A stretch of DNA of 64,000 bases from Haliclystus octoradiatus (Eukaryota > Cnidaria > Staurozoa > Stauromedusae > Haliclystidae). The stretch is taken from contig OU744453.1 in the NCBI GenBank assembly GCA_916610825.1, positions 11,737,826 to 11,801,825 of the forward strand, written 5' to 3'. Under the pieces are notes generated by a model that made no database searches, had not been told where the DNA came from, and saw only the letters and a program-made list of their open reading frames with translations. This document shows, one piece after another, positions 1 through 64,000 of the stretch; the stretch's first letter is position 1, and every line of letters starts with the position of its first letter. The translations under genes were made by a program, and so were the position numbers.

Positions 1-14
1 ATAAATATACTCAC

Positions 15-3000
15 TCAAGGAATTTCCGTGTCTTGAGTTGTCGAATAAATACAACCGTACCTGCACGAATAACCTAGAAGGAAGATACAGTAATCTAATA
101 AAATAATAAAAAGTAATCAGCCAATTTTTTATTCAATTCTGGATTCATTTACTCATTCACATCAAGATATGAATACATCTACTTAAGAAATAAATGGTGA
201 TAGATACTAAATGGGTTGTGTTATTGATCGGGGTGAAAGATTTGAGTTTGATAGTTTCTGGTCAAGAAAAATTGATGATAACAATTTAAAATGTTACTCT
301 GTAGGTCTACACTTCAAATGATTGACAGTCAAGGAATTGAATCTTAACTTATCAACCAGGAATTTCGATAACTTGTTTTGTTATGTTGATTGCAGCCTAT
401 ATGTTATTCTATATCATAATATCTGTACTACTGTAGTAACAAGTGCCGTAATGTAATGGAGATGTATATGCACCTAACAAAAACTTGATTGAATATCCAA
501 CTACAGTAAGTTGCTAGTAAGTAAGTTGTAAGAGCTGTTGATGGTACAGTGAAACCTATATACAACAGCCAGCTCAGAGGTAAATAAATTGACCTGCAGG
601 TGCAGGTGGTCTTTATATACAGGGTTGATTCAATAGAAAAAATTTTTTTTACACATACCAAGAGCACTATACTATAGCCGCTGTATAAAGGTGACTGTTA
701 TAATAGGTTTGACTATAAACAGTTTAGATTGAGCTTCTTTTTAGTACATATGATAGCATCCCATAGACCTACAATTCCAGCAAATCAAAACCAAGAAAAA
801 AATACCTTTGTGCCATCATTTAGCTCTCTATAGTTGTGTCTTTTGACATTTCGCTTTGGTTTTACTGAACACATGAAAAAAACATACAACAAACATCACA
901 CAGACACTGTATTGAATATATTTGAACTTATTCCCGAGTCATATTTCAGTCAATAGAGTGGTTGAGAGAATCCATGAATCAGATGCATATAATAGAACAG
1001 GCTGTATTGTGTGTATGCGCATTCCTGTGTGTCTAGATGCTCCTTACAAGTAAAGATGAAATACTTATTGCATTACCTTGCAACATATACAGAAACAATC
1101 AAGTTGTCAAAAGAAAAGCATGTTCAAATACGTGATTGATTCTGATGTAAATAATTAAAAATTGATGGTGTTCAAATTTGGAGCTGAACATATGATAAAT
1201 AAATTCCAGAGGTAATCTAGGCTCATTAATTTTTGATTGATTTATTATTTTGTTAAAACTTCTTTCATTCTTTTTAGTATGAAAGCTAGCGATAAAATAT
1301 CAGAATTGAATTTATTCCAACGTTTCAACATTGTCATTATCAAGGGTAAAAAGATTTATTTTATAAAATTACAAGGTAGTTATATAGGCAAAATGAGTTG
1401 TGTTAGGATATAATTATATATGTATATATGTAGTTAACTAGTTAATATGTATATGTTAGTTAATATGTAAATATGTATATATGTATATATATATAAATAT
1501 AAAATAAGAAAAGAGACGTTTTCTCCGTTACTCAAAGTTTCGCGCTGTAGCGCTCCTCGGACGGTTTTATTCATATAAAAAACATTTCTAAATTCACCAA
1601 AGATAAATACATGATAAAAGTTTACACGCCTATTGATTAAATTGCTGTTCTATTGTTATTTGCTGCTATGTTAGTTTCCGTAGTAAATTATTATATGGTA
1701 TTGTTCTATTTATGTTTTATCTAATTCCTTGAAATTTTTCAAATAAAATTTGTTTTCGAGCCTGCATTTAGAAACCAGCTCAGATCTTCTATTTAATAAG
1801 TTCTTGTTTTTGTAAAAGGTTATAAAATTTTTTTCCTCTAAACAGAGATGGCATTTTTTCAATATGTTGTTGTATGGCACTGCCGTTGATAGAATTGACC
1901 ATTTGACGAAGAATGATTTTCCGTTATCTTTTAGTGACCAGATGTATTTAGACAACTCAGTGCGATTTTCATATTTTCTGTTGGTAAATGACGACTTATG
2001 TTTCGTAAAACGATCTTTGAATATATATATATATATATATAATAGTACTTATGTTGTCTGTACTGTTTTCATAGTGCTCAATGACATTTGTAAATGCAGA
2101 GCTATATATAATTAAATTAATTGGAAAAACACAAAAAATCAAACATTCATTTTTGCTACTTCAAGTTTCACGCCTAAGCGATCATCAGGCAATCTAATCT
2201 ATGAAAAATAAAAGTGATACCATCTATACATACAAGCAGGTTATTCTATTGTTGATTATTCTATTGGTGAATGTTCTATTGTTAATTATTTTATTGTCTA
2301 TGCTGCTAAATTATAGTATTCTATTGTGGGTGGTTCCTGTACATTGCTATATTACGTTTTAAAGTTTGATAAGTAAAACTTATTCTCGTGCCGGCATTTA
2401 GATATCATTTCTGTTTTTTTATTTAAAAGTTTTTTATTTGAGTTAAGAATGAAATATTTTTCTGTGAGGCAAAGGTCGCATTTCTTTGTTGTGTTGCTGT
2501 AAGCCATAGCGGATGATAATACGGACCATTTTATTTTATAAGTTTTCTTTTTTTCTTTCAATTTCCAAATCAGTTTTGACAATTCAGTTGAATTTACATA
2601 TTTTTTATTTCGAAATGATAAGGCATGCTGCGTGTATCTTTGTTTAAACGTCTCTTCGGTTAGGCCGATGTAATTTTGTCCCTCGGTGTCCTCCTCTGTG
2701 GTAACCGTTGCGTTATATATAAGACATTCTTGAAGGCAGTTGTTTTCCAGCGGGCGGGTCGATTTCTTTCTACAGTTGCATAAGCGGTTGCCTTGTGTGT
2801 CGTCTGTTTGCTGGGTGTTAGTTACTTTGCTGTTGTGGCTTGTCAGGATCGCTTTCATATTCTTTGTGCAGCTGTAACTAACTTTGACTTTATTAAGATT
2901 AAATATTTTATGATGCGGGTGCTCTTTTGGGAAATGTTTTAGAACGAGTTTGAGAAATATTCTACCGACGTTTGTCTTCACGCTTTTGTTGAATGGAGGA

Positions 3001-6000
3001 TTGAACCATATTATTTGCCTCTTTCTATTTTTCCTACCCCTGTTTAGGCTAGTACGCGGGGCGTACTTGAGTTCGTCTTTGTATCCACTTGACTTAAGGG
3101 CTGCCTCGTATTCCTTCTTGGCTTTGTCAAATATTTCTTCATTGTGAGACAGGTCTGATAGCCGCTGAGTGATCGCTGTTGGTAGGTGTTTTATTATGCT
3201 TGGTGGGTGATTTGACTTTATGTTGATATATGATGGCTGGTGGTCTGGCTTTCTGTACGGCTGATATGTTGAATTACTGAGGTTGAATGTTACGTCTAGA
3301 ACACAACACAACAAAGAAATGCGACCTTTGCCTCACAGAAAAATATTTCATTCTTAACTCAAACAAAAAACTTTTAAATAAAAAAACAGAAATGATATCT
3401 AAATGCCGGCACGAGAATAAGTTTTACTTATCAAACTTTAAAACGTAATATAGCAATGTACAGGAACCGCCCATAATAGAATACTATAATTTAGCAGCAT
3501 AGACAATAAAATAATTAACAATAGAACATCCACCAATAGAATAATCAACAATAGAATAACCTGCTTGTATGTATAGATGGTATCACTTTTATTTTTCATA
3601 GATTAGATTGCCTGATGATCGCTTAGGCGTGAAACTTGAAGTAGCAAAAATGAATGTTTGATTTTTTGTGTTTTTCCAATTAAATTAATTATATATATAC
3701 TACTACTATATATACACTACTTCGGTAGTTTGAGCACTCTGGTATGGCACAGATGTTTTTTTCATGTGATGAATTTTTTCACCACATTGATAACTCATCT
3801 TGACTTAGGTTATATACTGAAGTCAGTTCCTTGTTCGCTCACTGAGCAGTACTGATGAAGGCTAATGGCCAGAAACATGTACTTGTCTGCTGCTATGTAT
3901 GTCTCAATTGCGCATGCGCAATTTTGAGCACTATCGACTTGGGATGTGTCTATACTATTTGCGATATGCATTGCCCACTACTTCGGTAGTTTGAGCACTC
4001 TGGTATGGCACAGATGTTTTTTTCATGTGATGAATTTTTTCACCACATTGATAACTCATCTTGACTTAGGTTATATACTGAAGTCAGTTCCTTGTTCGCT
4101 CACTGAGCAGTACTGATGAAGGCTAATGGCCAGAAACATGTACTTGTCTGCTGCTATGTATGTCTCAATTGCGCATGCGCAATTTTGAGCACTATCGACT
4201 TGGGATGTGTCTATACTATTTGCGATATGCATTGCCCACTACTTCGGTAGTTTGAGCACTCTGGTATGGCACAGATGTTTTTTTCATGTGATGAATTTTT
4301 TCACCACATTGATAACTCATCTTGACTTAGGTTATATACTGAAGTCAGTTCCTTGTTCGCTCACTGAGCAGTACTGATGAAGGCTAATGGCCAGAAACAT
4401 GTACTTGTCTGCTGCTATGTATGTCTCAATTGCGCATGCGCAATTTTGAGCACTATCGACTTGGGATGTGTCTATACTATTTGCGATATGCATTGCCCAC
4501 TACTTCGGTAGTTTGAGCACTCTGGTATGGCACAGATGTTTTTTTCATGTGATGAATTTTTTCACCACATTGATAACTCATCTTGACTTAGGTTATATAC
4601 TGAAGTCAGTTCCTTGTTCGCTCACTGAGCAGTACTGATGAAGGCTAATGGCCAGAAACATGTACTTGTCTGCTGCTATATATATATATATATATAATAA
4701 TAAAGTAATTGTGTGGGCAAAACATCAATTTGAGTGCTCAATGCTAAAAGCAGAGCAATATAAATAGTAGATCAAAGATCACGAGTTTATTCCGTTAACG
4801 AGAGTAACGGAATAAACTCGTGATCNNNNNNNNNNNNNNNNNNNNNNNNNNNNNNNNNNNNNNNNNNNNNNNNNNNNNNNNNNNNNNNNNNNNNNNNNNN
4901 NNNNNNNNNNNNNNNNNNNNNNNNNTTTGATCTACTATTTATATATATATATATATATATGGCGTGAAAGTCGGAGTAGCGAGAACAGTATGTCTCTTTT
5001 TTGACTCATTTTATTTATTTATCTATTAAATCTCTGATATTTATCATTGAGCACTATACCTACACAAGTGTGGACAACTTTACATTATTTATCTATGTAT
5101 ATATATATATATAACTAATGTGTTGTAAGTTGTCTTACTGATTGAACATAGGGCTCAATGCTTTACAGCAGAGCTTTAAATAATATATAAAACATGTAGT
5201 CAAAAATCAGACAATCATGTTTGCTACTCAGAGTTTCACGCCAAGGCGATCATCAGGCAATCTATTCAATGAAAAAATACACTATACCTTCAGGATATAT
5301 ACAATCGGAGTGCTATTATTTAGTTACGCTATTGTTTACATTTTACGAATCACGGATATTTATTGTTAGTGGTTCCGGTTATAATTTTTGGCTACGTTTT
5401 AAAATTTGGCAAGTAAAATTTATTTTGGTGTCTACATTTTGATATAATTTCTGTTTTTTTATTGAGTAACCGTTTGTCGGAGTATGTGATGTGGTATTTC
5501 TCTGTGAGGCAGAGATTGCATGTCTTTGTTTTGTTGCTGTATGTCTTGGCAGTTGAGAGGATTGACCATTTGATGTTGTATTCTTCGTTGTTTTCTTTCA
5601 AGTGCCATATATACTTCGAAAGCTCTGTAGAATTGATGCCTTTTGTGTTTCTGAATGAGTGCGCGTGTTTATTGTAGCGTGTCTTGAACGTGTTTTCAGT
5701 TAGGCCGATGTAGTTTTGCCCTTCTTGGTCTTCATTCGTTGTGACTGTGGCATTATACACGATGCTCTCTTTGAGGAAGCTATTATTCATTGGGCATAAT
5801 TCTCTATTTCGGCAGTTGCATAGTTGGTCGCGTTGGGTGTTTTCTTGTTGTTGGTTGTTAATTATTTTGTTATTGTGGCTTTTTATTATCGTCTTCATGT
5901 TTTTTGTACAGCTGTAGCTGATTTTTACTGTGTTGAGGTTGAATATTTTGTGAAAGGAATGCGTTTTTGGGAAATGTTTCTTGATTAGTTTTAAAAATAT

Positions 6001-9000
6001 TTTTCCGATGTTAGTCTTTACACTTTTGTTATAGGGTGGGTTGAACCATATTACTTGCCTTCATCTGCTCTTTTTGCCCTTGTAAGGTGTTCGTGGTGTG
6101 TAGGTTAGGTTACTTTTGTGTCCGCTTGACTTTAGGGCTGTCTCGTATTGATCCTTTGATTTACTGAATATTTCTGCATTATTTGAGAGGTCTGACAGTC
6201 TTTTGTTGATGGCTGTTGGGATTTGTTTTATGATGCTTGGTGGATGGTTTGAATTGGCGTTTATGTACAAGGGTTTGTCGTCAGGCTTTCTATACGGTTG
6301 GTAGGTTTCATTAGATAAGTTAAGTCAATCCTCTCAACTGCCAAGACATACAGCAACAAAACAAAAACATGCGATCTCTGCCTCACAGAGAAATACCACA
6401 TCACATACTCCGACAAACGGTTACTCAATAAAAAAACAGAAATTATATCAAAATGTAGACACCAAAATAAATTTTACTTGCCAAATTTTAAAACGTAGCC
6501 AAAAATTATAACCGGAACCACTAACAATAAATATCCGTGATTCGTAAAATGTAAACAATAGCGTAACTAAATAATAGCACTCCGATTGTATATATCCTGA
6601 AGGTATAGTGTATTTTTTCATTGAATAGATTGCCTGATGATCGCCTTCGCGTGAAACTCTGAGTAGCAAACATGATTGTCTGATGTTTGACTACATATTT
6701 TATATATTATATTATATATAATTATAAAGTAATTGTGTGGGTAAAACATCAATTTGAGTGCTCAATGTTAAAAGCAGAGGAGCAACATAAATAGTAGATA
6801 AAAGATCACGGGTTCACTCTGTTACTCCGTTACAAAATGTGGACACTAACATTGCAAAGAAAGTTTTAGCGATGATTGACAAACACTTTCCGAATGCCCG
6901 TATACTCCACAAGATTTTTAATAGAAAGAAATGTTAAGGTATCTTACAGCTGCATGGCTAATGTACAAACTATAATTAGAAGCCATAACAATAAAGCCCT
7001 AAGTGACAATAGCAGCACTAAACCTAAAAAGACTTGCAACTGCCACAACAACAAAGACAACTGCCCATTGGACAACAAATGCCTATCCTCAAGTCTTATT
7101 TACAAGGCCAATGTCACAACGGCACAGGACAGCATAGGCAAACTACATCGGTTTGACTGAAGGCACCTTCAAGCAGCACGCAGCCTAACATGAGATGTCC
7201 TTTAAAACAAAGAAATATGCAAACAACACAGAATTGTTCAAACACATTTGGAAGCTTAAAGAGAAACACACAGTATCACAACTAAAAAATGTAATCTATG
7301 TCTAACGGAGAAATTCCACAAAATTTATTATAAACATGACAATTTATTAAATAAAAGAACAGAACTCATTTCCAAGTGCCGACACCAAAACAAACATTAT
7401 TTAAGAAACTATAAGAATAACAAGTAGATATTTAACAATAGCATAGATAATACAATAGAATGTAATAATAAATTTAAACAATAGAAACGCTTCTTTAAAG
7501 TGTATATACATGACTTAAAGTGTATATCCCGGATATTGCTTTGCTTCTTTTGATAGAGAAAAATGATCTTCTTGTGTTTCTTGTGAAAAATGATTTTTTT
7601 CACTCAAGTGCTCACACGATTAACACCTCTTTGCGACTTCGTCTAAGCATAGTCGGCATAGTTGATGCGTATTAAAAATAGTCACACACCTTCAATAACC
7701 AGCAGCGATAACCTGCTTAGACGAAGTCGTAAAGAGTTGCTAATCGTGTGAGCACTTGAGTGAGAAAAATCCAAAACTAATAACTTTTGACTTTAGAGGC
7801 TTATATCTCTTTACCTGGATCTTGAATATTGATCAAATATAGCTCTAAATCTTGAGCTGAACGTTGAAAATTTCATTCCGAAAGCAGATTGTCATTTGGT
7901 TTAGCGGTTTTTTATTTAGAGACAAATAAGTAAAAAGTTTAGTGTTTTTTCCGGTGTAAACCCTCTTGTGGAAAATAAGTGGGTTCCTGTTCGAGGAAAA
8001 AGAGTGAGACACAAAATCGTAACTTTGATTGCATTTTTGAGGGGGAAATACTTGCGCAAAGTAAAAATACAAGAAGAACATTTACTGATAGAAAATGTTT
8101 CTCTATCTAAAGAAGCAATCTCCCAGTATCTGGGATATACACTTTAAGTCATGTATATACTTGAGCACACCATGATGTTTTTTAATTCAATAAATCGTCT
8201 GAAGAGAGTCTTTACGCAAAACTCAGAGTAACGGAGTAAACTCGTGATCTTTGATCTACTAAATTTATATATATTATATAATTATATAATTTTAACACTA
8301 TATGGCTATTCTTTATAAAGAAAGAATAACAAAATTCTATAAATACAATAACAATAGGGCGCTGTGACAAAGGGAAACAATTAAGATAAAATTTGCAACT
8401 TAATTGAATTGCGTAGAATGTTAAAAGTCAGTTTTAGCTTCCTTATAGTGGATTTCCACACACTAACTATCCCCAACAGCAGAGAGGTGGCAAAATGAGT
8501 ATTTATATTTGCCAACATCGTGAAAATTTGGTAGGCCTAAATTTCAACGATGAAGTGAATTCAAATTTATTTTGTTAGTCTATGACGGCAAACTGTAAAA
8601 GAGGAACATATTATAATGTTCTTTTAGCCAACAAATACAATTGATTTCAACACCCTGATCAAAAGTAATAGCCTACTTGGCAGCAAAAATCTCTGTTGAT
8701 TTAAATTGCGACTGAGTAAACATTTCTATATAGTCGTATCGCAAACAATAACACCAACCTTATTTGATCAAGTTTTTGTGAGGTAGATGCACAGTCTTTA
8801 TATATTACACCTCAGTATGTCCCCTAGACCTTCCAAACGGAGGAATACTCTTAGCCTTTACAACTGCGGTGATAATGCTTCATTAGGTTAAACTATTAAG
8901 CTTTATTCCCCGGGGTGGATATACTATAGTTTAATTGGCTCATAAACTTATTTGTTATCATTATCCTAGGCTGAAGCAGCCTGCTATTTCTACAAATAAA

Positions 9001-9744
9001 GATGAGACGTGAATTGTTTTACTGATAAGTTGACATTATTCACTAGGCAGAAGGCTATAGAAATACAATGTGTTCGTGATTTTGATGATTAGATTAGGTC
9101 TAGGTAGCCTACTAATCAAGTTACATGTTTTCAAGACTTAAATATAAACATTAAATTATAATACATACACACTAGCGGTCCATGGATCTTCTGGCAGCGA
9201 GGACAATGATAAACATCGATGTCTCCTGCTTGAAATTCTTCGATTCCAATACATCTACAGATAATATATTAATATTGATGGACAAAATTACAAATAAGGA
9301 CCTGACCTGACTGACTGAGTCTGGACTGAAGCTACTTAGAAATTGAATGAGTTAGCCTGCTGAGTAAAACCAGGCATAACAATCCTTTCCCATAGCATGA
9401 AATACAAAGTAAACCATAGGTACATATAGTATTTATGACGTGCAAATTATAGGAATAGTCTAGAACCTTTTTTGAAAGTAATGGTAAAAGCTGGAAACTT
9501 TGGTCCATGACTCGATGAGAAATCCTTGAATGGAATGAACTCAAAAAAGAGTTAGCTAGCTTTCCAAGGCAACGAGGATTGAACAAGTTGTAGATAAAAA
9601 TCCATACCTTCCATGAAACCAATCACTGCACTTCCCACACTCTATCATAAAATCTTCAGCACTGTAAGGTTGTTTACACAAACAATACAGTTCACTTTCT
9701 TTCGTTTTACTACGCTCGCCATATTGGTTGTTCATGGCGGCCAT
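15..9744 (-). CDS. KDM7/PHF8/PHF2-like histone lysine demethylase, 5' exons (partial)
   Basis: Four exons read on the minus strand: 9744-9608, 9254-9169, 864-806 and 73-15. Lengths of 137, 86, 59 and 59 keep one frame, and all internal sites are GT/AG. The start is the ATG at 9744 ([13 protein letters not shown]). Residues 20-66 form a PHD finger with zinc ligands C21, C23, C36, C39, H44, C47, C63 and C66; WFHG and [10 protein letters not shown] are the hallmarks of the PHF8/PHF2/KDM7A finger, which in that family reads H3K4me3. Exons 3 and 4 ([19 protein letters not shown], then [17 protein letters not shown]) match the basic linker ahead of the JmjC domain. JmjC, which removes H3K9/H3K27/H4K20 methyl groups in this family, must lie left of the window. 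Intron 2 (8.3 kb) is full of Penelope-like elements. Seen: exons, finger and phases. Inferred: nuclear demethylase. Which paralogue is not resolvable. Confidence 0.9.
1525..1564 (-). ncRNA. Hammerhead-ribozyme-like motif, degenerate core
   Basis: The minus strand reads CCGT, then CCGAGGA where CUGANGA is expected, then a GCGC-TACA-GCGC hairpin, GAA, a stem ACT/AGT with loop TTG, A, and ACGG. ACGG pairs with CCGT as stem I. The second core position is C instead of U, so activity is doubtful. It sits at the end of a Penelope-like fragment, where such ribozymes are known to occur. Confidence 0.5.
1525..1960 (-). mobile_element. Penelope-like element fragment: end of GIY-YIG ORF plus 3' region
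   Basis: On the minus strand, 1955-1710 encodes the C-terminal part of a GIY-YIG endonuclease ORF, with [27 protein letters not shown] and a [13 protein letters not shown] ending, as in the two longer copies at 2352 and 5392. The 3' region continues to a hammerhead-type motif at 1525-1564. The reverse transcriptase portion is missing, so this is a 5'-truncated copy within intron 2 of the KDM7-like gene. Confidence 0.7.
2110..3314 (-). mobile_element. Penelope-like element copy B, 5'-truncated, GIY-YIG ORF open
   Basis: An open frame of about 320 codons ends at 2352. Its N-terminal part starts just past the catalytic core of a Penelope-type reverse transcriptase and covers the conserved thumb region ([48 protein letters not shown]). 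Then comes the C-terminal GIY-YIG endonuclease ([50 protein letters not shown]). The catalytic YxDD part is missing. The 3' untranslated region holds a hammerhead motif at 2153-2192 and a GCTC-rich end near 2100. The 5' side abuts, at about 3305, an inverted copy of the element's own 3' end. Confidence 0.85.
2153..2192 (-). ncRNA. Hammerhead ribozyme motif in the 3' region of PLE copy B
   Basis: On the minus strand: TTGC (stem I), CTGATGA, a CGC-TTAG-GCG hairpin flanked by a U/U mismatch, GAA, stem III ACTT/AAGT closed by one G, A at the cleavage position, and GCAA completing stem I. All conserved core residues are present. The short stem III suggests action as a dimer, as known for retroelement hammerheads. 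Confidence 0.7.
3306..3665 (+). mobile_element. Inverted copy of the 3' end of PLE copy B
   Basis: This stretch is nearly the exact reverse complement of 2143-2500. It carries the last ~60 codons of the GIY-YIG ORF, the 3' untranslated region and the hammerhead at 3608-3647. It joins copy B head-to-head, making a palindrome with ~360-bp arms around a ~0.8-kb centre. A few substitutions separate the arms. Confidence 0.8.
3608..3647 (+). ncRNA. Hammerhead ribozyme motif in the inverted PLE 3' end
   Basis: Identical in sequence to the minus-strand motif at 2153-2192: TTGC, CTGATGA, hairpin CGC-TTAG-GCG, GAA, ACTT-G-AAGT, A, GCAA. Transcription through the palindrome in either direction would yield one sense copy of the motif. 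Confidence 0.7.
3715..4679 (+). repeat. Tandem array of a 261-bp unit, about 3.7 copies, hammerhead-like motif in each
   Basis: Units start at 3715, 3976, 4237 and 4498 with a constant 261-bp period and look identical; the last ends at ~4679 in an AT dinucleotide run. Each unit holds TTGCGCATGCGCAA (a perfect palindrome) except the truncated last one. Each also holds CTGATGA-AGGC-TAAT-GGCCA-GAAAC-ATGTAC, a hammerhead-like core with a 3-bp stem II and a loopless palindromic ACATGT as stem III; cores begin at 3852, 4113, 4374 and 4635. The 10.1/11.1 pair is an A/A mismatch and stem I is imperfect, so this is weaker than the other motifs. The array follows the PLE inverted end directly. Confidence 0.85.
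4680..4825 (+). mobile_element. PLE-related terminal remnant ending in a short palindrome
   Basis: An AT run is followed by a stretch (TAAAGTAATTGTGTGGG, GAGTGCTCAATG, AAAGCAGAG) that recurs almost unchanged at 6722-6800, just before PLE fragment G. At 4786-4825, GATCACGAGTTTATTCCGTTA and its reverse complement lie back to back, up to the gap. Confidence 0.55.
4826..4925. other. Assembly gap (100 N)
   Basis: Exactly 100 N, the usual placeholder for a gap of unknown size. It begins immediately after a palindrome in PLE-derived sequence, so true repeat content may be missing. Confidence 0.99.
4926..5010 (+). mobile_element. PLE 3'-end remnant with half of a hammerhead
   Basis: After the gap, an AT run leads into GGCGTGAAAGTCGGAGTAGC, which corresponds to the 3' half of the hammerhead motif (GCGT, GAAA, stem III, cleavage A, GC). 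The CTGATGA half is absent, replaced by the AT run. Confidence 0.45.
5150..6322 (-). mobile_element. Penelope-like element copy E, 5'-truncated, frameshifted
   Basis: The minus strand encodes the PLE thumb region (6320-6061: [23 protein letters not shown]), an interrupting stop near 6061, then in another frame 5898-5392 the linker and GIY-YIG domain ([52 protein letters not shown]). The hammerhead at 5221-5260 lies in the 3' region. Its 5' truncation point falls within a few codons of that of copy B, and an inverted copy of its own 3' end is attached at ~6323, the same architecture. Confidence 0.85.
5221..5260 (-). ncRNA. Hammerhead ribozyme motif in the 3' region of PLE copy E
   Basis: Minus strand: TTGC, CTGATGA, hairpin CGC-CTTG-GCG, GAA, stem III ACTC-T-GAGT, A, GCAA. 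All core nucleotides are present. Stem I is 4 bp and stem III 4 bp with a one-base loop. Confidence 0.7.
6323..6700 (+). mobile_element. Inverted copy of the 3' end of PLE copy E
   Basis: Near-exact reverse complement of about 5190-5570. It includes the end of the GIY-YIG ORF and a hammerhead at 6630-6669. It lies head-to-head with copy E. One visible difference is in the hammerhead loop (CTTC versus CTTG on the other arm). Confidence 0.8.
6630..6669 (+). ncRNA. Hammerhead ribozyme motif in the inverted PLE 3' end
   Basis: Plus strand: TTGC, CTGATGA, hairpin CGC-CTTC-GCG, GAA, ACTC-T-GAGT, A, GCAA. This is the clearest of the PLE-associated motifs, with complete core and all three stems. Confidence 0.72.
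6715..7430 (+). mobile_element. Penelope-like element fragment G, decayed
   Basis: A terminal block shared with 4690-4790 (6722-6800) precedes a broken PLE ORF. Around 6880-7140 it reads [20 protein letters not shown] and [16 protein letters not shown]. From 7140 to 7420 the GIY-YIG part is scattered over several frames, with [14 protein letters not shown]-like and [10 protein letters not shown]-like pieces. The RT core is absent. Confidence 0.7.
7497..8165. mobile_element. Nested inverted-repeat element, outer arms ~90 bp
   Basis: The segment 7499-7585 (GTATATACATGACTTAAAGTG, GCTTCTTTTGATAGAG) recurs inverted at 8085-8163 with mismatches. It looks like a non-autonomous DNA transposon with ~90-bp terminal inverted repeats. 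It contains a second inverted-repeat element near its left arm. No transposase ORF was seen. Target duplication was not clear. Confidence 0.55.
7598..7772. mobile_element. Short foldback element (MITE-like), ~55-bp arms
   Basis: Left arm CACTCAAGTGCTCACACG...CTTCGTCTAAGCA and right arm TGCTTAGACGAAG...GTGTGAGCACTTGAGTG are inverted repeats separated by ~60 bp, a nearly perfect stem-loop. It lies inside the larger inverted-repeat element. Confidence 0.65.
8196..8262 (+). mobile_element. PLE 3'-end remnant with degenerate hammerhead
   Basis: CGT, CTGAAGA, an imperfect hairpin, AAA (instead of GAA), ACTC-A-GAGT, A, ACGG at 8196-8234. Then GAGTAAACTCGTGATC and TTTGATCTACTA, the block also seen on both sides of the assembly gap. 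The G12 core base is lost, so cleavage is unlikely. Confidence 0.5.
8263..9168. other. Intron sequence of the KDM7-like gene, no feature seen
   Basis: A+T-rich, no long ORF, no recognisable repeat unit. I saw no exon with flanking splice sites that fits the KDM7-like reading frame here. Confidence 0.6.
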
Positions 9745-10606
9745 GTTGACTTTGTTCAAAATTTAAATTGATTGGAAAACAAAATAGGATTGTTGTTGTT
9801 GTTGAGATAAAGTTTTTGCGGACTATTACGTATACCTAACGCGTAATAAAATCAACGGATAGGCTTCTATGGCTCTAAACATTGGCATTTAATAGTCAAT
9901 TTACATGAGATTTCGATTGATTTTGAATGAATTTATCAAACAATAAAGCATAATTACGGAAGAGGACATAAAATTTACAGGGATACACACTACATGAAAT
10001 TATGACAATTATAGCAAAATAAATTTTGGGTCCTGCCCTTGAGGAATTTTAGCAACTTTTGTACTGTACTGGCATGTTCACTCTGCTTTCATTTTGCTAG
10101 AACTATACTCACAACCAAACAACCTGGGTTCACAATTAGAATGTAGAAGGAACACTTTGCAAGCGCTATGATAAATCCCCTGGATCCATGGGCATTTACC
10201 CGTCTTTAATTCCTCAATGAAATATTATTTACTGGCATATCCAGCAAACAAAAGACAGAAACATAGATAGCAATATTATCTGTCAGGAAGGCAAAAAAAA
10301 TACCTTTATTATTCCTTACATATACAGTGTAACCTCCATGATCCCCCTTTAATTGGCATGGCGCAATTAGAAAAATCAAAATGTTGCAAATATTGTATCT
10401 TTCTATATCGTTAAATTATCATAATGATAATCAATATTTCTGTTGTAGTTGGAAATAACTTAACATTCAAGCACAATGCCTGCACGAAGTCTACAGTTGA
10501 ACTTCAAGAAAAACAACTACGTAAATATTATCTGGCACAAAGTCAATATCACATGTTTTATTTGAATTCAAAAAACAAAATACTCTCTACAGATTATAAT
10601 CATTAG
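9745..10606. other. Intergenic stretch between the GRIP-like 3' end and the KDM7-like start
   Basis: About 0.9 kb separates the two minus-strand genes in tandem. The KDM7-like promoter should lie just above 9744. I see no CpG-rich block, TATA element or RNA gene that I can support. Confidence 0.5.
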
Positions 10607-10612
10607 TTTATT
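10607..10612 (-). promoter_or_regulatory. Polyadenylation signal of the GRIP-like gene
   Basis: AATAAA on the minus strand, about 45 bases past the stop codon at 10654-10656, a normal position for the poly(A) signal. Confidence 0.6.
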
Positions 10613-10653
10613 TACAATATATATAAAAACATGTAATTACACTGCTATGTACA

Positions 10654-13600
10654 TTATTTTTCTTCCATCTTAATCTTTATCTGACTATGAACTTGAATTG
10701 GTTTTAAAATTATTGGTGTTGTGTAAGTTACTTTTTTGCAATAATCACTCAAGGCAAAAGCTTGAAAAGGAGATTTTATAAGTTCATGAGTTAATTCATG
10801 TTCTGTAGTTTCATCACAATAATGATCTAATGACATTGACAGTGAATCTTCTCTTCTTGCTTTGTGAGATAGATGCGGTTGCCAGGGTTTCTGATCTCTG
10901 GTCACACCATCATTCAAAATCTATGCAAAGAGAGAAATTAAATCATGGGTGGAGTTGAGTTGCTATTTTTGTCTTCATTACATTAGATAATCTGCCTAGA
11001 GCTATATTTATAACTTGCGACCTGGATGAGTAGTGGTCAGGTCAATCAATCAATCAATCCTTACCCTTTAAATATTTCAAATATTATCAACGTAATTTTA
11101 ATTGAAATAGTCAGTCAGCCAGTCAGCCAGTCAGCCAGCCAGTCAGCCAGTCAGTCAGTCAGTCAGTCAGTCAGTCAGTCAGTCAGTCAGTCAGTCAGTC
11201 AGTCAGTCAGTCAGTCAGTCAGTCAGTCAGTCAGTCAGTCAGTCAGTCAGTCAGTCAGTCAGTCAGTCAGTCAGTCAGTCAGTCAGTCAGTCAGTCAGTC
11301 AGTCAGTCAGTCAGTCAGTCAGTCAGTCAGTCAGTCAGTCAGTCAGTCAGTCAGTCAGTCAGTCAGTCAGTCAGTCAGTCAGTCAGTCAGTCAGTCATTC
11401 AGTCAATCAATCATTCAACATGAATTTGGAATATGTAGTGTAGATCTCTAAATGTGAAAGCCTTTTGATGATTTCAAGTAAAAATTTCAAAATATTAGTG
11501 GTTTTTATATTACGTAATACATTAATACATGTTTAAAATAAAATTAAAAATAATAATGTACATAGGTACTTAGGAATACTTTATGGATATTTGGGGCATA
11601 CGTTTCAATTGGGAAACAATATGTAGGGTATCTACTTCTCATTAACTTTCAAGTGATTATTTTTAAAATCAAATTGGCATTCTCCTACCTCCCGGCATTC
11701 TTAACCCCTCCTCCAATGCATAATTAACTGCAGACTATCTGATTGATGTGAAATATATATTTGGTATTTTAAGAACAGAGTTAATTAATAACGATAATAG
11801 TCATCCAAACAGAATAATTATTTATAAAGCTACTCACTTCATCGATGGCTTTAATGTATTTTTCTGTTTCAACAAATGATTGAATGGATTTACCAATCGA
11901 ACCATCAATAATGTCTGCATGAGACAAAACAAAAACTACCAATTAAACAATTGATATCATAATAAGGTTGTTGATATCACCGTCTTGGCTCCTAGTGTAG
12001 CAAATGATATTAATGGGGGTTACACTGTGCATTAAATATAAATGTTACCTCTCAGTAAAGTCAGTCTAAGTGCTGCTTGCCCATTGTTCTGATTCAACAA
12101 TTGATTAGCCTCTGTTAAAGAATAACCTCTTAGCGAGATGTCATTGATAGCTAGTAAACGGTCACCAACAAACACACCACCACACCTAAATATCACAAAA
12201 CAAAATACAATTACTGCATATAATTTAGTACCCTTATACATTTGTTTATCTCCCCTGCGAAACAAGTTCATGAAAGTTCATAAAAGTTCATGAACGTTCA
12301 TGAACTTTTATGAACGTTCATGAACTTTGATGAACAGTTCATGAACTTTGATGAACAGTTCATGAAGTGTAAGGAATAGTTCATAAAAATATGGTTCACT
12401 AACTCTTACAGTTCATGAACGTTCATGAACTTTGGTGAACTCAAAGTCACAATTCATGAACTACACTCAAAGTTTATGAACTAGTTGTCCAAGTTCATAA
12501 AAGTTCATGAACGTTCATGAACTAGTTTTCCAAATTCATCAAAGTTCATGAAAGTTCATGAACGTTCTTGAACTTTTATTCAAGTTCATGAATGTTCATG
12601 AACTAATCATAGCAGTTTGTAAACAAATAGTTCATGGACCCACAGAGTTCATGAAGGTTCATGAACTTTGATGAACTAAAAGTCATCATTCAACAACCAC
12701 ATTCCGCGTTTATTAACCAGTATTCAAAGTCCATGAACTATATCCCAAGTTCATGAACGTTCATAAACTTCAATCAATGTTCATTCTTTGCAGTCATTTC
12801 TCGTAAACCCTACCAGTAGTAGAAGTTCATGGACATTAATTCTGAATTAATGAAACAGAAATCCTAGCTTATGAAACTTCATGAAAAAAACATTCTGATC
12901 AAAATACATAATAAAGCTCAATTAGATACAGTAAGTGTGAAACTGTATTAACACACAATTGTAAGGGCTATTTTAGCAGGAAAACATAAATCAATGCAGG
13001 TCTACTTGGCAGCATTTCTGGTACCATGTCAACAATTTTGGAGCTTATTGCCTAGTAATCAGGGCAGTATATAAGTAATGCCAATAAAATCTAGCAGCAT
13101 ATTATTGATCTCAACTAATGACAAATAGACAATGCCTCAGGGGCAGGGTGTCACAAAATGTTTGCATTACTGGAATCAGAAATTCCAGATAAGATAGGAA
13201 ACTTTCCACTTTTAGGGTTTTCAAAATATTTATACAAAATGAATGTGAAGCCTATGAATAATAATGTTGAAAAGTAAATCTTATAGTTGAAAACCTACTG
13301 ATTTTGTGCTGGCCTTCAATGAACCAGGTTCCCAGGACCCCCTCCTTCTGATAGATTGTTTAGGAGAAGACAGAAGACACACATGTGTCTTCATTTGTCA
13401 AGACAATGTATGTACTTAAGTTAATTAATTACAATGTCTATAAGTTAATTAGTTGTACAATCTACAGCTAACTTATTTCTGAGTTTTATCCATCAGAAAT
13501 GATAATGTTCTTGTTCAAGTTTGTTGTTTCATGTCTGATGCATTAATGTGTTAGTTTGATTGTACTTTTATTAATTATGTTAACATTGTGTTGAATATAT

Positions 13601-16600
13601 CCTAAAACATCCTGTGCTGTGACTAGGCTATCTAAATTTTAATGGAAAATAGTTTAATTGATTAAAATTCAATTTATTTTTAATTATACACACAATAGAG
13701 AGCAATTGTGTGTTGATTATCCTGTATATTTACATAAATTGATAACCTGAGCTAAAATATCAAAACAAACAAACTGAAGCATCAATAGCCAATGTGTGAA
13801 GAAGTAAGTTTTTGATGACAAATCTTACAAACAGGAAGTGCTAAGTGGGTGTCTAAGTGAGAAGCTAATAAATTCATGCTGAGCTCATGCTGTCATCTCA
13901 TGCTGATAGTAAGGTGATAAGCTGTCTATATGTAGACTAGGTGCTTGGACCTGGGTACTAGCTATTGTTATTCAAAAGAAAACTGGCTTATGAAGTCAGT
14001 TAGTAATTATATCATTCCTTACTTTTGCTGCTTGTTTACTTGAGCCAGAGAAAGATAGCAATCTTGAAAAATGAGTTTAATTCAGTAATATAAAGAATTT
14101 AGCTGATGGATAGATATTCTACAAAGTTTTACATAAAAATATATGGCTTCAACAGGATTGAAAAGATGATTTCCAAGTGAAACTAAAGCTTGATTTTGGA
14201 ATACTAATTAGATGAAACTGTGGTTTTCAAAACTCAAACAGAATTTACTACAGTAGACCTACTCCCCACATGGTTGTTTGGTTGCTCATATCTGGTGTTG
14301 GTGTATACATTGAATACCATGCAAAGAATGTGAGGCCAGATTTTATATTTCCTTTTAATTATTCACAAAAAGATAAATCAGAGATGCAAAGCTTTGCAAG
14401 ACTTTTATTTACCCCCACAACAAAACTAAATAAAGAAGTTCAATGTATAATTATTTGTGTTGCTTGCTATTTTCAATTCAAACACTGGACATGTCACAAC
14501 TTCAAGCTCTTGAACATATACAGTCCAAAGGTTGATATTAATATTAATTATCATTATTATTAAAAGCACTTCTTAAAGTAGGTGCAAATATCATTACATG
14601 ATAAAATAAGTTTTGAAATGAATCATGGCAAGAAAAGAATATCCCAACAGAGAACCAATTTACCCTTAATATAGTAAGATACTCATACAACTATACATTT
14701 AAAAGGTAAGACTTCACATTATGATTTGAAGACTTAGAGAGATATGTACACAGAATAGAAAGTTAAATCATGCTCCATAACTGGAAAAATCCGTTCAAAG
14801 CAAAAGACATTCAAGGACAGCACACTTTGAGAAGTTGATATGCTTTAGGCTTCAATGAGCAGAATTGATGAGACTTTAGACATATTTAAAGTATCAATCG
14901 GCTTCAAACAATCTTTGATATTTTAACAAGCTATACTAATTCCTACATTTCTATATCATATATTTTATTTGTTTGAATGTATTCATTTCCTCTTACTATG
15001 TCACATTTTACAATTTTTTGTGAATTAAATGTTCAAACATTCAAAGTTGCTTTTTCCTATTCTTGTTTTAATCTGTTATTTACTATACAGTTCATGAACG
15101 TTCATGAACTTTGATGAACTTTGATGGACTGATTTCATGAACTTTGATGAACTGCTTCATGAACTTTGATGAACTTGTTCATGAACGTTCATGAACTTTG
15201 ATGAACTAGTTTATGAACTTTGATGAACTAATTCATGAACTATGCTGAACTAGTTCATGAACTTTGATGAACTAGTTCATTAACTTTGTTGAACTTTCAT
15301 GAACTTGAGTTCATGAACGTTCATGAACTCTGTGCCATTTAACGTTGATGAACTAGTTCATGAACGTTCATGAACTCAGTTCATGAAAGTTCATGAACGT
15401 TCATGAACTTTTTCGCAGGGGCGTGCATAGCAGCATATTTAATGTGAATTACATGCAGAATAACTTAATAATAATGTGTGTATAGACTTGACAAGTTATA
15501 TACATTGATACATCTTGAAAAGTTAGGCAATTTGAAATGTGCTATTGGCACAACAAATCAACAATGTGAAAATGTAGACGGTGTCACCCTACCGAAGGAA
15601 CCTGCACCACTCCTCTATTTCCAGAGGAGTGGCTTTTTCCACTGAGAGCAATGATTCTAAACGCCCTTTGATGATCTCAGCCGAGACACTGCATTCAACA
15701 GATTTCATAGCAGATAGGTCTCGATTGTCAATGCACAACGATGAACCGCAGCTACTCACAATGCAATTCCCTCTGGACCATTCCACCCGCCATCAGAAGA
15801 TCAGGTACTCATTTGATGTTTCAGATAAAGTCTAGATTGAGCTGACCTTTGGGGGATTTGAACCACAGTCGATCAGATATGATCCGTTCTAAAGTTTGGT
15901 TGCTCTGCCATTTGACCAATCCTCCTTTGAGAGGCGATGTAGAGTGGCAGTAACAAGGTCATGGTAGTCAATATCTACAAAGCTATTATTAAATGTTATA
16001 ACAAAATAATAGATCTGCAATTAATCTTTTATTTTCGAGTGTTTCGATATTCAACTTAATAATGTGTTTCGATTTTAAGTTTATAAGTTAATCACATGGA
16101 TACAGCTGCAATGGTAAATATACTATTCGGCATTCATCATCATCTATTTAGATTACTTTATAAGCATACATATTTTTTTTCCTCATACCTTTGAATTTCA
16201 CTCTGCTGTGCTAATCCAGCAATGAAAATGGGTGAAAACGGATCTTCGGTGCCTGAAAGAAAGAGTATTGTTATTATATTATTAGGCAAACAGCCAAATA
16301 TACATGCAAATGTATAGATCATAAATCATTTACCAGAGAGTGATATACTCAAACAATCATCAGTGGTTGGCAGTTCAACTGTAAACGAGGGACCTGATCA
16401 TCACAAAAAAATAGCACCATCAATCATTATGTGAAATTAAACGGGGTATCAAATGATATAGTGAACATAAGGATACTCATTTTACCTGAAATCACATCTT
16501 TCTTCAACTTCAACAGGACACTGCCAGATACGTTTACTAGTGCAGCTTTTGCCTTTTCTAGCTGCTGTCCATCAAAAGAAGAATTGTCAATTGTCAAGAG

Positions 16601-19600
16601 TTCGTCGCCAGGCAATATTGAGCCAACCCTAAACAAACACAAAACTACAAACAGTTCACAAGAAGTAATGTTGCTGTTTTATAAGTAATGCATACGTGAT
16701 GCAAGTTCTATAGAAGGGATACCGGCTTATCATCTTTTGATTGAAGTAAACAAACCCGACAATACGCCAATGTTATATATTTTTAAATAGGCATACCTGT
16801 GTGCAGCAGTTCCTTTCACGATATGTCTCACTCGAAGTGTACTAGCTTGACTGTTATTGATTTGAGACGAAGCTAGAAATAGACAAATTTATACAATGAG
16901 TATCTCAAGTACAAAACTCATCACATGAGATAGTAATCAAACTTCAATAATACATTCACCGTCAAGAATTAGACCAGCTTTCAAAGTGTCTACATTCAAA
17001 CGTACCATGAAAGTTCCACTTGTAGGTATAGTATGATCTAGGGAGGAATAATAATCAAACTCTAATGTTCTGTCTGTTGAAGCTTGTGCTTCTGAAATAT
17101 TAATCTATTTATTTTTATTCATTAAGACATTTTGACATTATGATGATTATGTACGCATACAAAAATTATTAAGGTTTTATTTTTAAAGGTCTTATAAGAG
17201 TCGAAATCGAAAAATTATTGTTGCAATTCCTATTTATTTTGCATGGGCTACTCGATTCTGTAAAAACATTTTTTGGTGTCATGTGCATTTTAATATTCAT
17301 GAATGTTTATTATTTTTCTTATTAAGGTGCATTCATGAACTGTTGATAAGGTGTTTCTGAACAGTCCATGAATTCAACTAATTTTTTCGCAGGGGTAGCC
17401 TACATATGTAGAAAGTTAATAAAAAGGATTACCATAGATATTGAATTCTATTTCAAGAGTGACAATTCGACCAATTAGACTTTCAGCTACATAACAATTG
17501 TTAAGTGCTGATTCCATACTTTGTATGGATACACCATCCACAGAGAGCAAATAGTCACCGGTTTGAACTTGTCCACATCTACATGAAGAATAAAAGGAGT
17601 TATTATTCAAACCATTTTACCATTTAACTTTAGGATAAACATAATACCCTGATATATTTTATGGATAGATACCATTCCTGATGTCAATTGATTGATGCTG
17701 TTTAAGTCAGTGATTACACTGATTTCAGTCTGCTGTCTAAGTGTTGTTTTAATGTACGGTTGTGTCTTTTGTATCAAAGATCTCTGACTAACATCCATGT
17801 AACCCTTAGCGTCTCTCTTTGTAACATCAGCAGGCACATCCTATCAGTATTATAATAAATAGAATCTACACTTACGTTAATTGTGTCATTATTTAATCCT
17901 GCACAACATAAAACCTTCATGATCAAGGTTGAAATCCATTGAACAATGCAGCTATTCATTTATTAGTAAATTGATTGTCTCAAGGTATTTGGATAAGTCT
18001 CCACAATCTCTCTGGGAGATCATAATTCATAGTGATATTTATAATTGTATATAAATTGTAATGTATACCTTGCTAAGTCTGAATTGGGATGAATGTATAT
18101 TATTCTCAGTCCATGATTCGCTGGATCAACCTTGCTACAATCCTCAACATCAAATCCCAACCCTGTAACAGAATCACAGCAGATATCCACGCAAAGTGTA
18201 TGTTTGATACTATTCCCTGAACTGGATGTATGTTGGCTGCATTGACTAGCAATGGATTGACTGCATGACCATCCATTTCTTGCTGATGAATTCAAATGCT
18301 GGTCTTTCAAACTGGAGTTGAATACTCTCTGACCACCAAAATCATTTTCAGTAGCTGTTTCATTTGTAAATCGATTTGTTGTCATTGAACAAAATGTATT
18401 CAGACGAGGTCGCTCTCTTTCACTGGGAGAGATGGTATAAGGCAAACTAGGTCGACGGCAAGGAAGAGTTGAAGCATAGCTAGGTTGCAGATGAGGAGGT
18501 GCGGATTGGGGTGAGAGTGTGTCTTCTCCGGATTGCCCCAAGGAGCTGTTGAATTCTGCACTGTGTGGTCTTATATGAAGTTCAAGAGAGACAAGGGACG
18601 CTCGCATTATGTTTATAACATCCTCAATCTTTGAGTTCTTCACAGCAACTTGACCAACACCAAGAACTACATCCCACTGATTTAAAGCTGAATGCCTGCA
18701 ATTTATAATGAATGATGTCAAAGTAGTGAACATTTTTTTGACATTGATTGATCAAACAACATTTTCAATTAAATCTCATTAGTAAGTAAAATATATACAC
18801 TGCTTCCCAAATGAAGATACTGTATATTATTCTGCCTGCCTTTTCATTCCAAATATTTCATCATTAGAATCATCATTTTTAATGGACATATTCAGCTGTA
18901 CAGATGCCTAAATAGTTGTGTGTGTCGTCAAGCGGCCTTAAATACGTGGTAGTAGCTCTAAAACTTTATTTATCATCAGTTAAGAAACATGTCTGACATC
19001 ATGAGCACAGCTAAAAGCAAATTTCTTACCATACTATAAGTTTATAACTGTACCATTTATATTACCTGTCTGATGGGCTGCCATTTACGATTGAAGAGAT
19101 GATCAAGTCACCATTACGTTTTGCTAATGAATATCAAATCAAAATATTACAGAATTGAATAATCAAACACATCCAAAAATCAACTACTGTAGCTGCTATA
19201 GCCATCCCTACCATTAAGTGATATTCCCCAGTCACTGCACTCTTTCGATTTTATGATATTTACTATGATTGTACCATCTGGCAAATGTTTGACACCTACA
19301 AGTGTAATATATCATGACATTATCATATATTATCATATATTATCATACATTAACATACAAAACTACTATCTTCATTAAAACAAGATCACCTTTGTCATTC
19401 AAGCAGTATTGTATTTCCATTGTAAAATCCCCAGTCATTGAGTCAAGCCATTGTTGTACATCACAAGATCCCAAGCCTCTAACACTCTTAGAGTTGATAG
19501 ATAGAATAATGTCAGATGGCTGGAGGAAAGAGCCACTGTCACCATGGCTATAGAACATTAAACAAAGATCAATGATTAGAGCCTGAAATGAACTACTGTA

Positions 19601-22600
19601 AAATAACAGCGCGACAGACAATCAAGTCTTCTTACTTACATGGCTTTGATTTGTTGTGAATCCTTTGATAAAATTTTATGGACAGTGATTGGACGGTAAA
19701 CAAGACTATCTCGGCTGAATCCACCTATACAATTGGACACAAAATCATAGTTGTATATTATTTATTATTGTACCACCAGAAACAGTCTGGCTGTTAGCAG
19801 AGTTTTGGGTTTTGGTCAGGGATTCTTCCATGAATCAAGCACCAACAGGAAGCCCTCCCAAGTTAAAATGTCATGTGTAACGGAGGTGTTTGTCGCGAGG
19901 AACCAATGCCTGGTTGATATGTTGTTTTGTACATTTGCTTATCATAATCCAATTCAGAACACCTCCTTCAGATTTACTGCATGAATAGAATGATGATGTT
20001 CTAAAGATTCCAAATGTATGAATTTCCGCATTGTTGAAAACGTCCTCATTTGCTGTTCCAGGGTCAATATTTTATACAATCGTTGGTACGTAGTATAATT
20101 GGCATATACATGGAGCTACAAAGTTTCATTACTTTCGAGTTTTGAGTTTATTTTTTACTTTTTAGGCATTTTTAAGCTTCAAGACACTGTTACAGAAACT
20201 CCTTCCCCTCCTATATTTGTGCTACTGAATACCTAGTAGAAACTGCACTATATAAATTCAATTATTATTATTACATATTATTGTATTTAGACATGCTATT
20301 GATATGTTGACTGAAGTTGGTTAACATCTCTTAGAATTCAGCAACAAATCGTACATCAAAGTGGGGATGTGTATCTGCCATCATAAAAAATGTAATAATT
20401 TGATGTTCAGGTAAAATTAAGGCTAAGTTCACACTTGAGGATTTAACGTAGAGACCATCTGATCAAGAGTCTAGGTGTTCTACCATCGTAATTAATTTAT
20501 CTGAAGAATATATACAAATTCAAAATATTGATATTATAGTAAATGATTCCTAACCTTGCACGGAAATTCTCTCCCAGTTGCTTTGCTTTTTAAGTAAGAT
20601 TATGGCAGTCTGTGCCAACATTCCTAGTGGAGGCAAATAAAGTTAATACAGTAGTTTATACATCTATTTTTAATGACAACCAGTTAATAGTGGTCACTTC
20701 GGCAATGCTGTATTGAAACAACCATGTATATATTACGAATTTTGAAATTTTAAAAACCTACTGAAAACATACTAAAAACTTCTGAATAGGCAACTGGATT
20801 AGGCACTTTTCAGTAGCTTTCAAATTTTATGATGCATGTCAGTAGTTCTTCAGTAGAATGAGATTGAATCTAGATTTGAATGTCTGCAGAAATTCAGAAT
20901 GGTTCCTGTACCCAATCCCATTTCAGTATGTTTTCAGTAGGTTTTCAGTAGGTTTTCAGCAGGGATTCAGTATATCCAAGATTCATAGTGATATGAAAGC
21001 CATCTGTCAATAGCAAGCAGTTTGATTACATGTCATAGGTAGATCGACATCAGATATTGAATCGACAGGAGGAAAAACAGCAATCTGGCAATTAGGTTTT
21101 CAAAAGGCTAGCCAGAATTCAAAAGAAAATTAATTGTATTCGCTTATTCTCTCCAAACTAGAAACATAGCAAAATTAAAAGGGAATCATTCAGCTGCACA
21201 TTTTCTTAGGGATTTTTCAACAAGAACTAAGGTTTCTGGAAGGTTTAAACTATTAGTCAGACCCTGTATATATATACAGTGCAATGTTGTTAATATCAAC
21301 CTCCTGGTGAAGCCAAACATTGTGATATTATTCTGTATTGATTCTAACAGGGTAACATTGTACAATAATGAACTAACCTGTCATATCAGGCATTGGTTTA
21401 ATCATGAATGATATTATTCTTCCAGAGTCAGTCACAAGATCAATGATCTGTTTGTGAGTCAATCCATTAACATTTTGACCATTGACTTCTAATAGAAGGT
21501 CGCCAATACAGAAGTATTCACATCTTAACAAAACAAAATACTGTTATAGGAATATCAAAATAATCTGATTAAAAAAGCAGTATCACTGTATATGTACTAA
21601 TTACTTATCTACCAAGAGAAGTACAATATGCACATCTAAAATCGGGTTATTCCTGGTTTTAGCTGTGACGTTCTAAAAACATTTAATGAGTTGTTGAACG
21701 CGAAATTGCTCAAAAGTTCATGAAGTGAACATGAATCATGTAATTTTAATCAATTTCACGTTCATGAGCCAATCCTTGAACTGGTTCATGAACTGCTCAT
21801 GAACTGTTTTAATGAACTGTTCATCAACTGTTTGTGGCTGTTCACAGATTGTTCATAAATCCACAACAAGTGTTCATGAACTTTCAGGCAATTTCATATT
21901 CATGAACCAGTTCATGAACCGACTCATGAAGTGTTCATAAACTCTTGTGACTCAGTTCATAAACCATTCACTAACCCACAGAAAACTGTTCATGAATTGT
22001 TTATGAACTCATTGAATTTTTCACAGAGGTAATAAATATGCCCAGCTATAGTAGAAAAATTAGGATAACTAAAATTCTAGATCCAGAAATTTGTGCAAGT
22101 ACCTTTGTTTTTGAAAGTCTGTACCGTAATATCATAGGGCACCGTGGCACTGGTGCCTTCTGTAGGGCAATGCTGTCTCAACTAGTTATTATTACCTTTG
22201 AGCTAGGCTATTCTGTCTTATCCTTGAAATGGAAGGATCAGTCTTTTTATCTATACCACCTGCAAAAGAAAAGAGAGAAATGCAACGCCATCCCCAATGA
22301 ACATGCAACACAATAGATAGAAAGAAAAAACAGTGATTTTGGATGGTTCAGTAATTTTAAATCATTACTGTATGTTTCACATGTGTTGTAGTTGTGAAAA
22401 CCAAATTTCATAGATAACATCAATTACTCATTTATAGCTATAAATGTGAATGTCTTTGTGCATGTGTGTTTGCGGTGGTTTTAACGGACATTTCAAAACC
22501 AATGGATCAAATAAAATATCATCTGATAAATAATTGCAAATAGTTGTACCCAGCAGGCTTTGTTTTTTCGAATTTCCCTTTGCTTTGTGTATCAAAAGAA

Positions 22601-22967
22601 AATGTTTGAAATATCAAAAATGTAAAAAGAAATTGCTCTGCTTTTTGGAATTGCCATGTAGCGACATGCTTTGTTGCGTCGCATTTCTATTGTTTGATAT
22701 AAAAATCCATGTGTTCTCCAGTTTCATTTCACCTCAAAGGTAGTTTTAATTCAGCCAAAATTAACCCAGCAAAGTGTGTAAGGTTTTGCTAGTCTCTTCT
22801 ATATACAATGTAAAGTTTGATACGCTTTCTTTTGCTTTCCTGGAACTAAGTTTCAGAGAATAGAAGAATTCAATCTCAACTTCTAAGTGTGATATATAAT
22901 TTACCTGCGATAGTTAGACCAATGCTTGTCTTTACGCTAGATCTCTTGAATGTTGCAACAAAGGTTC
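10654..22967 (-). CDS. GRIP-like multi-PDZ scaffold protein (6 PDZ domains; 5' end not found)
   Basis: Eighteen exons on the minus strand: 22967-22905, 22259-22196, 21523-21378, 20623-20555, 19724-19640, 19547-19390, 19295-19212, 19123-19066, 18695-18069, 17578-17433, 17091-16960, 16872-16797, 16628-16486, 16393-16334, 16252-16189, 12185-12049, 11914-11838, 10920-10654. Total 2456 nt, which with one preceding base gives 819 codons and one open frame. PDZ1: SIGLTIAGG to CIGDLLLEVNG; PDZ4 ends VTLEIEFNIYE; PDZ5: GTAAHRVGSILPGDELLTID; PDZ6: ISLSGTEDPFSPIFIAGL to GDRLLAINDISLRG. Order, spacing and linker phrases match vertebrate GRIP1/2, synaptic scaffolds binding AMPA-receptor tails. A Ser-rich linker (exon 18695) lies between PDZ3 and PDZ4 as in GRIP. 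The tail after PDZ6 is short, with no PDZ7. First exon(s) lie upstream. Introns carry many repeats. Confidence 0.9.
11108..11404. repeat. (AGTC)n tetranucleotide microsatellite
   Basis: About 290 bases of AGTC units with variant AGCC units at the left edge and CAAT units at the right, in an intron of the GRIP-like gene. The apparent Ser-Gln repeat ORF over it is an artefact of the 4-base period read over 12 bases. Confidence 0.95.
12252..15421. mobile_element. Candidate element bounded by CCCCTGCGAAA / TTTCGCAGGGG with TTCATGAACGTTCATGAA arrays at both ends
   Basis: The left edge CCCCTGCGAAA (12252) and right edge TTTCGCAGGGG (15411-15421) are exact inverted repeats. Inside each edge is an array of TTCATGAA / TTCATGAACGTTCATGAA units (12265-12890 and 15090-15410). 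The centre (12900-15085) is A+T-rich without a convincing ORF. It lies wholly in the intron between the two PDZ6 exons at 16189 and 12185. No clear target duplication flanks it. The boundaries are inferred from the matched ends. Confidence 0.55.
15577..15926 (-). mobile_element. tRNA-derived SINE, family 1
   Basis: The minus strand starts with a tRNA-like head: GGAGGATTGGTCAAATGGCA (A box) and GTGGTTCAAATCC (B box) near 15855-15925. It continues into a body also found on the plus strand at 38043-38402. Body features shared by both copies include AAGGTCA.CTCA, TGGAATGGTCCAGAGGGAAT, GAATTGCATTGTGAG-like sequence and an ending in GACACCGTCTAC. Length about 350 bp. It lies in a GRIP intron. Confidence 0.75.
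17285..17395. repeat. Short member of the TTCATGAA family ending in TTTCGCAGGGG
   Basis: ATTCATGAATG, ATTCATGAACTG and TCCATGAATT units lead to TTTTTTCGCAGGGG, the same right edge as the element ending at 15421. A matching left edge is not visible. In a GRIP intron. Confidence 0.5.
20755..20972. repeat. Imperfect inverted repeat of CAGTAGGTTTT units
   Basis: AAACCTACTGAAAACATACT at the left edge and AGTATGTTTTCAGTAGGTTT at the right edge are reverse complements, with more CAGTAG units in between. Likely a small foldback element in a GRIP intron. Confidence 0.5.
21712..22028. repeat. TTCATGAA-family array ending in TTTTTCACAGAGG
   Basis: About twenty TTCATGAAC-type units, many as TTCATGAACTGTTCATGAA. 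The end resembles the TTTCGCAGGGG edge of the larger element. In a GRIP intron. Confidence 0.55.
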
Positions 22968-23159
22968 CTGTTGTAATGTAAACTATACATTGAAACTAAT
23001 GTATGATGCAACAAAATCTACTGCAATGACAATCTATTCCTAAGATGGATTGGGGAAAATTCTATCCTTGAAATACAAATGCATTCATTCTAAGCAATCA
23101 TAAGTATTCTACATTATGGGTATGATATAACTGCTCGAATATAATGATAATGATATAAC

Positions 23160-23993
23160 CAAGATATTATAATAGAACCAAGATAGTCTAACTCAGATTT
23201 GCGTTTTTGAGAGTTTTAAACAGGCCATAATATTATCTTACCTTTGTGAAAATCAACCAAATAAATTGTATTTAACATCCTCAAGCATTGAATAATTCAA
23301 ATTTAAAAACGACGTCTTTGTCCGACATCAATAACATACTCAAAAGTCTATCTTTGTTGACCCAATATCGATCATTTCCAAACATTTTGATCTGTTTTGC
23401 CACGGCAAAATCACTGAGAATTGGCCTCAAAAGCTATTTTAAGATCATCTCGTTTCGATGCAAAATAATTACCGGGGCTCAGATTATCAAACAAGCAAAC
23501 TTACTTTCTTGTGAAAAGTAAAACATTTTTTCGCGCGGTTCAGATGAAATCATGAAACCCGGTTCTGTTTGATTTTTTGCCACGCGCGACATTTCAAACA
23601 TATTGAATATCAGCAATGTTTAATAAATGTTTTACTTTTCACAAGAAAGTAAGTTTGCTTGTTTGATAATCTGAGCCCCGGTAATTTTTTTGCATCGAAA
23701 CGAGATGATCTTAAAATAGCTTTTGAGGCCAATTCTCAGTGATTTTGCCGTGGCAAAACAGATCAAAATGTTTGGAAATGATCGATATTGGGTCAACAAA
23801 GATAGACTTTTGAGGATGTTATTGATGTCGGACAAAGACGTCGTTTTTAAATTTGAATTATTCAATGCTTGAGGATGTTAAATACAATATATTTGGTTGA
23901 TTTTCACAAAGGTAAGATAATATTATGGTCTGTTTAAAACTCTTTAAAACACAAATCTGAGTTAGACTATCTTGGTTCTATTATAATATCTTG
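23160..23993. mobile_element. Large palindromic (foldback) element, ~370-bp arms, 7-bp target duplication
   Basis: The arms 23160-23528 and 23627-23993 are near-perfect reverse complements around a ~100-bp spacer. The ends begin CAAGATATTATAATAGAACC. Flanks are ATATAAC on both sides (23153-23159 and 23994-24000), a 7-bp target duplication. No transposase is encoded; a short ORF in each arm is the same sequence read twice. Non-autonomous DNA transposon of unknown superfamily. Confidence 0.8.
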
Positions 23994-25749
23994 ATATAAC
24001 AGATAATGGTGCTATTTAAGATTGTAAAACAAAGCATGTATGCTCTGGGGACTTGAATCCATGAGAGCGCAAAACCAAACATTCATTAATCCAACATGCT
24101 GGTGAATTAGTTAGTGTTTGGAAACAAATTTAAGTTTGTAGATGTGAACAAATAAATTTAAATGCAATTCACATGTTTTGACATTTTCTTGGGTAGGACA
24201 AAATTCATAAAACTGTCCCAACGAATGATGAAATATACTACCAGTGTAGCTTACTGGTAGATTAAAATAAAACATAGCATCTTAAATATTGCCATACATC
24301 TTATGACCATAGTGCAATTTACAGATTATATTTATCAAGAATAGAAAAGGTTAAAATAAGCAGTTGAAGCAAGGAAAAGATAAACAACATATACCAATAA
24401 ATTATTAAATTGAATTGTGTTGATGGAATTGTAATAGCATTACAATTAAACCTACACAACTATTAATAAATAAAGCATCGGTAGCAATTTTCTAGAGTGT
24501 AAAGACTGTGGTGTGGTAACTAGAAGAAAACAATGTTAAAATACTATTTGTTGAAATGGAGACATTTATCCTTGTAAAAATAATTGTTGAGTTCATGAAC
24601 TGTTCATTTTCCCTTCATGAACTGTTCATCACCACTTCATGAATTTTACAAACATTCATGAACTGTTCATTACCACTTCAAATGCAAGCTGACTTCAAAT
24701 TGAATTAAATGTAATATTGTTATCAAAATAAAGATAAATATTATATGTACAATTAAGACAGCTATAGTCATTTCCTATTCCAACAGTACTTCATAATTTC
24801 ATAAGGTTAGGAATGAGTTCCGAATTCACAAGAATGATTGTAAATTAAAAAGGCATTCAAAACATTTCTCCAAAACAAAGCAAAACAATGAATAATTATG
24901 CATATTTTTAAAAACAAAATGAAATCACATTGAAAATGTAGCTTCCTGGGCCTCCTATTGGCTTTACTTGTACTCTGTCAACAACTTTGAGTCAATATAC
25001 AACTTCTTCTGCACAGCTGTTAAATTATTAAGTCAAGCTGATCATTTGCTTTGACCATTTTTGTCTAATGCAAGCTAAATCGTTATCTTATCGTATTAGA
25101 CAACGGCAATAGACAATGTCATCAGTGTTGTCCACAGATACAATCAAATCACGTGTTGATTTTATCAAATCATGCGTTTGATTTTAGCCAATGAGTAGCT
25201 CAAATTTTGCCAATTGAACGAAGATATTGAACAAAGTTTGAGCGAGCAATAAAAACAGTTCATGAACAGTTCACGAATGTTAAATGGACCAACTTTCATG
25301 GACATTTTTATCAACTGTTCATGAAAACTTGGCCTCTAACGTTCATGAATTGTTTTCACAGGGGACAAATTAGCTAGTCTTCTTTGTGTACCAGTGGTTA
25401 GCAATGACATGCACAAAAGCAAGGTAATTGAACTCCATATCCCAAAACTATACCCCAAAATTTTATTTTGTAATTTTGTAATTTTGTTTTGTTTCTACAT
25501 CCACCTCAATAAAATCATTATGCAAGCAAACAAAATCAATGAATGTACTGGTATCGCAAAAATTTCACATAAAGATGCCTACCATTGCTGTCATGGTGTC
25601 TTGCGTGGTAACTAGAGGAAAAAATTAGAGCATATATATGAAAAAGGAATCATTGAAAAACATGAAGTGCAAAGGATATTTCCAATTTGGAAGTACTATT
25701 TTATCAAATTAAAACAAGACAAAATACCTTACTTAACAATTTATCCACA

Positions 25750-25905
25750 AACCAGGTAAGCTACAAGTGTTTTTCACTGGGGGTGGTTGGTTAATTGATT
25801 ATTATTTTTGAAGGGTTTGTGCATTTTATTGCTGGATGTCCTTTTTGTTGTTAACCGATAGTGCCATGTCAGGGATTGAATCCAAGACCCTGCGTTTCTC
25901 AATGT
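25750..25905 (-). mobile_element. tRNA-derived SINE, family 2, fragment
   Basis: Diverged copy of the 3' part of the element at 26084-26318: same AAACCAGGTAAGCT edge, GGTTAATTGATTA, GTTTGTGCATTTTAT and CAGGGATTGAATCCAAGACC. It stops before the A box. Confidence 0.65.
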
Positions 25906-26083
25906 TCTCAATGATTCAAGACATGAATTATTCCAAGAGTATTATCATTTGTCGGCTGTGCAGTAGCAACAAGCAAGACATTCATACAGTAACTGAATGT
26001 AACAGGTTACCTACATTTTTTTATATATTTTTTATTTTTTAATTATTTTTTATTTTTTATTTATTTTTCATTTGTCTTTTATC

Positions 26084-26318
26084 GCCAAACCGGGTAAGCT
26101 CAAAGCTTTTTTCATCAGGGTGGTTTGTTAATTGATTAGTATTTTTTTGAAGCGTTTGTGCATTTTATGGCCGGACCAGAGTGTCCTGACGCCAACCAAT
26201 AGTTCTTCAGCCAGGGATTGAACCCAAGACACTGCGGGGCAAGGTCCAAATCCCTAACCACTATACCAAGGCTGCTATACCACTATACCATTAATGTATG
26301 TTAGATTGATAAAGGAAA
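26084..26318 (-). mobile_element. tRNA-derived SINE, family 2
   Basis: The minus strand carries GCCTTGGTATAGTGGTTAGGG (A box) and TGGGTTCAATCCCTGG (B box) in a tRNA-like head, then a body ending in AGCTTACCCGGTTT. Bases 26116-26318 are almost identical to 36039-36240, including ~45 bases upstream of the tRNA-like head. Confidence 0.8.
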
Positions 26319-27254
26319 AGAACTCAAAGAACTAAAGAACTTAAAGAACTCAAAATAAGGTCACATTGTCTCTTGCTGTAAATAGCAGTTAATAAAAAAT
26401 AAATAAATAAAAATCTGTTAATTTCAATCCGACAGATAAATGTTTGCCCGATTAGTGTCAGCATGCACACGAACATAAAATTGTCACAGCTGTTCTCGAA
26501 TTCTTGTTGTCACATACTTTACCGCTCTCCTAAGAATGGAGGCACAAACAATAGAATATTGATTGTCTGGCACACGCGTCAGAATCTACATTAAAACAGT
26601 CGGTTTCCGCATGTTTAATATCTCCAAGTTTCGCAAATCGAATGACATGCAATTCACTGAAAAATATTCAGGTCCATGGGAAAGATTTAATATTTAATGT
26701 GACCGTTTTGTTTTCACTGAACAGAACTATTATACTCCCTAGTGGATACACTAAAGATAAATTTAATCCTTTTGACAATCCGACTTGCCGCTGTGAATTG
26801 TATTTACGCCTTCTGCCATGCTTTTGGGCTCTATTTCCGCTTTTATGAATCAGGAAACTATTCATAGCAATTTGCTGATACCAATTATCACATCATTTAA
26901 GCATTTCCTGTCTTTTTCGCATGAGCAAGCATGAGACAGAAGGTCAGACTAAAGCAATTGTTTGGCTGCCTCTCGAAAAAACTAGAATTGATTTCACGAA
27001 AATATCGTGTTTCCATGACAACCGTTAACATTCAAAAATGCGTTGCCATGGTAATTTTATGTTTTCCATTATAAACAGAACCTTTTTTGCGGGAGCAGCA
27101 GAACCAACAATCATTATATTTTGCGTGTGTTTTTTCCCTATGGCCAGGGGGGCTTCAGGCCTAACAATTTACTTTATTTATTTATTAATTTATTTATTTA
27201 TTAATTTGATTAAAAATTTTCTGCTTCTATTGTATTGCATTTTTATCATGTTTA

Positions 27255-28600
27255 TTACAGCACTTTATGGTTTACCTTCTGCCCAAATGGTTACCCCTTT
27301 GCATGCGGATCGGTTTGCTGCGGAGTTGCTAAATCATCCTGACCCTCAACTAGTGTCATATGTCCTGAACGGATTGAAATTTGGTTTCCTGTGGGCTTCC
27401 AGGGTACACCCCTTAAATCAGCCAAAAAGAATAAGCCAACAGCATCAGATAATCAGAGTGTCATTGATGAATATTTAGCCAACGAAACAAGATTAGGACG
27501 GGTTGCAGGCCCATTTGACATTTCACCATTACCACACCTTCATATCAGTAGTTTTGGGGGTAATCCCAAAACGAGGGCAGCCCGGTAAATGGCGTCTAAG
27601 TGTGGATCTTTCGTCCCCGCATGGCTACAGCGTGAATGATGGCATCAATTCTTCGGACCTTACTTTGCAGTATGTGCGAGTAGACAATATTATCCAAATG
27701 GTTTGCCATCTAGGTGGAGGTGCCCTCATAGCTAAATTTGACATCGAGGCAGCCTATCGAAATGTAGCAGTCCATTCTGCTGATAGGTATCTTCTTGAAA
27801 TGGAATGGAGAGGAAAGTACTTTGTGGACTTGGCATTGCCTTTTGGTCTTGGTTCAGCACCATTCATTTTTGATTCTGTTGCTTGTGCAGTTGAATGGAT
27901 TCTCGCCAGTAACTACGGCGTGACCACTGATCTAGTCCACTATCTAGATGATTTCATCATGGCAGGCCCACCCAATTCTGATATATGCTTGACCCAATTC
28001 AATTTGTCTCTTCAAGTCTGTTCCCAGTTAGGCCTTCCACTGCATCCTACCAAATGTTTAAGCCCGTCTGCTATTATGATTGTACTTGGAATTGAGCTCA
28101 ATTCGTTGGATCAAACAGCTCGTCTTCCTGATGACAAGTTGAGGGATTTAAAAGTCCTAATTGCTTCTTGGAATACCAAACGACATTGCACGCTGAAGGA
28201 CCTGCAGTCATTGGTTGGTCACTTGCACCATGCAGCCAAGGTGGTATGGCCTGGTCGTACATTCATTCGTCGGATGCTTAATTTACTTGGCGGTTTCAGA
28301 CATCCGGATCACATCATTCGCCTCAACGTAGAGTTCCGAAGGGATCTCGACTGGTGGGATACTTTTCTCAGCCTTTGGAATGGGGACTCTTTCTGGCTAT
28401 ATCCTAGTGTCCCAATTGTGAGTGACATCTCTGTGGCTTCTGATACATCAGGTTCTTTAGGCTATGGGGCATTTTTTAATCAACAATGGTTCAATGGGAT
28501 ATGGTCACCTTCCCAGATTCACCAATCTATTGCATTCAAAGAACTATTTCCAATTGTCTTATCTGCCCATGTTTGGGGTCAACAATGGTCACGTCAACAT
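27255..28600 (+). mobile_element. DIRS/Ngaro-type retrotransposon: reverse transcriptase and start of RNase H (degenerate)
   Basis: Reverse transcriptase spread over two or more frames. Early region LLNHPDPQLVSYVLNGLKFGF; a frame change near 27390; then from about 27510 a long frame with KRGQPGKWRLSVDLSSPHG, FDIEAAYRNV, LPFGLGSAPF, catalytic YLDDF, and an RNase H start SDTSGSLGYGAFFN. This sequence type belongs to YR retrotransposons, supported by the tyrosine recombinase downstream (32026-32937). The RNase H frame is cut at ~28600 by a LINE and resumes at 31791. The 5' terminal repeat was not recognised. Confidence 0.8.
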
Positions 28601-29070
28601 AGATAGATAGATAGATAGATAGATAGAAATATATTTCAATCATTGAAACAAAGCAAATTAGTTTACAGGAAACTTTTAACATAGATATATGTGTAGCTAC
28701 AATGATTGAGGTCACCCCTTAAGCAGTGCAGCTTGTTTATTGGGGGACTCATTATTTACAGTTATCATTTATTCAATTAAATAAGGATAATAATAATAAT
28801 AACTATAACATGATAAGATTAAAATAATTAAAGAAAAATAAAGATTTGAAGAAAGAAGTATACACGTTTGGATTAGGTGAGTTGTTGTTAGACTGGCTGA
28901 AGAAAAAGATTACGTTGTCATAGTTGAGTTTCAGGAATTGTTGATAAGTTGCAAACATAACAATCTGGAATTATACAAATAGTATTGTAACTGTCAATAA
29001 AGTGTGTTTTTAAACGATGTCTGAAGTTTGCAGAGGAACCATTAATGTCTAAGAACTTTTTATTTCTATT

Positions 29071-30900
29071 TCAAAGAGATGGCATTCTATAATTAGGCAG
29101 GTTCTGAGAAAAGCTGGTTGTGACAAAGGGAATGTGGAAAACGTTATGCTTTCTTTTATCCTTTTTGATAAATGTATAATTAGAGTGTATTATTTCAGGG
29201 GTTTTGTTGAGAATTATTTTATGTAATAAAGTAAACGTTTTTATTAAAAAGAGGTCTTCTGATTTTAAAATATTGGTAGATTTTAGGACTGGAGATGTGT
29301 GAGTTATTGGCTTAGCATTTACAATTATTCTAACACATTTTTTTTGAAGTTTACATAATATTTTAAAATTTGGTGCATGTCCCCAAATGGGAATGCAGTA
29401 TTCAATATGGGGTTCAATTATTGCTGAGTAAATTTGTGCTTTGTGTTTGGTTGTTAAAAAGTTTTTCAATTTTATTAATGTGTAGCAAAGTCTGCGGATT
29501 TTTTTACAAACAAATTCGACGTGTTGTTTGAAATTCAAATGATCATCTATTAAAACACCAAGAAATTTGACATATTTTTTGCTACAATTTGTTCCACAAC
29601 GTTCAATAATTCTGTTATTTATTTTTATATTTAGATCTGCTTTCAAAGGATTGTGAAAAATCATATAATTTGTTTTTGACTCATTCAGGCTCAGCTGGTT
29701 GTCATAAAACCACTTTGTGACAACAATGAGTTCCTCATTGACATCGTTCTCAAATGTGTTTAAATCAGAATCAGACATTTGTAGGGTTGTGTCATCAGCA
29801 AAAAGGCTAACATGGAATTTTGTATTATCAGGTAAATCATTGATATATATCAAAAAGAGTAGAGGACCAAGTATACTGCCTTGAGGAACTCCACAAGTTA
29901 TAGTCTGTAGTCCAGAGATAGCATTTTCAAATGAAACAGCTTGTTGCCTTTTGAAAAGATAATTTTTGAAGAATTCAAGTTCATTATTATTAATACCATA
30001 ATGAGCCAGTTTATTCAACAAAATTTCATGGTTGACAGTGTCAAAAGCCTTTTTTAGGTCCAAGAAAATGGCAATATGATGTCTTTTGGAACGATTTGCA
30101 AAAAGATTGTGTAAAAAATTGAGAACAGAATGTGTTGTATCAAAAGACTTCCTGAAGCCGAATTGGAATTTTGTTAAAAAATTTAATTCAAAATACTTAT
30201 AGAGCTGATTGTATACAATACGTTCAAAAATTTTAGAAAAACTTGATAATAAAGAAATTGGTCTATAATTTGATAGAATATGATTATCACCTGCTTTAAA
30301 AATCGGTAACACCTTTGCTATTTTATAACTGTCAGGGATGAAACCTGTTTTAAGAGATAAGTTGATAAGATAAGTCAAAGGTGCGATTATTTCTGGGTAA
30401 ACATATTTCAAACATTTATTAGAAACCAAATCAAATGAAGAACTACTTTTATTTTTTAACTTTTTGACAACATTTGTCACTGTGACTGGGGAAACAAATT
30501 TGAAGTTAAAAGAAACATTTGGATTTTGAGGTAGATACTGTTTGAAATTATGGTTGATTGAAAAATTTTGGGCAAGTTGAGGTCCAACATTGGTGAAAAA
30601 GTGGTTAAAATTCTCAGCAATGTCTTGTACATTTTTGATTTCAATGCCTTCAACATTGAAAAGATCGGGGTATCTATTTTTCTTCTTATTCCTACCAAGG
30701 AGATTATTTGTTGCTTGCCATAGTAATTTAATGTTGTTTTTGTAATTTTTGTAAAAATGATGCCAGTATAATACCTTACGTTTACGTACAGCTTTGAAGT
30801 AGACTTTTGAGTATTGATCATAATATTTTTTTGTTTCTATATTTTTTGAAGCAATCTCATTTTTCGTTTTCTGGAAATTAAAAGGCCATTTGTCATCCAT
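29071..30900 (-). CDS. LINE reverse transcriptase ORF
   Basis: Uninterrupted ORF of 609 codons. Recognisable RT blocks: KVLPIFKAGDNHILSNYRPI, FLDLKKAFDTVNHEILL, GVPQGSILGPLLFLIYIND, and catalytic FADDTTL, then the CR1/L2/Jockey-type thumb (KFLGVLIDDHLNFKQHV). The initiator is uncertain, because the ORF normally continues from the endonuclease. The length and lack of stops suggest a fairly young copy. Confidence 0.85.
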   Translation of the reverse strand: MDDKWPFNFQKTKNEIASKNIETKKYYDQYSKVYFKAVRKRKVLYWHHFYKNYKNNIKLLWQATNNLLGRNKKKNRYPDLFNVEGIEIKNVQDIAENFNHFFTNVGPQLAQNFSINHNFKQYLPQNPNVSFNFKFVSPVTVTNVVKKLKNKSSSSFDLVSNKCLKYVYPEIIAPLTYLINLSLKTGFIPDSYKIAKVLPIFKAGDNHILSNYRPISLLSSFSKIFERIVYNQLYKYFELNFLTKFQFGFRKSFDTTHSVLNFLHNLFANRSKRHHIAIFLDLKKAFDTVNHEILLNKLAHYGINNNELEFFKNYLFKRQQAVSFENAISGLQTITCGVPQGSILGPLLFLIYINDLPDNTKFHVSLFADDTTLQMSDSDLNTFENDVNEELIVVTKWFYDNQLSLNESKTNYMIFHNPLKADLNIKINNRIIERCGTNCSKKYVKFLGVLIDDHLNFKQHVEFVCKKIRRLCYTLIKLKNFLTTKHKAQIYSAIIEPHIEYCIPIWGHAPNFKILCKLQKKCVRIIVNAKPITHTSPVLKSTNILKSEDLFLIKTFTLLHKIILNKTPEIIHSNYTFIKKDKRKHNVFHIPFVTTSFSQNLPNYRMPSL

Positions 30901-30920
30901 GGGTTTAGTTTTTGTTTGTT

Positions 30921-31784
30921 TTAGTTTATTTTATTTTCAATGATTGGACAAGTTTCATTGAGACAGTCTTCAAATTGATTATGAAATTGAGAAAAAGCTC
31001 CTACAGGATCCTCTGGAAGAAACCAATTACATTGAGCAAGACGATTTTGTAGAAGCTCTAGGTTTGAATCACACATGTTGCGATAAGTAGTGGTTGTTGG
31101 TGTACAGGTATGTTCCTTCACTTGAAAATAGACAAACGGGCATAAATGATCAGAAATCTCAGTTGTATTTATTTCTGTCACTAAGTTGTTTTTAAAATTT
31201 GTAAATATGTTATCAAGAAGTGTACATGACCTTGTTGTGATCCGTGTAGGTTTCGCGGTGAGTGGAAAAAATTGAAATTGCATGAAACAACATAAAAGAT
31301 CATCTAGCTTGCTGGACTCATGCAGCATGTTAACATTGAAATCTCCTCCAATGAAAACTGTTTGATTTTTACAGGTGTTCAATACTTGAGTTAAAATAGA
31401 AATAGAATTTGAGAAATCGGAATGTGGGGGGATGTAAATGGATATAAATACATAGGATTTATTGTCAGCAACTATAATTTCGATATCTTTGTTTATTTGG
31501 GTAAGATTTTCATTTATTGAACAATTAAAGGAATTGTGAATGACTAAGCCAACACCCCCACCTCTGGTGCTTCGTTCTTTTGAAAAATAAGCGTGATTTG
31601 GTAAAGTAAGATCACCACCTTGCCAAATTTCTTGCATAGCAAGCACCTTCAAATTTGAGCATGTTATGAGATCAGAGACACTGCTATGGTTCCTCAACAA
31701 ACTTCTCACATTTTGTGTTGCAAAGGACATGGGCAAGTCTGGTACATCACTTGTGGTGATATATCCTAGCCATGTCCTAGACAT
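30921..31784 (-). CDS. LINE endonuclease (APE-type) ORF
   Basis: Exonuclease/endonuclease/phosphatase fold of LINEs: TQNVRSLLRN, MQEIW, RGGGVGLVIHN, FISIYIPP, GGDFNVN, LLDNIFTN and ISDH in the right order. It ends at a stop 20 bases before the RT frame, in a run of A and T, consistent with a one-base indel. ORF starts at the truncated 5' edge. Confidence 0.8.
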   Translation of the reverse strand: MSRTWLGYITTSDVPDLPMSFATQNVRSLLRNHSSVSDLITCSNLKVLAMQEIWQGGDLTLPNHAYFSKERSTRGGGVGLVIHNSFNCSINENLTQINKDIEIIVADNKSYVFISIYIPPHSDFSNSISILTQVLNTCKNQTVFIGGDFNVNMLHESSKLDDLLCCFMQFQFFPLTAKPTRITTRSCTLLDNIFTNFKNNLVTEINTTEISDHLCPFVYFQVKEHTCTPTTTTYRNMCDSNLELLQNRLAQCNWFLPEDPVGAFSQFHNQFEDCLNETCPIIENKIN

Positions 31785-31790
31785 GTAATA

Positions 31791-32937
31791 TTCAAATGTG
31801 ATAATGAAGCAGTAGTTTTCATTTTGAACAAGCGTTCTTCCAAGATTCCAGCTGTAATACAGCTCATACGTTCCATGTTAATGGAAGCTGCTTGCCACAA
31901 TTTTTCTTTCTCATGTACCAGGAGATACTAACTGCATTGCTGATGCTTTATCTCGTTGCACCACTACCGGCAGGTCCTCTGGCAACATTGATGTCAATCA
32001 TCTAGATGAGCAGCTTCATTTCTATTTGAAAAACAGCTTGGCACCAACCACTCAGCGCACATATTCATCAGCTCAGAAAACTTTTCTCTCATTTTGCCAA
32101 AGAACTCACACGGCGGTACCTTTACCTGCAACAGAGCAGCTGTTATGTCAATTCATCGCATTTCTGGCACAAACCCGCAAGCCACACTCAATAAAAGTGT
32201 ATCTGTCTGCTGTCCGCTCTTTGCATTTCTCATGGATTTAAAGATCCTTTACTTGGTTGTCCCTTGATGCAGGAAATGGTGCGGGGAATCAAACGAACTT
32301 GCAGCTCACCTCCAAAAGAAAGACTGCCAATCACCGACGACCTCATGCTGGTAATATTCAACTCATTGGATATCAATCGCTTTGATGATTTAATGTTATG
32401 GGCTGCCTGCACACTTGCATATTTTGGCTTTCTTCCGTGTATCCGAATTCACGGTGCCTAATACCAATGCGTTTGACGCTCAAATTCATCTACAGCATTC
32501 TGATTTGGCGTTTGATGATTCACCTCAAGCCCACTTGTCTTCGTCCTCATATCAAAGCCTCTAAAACTGATCCGTTTTACCAGGGACGCTACATCTACAT
32601 TGGTCGTGGGACCTCACCTCTATGCAATTTGGAGTCTATGATACGATATCTTACGTTGCGGGGTCAACATGCAGGACCCTTGTTTTGCTTTTCCTCTGGC
32701 CAGCCGCTAACTAGAACTCATTTGGCAAATTCGTTGCAAAAAATATTTTCCAATGCTCAGATCCCTGGTAGTTTCAATACACACAGCTTCCGAATTGGCG
32801 CAGCTACTGTTGCCGCTCGCAACGGAGTTCCTGATCACCTCATTAAGGCTCTTGGCCGTTGGAACAGCAATGCCTACACTTTGTATACTCGCACTTCTCC
32901 AGGTTTCTTGGCTCAGGTTTCAAAGTTGCATTCTTAG
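31791..32937 (+). mobile_element. YR retrotransposon, continued: end of RNase H and tyrosine recombinase (degenerate)
   Basis: After the LINE, the RNase H C-terminus appears (NEAVVFILNKRSSKIP; then, after a frame change near 31915, GDTNCIADALSR). The tyrosine recombinase follows from ~32026. The SAM-like N-terminal domain contains TQRTYSSAQKTFLSFCQ, TEQLLCQFIAFLA and SIKVYLSAVRSLH. A stop at 32241 and a frame change near 32437 break it. The catalytic region HSFRIGAATVAARNG, LGRWNSNAYTLYTR supplies the H-x-x-R box and the tyrosine. It is not functional as it stands. Confidence 0.8.
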
Positions 32938-33077
32938 GTATGTCATTTATTTCATTTTATATTTTGTGTAAGATTTTATTTAAGACTCAGATCGGTGCTC
33001 GGTCTGTTTTGGTGGGAGGTCAGGCTTCCCTGTCCCTCCTCCAAGCACCTTGGGCTTGGAGGTATTGTTTTGGTGGT

Positions 33078-33188
33078 GTCAGGTCTGCCTTTGTTCTGCC
33101 GGCCTTTTTAATTATTGCCGCCTGCCACCTCCCACCAACCAAGCACCTAGGCCAAAATATTGTTGTATTATTAAGATGAATGGTTTAA
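33078..33188 (+). repeat. Split direct repeat B1 of the YR retrotransposon
   Basis: About 110 bp (GTCAGGTCTGCCTTTGTTCT through GATGAATGGTTTAA) repeated almost exactly at 35925-36034. The B1-A2-B2 arrangement after the recombinase gene is the split-direct-repeat layout known for Ngaro/PAT elements. Confidence 0.75.
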
Positions 33189-35025
33189 AGTGGGAATAAA
33201 CCCCCAGACTATCTTTACATATGTAGTAGAACCCGACGTGAAAAAAACAATGGCGTAATTTTTTTTTCGATCTGGAAATTATTTCTTGGTGAAAAGTGTC
33301 TTCAAAGTGGTGTTTTGACCCAAATGTCGCTGAGAAAAAAAAGGGATTGGATCTAGCTTTATGACGACAAAGTCACAAGTCGTGCGGTTTGTCTAACAGA
33401 CACAAGAGTGGGCTGATCACGCGACGTTATCTTTGAGGTGACCTAGCTGCGAGAAGTCACACAAAAAAAATTCTGACAAGGCTGAGCCATGAACAAACAT
33501 ATATACTTGTGAATTACGTAAAAAAGATACAATTTGTGATTTCAGGAGCAGAATAAAATCTATTGAAACGCTCAGTCGAAATAATTTCTCGTAGCGTCAT
33601 TAAGCGCGATGAATCTGATATAGATTGCGGATTAACAAATGTCAGGCGGTGCGATTGTTCCTTTGTGACTAGTCTAGTGACACATATTAGTTACGTATTC
33701 TGTGTGACCGCAGTACTTCTCAAATCTTAATTAGTAGACAAGTGCCCTTCAAAATAGCTTGATCTTACGCTATATAAGTTTTAACTATTTTTAACTCTAT
33801 GATCTGCAAGTTGTTCTTGAGTAAATATTTCTACAGGATATCCTTTTCATGATATAAATGTGAATGTAAACTGACTTGATTTGCATGGGCATGCACAGAC
33901 GACTTTTCCTCAAGATAGTTGGTCTGCAAAGTTTTAATTGTACTTTTTCGGATTTATTCAAGTACCGGTATTACTAAATTATTAAATAGACATTTTTCAC
34001 TATTATCATTTCAACGTTTAAGTTTTAAATTGATGTTTGTATAGTAAAACTTAAACCATGTAATCGTATAGTTTATACGACTGTATAGATAGATATATTA
34101 TACTCAATACTATAGTCTAACAAAGTACCATTGAGAATTCTTCAGTACCTTACATGATAGAGGGATCGGACGTTCTTATTCAAGTTTACAGCCGTATACT
34201 AGAACTACAGTAATGCAGATTCTTTATCATTTGTCGGTTTTGGGGTATATCTTCATTGCATAAATTATTATCCTCTCTATCAAAGTTATCTGATTAACAA
34301 AATTAGGGTTTTGCAATGTGAAGTCTCGTTCCTGATTATACATACGCCACAAAGTGATTTTACCAGTATTCATTCCTTCGACTAGAAAGTGGAACATGTT
34401 AGCATCATGTCGTCACAATCTGTAGTTTATAGGATGCGGTAATACAGTGCAGAAGTTACTTTGCACAAAATACCGTTCTACAGAGACGCGAAATCAGATG
34501 GACAGATTACAACAATAAATTCTACTTAGCTAGCTTTTGTGGTCACCAGAGAATCTTTTGATATGTGTTAAATATGTGTGAGAATGATATGTCAAAATAT
34601 AATCTGTATAACGCGCGCTACGAATGAAATATTTTCTGATTTTTATTTTCTTGAAATTCGTGAACTTTAAAATCATTAAATCATCTGGGATTTTGCTGCT
34701 CTTAAGTTTATATGTTCTTCCTTACCTCAGTTTTGTGGGAGAGAAAAATAGATTGCCGTTACAGAGCTACGCCATCTCAAACGTAACATCGCGTGATTAA
34801 TCCGATCTAAAGTCTATTAGAAAAACCACACGACTTGTGACTTTGTCGTCATAAAGCTAGATCCAATCCCTTTTTTTTCCTCAGCGACATTTGGGTCAAA
34901 ACACCACTTTGGAGGCATTTTTCACCAAGAAATAATTTCCAGATCGAAAAAAAAATTACGCCATTGTTTTTTTCACGTCGGGTTCTACTACATATGTAAA
35001 GATAGTCTGGGGGTTTATTCCCACT
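33189..35025. mobile_element. TTAA-flanked DNA element with ~215-bp terminal inverted repeats
   Basis: The ends AGTGGGAATAAACCCCCAGA and its reverse complement lie just inside TTAA at 33185-33188 and 35026-35029. The inverted arms extend ~215 bp (to ~33403 and from ~34810) with few differences. The centre encodes nothing recognisable. TTAA target duplication is characteristic of piggyBac and Kolobok families; the termini do not decide between them. It sits exactly at the end of repeat B1. Confidence 0.8.
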
Positions 35026-35029
35026 TTAA

Positions 35030-35924
35030 TTGGGGTTAAATGGAATTTTACCAAGGTTAAACCATCATCAAATTTGTGAGCTATTACTTTGTAGGTTAGA
35101 GGAAGGGGCCTGGTATTGAGGCTCGGGTTCACAGGAGGGGGTAGGTATGACGCAGTGGGTCATCTAATCTACTTTACAGTTTTCTTGGGCGTTTTCTTCA
35201 TTCCTTGCTTTGCCAGCTTGCTGCTTAGTTCATTTCAGCCAACTTCCGCAAGTTGTAAATTTATTTTGATGCTGCTTTAATTGAGGTCATATTTACTGTT
35301 ATAATGCTATGCCAATGATGATTGAGGTGTTGGCTGCCGTTTTTTGATGCTGGTCAAATATGCTTGTTGATTGCTGCAAATTAGGATTTGTGTTGCTGCT
35401 ATGACATGCTAATGCCTGGGCCGTTCCACTATCGTTTGTGTTGTTGTTGTTGCTGCTATGCTATGCTATATTAATGCTTTGGGCCATGCCGCTATCGTTG
35501 GTGTTGTTGTTGTGGCTGAGCTATGCTATATTAATGCTTTGGGTCATGCCGCTATCATTGATGTTATTGTTGTTGCTATGCTATGCTATGATAATGCTTT
35601 GGGCCATGCTGCTGTCGTTGGTGTTGTTGTTGTTGCTGAGCTATGCTATATTAATGCTTTGGGTCATGCTGCTATCATTGATGTTATTGTTGTTGCTATG
35701 CTATGCTATGATAATGCTTTGGGCCATGCTGCTGCCATTGAGGTGTTGTTGTTGCTATGCTAGGCTATGCTATTGATGACAGAGTTTGGGCTGCTTTTGT
35801 TTATTGCGGTTAAATGTGGAACAACAATCTCCCACCCTCCTCCCATTCAAAGTTATGGTTGGTAAGTATGACTAGGAATTCCACTGACTTAGCAGTGTGA
35901 CTGGAGCTTGGTTGGTGGTGTGGT
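35030..35924 (+). repeat. Candidate A2 repeat of the YR retrotransposon, with internal minisatellite
   Basis: Between B1 and B2, after removing the TTAA element. A 5' match (A1) was not found. Positions 35440-35770 are ~120-bp tandem units (GCTATGCTATATTAATGCTTTGGG and variants) giving misleading Leu-rich ORFs. Confidence 0.5.
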
Positions 35925-36034
35925 GTCAGGTCTGCCTTTGTTCTGCCGGCCTTTTAATTATTGCCGCCTGCCACCTCCCACCAACCAAGCACCTAGGCCA
36001 AAACATTGTTGTATTATTAAGATGAATGGTTTAA
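35925..36034 (+). repeat. Split direct repeat B2; right end of the YR retrotransposon
   Basis: Matches 33078-33188 with a few differences. The match stops at GATGAATGGTTTAA, and a SINE body begins five bases later at 36039. Confidence 0.7.
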
Positions 36035-36038
36035 CACC

Positions 36039-36240
36039 AGGGTGGTTTGTTAATTGATTAGTATTTTTTTGAAGCGTTTGTGCATTTTATGGCCGGACCA
36101 GAGTGTCCTGACGCCAACCAATAGTTCTTCAGCCAGGGATTGAACCCAAGACACTGCGGGGCAAGGTCCAAATCCCTAACCACTATACCAAGGCTGCTAT
36201 ACCACTATACCATTAATGTATGTTAGATTGATAAAGGAAA
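36039..36240 (-). mobile_element. tRNA-derived SINE, family 2, second near-identical copy
   Basis: 202 bases almost identical to 26116-26318, including the extra ~45 bases upstream of the tRNA-like head. It lacks the AGCTTACCCGGTTT 3' end present in the copies at 25750 and 26084; the missing end is exactly where the YR retrotransposon abuts. Confidence 0.75.
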
Positions 36241-36304
36241 CCAGCTGTGAGGGAGGATAAAGAGAAAACGCCATATATAAATATTGCCTAAGTTTATAAC
36301 CAAC

Positions 36305-36353
36305 CTGTCACTTTTTCTGTGTATATGCATCAATCGCGGATAGCAGTCCATCG
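36305..36353 (-). CDS. Tentative upstream coding exon, possibly of the GRIP-like gene
   Basis: A 49-bp segment has a good acceptor (TTTGATTTTTCAG) and a donor (CAG|GTTGGT). It is open in one frame only, reading MDCYPRLMHIHRKSDR. Its outgoing phase (2) does not fit the first confirmed GRIP exon (which needs phase 1), so another exon would have to intervene. No homology is claimed. Confidence 0.2.
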
Positions 36354-37061
36354 CTGAAAAATCAAAACAAAGATGTACAGTTAAAGTAAAGAATACACAA
36401 ATCACACAGTACAAAATTATGCTTAATTTAAATCATCTCAACAAGACACTTTGGTTCTGATTGCTCCATCGGAAATTATCCTCCCTTTATTAAATGTAGT
36501 AATGTATTGGAAATTATATCCTTACATTGCTACAGCATGCAATTAGATTGCTTAGAATGTTTTTCAAGAAGACACTACACAAATATAATTACACAATTCT
36601 AAAATTATAAAAATCTATTACATTTTTCATTCATCAAACAAGTAAGATGGATGCTTTGATAAGGTTGCATTATCTCAACATTGTTTAAATGTAGACACCA
36701 AAATCTTGAAATGAAATTGTATTTTGTAAATGTCTGCCTAAAGATATCATGTGTTCATGAACGTGAGCTGTCTAATTCTTCGTAAACCTTTTAACTGATA
36801 GTCGATCCGTAAGCATAAGAGCTTAATTATTGGGGGACATTGACACAGACATATAAAGTCGGACATTTCCTTCCTGACACCTGCATTAGCCGGACACCTG
36901 CCTTAACCAGACACCTCAAGGTATGTATGTAATGTATGCATGTATATAATCTTTATTTAATGAGGATGTATCCAATAAGCAAAGAACTTGTTTCCCTCAG
37001 ATCTCTCAACATAACGAAACATACATAACATACTGAAATTCGCTTTTTTTGAAACATGTTG

Positions 37062-37640
37062 TTACGCACGTTTTGTCATGTTACGTATAATTAACAAGAC
37101 TAAAACAAAATGCATTGCTTTGGGCATAAAACAGGCACACCTTGCTACATCAAATGGTGAAATAGAACGTGTATATTCATTCAAATACCTAGGTTCTGTA
37201 CTTTCACCTTCTTCAGATGATTTAACCCAAAGTAGAGGCCAGGCTTGGGCCACCATTAGAGGTCTACATAAATTCTCGGGGTCAGATGTCAACACTAAAG
37301 TTAAGTTACGACTGTTCAGACACACAATAGAACCTGTTCTATTATATGCATCTGAAACGTGGGTTCTATCAACCACACTAATGACCCGACTTGACTCAGC
37401 TTATGACACCATGCTTTGGTATAGGAATACTTTGGCCCAACTTACTGTCCACTGCTAAACTTAGGAAACTTTCCTCTTTTGCTATTGCTCACCAACATCA
37501 GATGTATTTTTTAGGTCACACGAAAGATCAAAGAGGTATGTCCCTCAACCGCTGCATGACGTCCTTCACTGGAAGCAGAAAGAGATGTTTCGACAGGGCT
37601 ATGGGCAAGTAGTATCTTTTCATAATGTTATTGTGAATTG
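37062..37640 (+). mobile_element. LINE fragment: C-terminal part of reverse transcriptase
   Basis: The frame from 37078 encodes the post-catalytic thumb region of a non-LTR RT: KTKCIALGIK, FKYLGSVLSPSSDD, RGQAWATIRGLHKF, IEPVLLYASETWVLSTTLM. The frame breaks at ~37440, with more in another frame to ~37612. The FKYLG and LLYASETW wording is of the RTE/R2-like type rather than the CR1/L2 LINEs nearby. Confidence 0.65.
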
Positions 37641-38042
37641 TCTTATTTATAAGTTTCTTTGTCATCTATGTCTTGACCGTGATTTGTGGCGTTCGATGTG
37701 TAGCAAATATGTTAGGCGTAAGAGGGACGGTACATTCCTGTAATGTGACTATCTATACTACTACTGTGTTACATTAAGTTGATGCGGTCATACATACACA
37801 CTGCACAATTTATTATGTTTAATAAAATACTCAAATTGAAGTCAGTGTTTATCATATCTTTGGTTTCATCCATCGCAGAAATCTTCAGGTGATCCACGCA
37901 TGCACACATCCAAGATAAATAATTCATCACAAAATGGTCAGTAACAATGATTCATTTATATTATATACACATAAAATATATACACATAGCAAGAAGAATC
38001 AAAGCATAATCATCTATTACGTGGCATCTGAGCAATATGACA

Positions 38043-38402
38043 AGGGAGGATTAGCTCAGATGGCAGAGCAACCGAACTTCAGATCGGATCATATCTGATC
38101 GAATGTGGTTCCAATCCCCCGAAGGTCAACTCAGCCTTGACTTTATCTGAAACATCAAATGAGTACCATCTGAGGATGGTGGATGGAATGGTCCAGAGGG
38201 AATTACATTGTGAGTAGCTGCGGCACATTGTTGCGCATTGAGAATCGAGACCTATCTGCCATGAAATCTGTTGAAATTGATCTGCAGTGTCGCAGCAGAG
38301 ATTAACAAAGAGCGTTTAAAATCATTGCTCTCAGCGAAAAAAGCCACTTTTCTAGAAATAGAGGAGTGGTACGGGTGCCTTCGGTAGGGCGACACCGTCT
38401 AC
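38043..38402 (+). mobile_element. tRNA-derived SINE, family 1
   Basis: It begins with GGGAGGATTAGCTCAGATGG (A box TAGCTCAGATGGCAGAGC) and GTGGTTCCAATCCCCC (B box). The body matches the reverse complement of 15577-15840 and ends at GACACCGTCTACC. Confidence 0.8.
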
Positions 38403-38559
38403 CTTACTTTACTTTGAGCAATATAACCAAATCTTTCTATCACATATACAGTCCTCTCCGTTCCACCAAAAAGCCAACCGTAATACAGGCATAAATCAAA
38501 TCAGTGAATTTGTCTTATGAAACCCTTTCAACGTACAGTCATGAATATATTGCAATTGA

Positions 38560-38940
38560 CATACTGTAATGATAATAATGATTTGTATTGTATTGTATTA
38601 TATCAAAATTATTGTTATCGTCCTCCGTATTACTCAGATGAACAATCTATGGATTTATTCTCTTTGGTTTACACATGCTGTGATGTTCCTTTTTCTTCAA
38701 TCGTATGCCGGAACTTCAACATGCCAGATACAAATTGGACAACAATGTCTTCAAGTAGGAACACAATTTTTAACGATATGTATGGAAAGAGGTTTAGAGC
38801 ACTTGATAAAAGATCCCACTCGTGGTTTACATATATTGGACTTACTTCTTACAAATGATAGCTTATTAGTATATAAATCATCAGTAGGTGAACGTTTTTC
38901 TACAAGTGATCATCAGTATCTAATATACTAACCACTTTAC
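38560..38940 (+). mobile_element. LINE endonuclease fragment, frameshifted
   Basis: Two overlapping frames contain the C-terminal half of an APE-type LINE endonuclease: NFNMPDTNWTT in one, then LIKDPTRGLHILDLLLTNDS and FSTSDHQYL in the other. No reverse transcriptase follows. Confidence 0.65.
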
Positions 38941-39289
38941 CTTTACTTAGGGGATGGGAGGAGCAGGGTCCGACAAAAGTAAGAATCCTAGAATTGTACT
39001 ACAGTATCACACCTTTACATGATATAATATAATATAATAGTAATAGTACCATTACGTCATCCGTCCCTCACATAGAAATCTAGGATATAAGGATATATTC
39101 CAGAAGGTTAGAGAAAATTCAGAAGAAGTTGATACTTTTATGATTGATTGGTCAAACTTCGACAATGAAATTCAGAAGGAAATGTTAAAAAGACTCTAGG
39201 ATTCCAGAAGGATCTTTCAATTCATGATTGAGATTGATATTAGTGAAACAGTTGAACAGATTGTATGAACTATTGTTGGAAAGTTTGCA

Positions 39290-40430
39290 AGCAGGTGGTC
39301 ACCGGCATCAAGAAGTCAGGAATAGCAACAACTGTGTGAGTATGAGCATGTGAATATGCAAGAGATTCTGAGATTAAGATCTCGTGAATATTGATGAATC
39401 GGTGTGGACGCGTCTGACCAGAGAGACAAGTTGATTGATGCTGAGGTCAGAGTTATATGATGATATGCAAATGTTACGTAATGAAATGGTCGAGAGATTT
39501 AAATTCCACTCTGCCACGAGAAAAGAAGGTGAGAAAGTATTAATACTTATGTTGGTAGATTACACCATCTATCAGAACATTGCAAATTTGAAACACACCT
39601 TACTATCCAATTACGAGATAGATTGGTAACATGGATCAGAAATGAGGCAATGCTAAAAAACTTCTGAGTGAGGTATATTAAATGTTAGACAAAGCCATTG
39701 AAATTTGTCAAGCTATCGAACAGGCACATGAAAATATCGCAACCCTAATGCAAGGACATAATCCAGCAAGGATAGAACAGGGACAATCGGGAATTCCCGT
39801 AAACAAAATACAGCCGCAGAGAAGAATAATGAGCCAACAAACCCACAACTGATAAAAATAATAATTGCTACCGATATGGAGATCAACACGATGCTACCAC
39901 ACGTAGATTCCAAAAAGCGATCTGTAATTATTATAAAAATGTTGGTCATATTTCAAGGGCTTGTTTAAAAAAAAAAGAACAACAACAACATAAACTCTCA
40001 GACAGAAAACACAACAGACATTGTTAAAGACAACGATGATTGTGATGATTATGATGAATATTTAGCAATGCATGAGGTAACAGATCAAAAAGTAAAAATA
40101 AAACCTGTCATGGTAACCTTACAAATTGAGGCAATGACACTACAATTAGAGGTAGATACGAGAGCGGGTCGATCAATTATTGGTTATAATGTTTATCATC
40201 AACAATTACAGTCAAAACAATCAGAGAAAATAGATGTACAATTGAGATCATACTCTGGACAAAACATACCAATATTAGGATGTGTAACAGTAGATGCTAT
40301 GTATCGAGATAAAATGTATACAAAAGTACCATTGATAATCGCAGAAGGTAATACTCTTTCTCTTCTTTGTACAGATTGGTTGAATAAAATTCCACACCGT
40401 CCTGACATTCAACATTTCGTATCGAAGAGC
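39290..40430 (+). mobile_element. Ty3/gypsy-type LTR retrotransposon fragment: gag end and protease
   Basis: A CCHC-knuckle-like CNYYKNVGHISRAC (39925-39966; its second cysteine is Y) follows gag-like sequence with stops. A frame from 40068 encodes a retropepsin: LEVDTRAGRSIIG, YSGQNIPILGC and a LLCTDWLNKI ending. The catalytic D-T-G-A has an inserted or substituted R, so the protease is not functional. No RT of this element or LTR was found. The right boundary is uncertain, because the next gene's first exon may overlap. Confidence 0.65.
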
Positions 40431-43400
40431 GATAAAGTTCCTCAGACTTTGTTGAACGCCATCTCTGTCTATGGGAAGAAAGTGAAGTTGAATTGCCAGC
40501 AGGTATGGAAATCAGAAACACTCTTTCCCAATATTTACGCCATTTCAATTGTTCTCTTTCATTTCAACGTTTTATTTCAGGAACATACATGACATTCACA
40601 GATTCGATCACCTGGATCATTCTCCAAAGAGAGGCACATCTAGGCGATCAATCGTTAGAGCGTTTACCTTTGTTTCTTCCCATGGTACATAGTACAACAA
40701 TGGCAGCTGGTCATGCACCACTTCCTGTACCAAAGGTTAGATACATTACCATTCATTTTGTATCATGCAAAGAACCATCTGCATTGCTCACAAACAAGCC
40801 TCATAAATCACTGCTTCCACATATTGCAATAGCAATTCATATGTCCATTGAAATTGCGCTGAACATGTCCAAATTCACATTACAGGCTGAATGTCAACAA
40901 CCACCTCAACAAAACAGCGATGACGATCAACCTCCATCGCAAAGACCACAAGGCAGCATTGGTTTCACACTTACCCATCTTGCAGCTCACAGCTTCACAG
41001 AGCGAAATAGGCGTTGTACTGCTTGGGTACAAGAAAACAACAACCAACTGAAATTTCGTATCAGGACCCTAATCGACACTGCAAAATTATGAATAAAAAA
41101 ACAAAAACAATTCAGCACAAATTTAAAAAAAAAATCCTAACTGTCGATGAATTGGCAAGATCTACCTTCATGATTCATATAGCTGTGACTGCACCACTAC
41201 TGCTACTTCAACCCTTGTCACAACTTTTCTGAGTGATGTTCTTAGATCATCCATCACCATAACAGTAGCAAATGATGACACTTACTGGTATGACATTCCA
41301 GACATACAAAACGACGCAAACGAATTCATCACTTTCGACAGGTAACTTAATTCACATAATAACAACTTGTCAAGAATTACCCGCAATTACATGTTCTACA
41401 ACTTTCACAAATTGCTGAATCGCTCACATTTGAACAAATAACGTAACATCTTTCACAATCCTTTTCACATAACATTTTCAATTCCAAAAGCAATTTCCCA
41501 TTGCATAAAATATATCAAAATTTCATTTCCTTGCTAGGTATGACCTCCATTGGGCTTCAAACGTCACCCTTATATCTAATGGATCTGGGTATGACAGCAG
41601 CATATTGTTCTGATGGCCCGATCTGCCACTGCAACAGGTTAATGATCTTCGGATTTCATTAACAAATAGCATTGGTTTCTACATATTACAGAAAGATGAA
41701 ATCAACGCTTTTTAACAACTCTCAAACTGTTGTGGTGGTCAATGCAAAGTCAAATGCATTTGAGATGAGACTACATTGCACATGAGCCATCGGTTGATTT
41801 GAACCTAGATAATCTAGGTCCTTCGATTGCTTTGGGTTCAGTTGCGATGTCAAACAAAATCCTCCAACCAAGTGAGGTATTCTGTCTACAGGAAGTTCTC
41901 TTTATGACCCTTTAGGAATGGCAAGTCCTTTCACCTTCAAGGCGAAGTGCCTGTTGCAGGATCTGTGGCGAAATAACTACAGTTGGGACACTGAATTAGA
42001 AGGATCTCGTCTAATGACTTGGGAAAAATGACTTCAGGATTTAATTAAGCTAGAAAAGGTAGAATTGCCTAGAAATATTCTACCTTTGCCAATTGATACT
42101 TACTCAAGGATTGAATTGCATGCATTTTCAGACGCGTTATTTTACAATTGGGGTACGGGTCAGTTATTTATTTGAGACTTGTCAGTGACTCTATCAATTG
42201 CTCTTTTGTGATAGGAAAAAGTTGATTGGCACCTCTAAAGGAGACCAGCATTCCGAGATTAGAATTGCAGGCAGCTTTGACATCAGTTAGACTATGTACA
42301 AAGATATGTGAAGATTTAAGGTTGACTAAGTCAAATTCTACATTTTTGGGCCGATTCAACAACGGTACTTAGTTATATCGAAAATGAGAGTAAATTTTAA
42401 GGTTTATGTTGCCAATAGGGTAGGTGAGATCCGTGAAGCAACAACCGTTAGTCAGTTGAGGTATGTGGATTTTGCCAGAAATTCTGCTGATGATATCTCC
42501 TGTGGTTTGTCCCCTAAAGAACTTTGTTCAAAGGTTAGATGGTTTGCAGGCCCTGATTTCCTACGTAAGGATGAATCAGAATGGCCAAAGGATCCTCGTA
42601 AAACAAACTCTTTGGTAAATGATCCTGAGGTCAAAGAGGATACAAATGTTTGTTATTCGACTGGGCAAACCAATGAAATATGTTTTGAAGATAAGTTGTT
42701 TGATCGATATTCTGCCTGGGATAAAATGCAAAGATCCGTTTTCTTAGGTATAAGGAATATCTCAGATACAAAGTAAGATTCAAGGATGCTAGCATAAAAC
42801 CTGTATTTCCTAGCAAAGGTTATCTCAAGGTATCAGAACTCAGAACAGCAGAAGCAGTAATAATCAAACTTGTTCAATGTAGATAATTTAGCAAAGAAAT
42901 TTTCAAATTAAAAAACGGAAAGTCCCTGCCATCAAATAGCCCCTTCTTGAAACTTAACCCATTTTTAGATGATGGAATTCTCAGGGTTGGTGGCAGATCA
43001 AATCAAATACAAGTTGCATTTTCTTTCAAACACCCTGTGATTCTTCCAAAATCTCACCCTGACTCAAATTTATTGACAAAACATTGTCATTTTTCGATGG
43101 ATCATGTTGGTCAACGATTGACACTGTCTTTGCTCCGTACAAAATACTGGATAATAAATGCTAGGAGTTCTGTACGGAAGTTGGTTAGAAATTGTATGAT
43201 ATGTATGTGACATGAGAGAAAGGTTAAATCGAGAACGTTAGCTTTCAAACTTCACTTTTTCCATTGCGGTGTAGATTATTTTGGGCCTTTCAAAGTTTAA
43301 CGTACACGTGGAACAGAGAAAACGTACGGCTGCATTTTTTCTTGCTTCAATACATTGGGGCTGTGCATTTAGAGTTAGCAAGTAGTTTAGAAGCAGATTC

Positions 43401-43470
43401 TTTTATCAATGCTCTTCGAAGGTTTGCGGCAAGACGAGGTACGCCTGGTGTTATGCACAGTGATAATGGC

Positions 43471-45231
43471 GGATCTGAAGCAATTTCAATACCATCTTTT
43501 GTCTTTCAAGAAATCTCTAAAACTGATGTGTCATCGATCATCATGTCATTGAATGGAAAGAAGTCTCCTGGAAATGATGGCATCCCAAACTGGTATATTC
43601 AATTTAGTATTTCTTTCCTTGTAGATCCTCTTACTTTACTGCTAAACGAGTGCATAAAAAAGAACATTTTCCCCAGTCATTGGAAGGACGGGCTTGTATC
43701 TGCCATACATAAACAAGGTGATGAATTATGCAAGAAAAATTATCGTCCTATAACTTTACTGGTAGTGCTGTCCAAGATCTTCGAAAAGCTGCTGAATAAA
43801 CAAATCTGTATCCACATGATGTCGAACAACTTATGGTCAAAAACACTGTCCGGCTACATAAAACATCATTCGTGCGAGACAGCACTGTTCAAAGCGACAG
43901 AGGATTGGCGTAGATCAGCTGACAGTGGAGAATGCGTTGCTGTTGTTGCTATGGATCTTAGCAAGGCATTCGACTCCGTTCATCATGAGATTCTTCTGAG
44001 AAAATTACAAACTTATGGTTTTTCAATGTCTGCAACTCAGTTGATGAAAGACTACTTAACTAACAGAAGACAGCGAGTAAAGATAGATGGAAAATTTTCA
44101 TCTTGGAGCACTCTTTCATCAGGTGTTCCTCAAGGAAGCATTCTTGGCCCTACTTTCTTCAACATCTTTGTTAATGATCTTATTCAAAGTCTGACGTTTT
44201 CAAACATTATGCAATATGCCGATGACACAACCTTGTATTACCAACATCATGACGTCGACCTTGTCAAATTACATCTTGAAAAAGACTTGGAGTCTGCTTG
44301 TACCTGGTTTGACATGAACATCCTAACACTGAATGATAACAAGACACACTGTATGGCAATAGGCAATTGTAATAAGCTACCAAACTTAACAATGAGAAGC
44401 AAGCATTTGCCATTCGAAAAAGAAATGAGACTCCTTGGCATCACAATCGACAAAGAATTAACATTCAAGTCTTTCGTCGCTCAAATATGTAAAACTGTCT
44501 TTACAAAATCATCAACTCTATCAAAACTAAAGAACTTTATTCCATTGAAAACTAGAACAATGATTTATAAATCGCTTATCATGCCGCACTTTGACTACTG
44601 TGGTACTCTCCTTGCCACACTAAATAAAGGACTGCAGAAAAGAATGGACAAATGCCTGAAATCATCAACACGACAAGTCATTGGGAAAAAGATGTGACAG
44701 ACGCAAACCTTCAATCATTACGCCAACGAAATATTACCTCGTTAACGAAATTACGCCAAAATGTTATCAATGGCACAGCTCCCATTACGATTCAGCAGCT
44801 GCATAAAAAGACCGAAGGCAATACAAGATCAGCGTCAAGAGGGGAGATGAAAGTACCCAATTTTAAGAAAAAGATTGGAAAATTGTCAGCATGTCGTCTT
44901 ACAGTATATTTACACAACCATCTAGTGAAGAATTTCCCACTTGTTGATAATTTAAGTGAAATTGACTTGTTAAGTGTCACTGAAAGGGTTTTATTTGAGT
45001 AAAGACATATTGACCATGAAAGTATATATATATATATAAATTGTATATACTGTATAAACTATTTTAATTTATTTTGATACTTTTTATTACTTAATTAATC
45101 AATTGCTATTTATATTTACCATATCTCGTTATTCTATAAAACATGCCCTAGAAGGCAACTATACTATCTCTGATAGTGTAGTTGAATGCGAGAATTTTAT
45201 TTAAATAAAGTTTATCATCATCATCATCATC
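43471..45231 (+). mobile_element. CR1/L2-like LINE, 5'-truncated, inserted in the BEL/Pao integrase
   Basis: RT ORF in frame from ~43480 to 44697: KKSPGNDGIPNWYIQ, NYRPITLLVVLSKIFEKL, AMDLSKAFDSVHHEILL, SSGVPQGSILGPTFFNIFVN, and catalytic YADDTTL. After a stop at 44697 the last ~100 codons are in another frame to 45002. The 3' end finishes in (ATC)n just before a repeat of ATGGC (43466-43470 and 45232-45236), the probable target duplication. The endonuclease domain is lost by truncation. Confidence 0.85.
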
Positions 45232-45896
45232 ATGGCACTAATTTTAAAGGTGCTGACAGAGAGATGGAGTCAATGGATCAGAATAAAATTTCAAAATTTT
45301 TATTGTACAAAGCATGTGAATGGGATTTTAATACCCCAACTGCTAGCCGTCACAGTGGTATTTTGGAAAGGATGATTAGATCAGTCAGACAAATCACGAG
45401 AAAGGTTATAGGTAGCAGTCTATTTACTGACAAGACACTGCTTACAGTACTAGTCGAAATAGAATCACTGTTAAATAGCAGGCCTTTAACCCATTTGAAT
45501 GATGACCCAATGGGAATAGAAAAATTGACTCCTAACCATCTGTTAATGCAAGGTCAAGGACCTCCATCACCTATTACTACTTCGGATAATTTGAAATCCA
45601 ATTGTTGCAAAAGATGGCAGCATGTTCAATTGCTTGTGAATCAATTTTGGAAAAGATTTGTTAAAGAGTACCTCCCTCTTTTGCAAGAGAGGAACAAATG
45701 GAATAAAAAATTAAACAATTTTGCAGTAAATGGTTTAGTATTGGTTGTAGATGAGTCAGCACCTAGATGTCAGTGGCCTCTAGGTAGAATTGTTAAAACC
45801 TATCCTGGTCGTGATGGCTATGTGAGAACGGTCAAGGTAAGACATCAGTCTTCATTGTTAACCAAACCGATTACAAAATTGTGTAGTTTGGAATAA
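45232..45896 (+). mobile_element. BEL/Pao integrase, C-terminal part
   Basis: Open frame after the LINE: TNFKGADREM, WDFNTPTASRHSGILERMIR, EIESLLNSRPLTHL, LTPNHLLMQG, and a basic C-terminal domain (LVLVVDESAPRCQWPLGRIV), the typical BEL/Pao integrase tail. It ends at 45896. Confidence 0.8.
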
Positions 45897-46254
45897 GTAT
45901 GAGTAAAGTAGTGGAATTAAAAAAAAAAAAAAATTGTTGTTGTTGTTGTTGTTGTTATTGTAAAATTAATAAAGTGATAAAATGAATACTAAATTACTTG
46001 TACGTAATTTGAAGTTAATTTGGACATTTGTTATGTGAAGTACCGGTAATATAATTTAGATATTAATTTTTGAAGTGAAATTTATCGGATTGGATATTTC
46101 TGTGTATTAGATTTATGTGTATAAAAGTACAACGAACATGTCTAATGTTTAATTTAATTATGCTTGATGATATATTACGATTACATTATTACGGTACATT
46201 CGTTGATTGATTATTACATCGTTATGAGAACTCTAGTGTTCTCATAGGGGCCGG

Positions 46255-46443
46255 TGTGTTACCGATATTGTAACAGAAATAATTGTCACGTGACAACGCC
46301 CTTTTTGTATTTAGTATTGAAAATATTTTGTAAAATTTAATTGTACAGTGCCTCCGTTGTGTTAGGAGTGTATATGTATTGGTTGGTTTCAGTGATTGTG
46401 GATTAATAAACTAAGGTAAATATTTGTTACTTTATCTGTTGCC
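46255..46443 (+). repeat. Candidate 3' LTR of the BEL/Pao element
   Basis: A G-rich GGGGCCGG tract (polypurine-like) precedes TGTGTTACCGATATTGTAAC. The segment ends before GAGATG at 46444. AATAAA is present at ~46404. There is no second copy in the window to confirm it. Confidence 0.45.
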
Positions 46444-48099
46444 GAGATGTTATCTGTCCTTGATTATATTCTCAAAAGAATTCACGTGTGCGATGCACCT
46501 TTTGGAGGAAAGTACTTGATTGCTACAGGTGATCCTCACCAGCTAGCACCATGTGAGGGTCATTTGATATGGCTAGGTGCACAGACCTTATTTTACTTTA
46601 GTAGTATTGTTCTTTCTCACCAAGTCCGTGCTGCTAATGATCCGCAGTTAAGGGAGATCAATGAATTCCTTCGAAAAAAGAATGCACGTCACTAGAAATT
46701 CAAGAGGCCATACTGATCATTGCTGCAAAGTGTAATTTTGAAACAGAATGGAAAGATGCTCCAGAAGGTAATTTTCAGTAACTTTTTTTCCACACTAGTC
46801 AAAATATCATGAACAACTTTTCATTCTCTTTCAGGTGCATTGTGTATTGTGTCTACGCGGAAAGCAGAACAAGAGATTGGATGTAATTACATGAGTGTGA
46901 AGCAGCAACTTCATCGACGCAAAAACGTGTAACTGATCAATTCAATCGTGAACTCTTGGAGCCTCCCTCAATCTTCTTATAGGAAGGTCAGTTTCCACAT
47001 TCCATTTAGAAAACGAATTTCTTATAGCACAGTCAAATGAACATCGTCATTAAATTTCAATTTATCAGGTGCCTGTATACGGATGACATCCAACCAAACA
47101 TTCAAAAACACCACTATTTACAGCCAAGGTCAATTGGCGATAATTCATTCTTGGGATATCATCAACGGAATTGTAAAACTCAACCTTCTCCCGCCTGGTG
47201 CAAGAACACGTTTCGGAAATCTCATCGATGTGCAGCCACGTCATTTACCTCTCGCCTCTGTTGGATTGCATGGTTCCAGGACAGAAGATTAACACTACCA
47301 ATGGCGTAAGTAGCTTACTGTGTCACACTTTCCTGGCCACACTTTAAACTTCCACACACAAGGCGTCAACTCGTACTGTTCATTTTCTTTTCAAGACCTT
47401 TCGAGTCCAGCACAATACATAGAGTCATTGGCCAGACACTAACAAAAATTGCAGCCAAAATATCCCTGGAAGATAAAAACTATTCTATATGGAAGAAAGA
47501 GCAACTGCTGGTTTTGATTTCTCGTGTCCATTGCTTTGATGATATCACATTCGTGGGAAGCAAACGAGACACATTGAAGACATTTGCAAAGGTATGACCA
47601 ACAACCTCTCAATCAAATTCCAACTACGCCATCTCCAGTACATTCATTTCATTTTCATTCCAGTTATTTAAAGGCTATGCGAATCAAGTCGCAACATCTC
47701 GACCGTGCGGAGCACTTGATGAAGATGTTGCAGCAGCGCAATTGTCCGTCGTTCATCCAGCAGCCTGCGGACATTTTGCTAAATCAAAGCTGTGGCGTGT
47801 ACGTCCTGAGGAGCAGACAGCATCCATCTGTCTTGTATGTCGATAATGCTCCAATTGTCAAAAACAGGTACACACACTACTGTCATTCACGCACACAACA
47901 CCACTCTACAATCCCATTCATGTTGCACTAACAAAAACGGCAACAACACTAGAATACATATTTCAAGCAGCCTATTGCACAAAACTTCATCTCTTGCATG
48001 TTCATCATCATTCTTGTCTCTTTTACAGCTGACCAATCTCACTCCGTCATAGCATTCACACGACTTCTTTTTCCGTTGCAGGGTGTCACCAACCAATGT

Positions 48100-50145
48100 T
48101 GACACCAGTGAGAAGAACTGAGCAATTTGATCACGCTTAAAACAACAACGACATCTAGCAATCACCAGTAGGTAGAAGTAATTAAAAGCTATGAAAATAT
48201 ATACAGCCTCATCAGTCAGCATTTGTAAATGTGAGCTGCCCATTATGCACGCTCTAAGAGAGAAATGGTATTCGTTTTGGTATTTGTTTCATAACTTTCT
48301 AATTTACAGTTCACCAACATCATTTTGCAGATCATGCAGATCCATTTCCAAAGCATCTGTACGATAACAATGATATAAAGTGCAATACAAACAATATATC
48401 AATGTTCAATAACAATAATTTTAATATCTCTTGTCAGCCGCACATGCGAAAGCTGTCTCGGGAGTGTCATTCATTCCTAACCCACCTCAATACAGGGCTA
48501 CCTCAACATCACAATGAGGCTTATATTTAGAGGGTAATATAACATTAACAATTAACACAAGTTAAGACTACACCCCTATTACATTTTCAAATGTGAAAAC
48601 ACAAATATGGAAACAATACAATGAATACTGTAAGTCATCACCGATTTTACAATGTCATTTCTTAATCAATAACAACAACAATAACATAATAGTTTCTAAA
48701 AAAATAATAATCAAACAGAAAATGTCTCATCTTCGATATCTTTTCACTGTTTGTTTACACTTTCACTTTTGAGAGCGCGGGGGAGGTGAAAGTTTGTGAT
48801 TTTAAAGCAGGCGGGCTTCAGCAGTGTCGCTGTCGATGCCCGGGGGGTCTATTTTCAATTATTTTCCTCTATTCTGTCTTTTAATTTATTCTCTTTTTTC
48901 GTTGTCCTCAGTGTCACTATCGACTCCATGGGTGACTGACTGCGAAGCAGGCCAGGGGTACGGACTGCGGAGCAGGACGGGGAACTCGCTACTCGCAGTT
49001 TACATTATCAATCATATAATCTCTGTATTAGCTGACCATACCTGGGGCCAGCGAAAGGTTAAGCTAAGCTTAAAAAACTGCGAAGCGAAGCGATTTTTTA
49101 GGGGAGCAGGGGATAACAGTGTCGAGCAAAGCGAGGCGCCACTAAAGAACGCAGTTTTGTTATATCCCACAAAACGAGAAGTTTGTAGCCTACTAACGGA
49201 ATACCTTGTCCAGACATATGTAGCGATTCGCGCGTCCCACAAAGAACCCAAAACGCCATTCTGTAGACGAGGTAGAGGACATCTATAGGACTCTTTTTCA
49301 AACCCCTACCTAGTAGAATCGATATTTAACTCTCAAAATCACAAACTTTTTTACAAGCTTTCGCGCGGTCGCCAATATCAATAGACACCGCAAACACTTC
49401 AAGCAACAAAGGGCTCTATCGCAGAATAAACAAAGGCCGATGACGCTCTTCAAAATCCCCAAGTGCCTGTTACCAAAGTCGCCAAGGCAACGGCGCGTGG
49501 GAGGGCACTTATTGTCTTGCTTCGGGCTCTGCATGCAGGCTCCATGTGGAAGGTGAGTCATCTTAATTATCCATGTGGGGCTATTCGACTGGTGGCGTGG
49601 CGAACGAAAAAATAGGGTGATGTGCCATGTTGCTTGTGGGATTTTGACGGTTCAAAGGCAGCCTGCTGTAGGGGGAGAGACCTAGGCAATACAGGCATGC
49701 TTTCTCAAACCTTTCTTCATCCGCCGTTACTTTTAATACTACTTTCGTCTGGCTAGTCGTTGACTTTGTTGTGTGCTGATCAAGGCGACGAGGAGAAAAC
49801 ACGCGCCTATGTCGACTGTAAAACAGACTTGGCAAAGTGCTGCTGCTGTAGGCATTGAAATTATTAATTAACTGCCGTTCGTGTTTAGTATAGTTTACTA
49901 TAATTTCAGGTACTAAAATTTTGTCCAAAATAATTTCCCGGTATACCGCTACGTAAATATGTCTACTTTCAATTGTTTTTTTCTATTCATGTAATACAAT
50001 TTCATTTATTCATATAATTTACTATTGTTTCATGTACTAAATTGTGCCTAATAAGTTTCAATTTATTCCTATCAGTGTGATACAATTACATTCACTTAAA
50101 TAGTTTATTATAGTCTTTTATGTACTAAAATAGTGCCCAAAAATT
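48100..50145. other. Unassigned stretch, partly G+C-richer
   Basis: 48780-49310 is richer in G+C and has repeated GCGAAGC words; overlapping ORFs on both strands show no recognisable domain. 49580-49930 has a minus-strand ORF of 115 codons without known motifs. May be part of a repeat. Confidence 0.4.
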
Positions 50146-50149
50146 AAGG

Positions 50150-50435
50150 AATACTGCTATGATTCAAAATAGTGCCAAAAATTATTACCGGAATACTGCT
50201 ATTCAAAATCACTCATAAAACATTTTTTAGGAATGCTGCTATTCAAAATAGTACAGAAAATTTTGCCGGAATACTGCTACAGTGTATTCGAAATAACTCA
50301 CAAAAAACATATTTTAGGAATACTGTTATTCAAAATAGTAGGCCTACAGAAAACTTTTACCTGAATACTGCTATTCAAAATACTAAACTCCTAAAACATT
50401 TTCCAGGAATACTGCCATTCAAAATAACATTTTAA
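50150..50435 (+). repeat. Minisatellite of GGAATACTGCTATTCAAAAT units
   Basis: Five to six units of ~50-60 bp, each with GGAATACTGCTATTCAAAAT and a variable A-rich arm. Confidence 0.75.
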
Positions 50436-50439
50436 TTTG

Positions 50440-52460
50440 TTTTCATTATTTATGTTCCAAAGTGTTTATAAGTTACTGTTCGTTCATAATACGCATGCGT
50501 TGCTATTCATAACGGCTGTGACTGCCGGTCTAGAACTGCCGGTCAAATGATTTATGAATACTGTGTGGTTTATTTGTCTATGATATCTCAATTAGTTGGT
50601 CTGAAAAGCGTGGCAGCTACGGCCCCGAGATGAAAATTTTTCTCGTCATTGCCGTCCCTGAAGCTGCAGACTTTTTTGTCAGAAATCGGCAGATAAATTG
50701 AATTTTGAGTCATTTTCTTCATAAGTTTTGCTGAAATGATGGATTTTGGCGCCCCTGAAGTCAAATTCTAACTTTTTTCGACGCAGTAGCCCCCGAGATC
50801 TCGTCATTGCCATTATTTGCAAACTGGTCAATTGGACTCGGTTCGTTACCTGGAACCGCATTTTTCTTAAATTGGTACTAAACCTTATTTAAGATTCAAG
50901 ATATCATCAGGGCACTCACACTACTAGGCAGCGTCAGGATTCGTTACGTTATTAAAATAAAAGTAAAGTAGGCCTAGGCCTAGGCCTAATATCTAAAGCC
51001 TAGGCTTACTATTTAAAGTCGTCCAAGGATAGTCCGGATAGGTGGTCGTCCCAGTCTGCAGAAAAGGGCAGTTTTCCCCGAGATCTTGGGTGCGCAACAC
51101 TGCAACAGCAAATACTTTGTTGACGTTTGACTGTAACGATCTAGATGTCGCTGAGTCTCGAGGCGCGTTTTTCTTCGGATGGCCAACCCCGCAGGGGCCG
51201 GTCATCAAACACCTCCAGGCCAAGCAGTAAAAAAATAAGAAGGCCGTAAAGTACCTCGACGAACATTGTTCTACCTGAGGCAGCGGCATATTACATCATA
51301 TTATTTCAGATTCGGGTTCGTTGAGCTTCATTCATTACAAATGATGAGATTTGTCTCGTTATGAGCACTAAAAGTATTTTATTTTAAATTTCTCTCAATC
51401 CATTTTTTTTTCAGAAACACAAAATTGCTTACCGTACTTCAAAGGAAAGCCGTGCCATGAAGTGTTGAGCTGTTGTTTCGTAAATCATGAAGTCAACAAA
51501 GCCGAGCGAGCAATATAATCATGTCGTTTTCAACAATGGTCTTTTGCTGCTGACATTGAATTGACTCAGCATAAGTTGTATTTATTATACCATAGTTGTC
51601 GTCGTTTACGGAATACACTCTGAACTAACCTGCTTTTCAGCCAATTACATGAGTCTGCCACTGGTCTTGGAGTTTAAAGATTGTTACTTTTACCACCGTT
51701 CTGTAATTGCTGTTGTTTAATAAATTGCGTCAATGAGTTACTGTTTATTTTATCAACTGTACTGAAGAATTTAATTATAATAATAATTAGCATATTCTAA
51801 TGCTTACTTTGCCATTGGATGTCGTTGTTTGACTTGGAAATTCATGGTTTCTCAATTTTAACGGAAGGTGGGCGATGTTTGACTTGTTCTCTTCGTACGT
51901 TGTACTGCGTTATTCGGAATAATGCTATGCTATGAAGGCCCATTGGAATGTTTATCGTTATGCTGGTTTATTCGCCATCTTTGTTTCTGTTTTTGGGTGT
52001 ATAGTTTTATGCAAAATGTTATGATTTTTACTCTTGAAATTTTGGCCAAGCGCACATGCTTGTTTTGGCCATTCGCTTTTCGTTTGTAGGCTTCTAACTG
52101 TAACTTAACTATATGTTTTAGATTATCAACATTGCGTGGCTGTCCTGCTCTCAGATGTGTTCAATTCTTCCTTTATAGGAATTTAGACGCTTACATGTTC
52201 TTTTCACTAGATTTTCACGGTCAAACTTTAATTTACTGCTAATTACAAGGACCTTTGTTATTTGGATTGGTCTTTTCTTCGATTATATTTTAATCAGGAT
52301 GATTTTGTAATTGAGTTTTCAGGCATGAAAATTCAAAGTTTTACTCTGCTCCGTAGTCGCTTATGTTGATTCACTGACGGCTACTTGTTCTAACAAATCA
52401 TCTTTCAAATTATTTGCACAACAACCTTCAACACCAGAATTCAAAGAATTACAGAATGAT
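50440..52460. other. No gene recognised
   Basis: Includes GCCTAGGCCTAGGCCTA near 50970 and a short G+C-richer part at 51040-51230. No exon or repeat family that I can support. Confidence 0.5.
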
Positions 52461-52471
52461 TTACTGATACA

Positions 52472-53339
52472 CAGGGATGGGAGTAACGATTACAAAAGTA
52501 ACGGCGTTACTTGTAATTGTTACTATTTCTACTTATAATTAGTTACTTTTTTGGGAAAGTAACTTCTAATTGTAACTAGTTACTTTTTCATTTTCCTGTT
52601 GTTTTCCACAAAATATTGACGCACAACACATTTGTCTAAAAGGACAATACACGAAGCGAAACCATAACACTTCATAGAAAGCTTGCTGATTGTTTCGTGT
52701 AATTCAATACTTACGCGTTGCTGTGTCAATGTTCAATATTTTGTTACTATTTCCACTATATTCTTCTATTCTATAAGGTAGCCTACAAAAAGAGTCAGAG
52801 CTAATCCAGTTTTTGGACAACTGCGATAATAAATTAGAAATATTAAATGTATATCCAGCTTTAAGAGATATTTTTATCATGTTAAACACATTGCTCCCAG
52901 CAAGTGCAGCATGTGAAAGACTTATTAGTGCTGCTGGCCTGATATTTAAACCCAATAGAAGTAGATTAAACGATTTTTATTTTGAAGATTGTTTGCTTAG
53001 TAAGCCAAATTCTAACATTTCAATTTTACTTGAATAATTTAATGATTTATTTTGTATCTACATATGATTTATTCATTATCTTAGATATGATTCTATTATA
53101 TATGTTTCACTGATATCAATTGCATTATTTTGATCATATTAATTGTGTTCTCTTTTTTGTGTACTCCATATTAAACCTGATGAAATTCTATACATTTGAA
53201 AAAGTTACCGCAAAAGTAATTGTAACTAGTTACTTTTGAATTAAAAGTAGGCCTAAGTTGTGATTTTCAAAGTTACTTTTTCGAAAAAGTAACTTCTAAA
53301 AGTAATTAGTTCTTGTGAACAGTAACTTCTCTATCCCTG
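52472..53339 (+). mobile_element. hAT-family derivative with 8-bp target duplication
   Basis: Starts CAGGGATGGGAG and ends CTATCCCTG. It is flanked by CTGATACA on both sides (52464-52471 and 53340-53347), an exact 8-bp duplication as expected for hAT. Subterminal regions repeat AAAGTAACTT/TAACTAGTTACTTTT. At 52813-53037 the frame encodes only the hAT dimerisation domain (LPASAACERLISAAGLIFKP, NRSRLNDFYFEDCLLSK). The DDE catalytic part is deleted, so it is non-autonomous. Confidence 0.92.
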
Positions 53340-54039
53340 CTGATACAGAAAAATGAAAATCCTATACATTACCTACAACTACTGTCTATAATACACTGAA
53401 TAAATGAAAATATGTCTATTACTTTATTTGTCTTATAGTTTACACACAGTTATTGTCTACAATAAATATATACCATTAATTAAATGTATTTTGAATATAT
53501 GTATATATCACTATTCATCTTACACATCCACCACCATGTGACTGTTGGGTACTTCTCAATGTCAGTGACATCCAAATTAGTCACAACTCGAATACTTGCA
53601 ACGTTAAACCGTGTTGCCTCCTTCTTGCATTTTGTTTGGCTGGGTCCAACCAAAAACTTCAAATTGTCTGTCCGCCCTTTATTTTCGTGCGCAATACATT
53701 CTATATTGAACTTTATCCCCTTTCATGTGAGATTATGAGTGCAAAGTAAACAGCTGCTAATTGCGACTCTCTATGTCCACTATTTTTACTTTTCAACTCA
53801 AACGTAATATGTTACTTTAATCATTATTTCTATTAGTATACAACTTCAATATTTGCTACGATAGCACGTGTTCACTGTAATACTGTACTACTTCCTCCTG
53901 CCATGCTTGCAATTCTCTAGCACTGCTTTTCGTTGCCCATACTTTTTCCCCGAATACAATTGGGGACCGCACAATTTACATATCCACATATGACAGTTCC
54001 TTCTTACAGCATGGCAATTGTGTTTTTTGCACTGTACTT

Positions 54040-54735
54040 TTTATTGACCTTGCACGGTGTCTGTAACTTGCGTGCGTGCGTGCGTTTACAGGAAGTACGC
54101 CATAATCTATCACCTATTTGACTACGACCTTCGCTTACGAATTTTAGCATCTCGATGCTATGAAAAAAATTGTCGGGACTTAATGGGCTACTCCAGACTT
54201 GATTAATATATTAATATTCTGATTTATTAAACATTAAGTATTCGACCGCTAAGTAATGATATTAATGACAGCTATAGCGTTTTATGATATTACCGTTTTA
54301 TATACAGTATTAAATTATATAAGCTATTAATTTCAAATTAAAAATTGAAAAATTATTTTTTGAAATTTCAAGGCAATGTATGTCTCACATTGATGATATT
54401 GATACAGACTTCGATAAACATTTCAGGACTTTCCTGCCAAATCATGTTCAACAATTCATGGAAAATTCTTAGCTACACCGCTTTACTTTTTAATTTCTTA
54501 ATAAATTAATTAAGTCTGGAACTTGGTCTGGAATAAAGTCCGCCGTCAATTACAACATGACAGCAACTGCCAAATTTAGCCGATCCAGAACTTTTTTCAT
54601 AACATCGAGACGCTAAAATTCGTAAGCGGAGGTTGTAGTCAAAAAGGTGATGGATTATGGCGTACTTCCTGTAAACACACGCAGCACGCACGCACAGACG
54701 CAAGTTACAGACACCGGACTTTGCAGTTCTTATTT
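54040..54735. mobile_element. Non-autonomous DNA element with ~130-bp inverted repeats
   Basis: 54045-54178 (TGCACGGTGTCTGTAACTTG, GGAAGTACGCCATAATC, CTTCGCTTACGAATTTTAGC) recurs inverted at 54580-54728. Subterminal AGTCTGG motifs are also inverted. No transposase seen. Exact ends and target duplication were not determined. Confidence 0.65.
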
Positions 54736-55687
54736 TGAACAATGACGTAAAAGACATAGCCCTTTGTCCCTACTCTTTCTGACGCACCCGTCGACCCAAC
54801 AACGATCTCAAAGACCCGCTGAACGAATCACCCTTACCACGTGTTGCTGCTACCTGCCAGATTTTTTTGTGTTTACCTCTTATGTACGGAATATAATAAT
54901 GGGAATATACGGATGAACTAACACATAGATAGACTGAGAGTAGATGAACAATTGACTTTATCTACTGGGGTGCGCCATGCCCATTGCCATAATCTGCATA
55001 CCAGTAGTCGTCCAAGTTAGATTGGACGCAAGTGAAATTAATAAGATTAAAGTGTTTAAAATCCATTTAACCTTAATGGCTGATTCTTACAGGCTATGAG
55101 GTTAATAGTTTAGCCAAAGCAAAATAAAAGGCGGAGTCCCTAGACGGTAGACCTAGGCCTACTGGAACATTCTAATTTATTTAGTAACTTTCTAGATGAC
55201 TTACCAAGTCCTTGTTCTTCCAGGGATATTTTAGTTTGTAGATTTCCATACAAAGGAACAAAAAATTAATATGAACATCACCATGCTACCAGGACCAGTG
55301 TTTTTATGCTACGTAGCATTGAAACTGCATTGAATCACAGCTACGCGCAAAAACATCAGTGAAGATCAGTATCAGTCTGAATTCTGATGCTATTTTAATT
55401 ATTTTATAGCCGTTTTGAGTTTGCCTCGTAGTCAAATATGAGTCCAGAAGAATAGTAATATCAAGGTACTTGTGCTGTATTTTTTCGTTTATTTATTATA
55501 TTACTTATTTATTTATTTGTTTAAGTAACTAGAAATGACTTTGCCTATCAATTCTATTAACTTTGCCGACATCGATGCAATAAGAATTCGTTTTCAACTA
55601 TTTAAATAAAATATATATGGAATTTGAAACATAAAATATAAATGGAAGTATTAAAAGTCAAAGACTAGACGTTATCTGATCCGTACT

Positions 55688-55726
55688 CCGTTACTCTATC
55701 AGAGTTTTGCGCGATAGATCAGACGG
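55688..55726 (-). ncRNA. Degenerate hammerhead-like motif
   Basis: Minus strand: CCGT, CTGATCT, ATCGCGC, AAA, stem III ACTCT/AGAGT, A, ACGG. Stem I (CCGT/ACGG) and stem III persist, but the core CUGANGA and GAAA are changed. Flanked by CCGTTACTC, as in PLE ends at 1525 and 8233. Confidence 0.4.
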
Positions 55727-56188
55727 TTTTTAAATTTATTCATATCTGCATCGAGCACTCTATTGATGTTTTGCCACCAATAAAGTTAATGTATATATAT
55801 ATATTTATTTACTCAGTGATAATATAATGGCTTCAGTGATAGTGATAATGATACACGTGGACGGGGTAATAATTTAAATCAAATAAGTGTATTACAGTGT
55901 TTTCAATAAGTTTTCAATGGGTTTTCAATAAACATAAATATTCAATTCAACTTACAGATTGCCACCAGCAATCTAACATGTACCAGCTGTACCCTGTATA
56001 CTGTTGATATGATGTCCTTGTGATCAATATTATCATAAACAGACAGGTACTGCTTTATCCTCTCAATAATTGCTTTGTTTGCACTGATCTTCTGATCTTT
56101 CCGTATATTTCTTCAAGATATATAACTATGTTATATTAATTATGTATTTTGATTGTATATCTCTCTCTAATTTTACTATTGCCTTTTT

Positions 56189-56232
56189 CCGTATGTCGGA
56201 ATTTCACACGTTTAATTGCGATCTTCAGACGG
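56189..56232 (-). ncRNA. Hammerhead-like motif, left arm of an inverted pair
   Basis: Minus strand: ACCGT, CTGAAGA, TCGC-AATTAAAC-GTGT hairpin, GAA, a long stem III region, then ATACGG. Core CUGANGA and GAA are intact. Stem III pairs poorly. Confidence 0.45.
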
Positions 56233-56284
56233 TAATACTAGAAATACGAGGTAATTAGTATTTTAGTAGGAATTTTAAGTATTA

Positions 56285-56327
56285 CCGTCCGAAGATCGCA
56301 ATTAAACGCGTGAATTTCCGAGTACGG
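56285..56327 (+). ncRNA. Hammerhead-like motif, right arm of an inverted pair
   Basis: Plus strand: CCGT, CCGAAGA, TCGC-AATTAAAC-GCGT, GAA, TTTCCGAGT, A, CGG. It is the reverse complement of 56189-56232 except for a few bases (here U4 of the core is C). The two face each other across ~50 bp. Confidence 0.4.
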
Positions 56328-56339
56328 AAAAAGACTTTG

Positions 56340-59300
56340 CCTCATCTTTGCCTCTTATTAAATAATTAAAATGCTCTTTTTTACCCAACATTGAGCAATT
56401 TCACATTATATGTGTATCTGAGTAACTGAGTTTACACTCACTATAATTCGTTTTTTTAATTTATCATTACATATTAATATCGATATATGCATGATATATG
56501 TTTATTCTTTATCTTTTCAATGACTGATTTCAAAGAATAGATGCAATTAACTTCCCGGTGACCCTCAATAAACAAGCTTTTGCTTCAGGGGTGACCCCAA
56601 TCATTTGTGTAAATGTGAAATACTGTAAAACGCCTAAAACGTGTAAAGCTTCACACTTATACAGTGCTAAACAAGTTGCTTATGCATTCATTCTCCATTA
56701 AAATGATTGAAATATACTGCATATATTTATATTTGATTATTTTGCTGCAGTGTAAATGACCCTATAGAGTACCGGGTATAGAGCTCTAAATTATCCTTCC
56801 ATTTTAAACTGGCTTCAGATAACTACACACTATGATACCTTGATTCCTTGTATCCCCTGTGGTACGGATGAAATATTGAGCGAGGTAGAATTGTGAGAGT
56901 TTGCATGGATGATTGAAAATAGAAATCAGTTTTATGTAGGGATACTGAGCAAGGTGAGACATTAAATAACCGAGATCGACTGTATTCTAAAGTCACTTTT
57001 TTGTTAAGATTTCATAAGAGGACATACAAGAATGTTTACACAAAACGGTTTACAATAATACTGCTTAAAGTTATAAGTGCAACTTGGACGCAAAAGACGT
57101 ACATTGGCCGTCAACTCGTCTACATACATTCTATACTGCATTGATATTCTTATTTCGTAATCATCAATTGCATTTGAATTTAAAATATCTTCAATCGGAA
57201 AATACTCTCAGGGCTCATGGAAATCAGGGAACGACCCTGGCTTTATCTTCAGTTGGGGAATGGAAAGGTAGCGAGAAGCAGAATGTGTCAAACCAAATTT
57301 AGTTCAAAAAGATAGATAAAATCCGCTTTTTGGATATAAAAGTTGGCTAACTTGGGAAACAAACAATATCGTTTTCTTGAGAAGTTCTTGCTTGCCTCTT
57401 GGATTAGAATGCCGAGATTTGGGGATTGAAGGTTACATTAATTCCAGTACATTCCAGCTACTCTTATAAAAATTATTTGGTTTGAAATTTAGAATTTCAT
57501 AATGAAGATTTGAAACTGTTACGCTATCACTTCTCCAAGCCCAAAATAAGTAATTTTCAGATTTTTAAGTATTGAATGAAAAGAACAATGTACTATTATG
57601 GTTATAAACTATTATAAAAATCATTCCATATCATTCCACACAGATGTATTCTAATTGACAAAACAGATACATATTGCTACAGTACATAAATGATAACTGA
57701 TATGAATCTATGATAGAAGATCTGTTGTGTTTGTGTAAGTGATAGACAGACGTATAACTCATTGTGGTCGCTGTGTGTTCGTGATATAATCATAACCATG
57801 TGATATAACTATAGCCCGTTTTGAAAGGTTTAAAGCATCTTCTAATATCATAGAACAATATAGCCTTTAGAGCCTAGCTGAATATTTAATTAATTTAAAC
57901 GTGTTCGAAATAATTATTCAAGATAAGATACTTTGAGACTGGTTGACTGGTGTTTAAATTAATTTGCAGACCCCAAGTAAAAACAGGCACTGACATTATA
58001 CGGAGGCCAGTCTCGTGTGAGGACAGGTATGACTTCAAATTATCGCTCCATCACAGCTTTAATTACTGCTTTTCAACAAAAACGATACAATTTAGTATTA
58101 TATTGACATCCACATGACGGTTTAGCCATGTTGCTCCATTATTTCATGTTCTTCTCAGGGCATTTCTTTTGTTGGTTTTTTTCAAATCTTCAATTATTTC
58201 AAATCTAATGTGCGCATGCGCGCACTAGATTTGATCAAAGCCCATCAAATGATCAGTTCTTGAATCAACTGAATAGAAGTGGATTATTGGTTATTATAGC
58301 TAAGCCCAACAAAAACAAATCACATTAACAAGATACGATGCAAAGCAAAGACCAACTTTAAAATTAACAAAACGAGTAGTTCAAACATCATGAGCACAGC
58401 ACAGCGCGTGCGTGAGGTCATTGGAGCTGTTGACAATGAGGCAGCTAACATCGATTGGCAGCACCTTGCTTAATCAGAGACCGATTGTATAACAATGCGT
58501 AAACGGGATCAGCTGATTAAAGGTAGCCAGTCGAAACAGTTGATCCGATTCATACTCACTGTTTTAATCCGCCGCTAAATTGTTCATCAATTGTTGATTT
58601 AGATAAAAAGCACTAAGAAATTTCGATATCGTTTTCTGATATGCTAAGGATACTCCATGGGGTTGCTGCTATCGTTGCTATGAACAAAATGTAACTAACG
58701 ACATATGCGGTGACTTGCGGCTATTCGCGCTATATGTCGTACACCAAAATACCGCCACAGTGTTCAACGCAAAAACGCGCAATTAAGTATCAATGTATGA
58801 ATCATTAACCCACGCGGTGAATCATTCTATTATGACAGAGATCAAGTGAAACTCTGTTGGGATTGAAGGCTTTATTTCTTGTGACATAATTAATTAATAA
58901 TAGAGAGCTTCATAGACTATCTTAACTAATCTAATCCGTTTTCATTTGACGATGTGCCTCTTACTGCTTTGAGCTGGACGCTGTTCATGCAAAAGCAGCC
59001 GTGGTAGTTTCAAAAGACATGTCGAATCTCAGTTAGGTTTGATCTCAAATAGCCATCGGATCAGAGAGTGGCGCACGACAGTTCATCCCTATAATTTCAT
59101 CTAACACCGCTAGACTAATATTTTCACCTGCCTCCGTTTGCTGTTGGCTCTTGTCTCTGTTGTATGCATGCATTCCTTTACAGATAGAACGCGCGTCATC
59201 CATCAGCCCGTCTTATGCATAATTATGACAAGTCACTGCACGTGGCTATCAATACTATTAATCGCAGCGATTGGTTCATTCAATCGCTATTAGTTGAATT

Positions 59301-61551
59301 GCTTTTAACTATAACTAGTTAGACACTCAAGGCACCTGACATTAAGGCATTACTGCTCTGCCACGCCATAGATTATGTAAATGAGCCTTGAGCTGCAAAA
59401 ACGAGGAGAGTACTTTTATAACGCTACATGACAGTCTATTGTTTATGTAAAATGACAATTAACGTCTTATTAAACTTTCACTTTTTGTGCCACGCGCCAT
59501 CGTCTTTATTGTAAGGTGTAATGTTTCGACTGTTGGTTAAAGTCTGGTGAGTTTTGCGATACGAATTCATTTGATAATAGAAATGAAGAGGTGATGAAAC
59601 AAGGGACCTACAGTTATCGCCGTTGTTATCGATGGCGAAGAAAAGCTAGCGGTTACTATCCACTGCGAACGACGAACTGAGAAGTATTAACCCCATAGCA
59701 AGACCATTGTCCATGGTTCGCTACGGCGCGTGCCCTAATACTGTCCGCACGTGCAGCTTATTGCTTAGCCAGTCGAGTATGTAGAAAGACAAAACGATAA
59801 AAAATATGTTTTAAATATGATTAAACAGCTTACTTGATATATTCGTCACACTGATAACGCGTCTTTTCTATGAAAGTAATTTTACATAAAGAGAAGTAAA
59901 CTATTTATATGTATCAGACACGCCTCAAAGTATCTAGTACTAGTATCTAGTCTTACTATCAACAACAACAGCAAAAACGATGATTCAATTGAGAAAAATA
60001 TATTCGCTACTTTCCTAGTTAAATAGGCGTAGATTTGGTAATATCTAAATACGATAAAACGATAAGGCTTTGATTTGCGGTGTTCAAAATGGCCACAATA
60101 ACATCGAGCGAAAAAGAATTGAAGGGCTAACGAAAGAAAATGAACATTCTGTGTCGCTTTAAGATGAGCAACAGATCTATCAGGCGTAGAGAGGATCTAC
60201 ATGACTAAAATTACATCAACCAAAATTGGATTGTTGAATAATTGATAGTTCATAAAACTGCTGCATTTTTTGGATTAAAAATTGATTAAAAGACGTTAGC
60301 TGAGCGAGATAGAAGCGAGCTATAGGGGGTGTGCGGTTACGCTTCTGAATTGAAACGTGAAATCTGCTAACCGCATATCTAACGGACATCTTGCCTGTGT
60401 TTGCAATTAGCCCAATCCTTTCATCTTGTTTAGTAATTGCTCCTTTGAACGGACAGCTTTTATCAGTGTCAATGTGTGTCATTTGAGGCAGTGAAAACTC
60501 ACACAGGGGATATTTTCCAAAAGGGCATTAGATATCAGTCAAAGGCGTCTCCGTATTTGACGATTAGCCATGGCTCTACAGTGTTGGTATTTTAGCATAA
60601 TACCATCGATGAATAATTAAAGAGGTGTCTCTGAATTGATTGTTTGCACGGCTGGTCGCCAGAGACGATACAAAACAACAAACGACAATGATAGTTCAAG
60701 TCGAATTTAATTGCAATGAATTCATACAATGTTTATAAATCCCGTATCAATCGATCATTGTCAGTTGTAGTTCGAAGTAGGTTAAGATAGGAAAACAGTT
60801 GAACACCAGATAATTCTTTTAGTCTGTTTGTATCTGACGATGGCAGGGTGATGGCATCTGCTCTAGGCTGGGGCGTGTGTGCGCGCGTGCCAGCATTGTT
60901 CAAATCCCTCTGCCAATCACAGTTTAGTGACGCGTTGCGATTCTGCTTCATCAGACCCTAGCTAAAACATACACAAGTTCACGTGCCAGCTAAAGGCTTA
61001 ATCGTATAATCTCAAAAAATAAAAACCAACAAGTATAACTATCTCAGCGTAGCAATATTTGAATGTTGAAATTTGTAAGCGTGCAAAGAAACAAGCACTG
61101 GATCCTTTCGAGTATTAGACCCTGGAAGTTCTGAAATAAAATGTTTAATTGGACCCCCGAACTATGAATGTAGTTGAATTGAGCAATGAGGACATTTAGC
61201 GTGCCAACAGTCATCTTTTAGTAATCTACTCTGTCCATTGTCAAGTCGTGCTGAGCCTAAATCCGAATTATAGAGCAGGCCATCTCAGTGTCCTTTTGTC
61301 GACAATTCAGCTGTCATTTACTTATAACTTAGCAAATGGAAGAATGGGCCGCACGCGCCGCACGCCGCGCATACATAAACAAGAACACGCGTCGATTTGA
61401 GAGCCATAACCACGAATGAGGGTGACCTAGAAAGACACACCAATCATTACAACAGATTATTACTGCTCAGCAACGATTGTGGCAAAAGTGCAACACATAT
61501 CATCTCAATTGCATCTTTAAATTGCATTCGGGAAAATAATTAAGTGAAATA
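56340..61551. other. Unannotated region upstream of the FEZF-like gene
   Basis: About 5 kb with few recognisable repeats, unlike the rest of the window. Mixed composition. A short palindrome TGCGCATGCGCGCA lies at ~58212. No gene was recognised; a 72-codon minus-strand ORF at 60733-60951 was not accepted. Being repeat-poor next to a developmental regulator, it may hold cis-regulatory sequence (inference). Confidence 0.5.
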
Positions 61552-63027
61552 ATGCCTCGCTCGTTTCTAGTAAAAAGCCATCGAGTGAATTCCAGTAGCA
61601 TAAGTAGCAAAGGAGAAACAAAGATCAGTACAACACCAAGACACAACGGTAAGATAATACGATGATGATGATAATGTTACTTAACGTAGCTGTAGCTGTG
61701 ATTAGTTTATAATACTGCAACTGATATTAATTTATACACCGTCAGACAATCAAATTGATAACACTTCACCATAATAGATAACACTTTTCATTCCAAATCT
61801 AATTTCCCGTTGCTTCAATCTTAACAATTGTGTTAACAATAGTGTTTGACAAAAGATTCTCTACTCTTTTTAACTATAGATAAATTCTCAAATGGATACA
61901 AGAGAGAGGAAATGCAAGCCAACAGTATTTTTCACTTCATTGACAAATCAAGAATCCCACCCTTGAAGAAAATTGAACCAAATTATAACAGTAATTTTGA
62001 AGTCATTAATCATCCACTTGAGCACAACAAAGACAATCATCCCGAAAGAATATCACTGAGAGATGTATCAATTGGTCATAATGCAGTATCACGCTTCTCG
62101 TTCACTTTACCAGCGTTCTTCAACAGCGGCTCGTTGATGCCGAGTGATGTATCACAAATACATTACAGCAGACGCACACCGACAGATGAGTACAGACACT
62201 CATCACATAGCATTGAAGATATTATACCATCACCTACATCATCCAATGAATCAAGTCAGTTACCATCTCCTACTGTTAGGTTAAGTATAGATGATGATAT
62301 ACGAGCCTACGGTCGTTGGCCATCAACTACAACTACTGATTTGCAATCTCAGATGATATTTCAAGATGATGATCTAGCCAAAGGACGCAAAAGACGCCCT
62401 TCGTGCCAACAAAGAGTATTTAGCTGTCAAATATGCGGAAAGATATTCAACGCCCATTATAACCTAACTAGACATATGCCTGTTCATACTGGTGCAAGAC
62501 CATTTAAATGCAAGACATGCGGGAAAGGATTTCGTCAGGCAAGTACACTGTGCCGTCACAAGATCATCCATACGAAAGAAAAACCACACAAATGCAAAGA
62601 GTGTGGCAAAGCATTTAATCGTTCATCAACTCTTAATACTCACATCCGAATCCATGCCGGTTACAAGCCGTTCAAATGTGAAGTATGCGGAAAAGGATTC
62701 CATCAGAAGGGAAATTATAAGAACCATCGTCTTACTCATACGGGTGAGAAACCCTTTAAATGTCCAGTATGTGGTAAAGCATTTCATCAAGTCTACAATC
62801 TAACGTTCCATATGCACACACACAATGAAAACAAACCATTCACATGTCAAATTTGTGGCAAGGGATTCTGCAGAAACTTTGACCTGAAAAAACATGTCAG
62901 GAAATTGCACGGGGAGGAACGCCTTGGAGAAGCTATAAAGCCAGCACCAACATCCAACTGTGGCCAGTCAATTAACAGTAACGCCTCGATTACAAATCAT
63001 CACAATACTACGAACAACACAACGTAG
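61552..63027 (+). CDS. FEZF-family zinc-finger transcription factor with N-terminal SNAG-like motif
   Basis: Exon 1 is 61552-61648 and exon 2 is 61880-63027 (1245 nt, 414 codons plus stop). The donor CG|GTAAGA and acceptor ACTATAG fit in phase 1. The N-terminus [12 protein letters not shown] is a SNAG repressor motif (as in Snail/GFI1, where it recruits LSD1/CoREST). Residues 215-376 are six C2H2 fingers with linkers. Their helices ([79 protein letters not shown]) are diagnostic of FEZF1/2/Earmuff. A Ser/Pro-rich middle contains HSIEDII (142-148), resembling the eh1 motif with F changed to H. Vertebrate FEZF proteins begin with eh1, not SNAG. Nuclear DNA-binding repressor, expected in anterior neural patterning by family. 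Confidence 0.9.
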
Positions 63028-63130
63028 AAAATAACACCGTAATATGGTATTACGACAAATATTCACGACGTATCTGACGTCACTTATACGCAAAATATGA
63101 GAGTACAATAGCTTACATTTTGAAATTGTA

Positions 63131-63136
63131 AATAAA
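63131..63136 (+). promoter_or_regulatory. Polyadenylation signal of the FEZF-like gene
   Basis: AATAAA (overlapping second copy at 63135), ~105 bases after the stop codon. Confidence 0.55.
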
Positions 63137-63505
63137 TAAATGAATAATATAGAAAATCTATTGATAGTGTAAATAAATGAAACTAAAAAGAAATTGAAGT
63201 AAAATATTGATAATTGCACAATATGCTGTGAGTTTTGCAGTCATGTCTTTTAATATTACGGGAGGGGAGAATTACGTCAAATAAAAAATAGGCTGATTCG
63301 ATTTGAACTAAGATATTATAATCTGGTATATTAATTTACAATCTGATGGTGCGTGTATAGATATACATACAAATCTCTCAAATCATTGGTCATTCATTAT
63401 TATTCGTGGTAATCAATTTACAAAAATAGAAAATATGGGTGATATTTAGCATTTAATAAGGACAGCCCATAGGTGCCTTTCCGATTTTATTGTAGTCCAA
63501 TTAAA

Positions 63506-64000
63506 TCACTCGAATGAGTAAATTTCATCGAGAGCGGTCTTCAACATATCAACGGTACCTTCAGCGTTCTTTACATTTTGCTCTGCAAGTCGTGTAAGGC
63601 CATCTCTAAAGCATTGGATTCTCTTTTTGTGGAACTCATCCATCTGCGCACAGACCAAACAATAATTATGGTTAGTTTACGTCATCGCGCGTATAAATTT
63701 GCATAATCATAAATTAGCATAATGAAAAGTTAATTAAAAATTAATATATTGAGAATAAAGTCAGATACATATAATTATGTTACGTAAACAGAGCATTATA
63801 CAGTAAAGAGTTTCATTCAATCTTCCGACCTTCGGAGTATCGCCGTCTGAAGATCGCAATTAATTGCGAGAAACTCACAGTAACGCAAGAGGCTTAATTT
63901 TGCCTCATTTTTGTTTCCTGTTCTATATAATAGCATATTAATGCAAAATAGACATTTAAACAACGTACTTGTACTTTAGCAAGCTCGGTTATACTTTCGT
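63506..64000 (-). CDS. SNX5/6/32-type sorting nexin, last two exons (partial)
   Basis: Exons 64000-63969 (continuing off the window) and 63643-63506 on the minus strand. The reading is ...ESITELAKVQ, then MDEFHKKRIQCFRDGLTRLA and a tail ending TALDEIYSFE and stop. The donor GTACGT and acceptor TGCGCAG join in phase 0. The pattern D/EF-K-R-..FR..L..LAE...K.A.G...L matches the extreme C-terminus of SNX5/SNX6/SNX32 (end of the BAR domain), components of endosome-to-Golgi retromer/ESCPE-1 tubules. It is convergent with FEZF, 479 bp between stops. Only ~55 residues are visible, so the family call is good but not final. Confidence 0.65.
63844..63885 (+). ncRNA. Intact hammerhead ribozyme motif in the sorting-nexin intron
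   Basis: Plus strand: CGT, CTGAAGA, the perfect hairpin TCGCAATTAATTGCGA, GAA, stem III ACT-CAC-AGT, A (cleavage), ACG. All conserved core residues match the hammerhead consensus. Stem II is 6-8 bp, stem III 3 bp with a 3-base loop, and stem I 3 bp. It is preceded by GACCTTCGGAGTATCGC and followed by a TTTTGCCTCATTTTTG tail like that after 56327. No ORF is attached. Confidence 0.65.

Follow-up and report, generated by a model that had tools for sequence, protein, structure and literature searches.

An FEZF gene with a SNAG start in the staurozoan Haliclystus octoradiatus: a probably ancestral N-terminus

We have analysed a 64,000-nt window of the Haliclystus octoradiatus genome (contig OU744453.1, positions 11,737,826 to 11,801,825, forward strand) and found in it a gene which, judged from its sequence, is the canonical FEZF of this staurozoan cnidarian and whose predicted product begins with a SNAG motif. 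FEZF is a brain-patterning gene. The H. octoradiatus gene very probably encodes a DNA-binding repressor in which the SNAG N-terminus ancestral to the GFI1/Snail/FEZF group has been retained. The presence of SNAG in FEZF of non-bilaterians has been known since 2010, and the gene described here is a well-supported new example in the expected state. A literature search on SNAG with Fezf or Fez gave no title on a staurozoan FEZF among the matches listed.

The gene carries six FEZF-type C2H2 zinc fingers (62416–62922, plus strand), all of which pass the Pfam cut-off; Pfam matches are confined to residue 213 onward, and the six models above the cut-off are all zinc-finger models. The fingers are 86% identical (143/167) to those of human FEZF1/FEZF2. 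The published criterion for FEZF is the presence of six FEZF-type C2H2 fingers, typically >75% identical across groups (PMC2942887). When the genome was searched with the window fingers, the next-best loci reached 57–59% identity (150 of 478 candidates were scored); the comparison gave 97/166 for one FEZF-like locus (L030) and 94/169 for another (L031). The high identity to FEZF1/2, with other loci much lower, identifies the gene as the canonical FEZF, and the FEZF-type assignment made in a preliminary description of this DNA is thus upheld. GFI1 and GFI1B likewise combine SNAG with six C-terminal fingers, but GFI1 fingers are only 46–49% identical to those of the window gene: 77/168 for the GFI1 of the same genome (L032) and 82/166 for human GFI1. 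A GFI1 gene misnamed as FEZF was therefore rejected, with 143/167 to FEZF vs 82/166 to GFI1. The L032 fingers themselves match human GFI1 at 114/167. A tree of eight rows agrees with the assignment to FEZF, at a modest clade support of 71/76 and with one outgroup row on a very long branch. A PDB search with the fingers yielded, at a limit of E 1e-20, 28 sequences, of which none bears the name FEZF.

Coding exon 1 (61552–61648, plus strand) has 97 bases, that is 32 codons and the first base of the next one (phase 1), and its translation begins MPRSFLVK, with the SNAG sequence at the extreme N-terminus. The ATG at 61552 is the first in-frame ATG and has A at −3; an in-frame TAA (61537–61539) lies 12 bases upstream, and MPRSF is therefore the N-terminus of that frame, as SNAG requires. 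The earlier claim that a SNAG motif begins the first exon agrees with these observations. A phase-1 GT..AG intron of 231 bases is predicted from the sequence at 61649–61879 (plus strand). Its donor, ACAACG/GTAAGA at 61648/61649, is the top GT of the scanned stretch, with a simple consensus score of 5.5 (runner-up 3.2). The acceptor, AACTATAG/AT at 61879/61880, is compatible in frame with the donor; this site (TTTTTAACTATAG/AT) is the one proposed in the preliminary description and was checked by eye and frame, without ranking. Coding exon 2 (61880–63027, plus strand, stop included) encodes a variable linker, the six fingers and a tail. The finger region is unbroken, lying in a single open stretch through 63027 with no introns inside the fingers; FEZF finger regions were described as free of introns in nearly all species except vertebrates and Ciona (Irimia et al. 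2010, PMC2942887).

We infer that exons 61552–61648 and 61880–63027 are spliced together. The joined frame has 415 codons with the stop and would give a protein of 414 residues; as had been claimed, the exons join cleanly, through a phase-1 junction across the 231-base intron and with the frame open at sequence level. The codon usage of exon 1 in its own frame matches that of exon 2 (5.7 bits vs −8.7 and −3.9 in the other frames), and among 51 open 97-base stretches sampled at 58001–61500 one equals its fit. A chimera of two genes was considered and rejected, as phase, codon usage and exon distance fit a single gene. A fossil SNAG exon, or one used in some other transcript, is also improbable, with FEZF beginning at another exon or at M44 (MQANSIF, ATG 61912, in exon 2). 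Such an internal ATG exists, and amphioxus offers a precedent: a genomic SNAG is present there and is absent from the Fezf transcripts described (Irimia et al. 2010, PMC2942887). In the window gene, however, a good donor and acceptor lie 231 bases apart with matching phases, the SNAG is intact, the codon usage is coding-like, and the SNAG start is the first in-frame ATG with its A at −3.

The genome comprises 261,861,806 bases in 33 contigs. A degenerate DNA pattern covering MPRSFLVK and one further base has three sites in these 262 Mb, and all three head zinc-finger genes: an INSM-like gene (L024), a Snail-like gene (L025), both labelled from the look of their proteins, and the window FEZF. 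The reversed pattern, used as a control, had two matches in the same genome. Within the window the SNAG site, itself without mismatches, is unique even when up to three mismatches are allowed; shuffled windows had on average 0.51 matches at three mismatches. The 32 residues encoded by exon 1 had no match in a PDB sequence search with a limit of E 10.

Elsewhere the window contains pieces of retroelements at 29071–31877 (minus strand) and at 43228–44697, 45186–45896, 27497–28606 and 32389–32937 (plus strand). They include an endonuclease with a reverse transcriptase (LINE-like), a reverse transcriptase close to a DUF5641 ORF, presumably BEL/Pao-like, and a reverse transcriptase accompanied by a tyrosine-recombinase-like ORF that narrowly misses the Pfam cut-off, a combination which we take to be DIRS-like. 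Two related minus-strand ORFs (2352–3332 and 5392–6060) share the pattern YIGLTE.TFK.RY..HA.SFRN and, as we assume, resemble the GIY-YIG end of Penelope-like elements; the ORF at 2352–3332 had no Pfam match at E 0.001. A long Ser-Gln/Ser-Val repeat at 11014–11451 (plus strand) is open in three frames and is a simple tandem repeat, not a gene.

The assembly also includes a mitochondrial contig (C33, 18,316 bases; loci L028 and L029) whose end frames both look, by eye, like DNA polymerase and whose cox1 appears, again by eye, to be oriented opposite to most other genes. ARAGORN found only two tRNA genes in it, Met and one with anticodon tca; the latter is named SeC under the bacterial code and is read here as Trp. 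The cox1 frame has eight internal TGA codons, and long frames stay open when TGA is read as Trp. We take the arrangement (terminal DNA polymerase frames, few tRNA genes, reversed cox1) to be the linear medusozoan mitochondrial layout.

Five genes with a SNAG start were found: FEZF, FEZF-like L030, GFI1 (L032), the Snail-like gene and the INSM-like gene. The SNAG starts of L030 and L032 were found in the regions upstream of FEZF-like or GFI1-like fingers, not in a genome-wide scan with a looser SNAG pattern. L030 (contig C6, 27425500–27434500, minus strand) has its own SNAG exon, MPRSFLLKRG, at 27433031; L032 (contig C6, 17366000–17375000, plus strand) has an upstream MPKSFLVKK exon at 17370911. 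A phase-1 donor is predicted after the SNAG exon in four of the five genes, with top scores, on the simple consensus scale, of 5.5 (FEZF), 4.2 (L030), 6.2 (L032) and 5.7 (Snail-like), although in L030 a competing phase-0 donor scores 3.5, near the 4.2 of the phase-1 site. The predicted introns have 231, 250, 1763 and 354 bases, respectively. Each of the four donors meets a phase-1-compatible acceptor of the exon holding the fingers; the acceptors of L030, L032 and the Snail-like gene are the best AG by pyrimidine content in the scanned stretches. In the INSM-like gene the SNAG start continues unsplit, with no intron after it. L031 (contig C2, 3447500–3456500) has FEZF-like fingers; the looser pattern found no SNAG start within 2.8 kb upstream of them, and the top AG by pyrimidine ranking falls inside the open frame. 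Common descent predicts that paralogous families should share such a first exon and its phase. With four genes, coincidence or exon shuffling may be the source of the shared phase-1 exon.

According to Irimia et al. (2010, PMC2942887), SNAG is present in non-bilaterian Fezf, is probably ancestral and was lost in bilaterians, whose Fezf carry a 'Fezf box'; these authors observed an inverse relation between SNAG and Fezf box. The published non-bilaterian Fezf with SNAG have the same composition as the window gene, six FEZF fingers and a SNAG; the latter adds a staurozoan instance, in which an eh1-like heptad was noted. The same work (PMC2942887) reports SNAG together with FEZF-related fingers, as in the window gene, for NveFezf3, NveFezf12, NveFezf30 and SpuFezli, Fezf-like genes of cnidarians and sea urchin. 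These Fezf-like genes branch basally in that work, whereas the fingers of the window gene are canonical; L030 and L031 look like the basal genes, but SNAG was found only in L030. As SNAG is the published probable original state of Fezf, a SNAG start is what one would expect in a cnidarian FEZF such as this one.

Vertebrate FEZF1 and FEZF2 have an eh1 motif, FSIERIM, near the N-terminus, and to our knowledge their N-terminus has no SNAG. In the window protein the only candidate for a bilaterian-type N-terminal Fezf box or eh1 is HSIEDII (residues 142–148; 62206–62226, plus strand), which starts 71 residues before the fingers and has His in place of Phe at position 1. It is the best eh1-like heptad in the 212 residues that precede the fingers, with 9.79 vs 2.44 bits for the next one, on a matrix built from 20 F-type motifs. 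On this matrix 336 of 20000 shuffles reach its score (58 of 3000 in a repeat run). When the matrix also includes five Pax and Nkx6 motifs, HSIEDII scores 13.61 bits and 37 of 20000 shuffles reach this value; for positions 2–7 alone, the numbers are 59 and 93 of 20000. In both sets HSIEDII is below the lowest known motif (9.79 vs 14.49 and 13.61 vs 14.03 bits). The best score in four other SNAG/FEZF-like proteins of the genome was ≤0.67 bits (L031 being scanned over 97 residues only, and the INSM-like protein left out).

His at eh1 position 1 has precedents in PAX3/7 (HSIDGIL) and NKX6.1 (HGINDIL). According to PMC8327856, which refers to Muhr et al. (2001), PAX7 and NKX6.1 are among the proteins for which the EH1–TLE interaction is essential. 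Among Fez proteins, an eh1 motif was described in human, zebrafish and likely fly (Copley 2005); Xenopus Fezf2 was reported to bind TLE via eh1, and mouse FEZF2 to bind TLE4. Titles retrieved on SNAG, LSD1, Pax7 and eh1 include, among the matches listed, none that settles the matter of His at position 1. Given the His precedents and the EH1–TLE requirement in PAX7 and NKX6.1, HSIEDII may function as a weak eh1. The preliminary description had called it an eh1 with the key F lost: H does stand for F, but loss of the motif is unproven, since HSIEDII stands out against shuffles, though it scores below all known motifs used, and His at position 1 has precedents. Homology of HSIEDII with the bilaterian Fezf box is equally unproven, because the test was post hoc and made on a single protein, and the heptad is far from the N-terminus.

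Two evolutionary scenarios had been offered for the combination of SNAG and HSIEDII. The first was a lineage-specific switch of co-repressor from Groucho to LSD1/CoREST: FEZF would have used Groucho via eh1 at first, and this lineage would have gained SNAG and lost eh1. The presence of SNAG, the H for F and a heptad score below every known eh1 motif used are what a switch would leave. Yet the published polarity is the reverse, SNAG starts had already been published for FEZF of other non-bilaterians (PMC2942887), and the predicted phase of the SNAG exon is common to GFI1, Snail-like and FEZF-like genes. Since the animal keeps the old arrangement and the published polarity is opposite, a switch is unsupported, and we regard it as highly improbable. 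Retention of an ancestral SNAG, the reading we prefer, has points counting against it as well: amphioxus Fezf transcripts without SNAG, frequent SNAG loss (one account puts the SNAG-1 loss count in the Snail superfamily at 11), the lack of a SNAG start within 2.8 kb upstream of the L031 fingers, the clade support of 71/76 and the close phase-0 donor of L030.

The second scenario was an ancestral dual arrangement, of which the ancestral SNAG is favoured over a switch, while the eh1 part is weak, with HSIEDII below all known motifs. In its full form, both SNAG and HSIEDII work, and the cnidarian–bilaterian ancestor had both, of which lineages kept one; this is compatible with an ancestral SNAG, and we consider it a tentative possibility. 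The lead of HSIEDII over the next heptad (9.8 vs 2.4 bits), the low scores of the four other scanned proteins, and the essential EH1–TLE contact of two proteins with His at position 1 speak for it. On the other side are the 336 of 20000 shuffles reaching the score, a score below all 20 known motifs and below the minimum of the extended set, a start at residue 142, whereas the bilaterian Fezf motif is close to the N-terminus, and the inverse SNAG/Fezf box relation (Irimia et al. 2010, PMC2942887). A more specific version, in which SNAG and a Pax3/7-type eh1 both work in this FEZF, so that it would exemplify today an ancestor with two repressor motifs whose SNAG was later dropped by bilaterians, is unlikely, because HSIEDII falls below every known eh1 motif used.

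For the retained SNAG a mode of action can be proposed. A review describes interaction of the SNAG of SNAIL and GFI1 with LSD1; in Nematostella, a truncated Snail SNAG was reported to lower nucleolar levels, with LSD1 cited, in the part of that paper used here, only from other animals. By analogy with SNAIL1 and GFI1, the free N-terminus MPRSFLVK of the window protein would bind LSD1/CoREST, and the targets of FEZF would thereby receive the demethylase. A weaker Groucho/TLE contact may be contributed by HSIEDII.

With the present gene, a staurozoan very likely joins the animals whose FEZF has kept its SNAG. That FEZF, FEZF-like, GFI1 and Snail-like genes have in common a SNAG exon of predicted phase 1 would further support a shared origin of these repressors. 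The window FEZF is also a candidate for a stage of overlap between SNAG and eh1 repression; if both motifs do work, the published inverse relation between SNAG and Fezf box would be softened.
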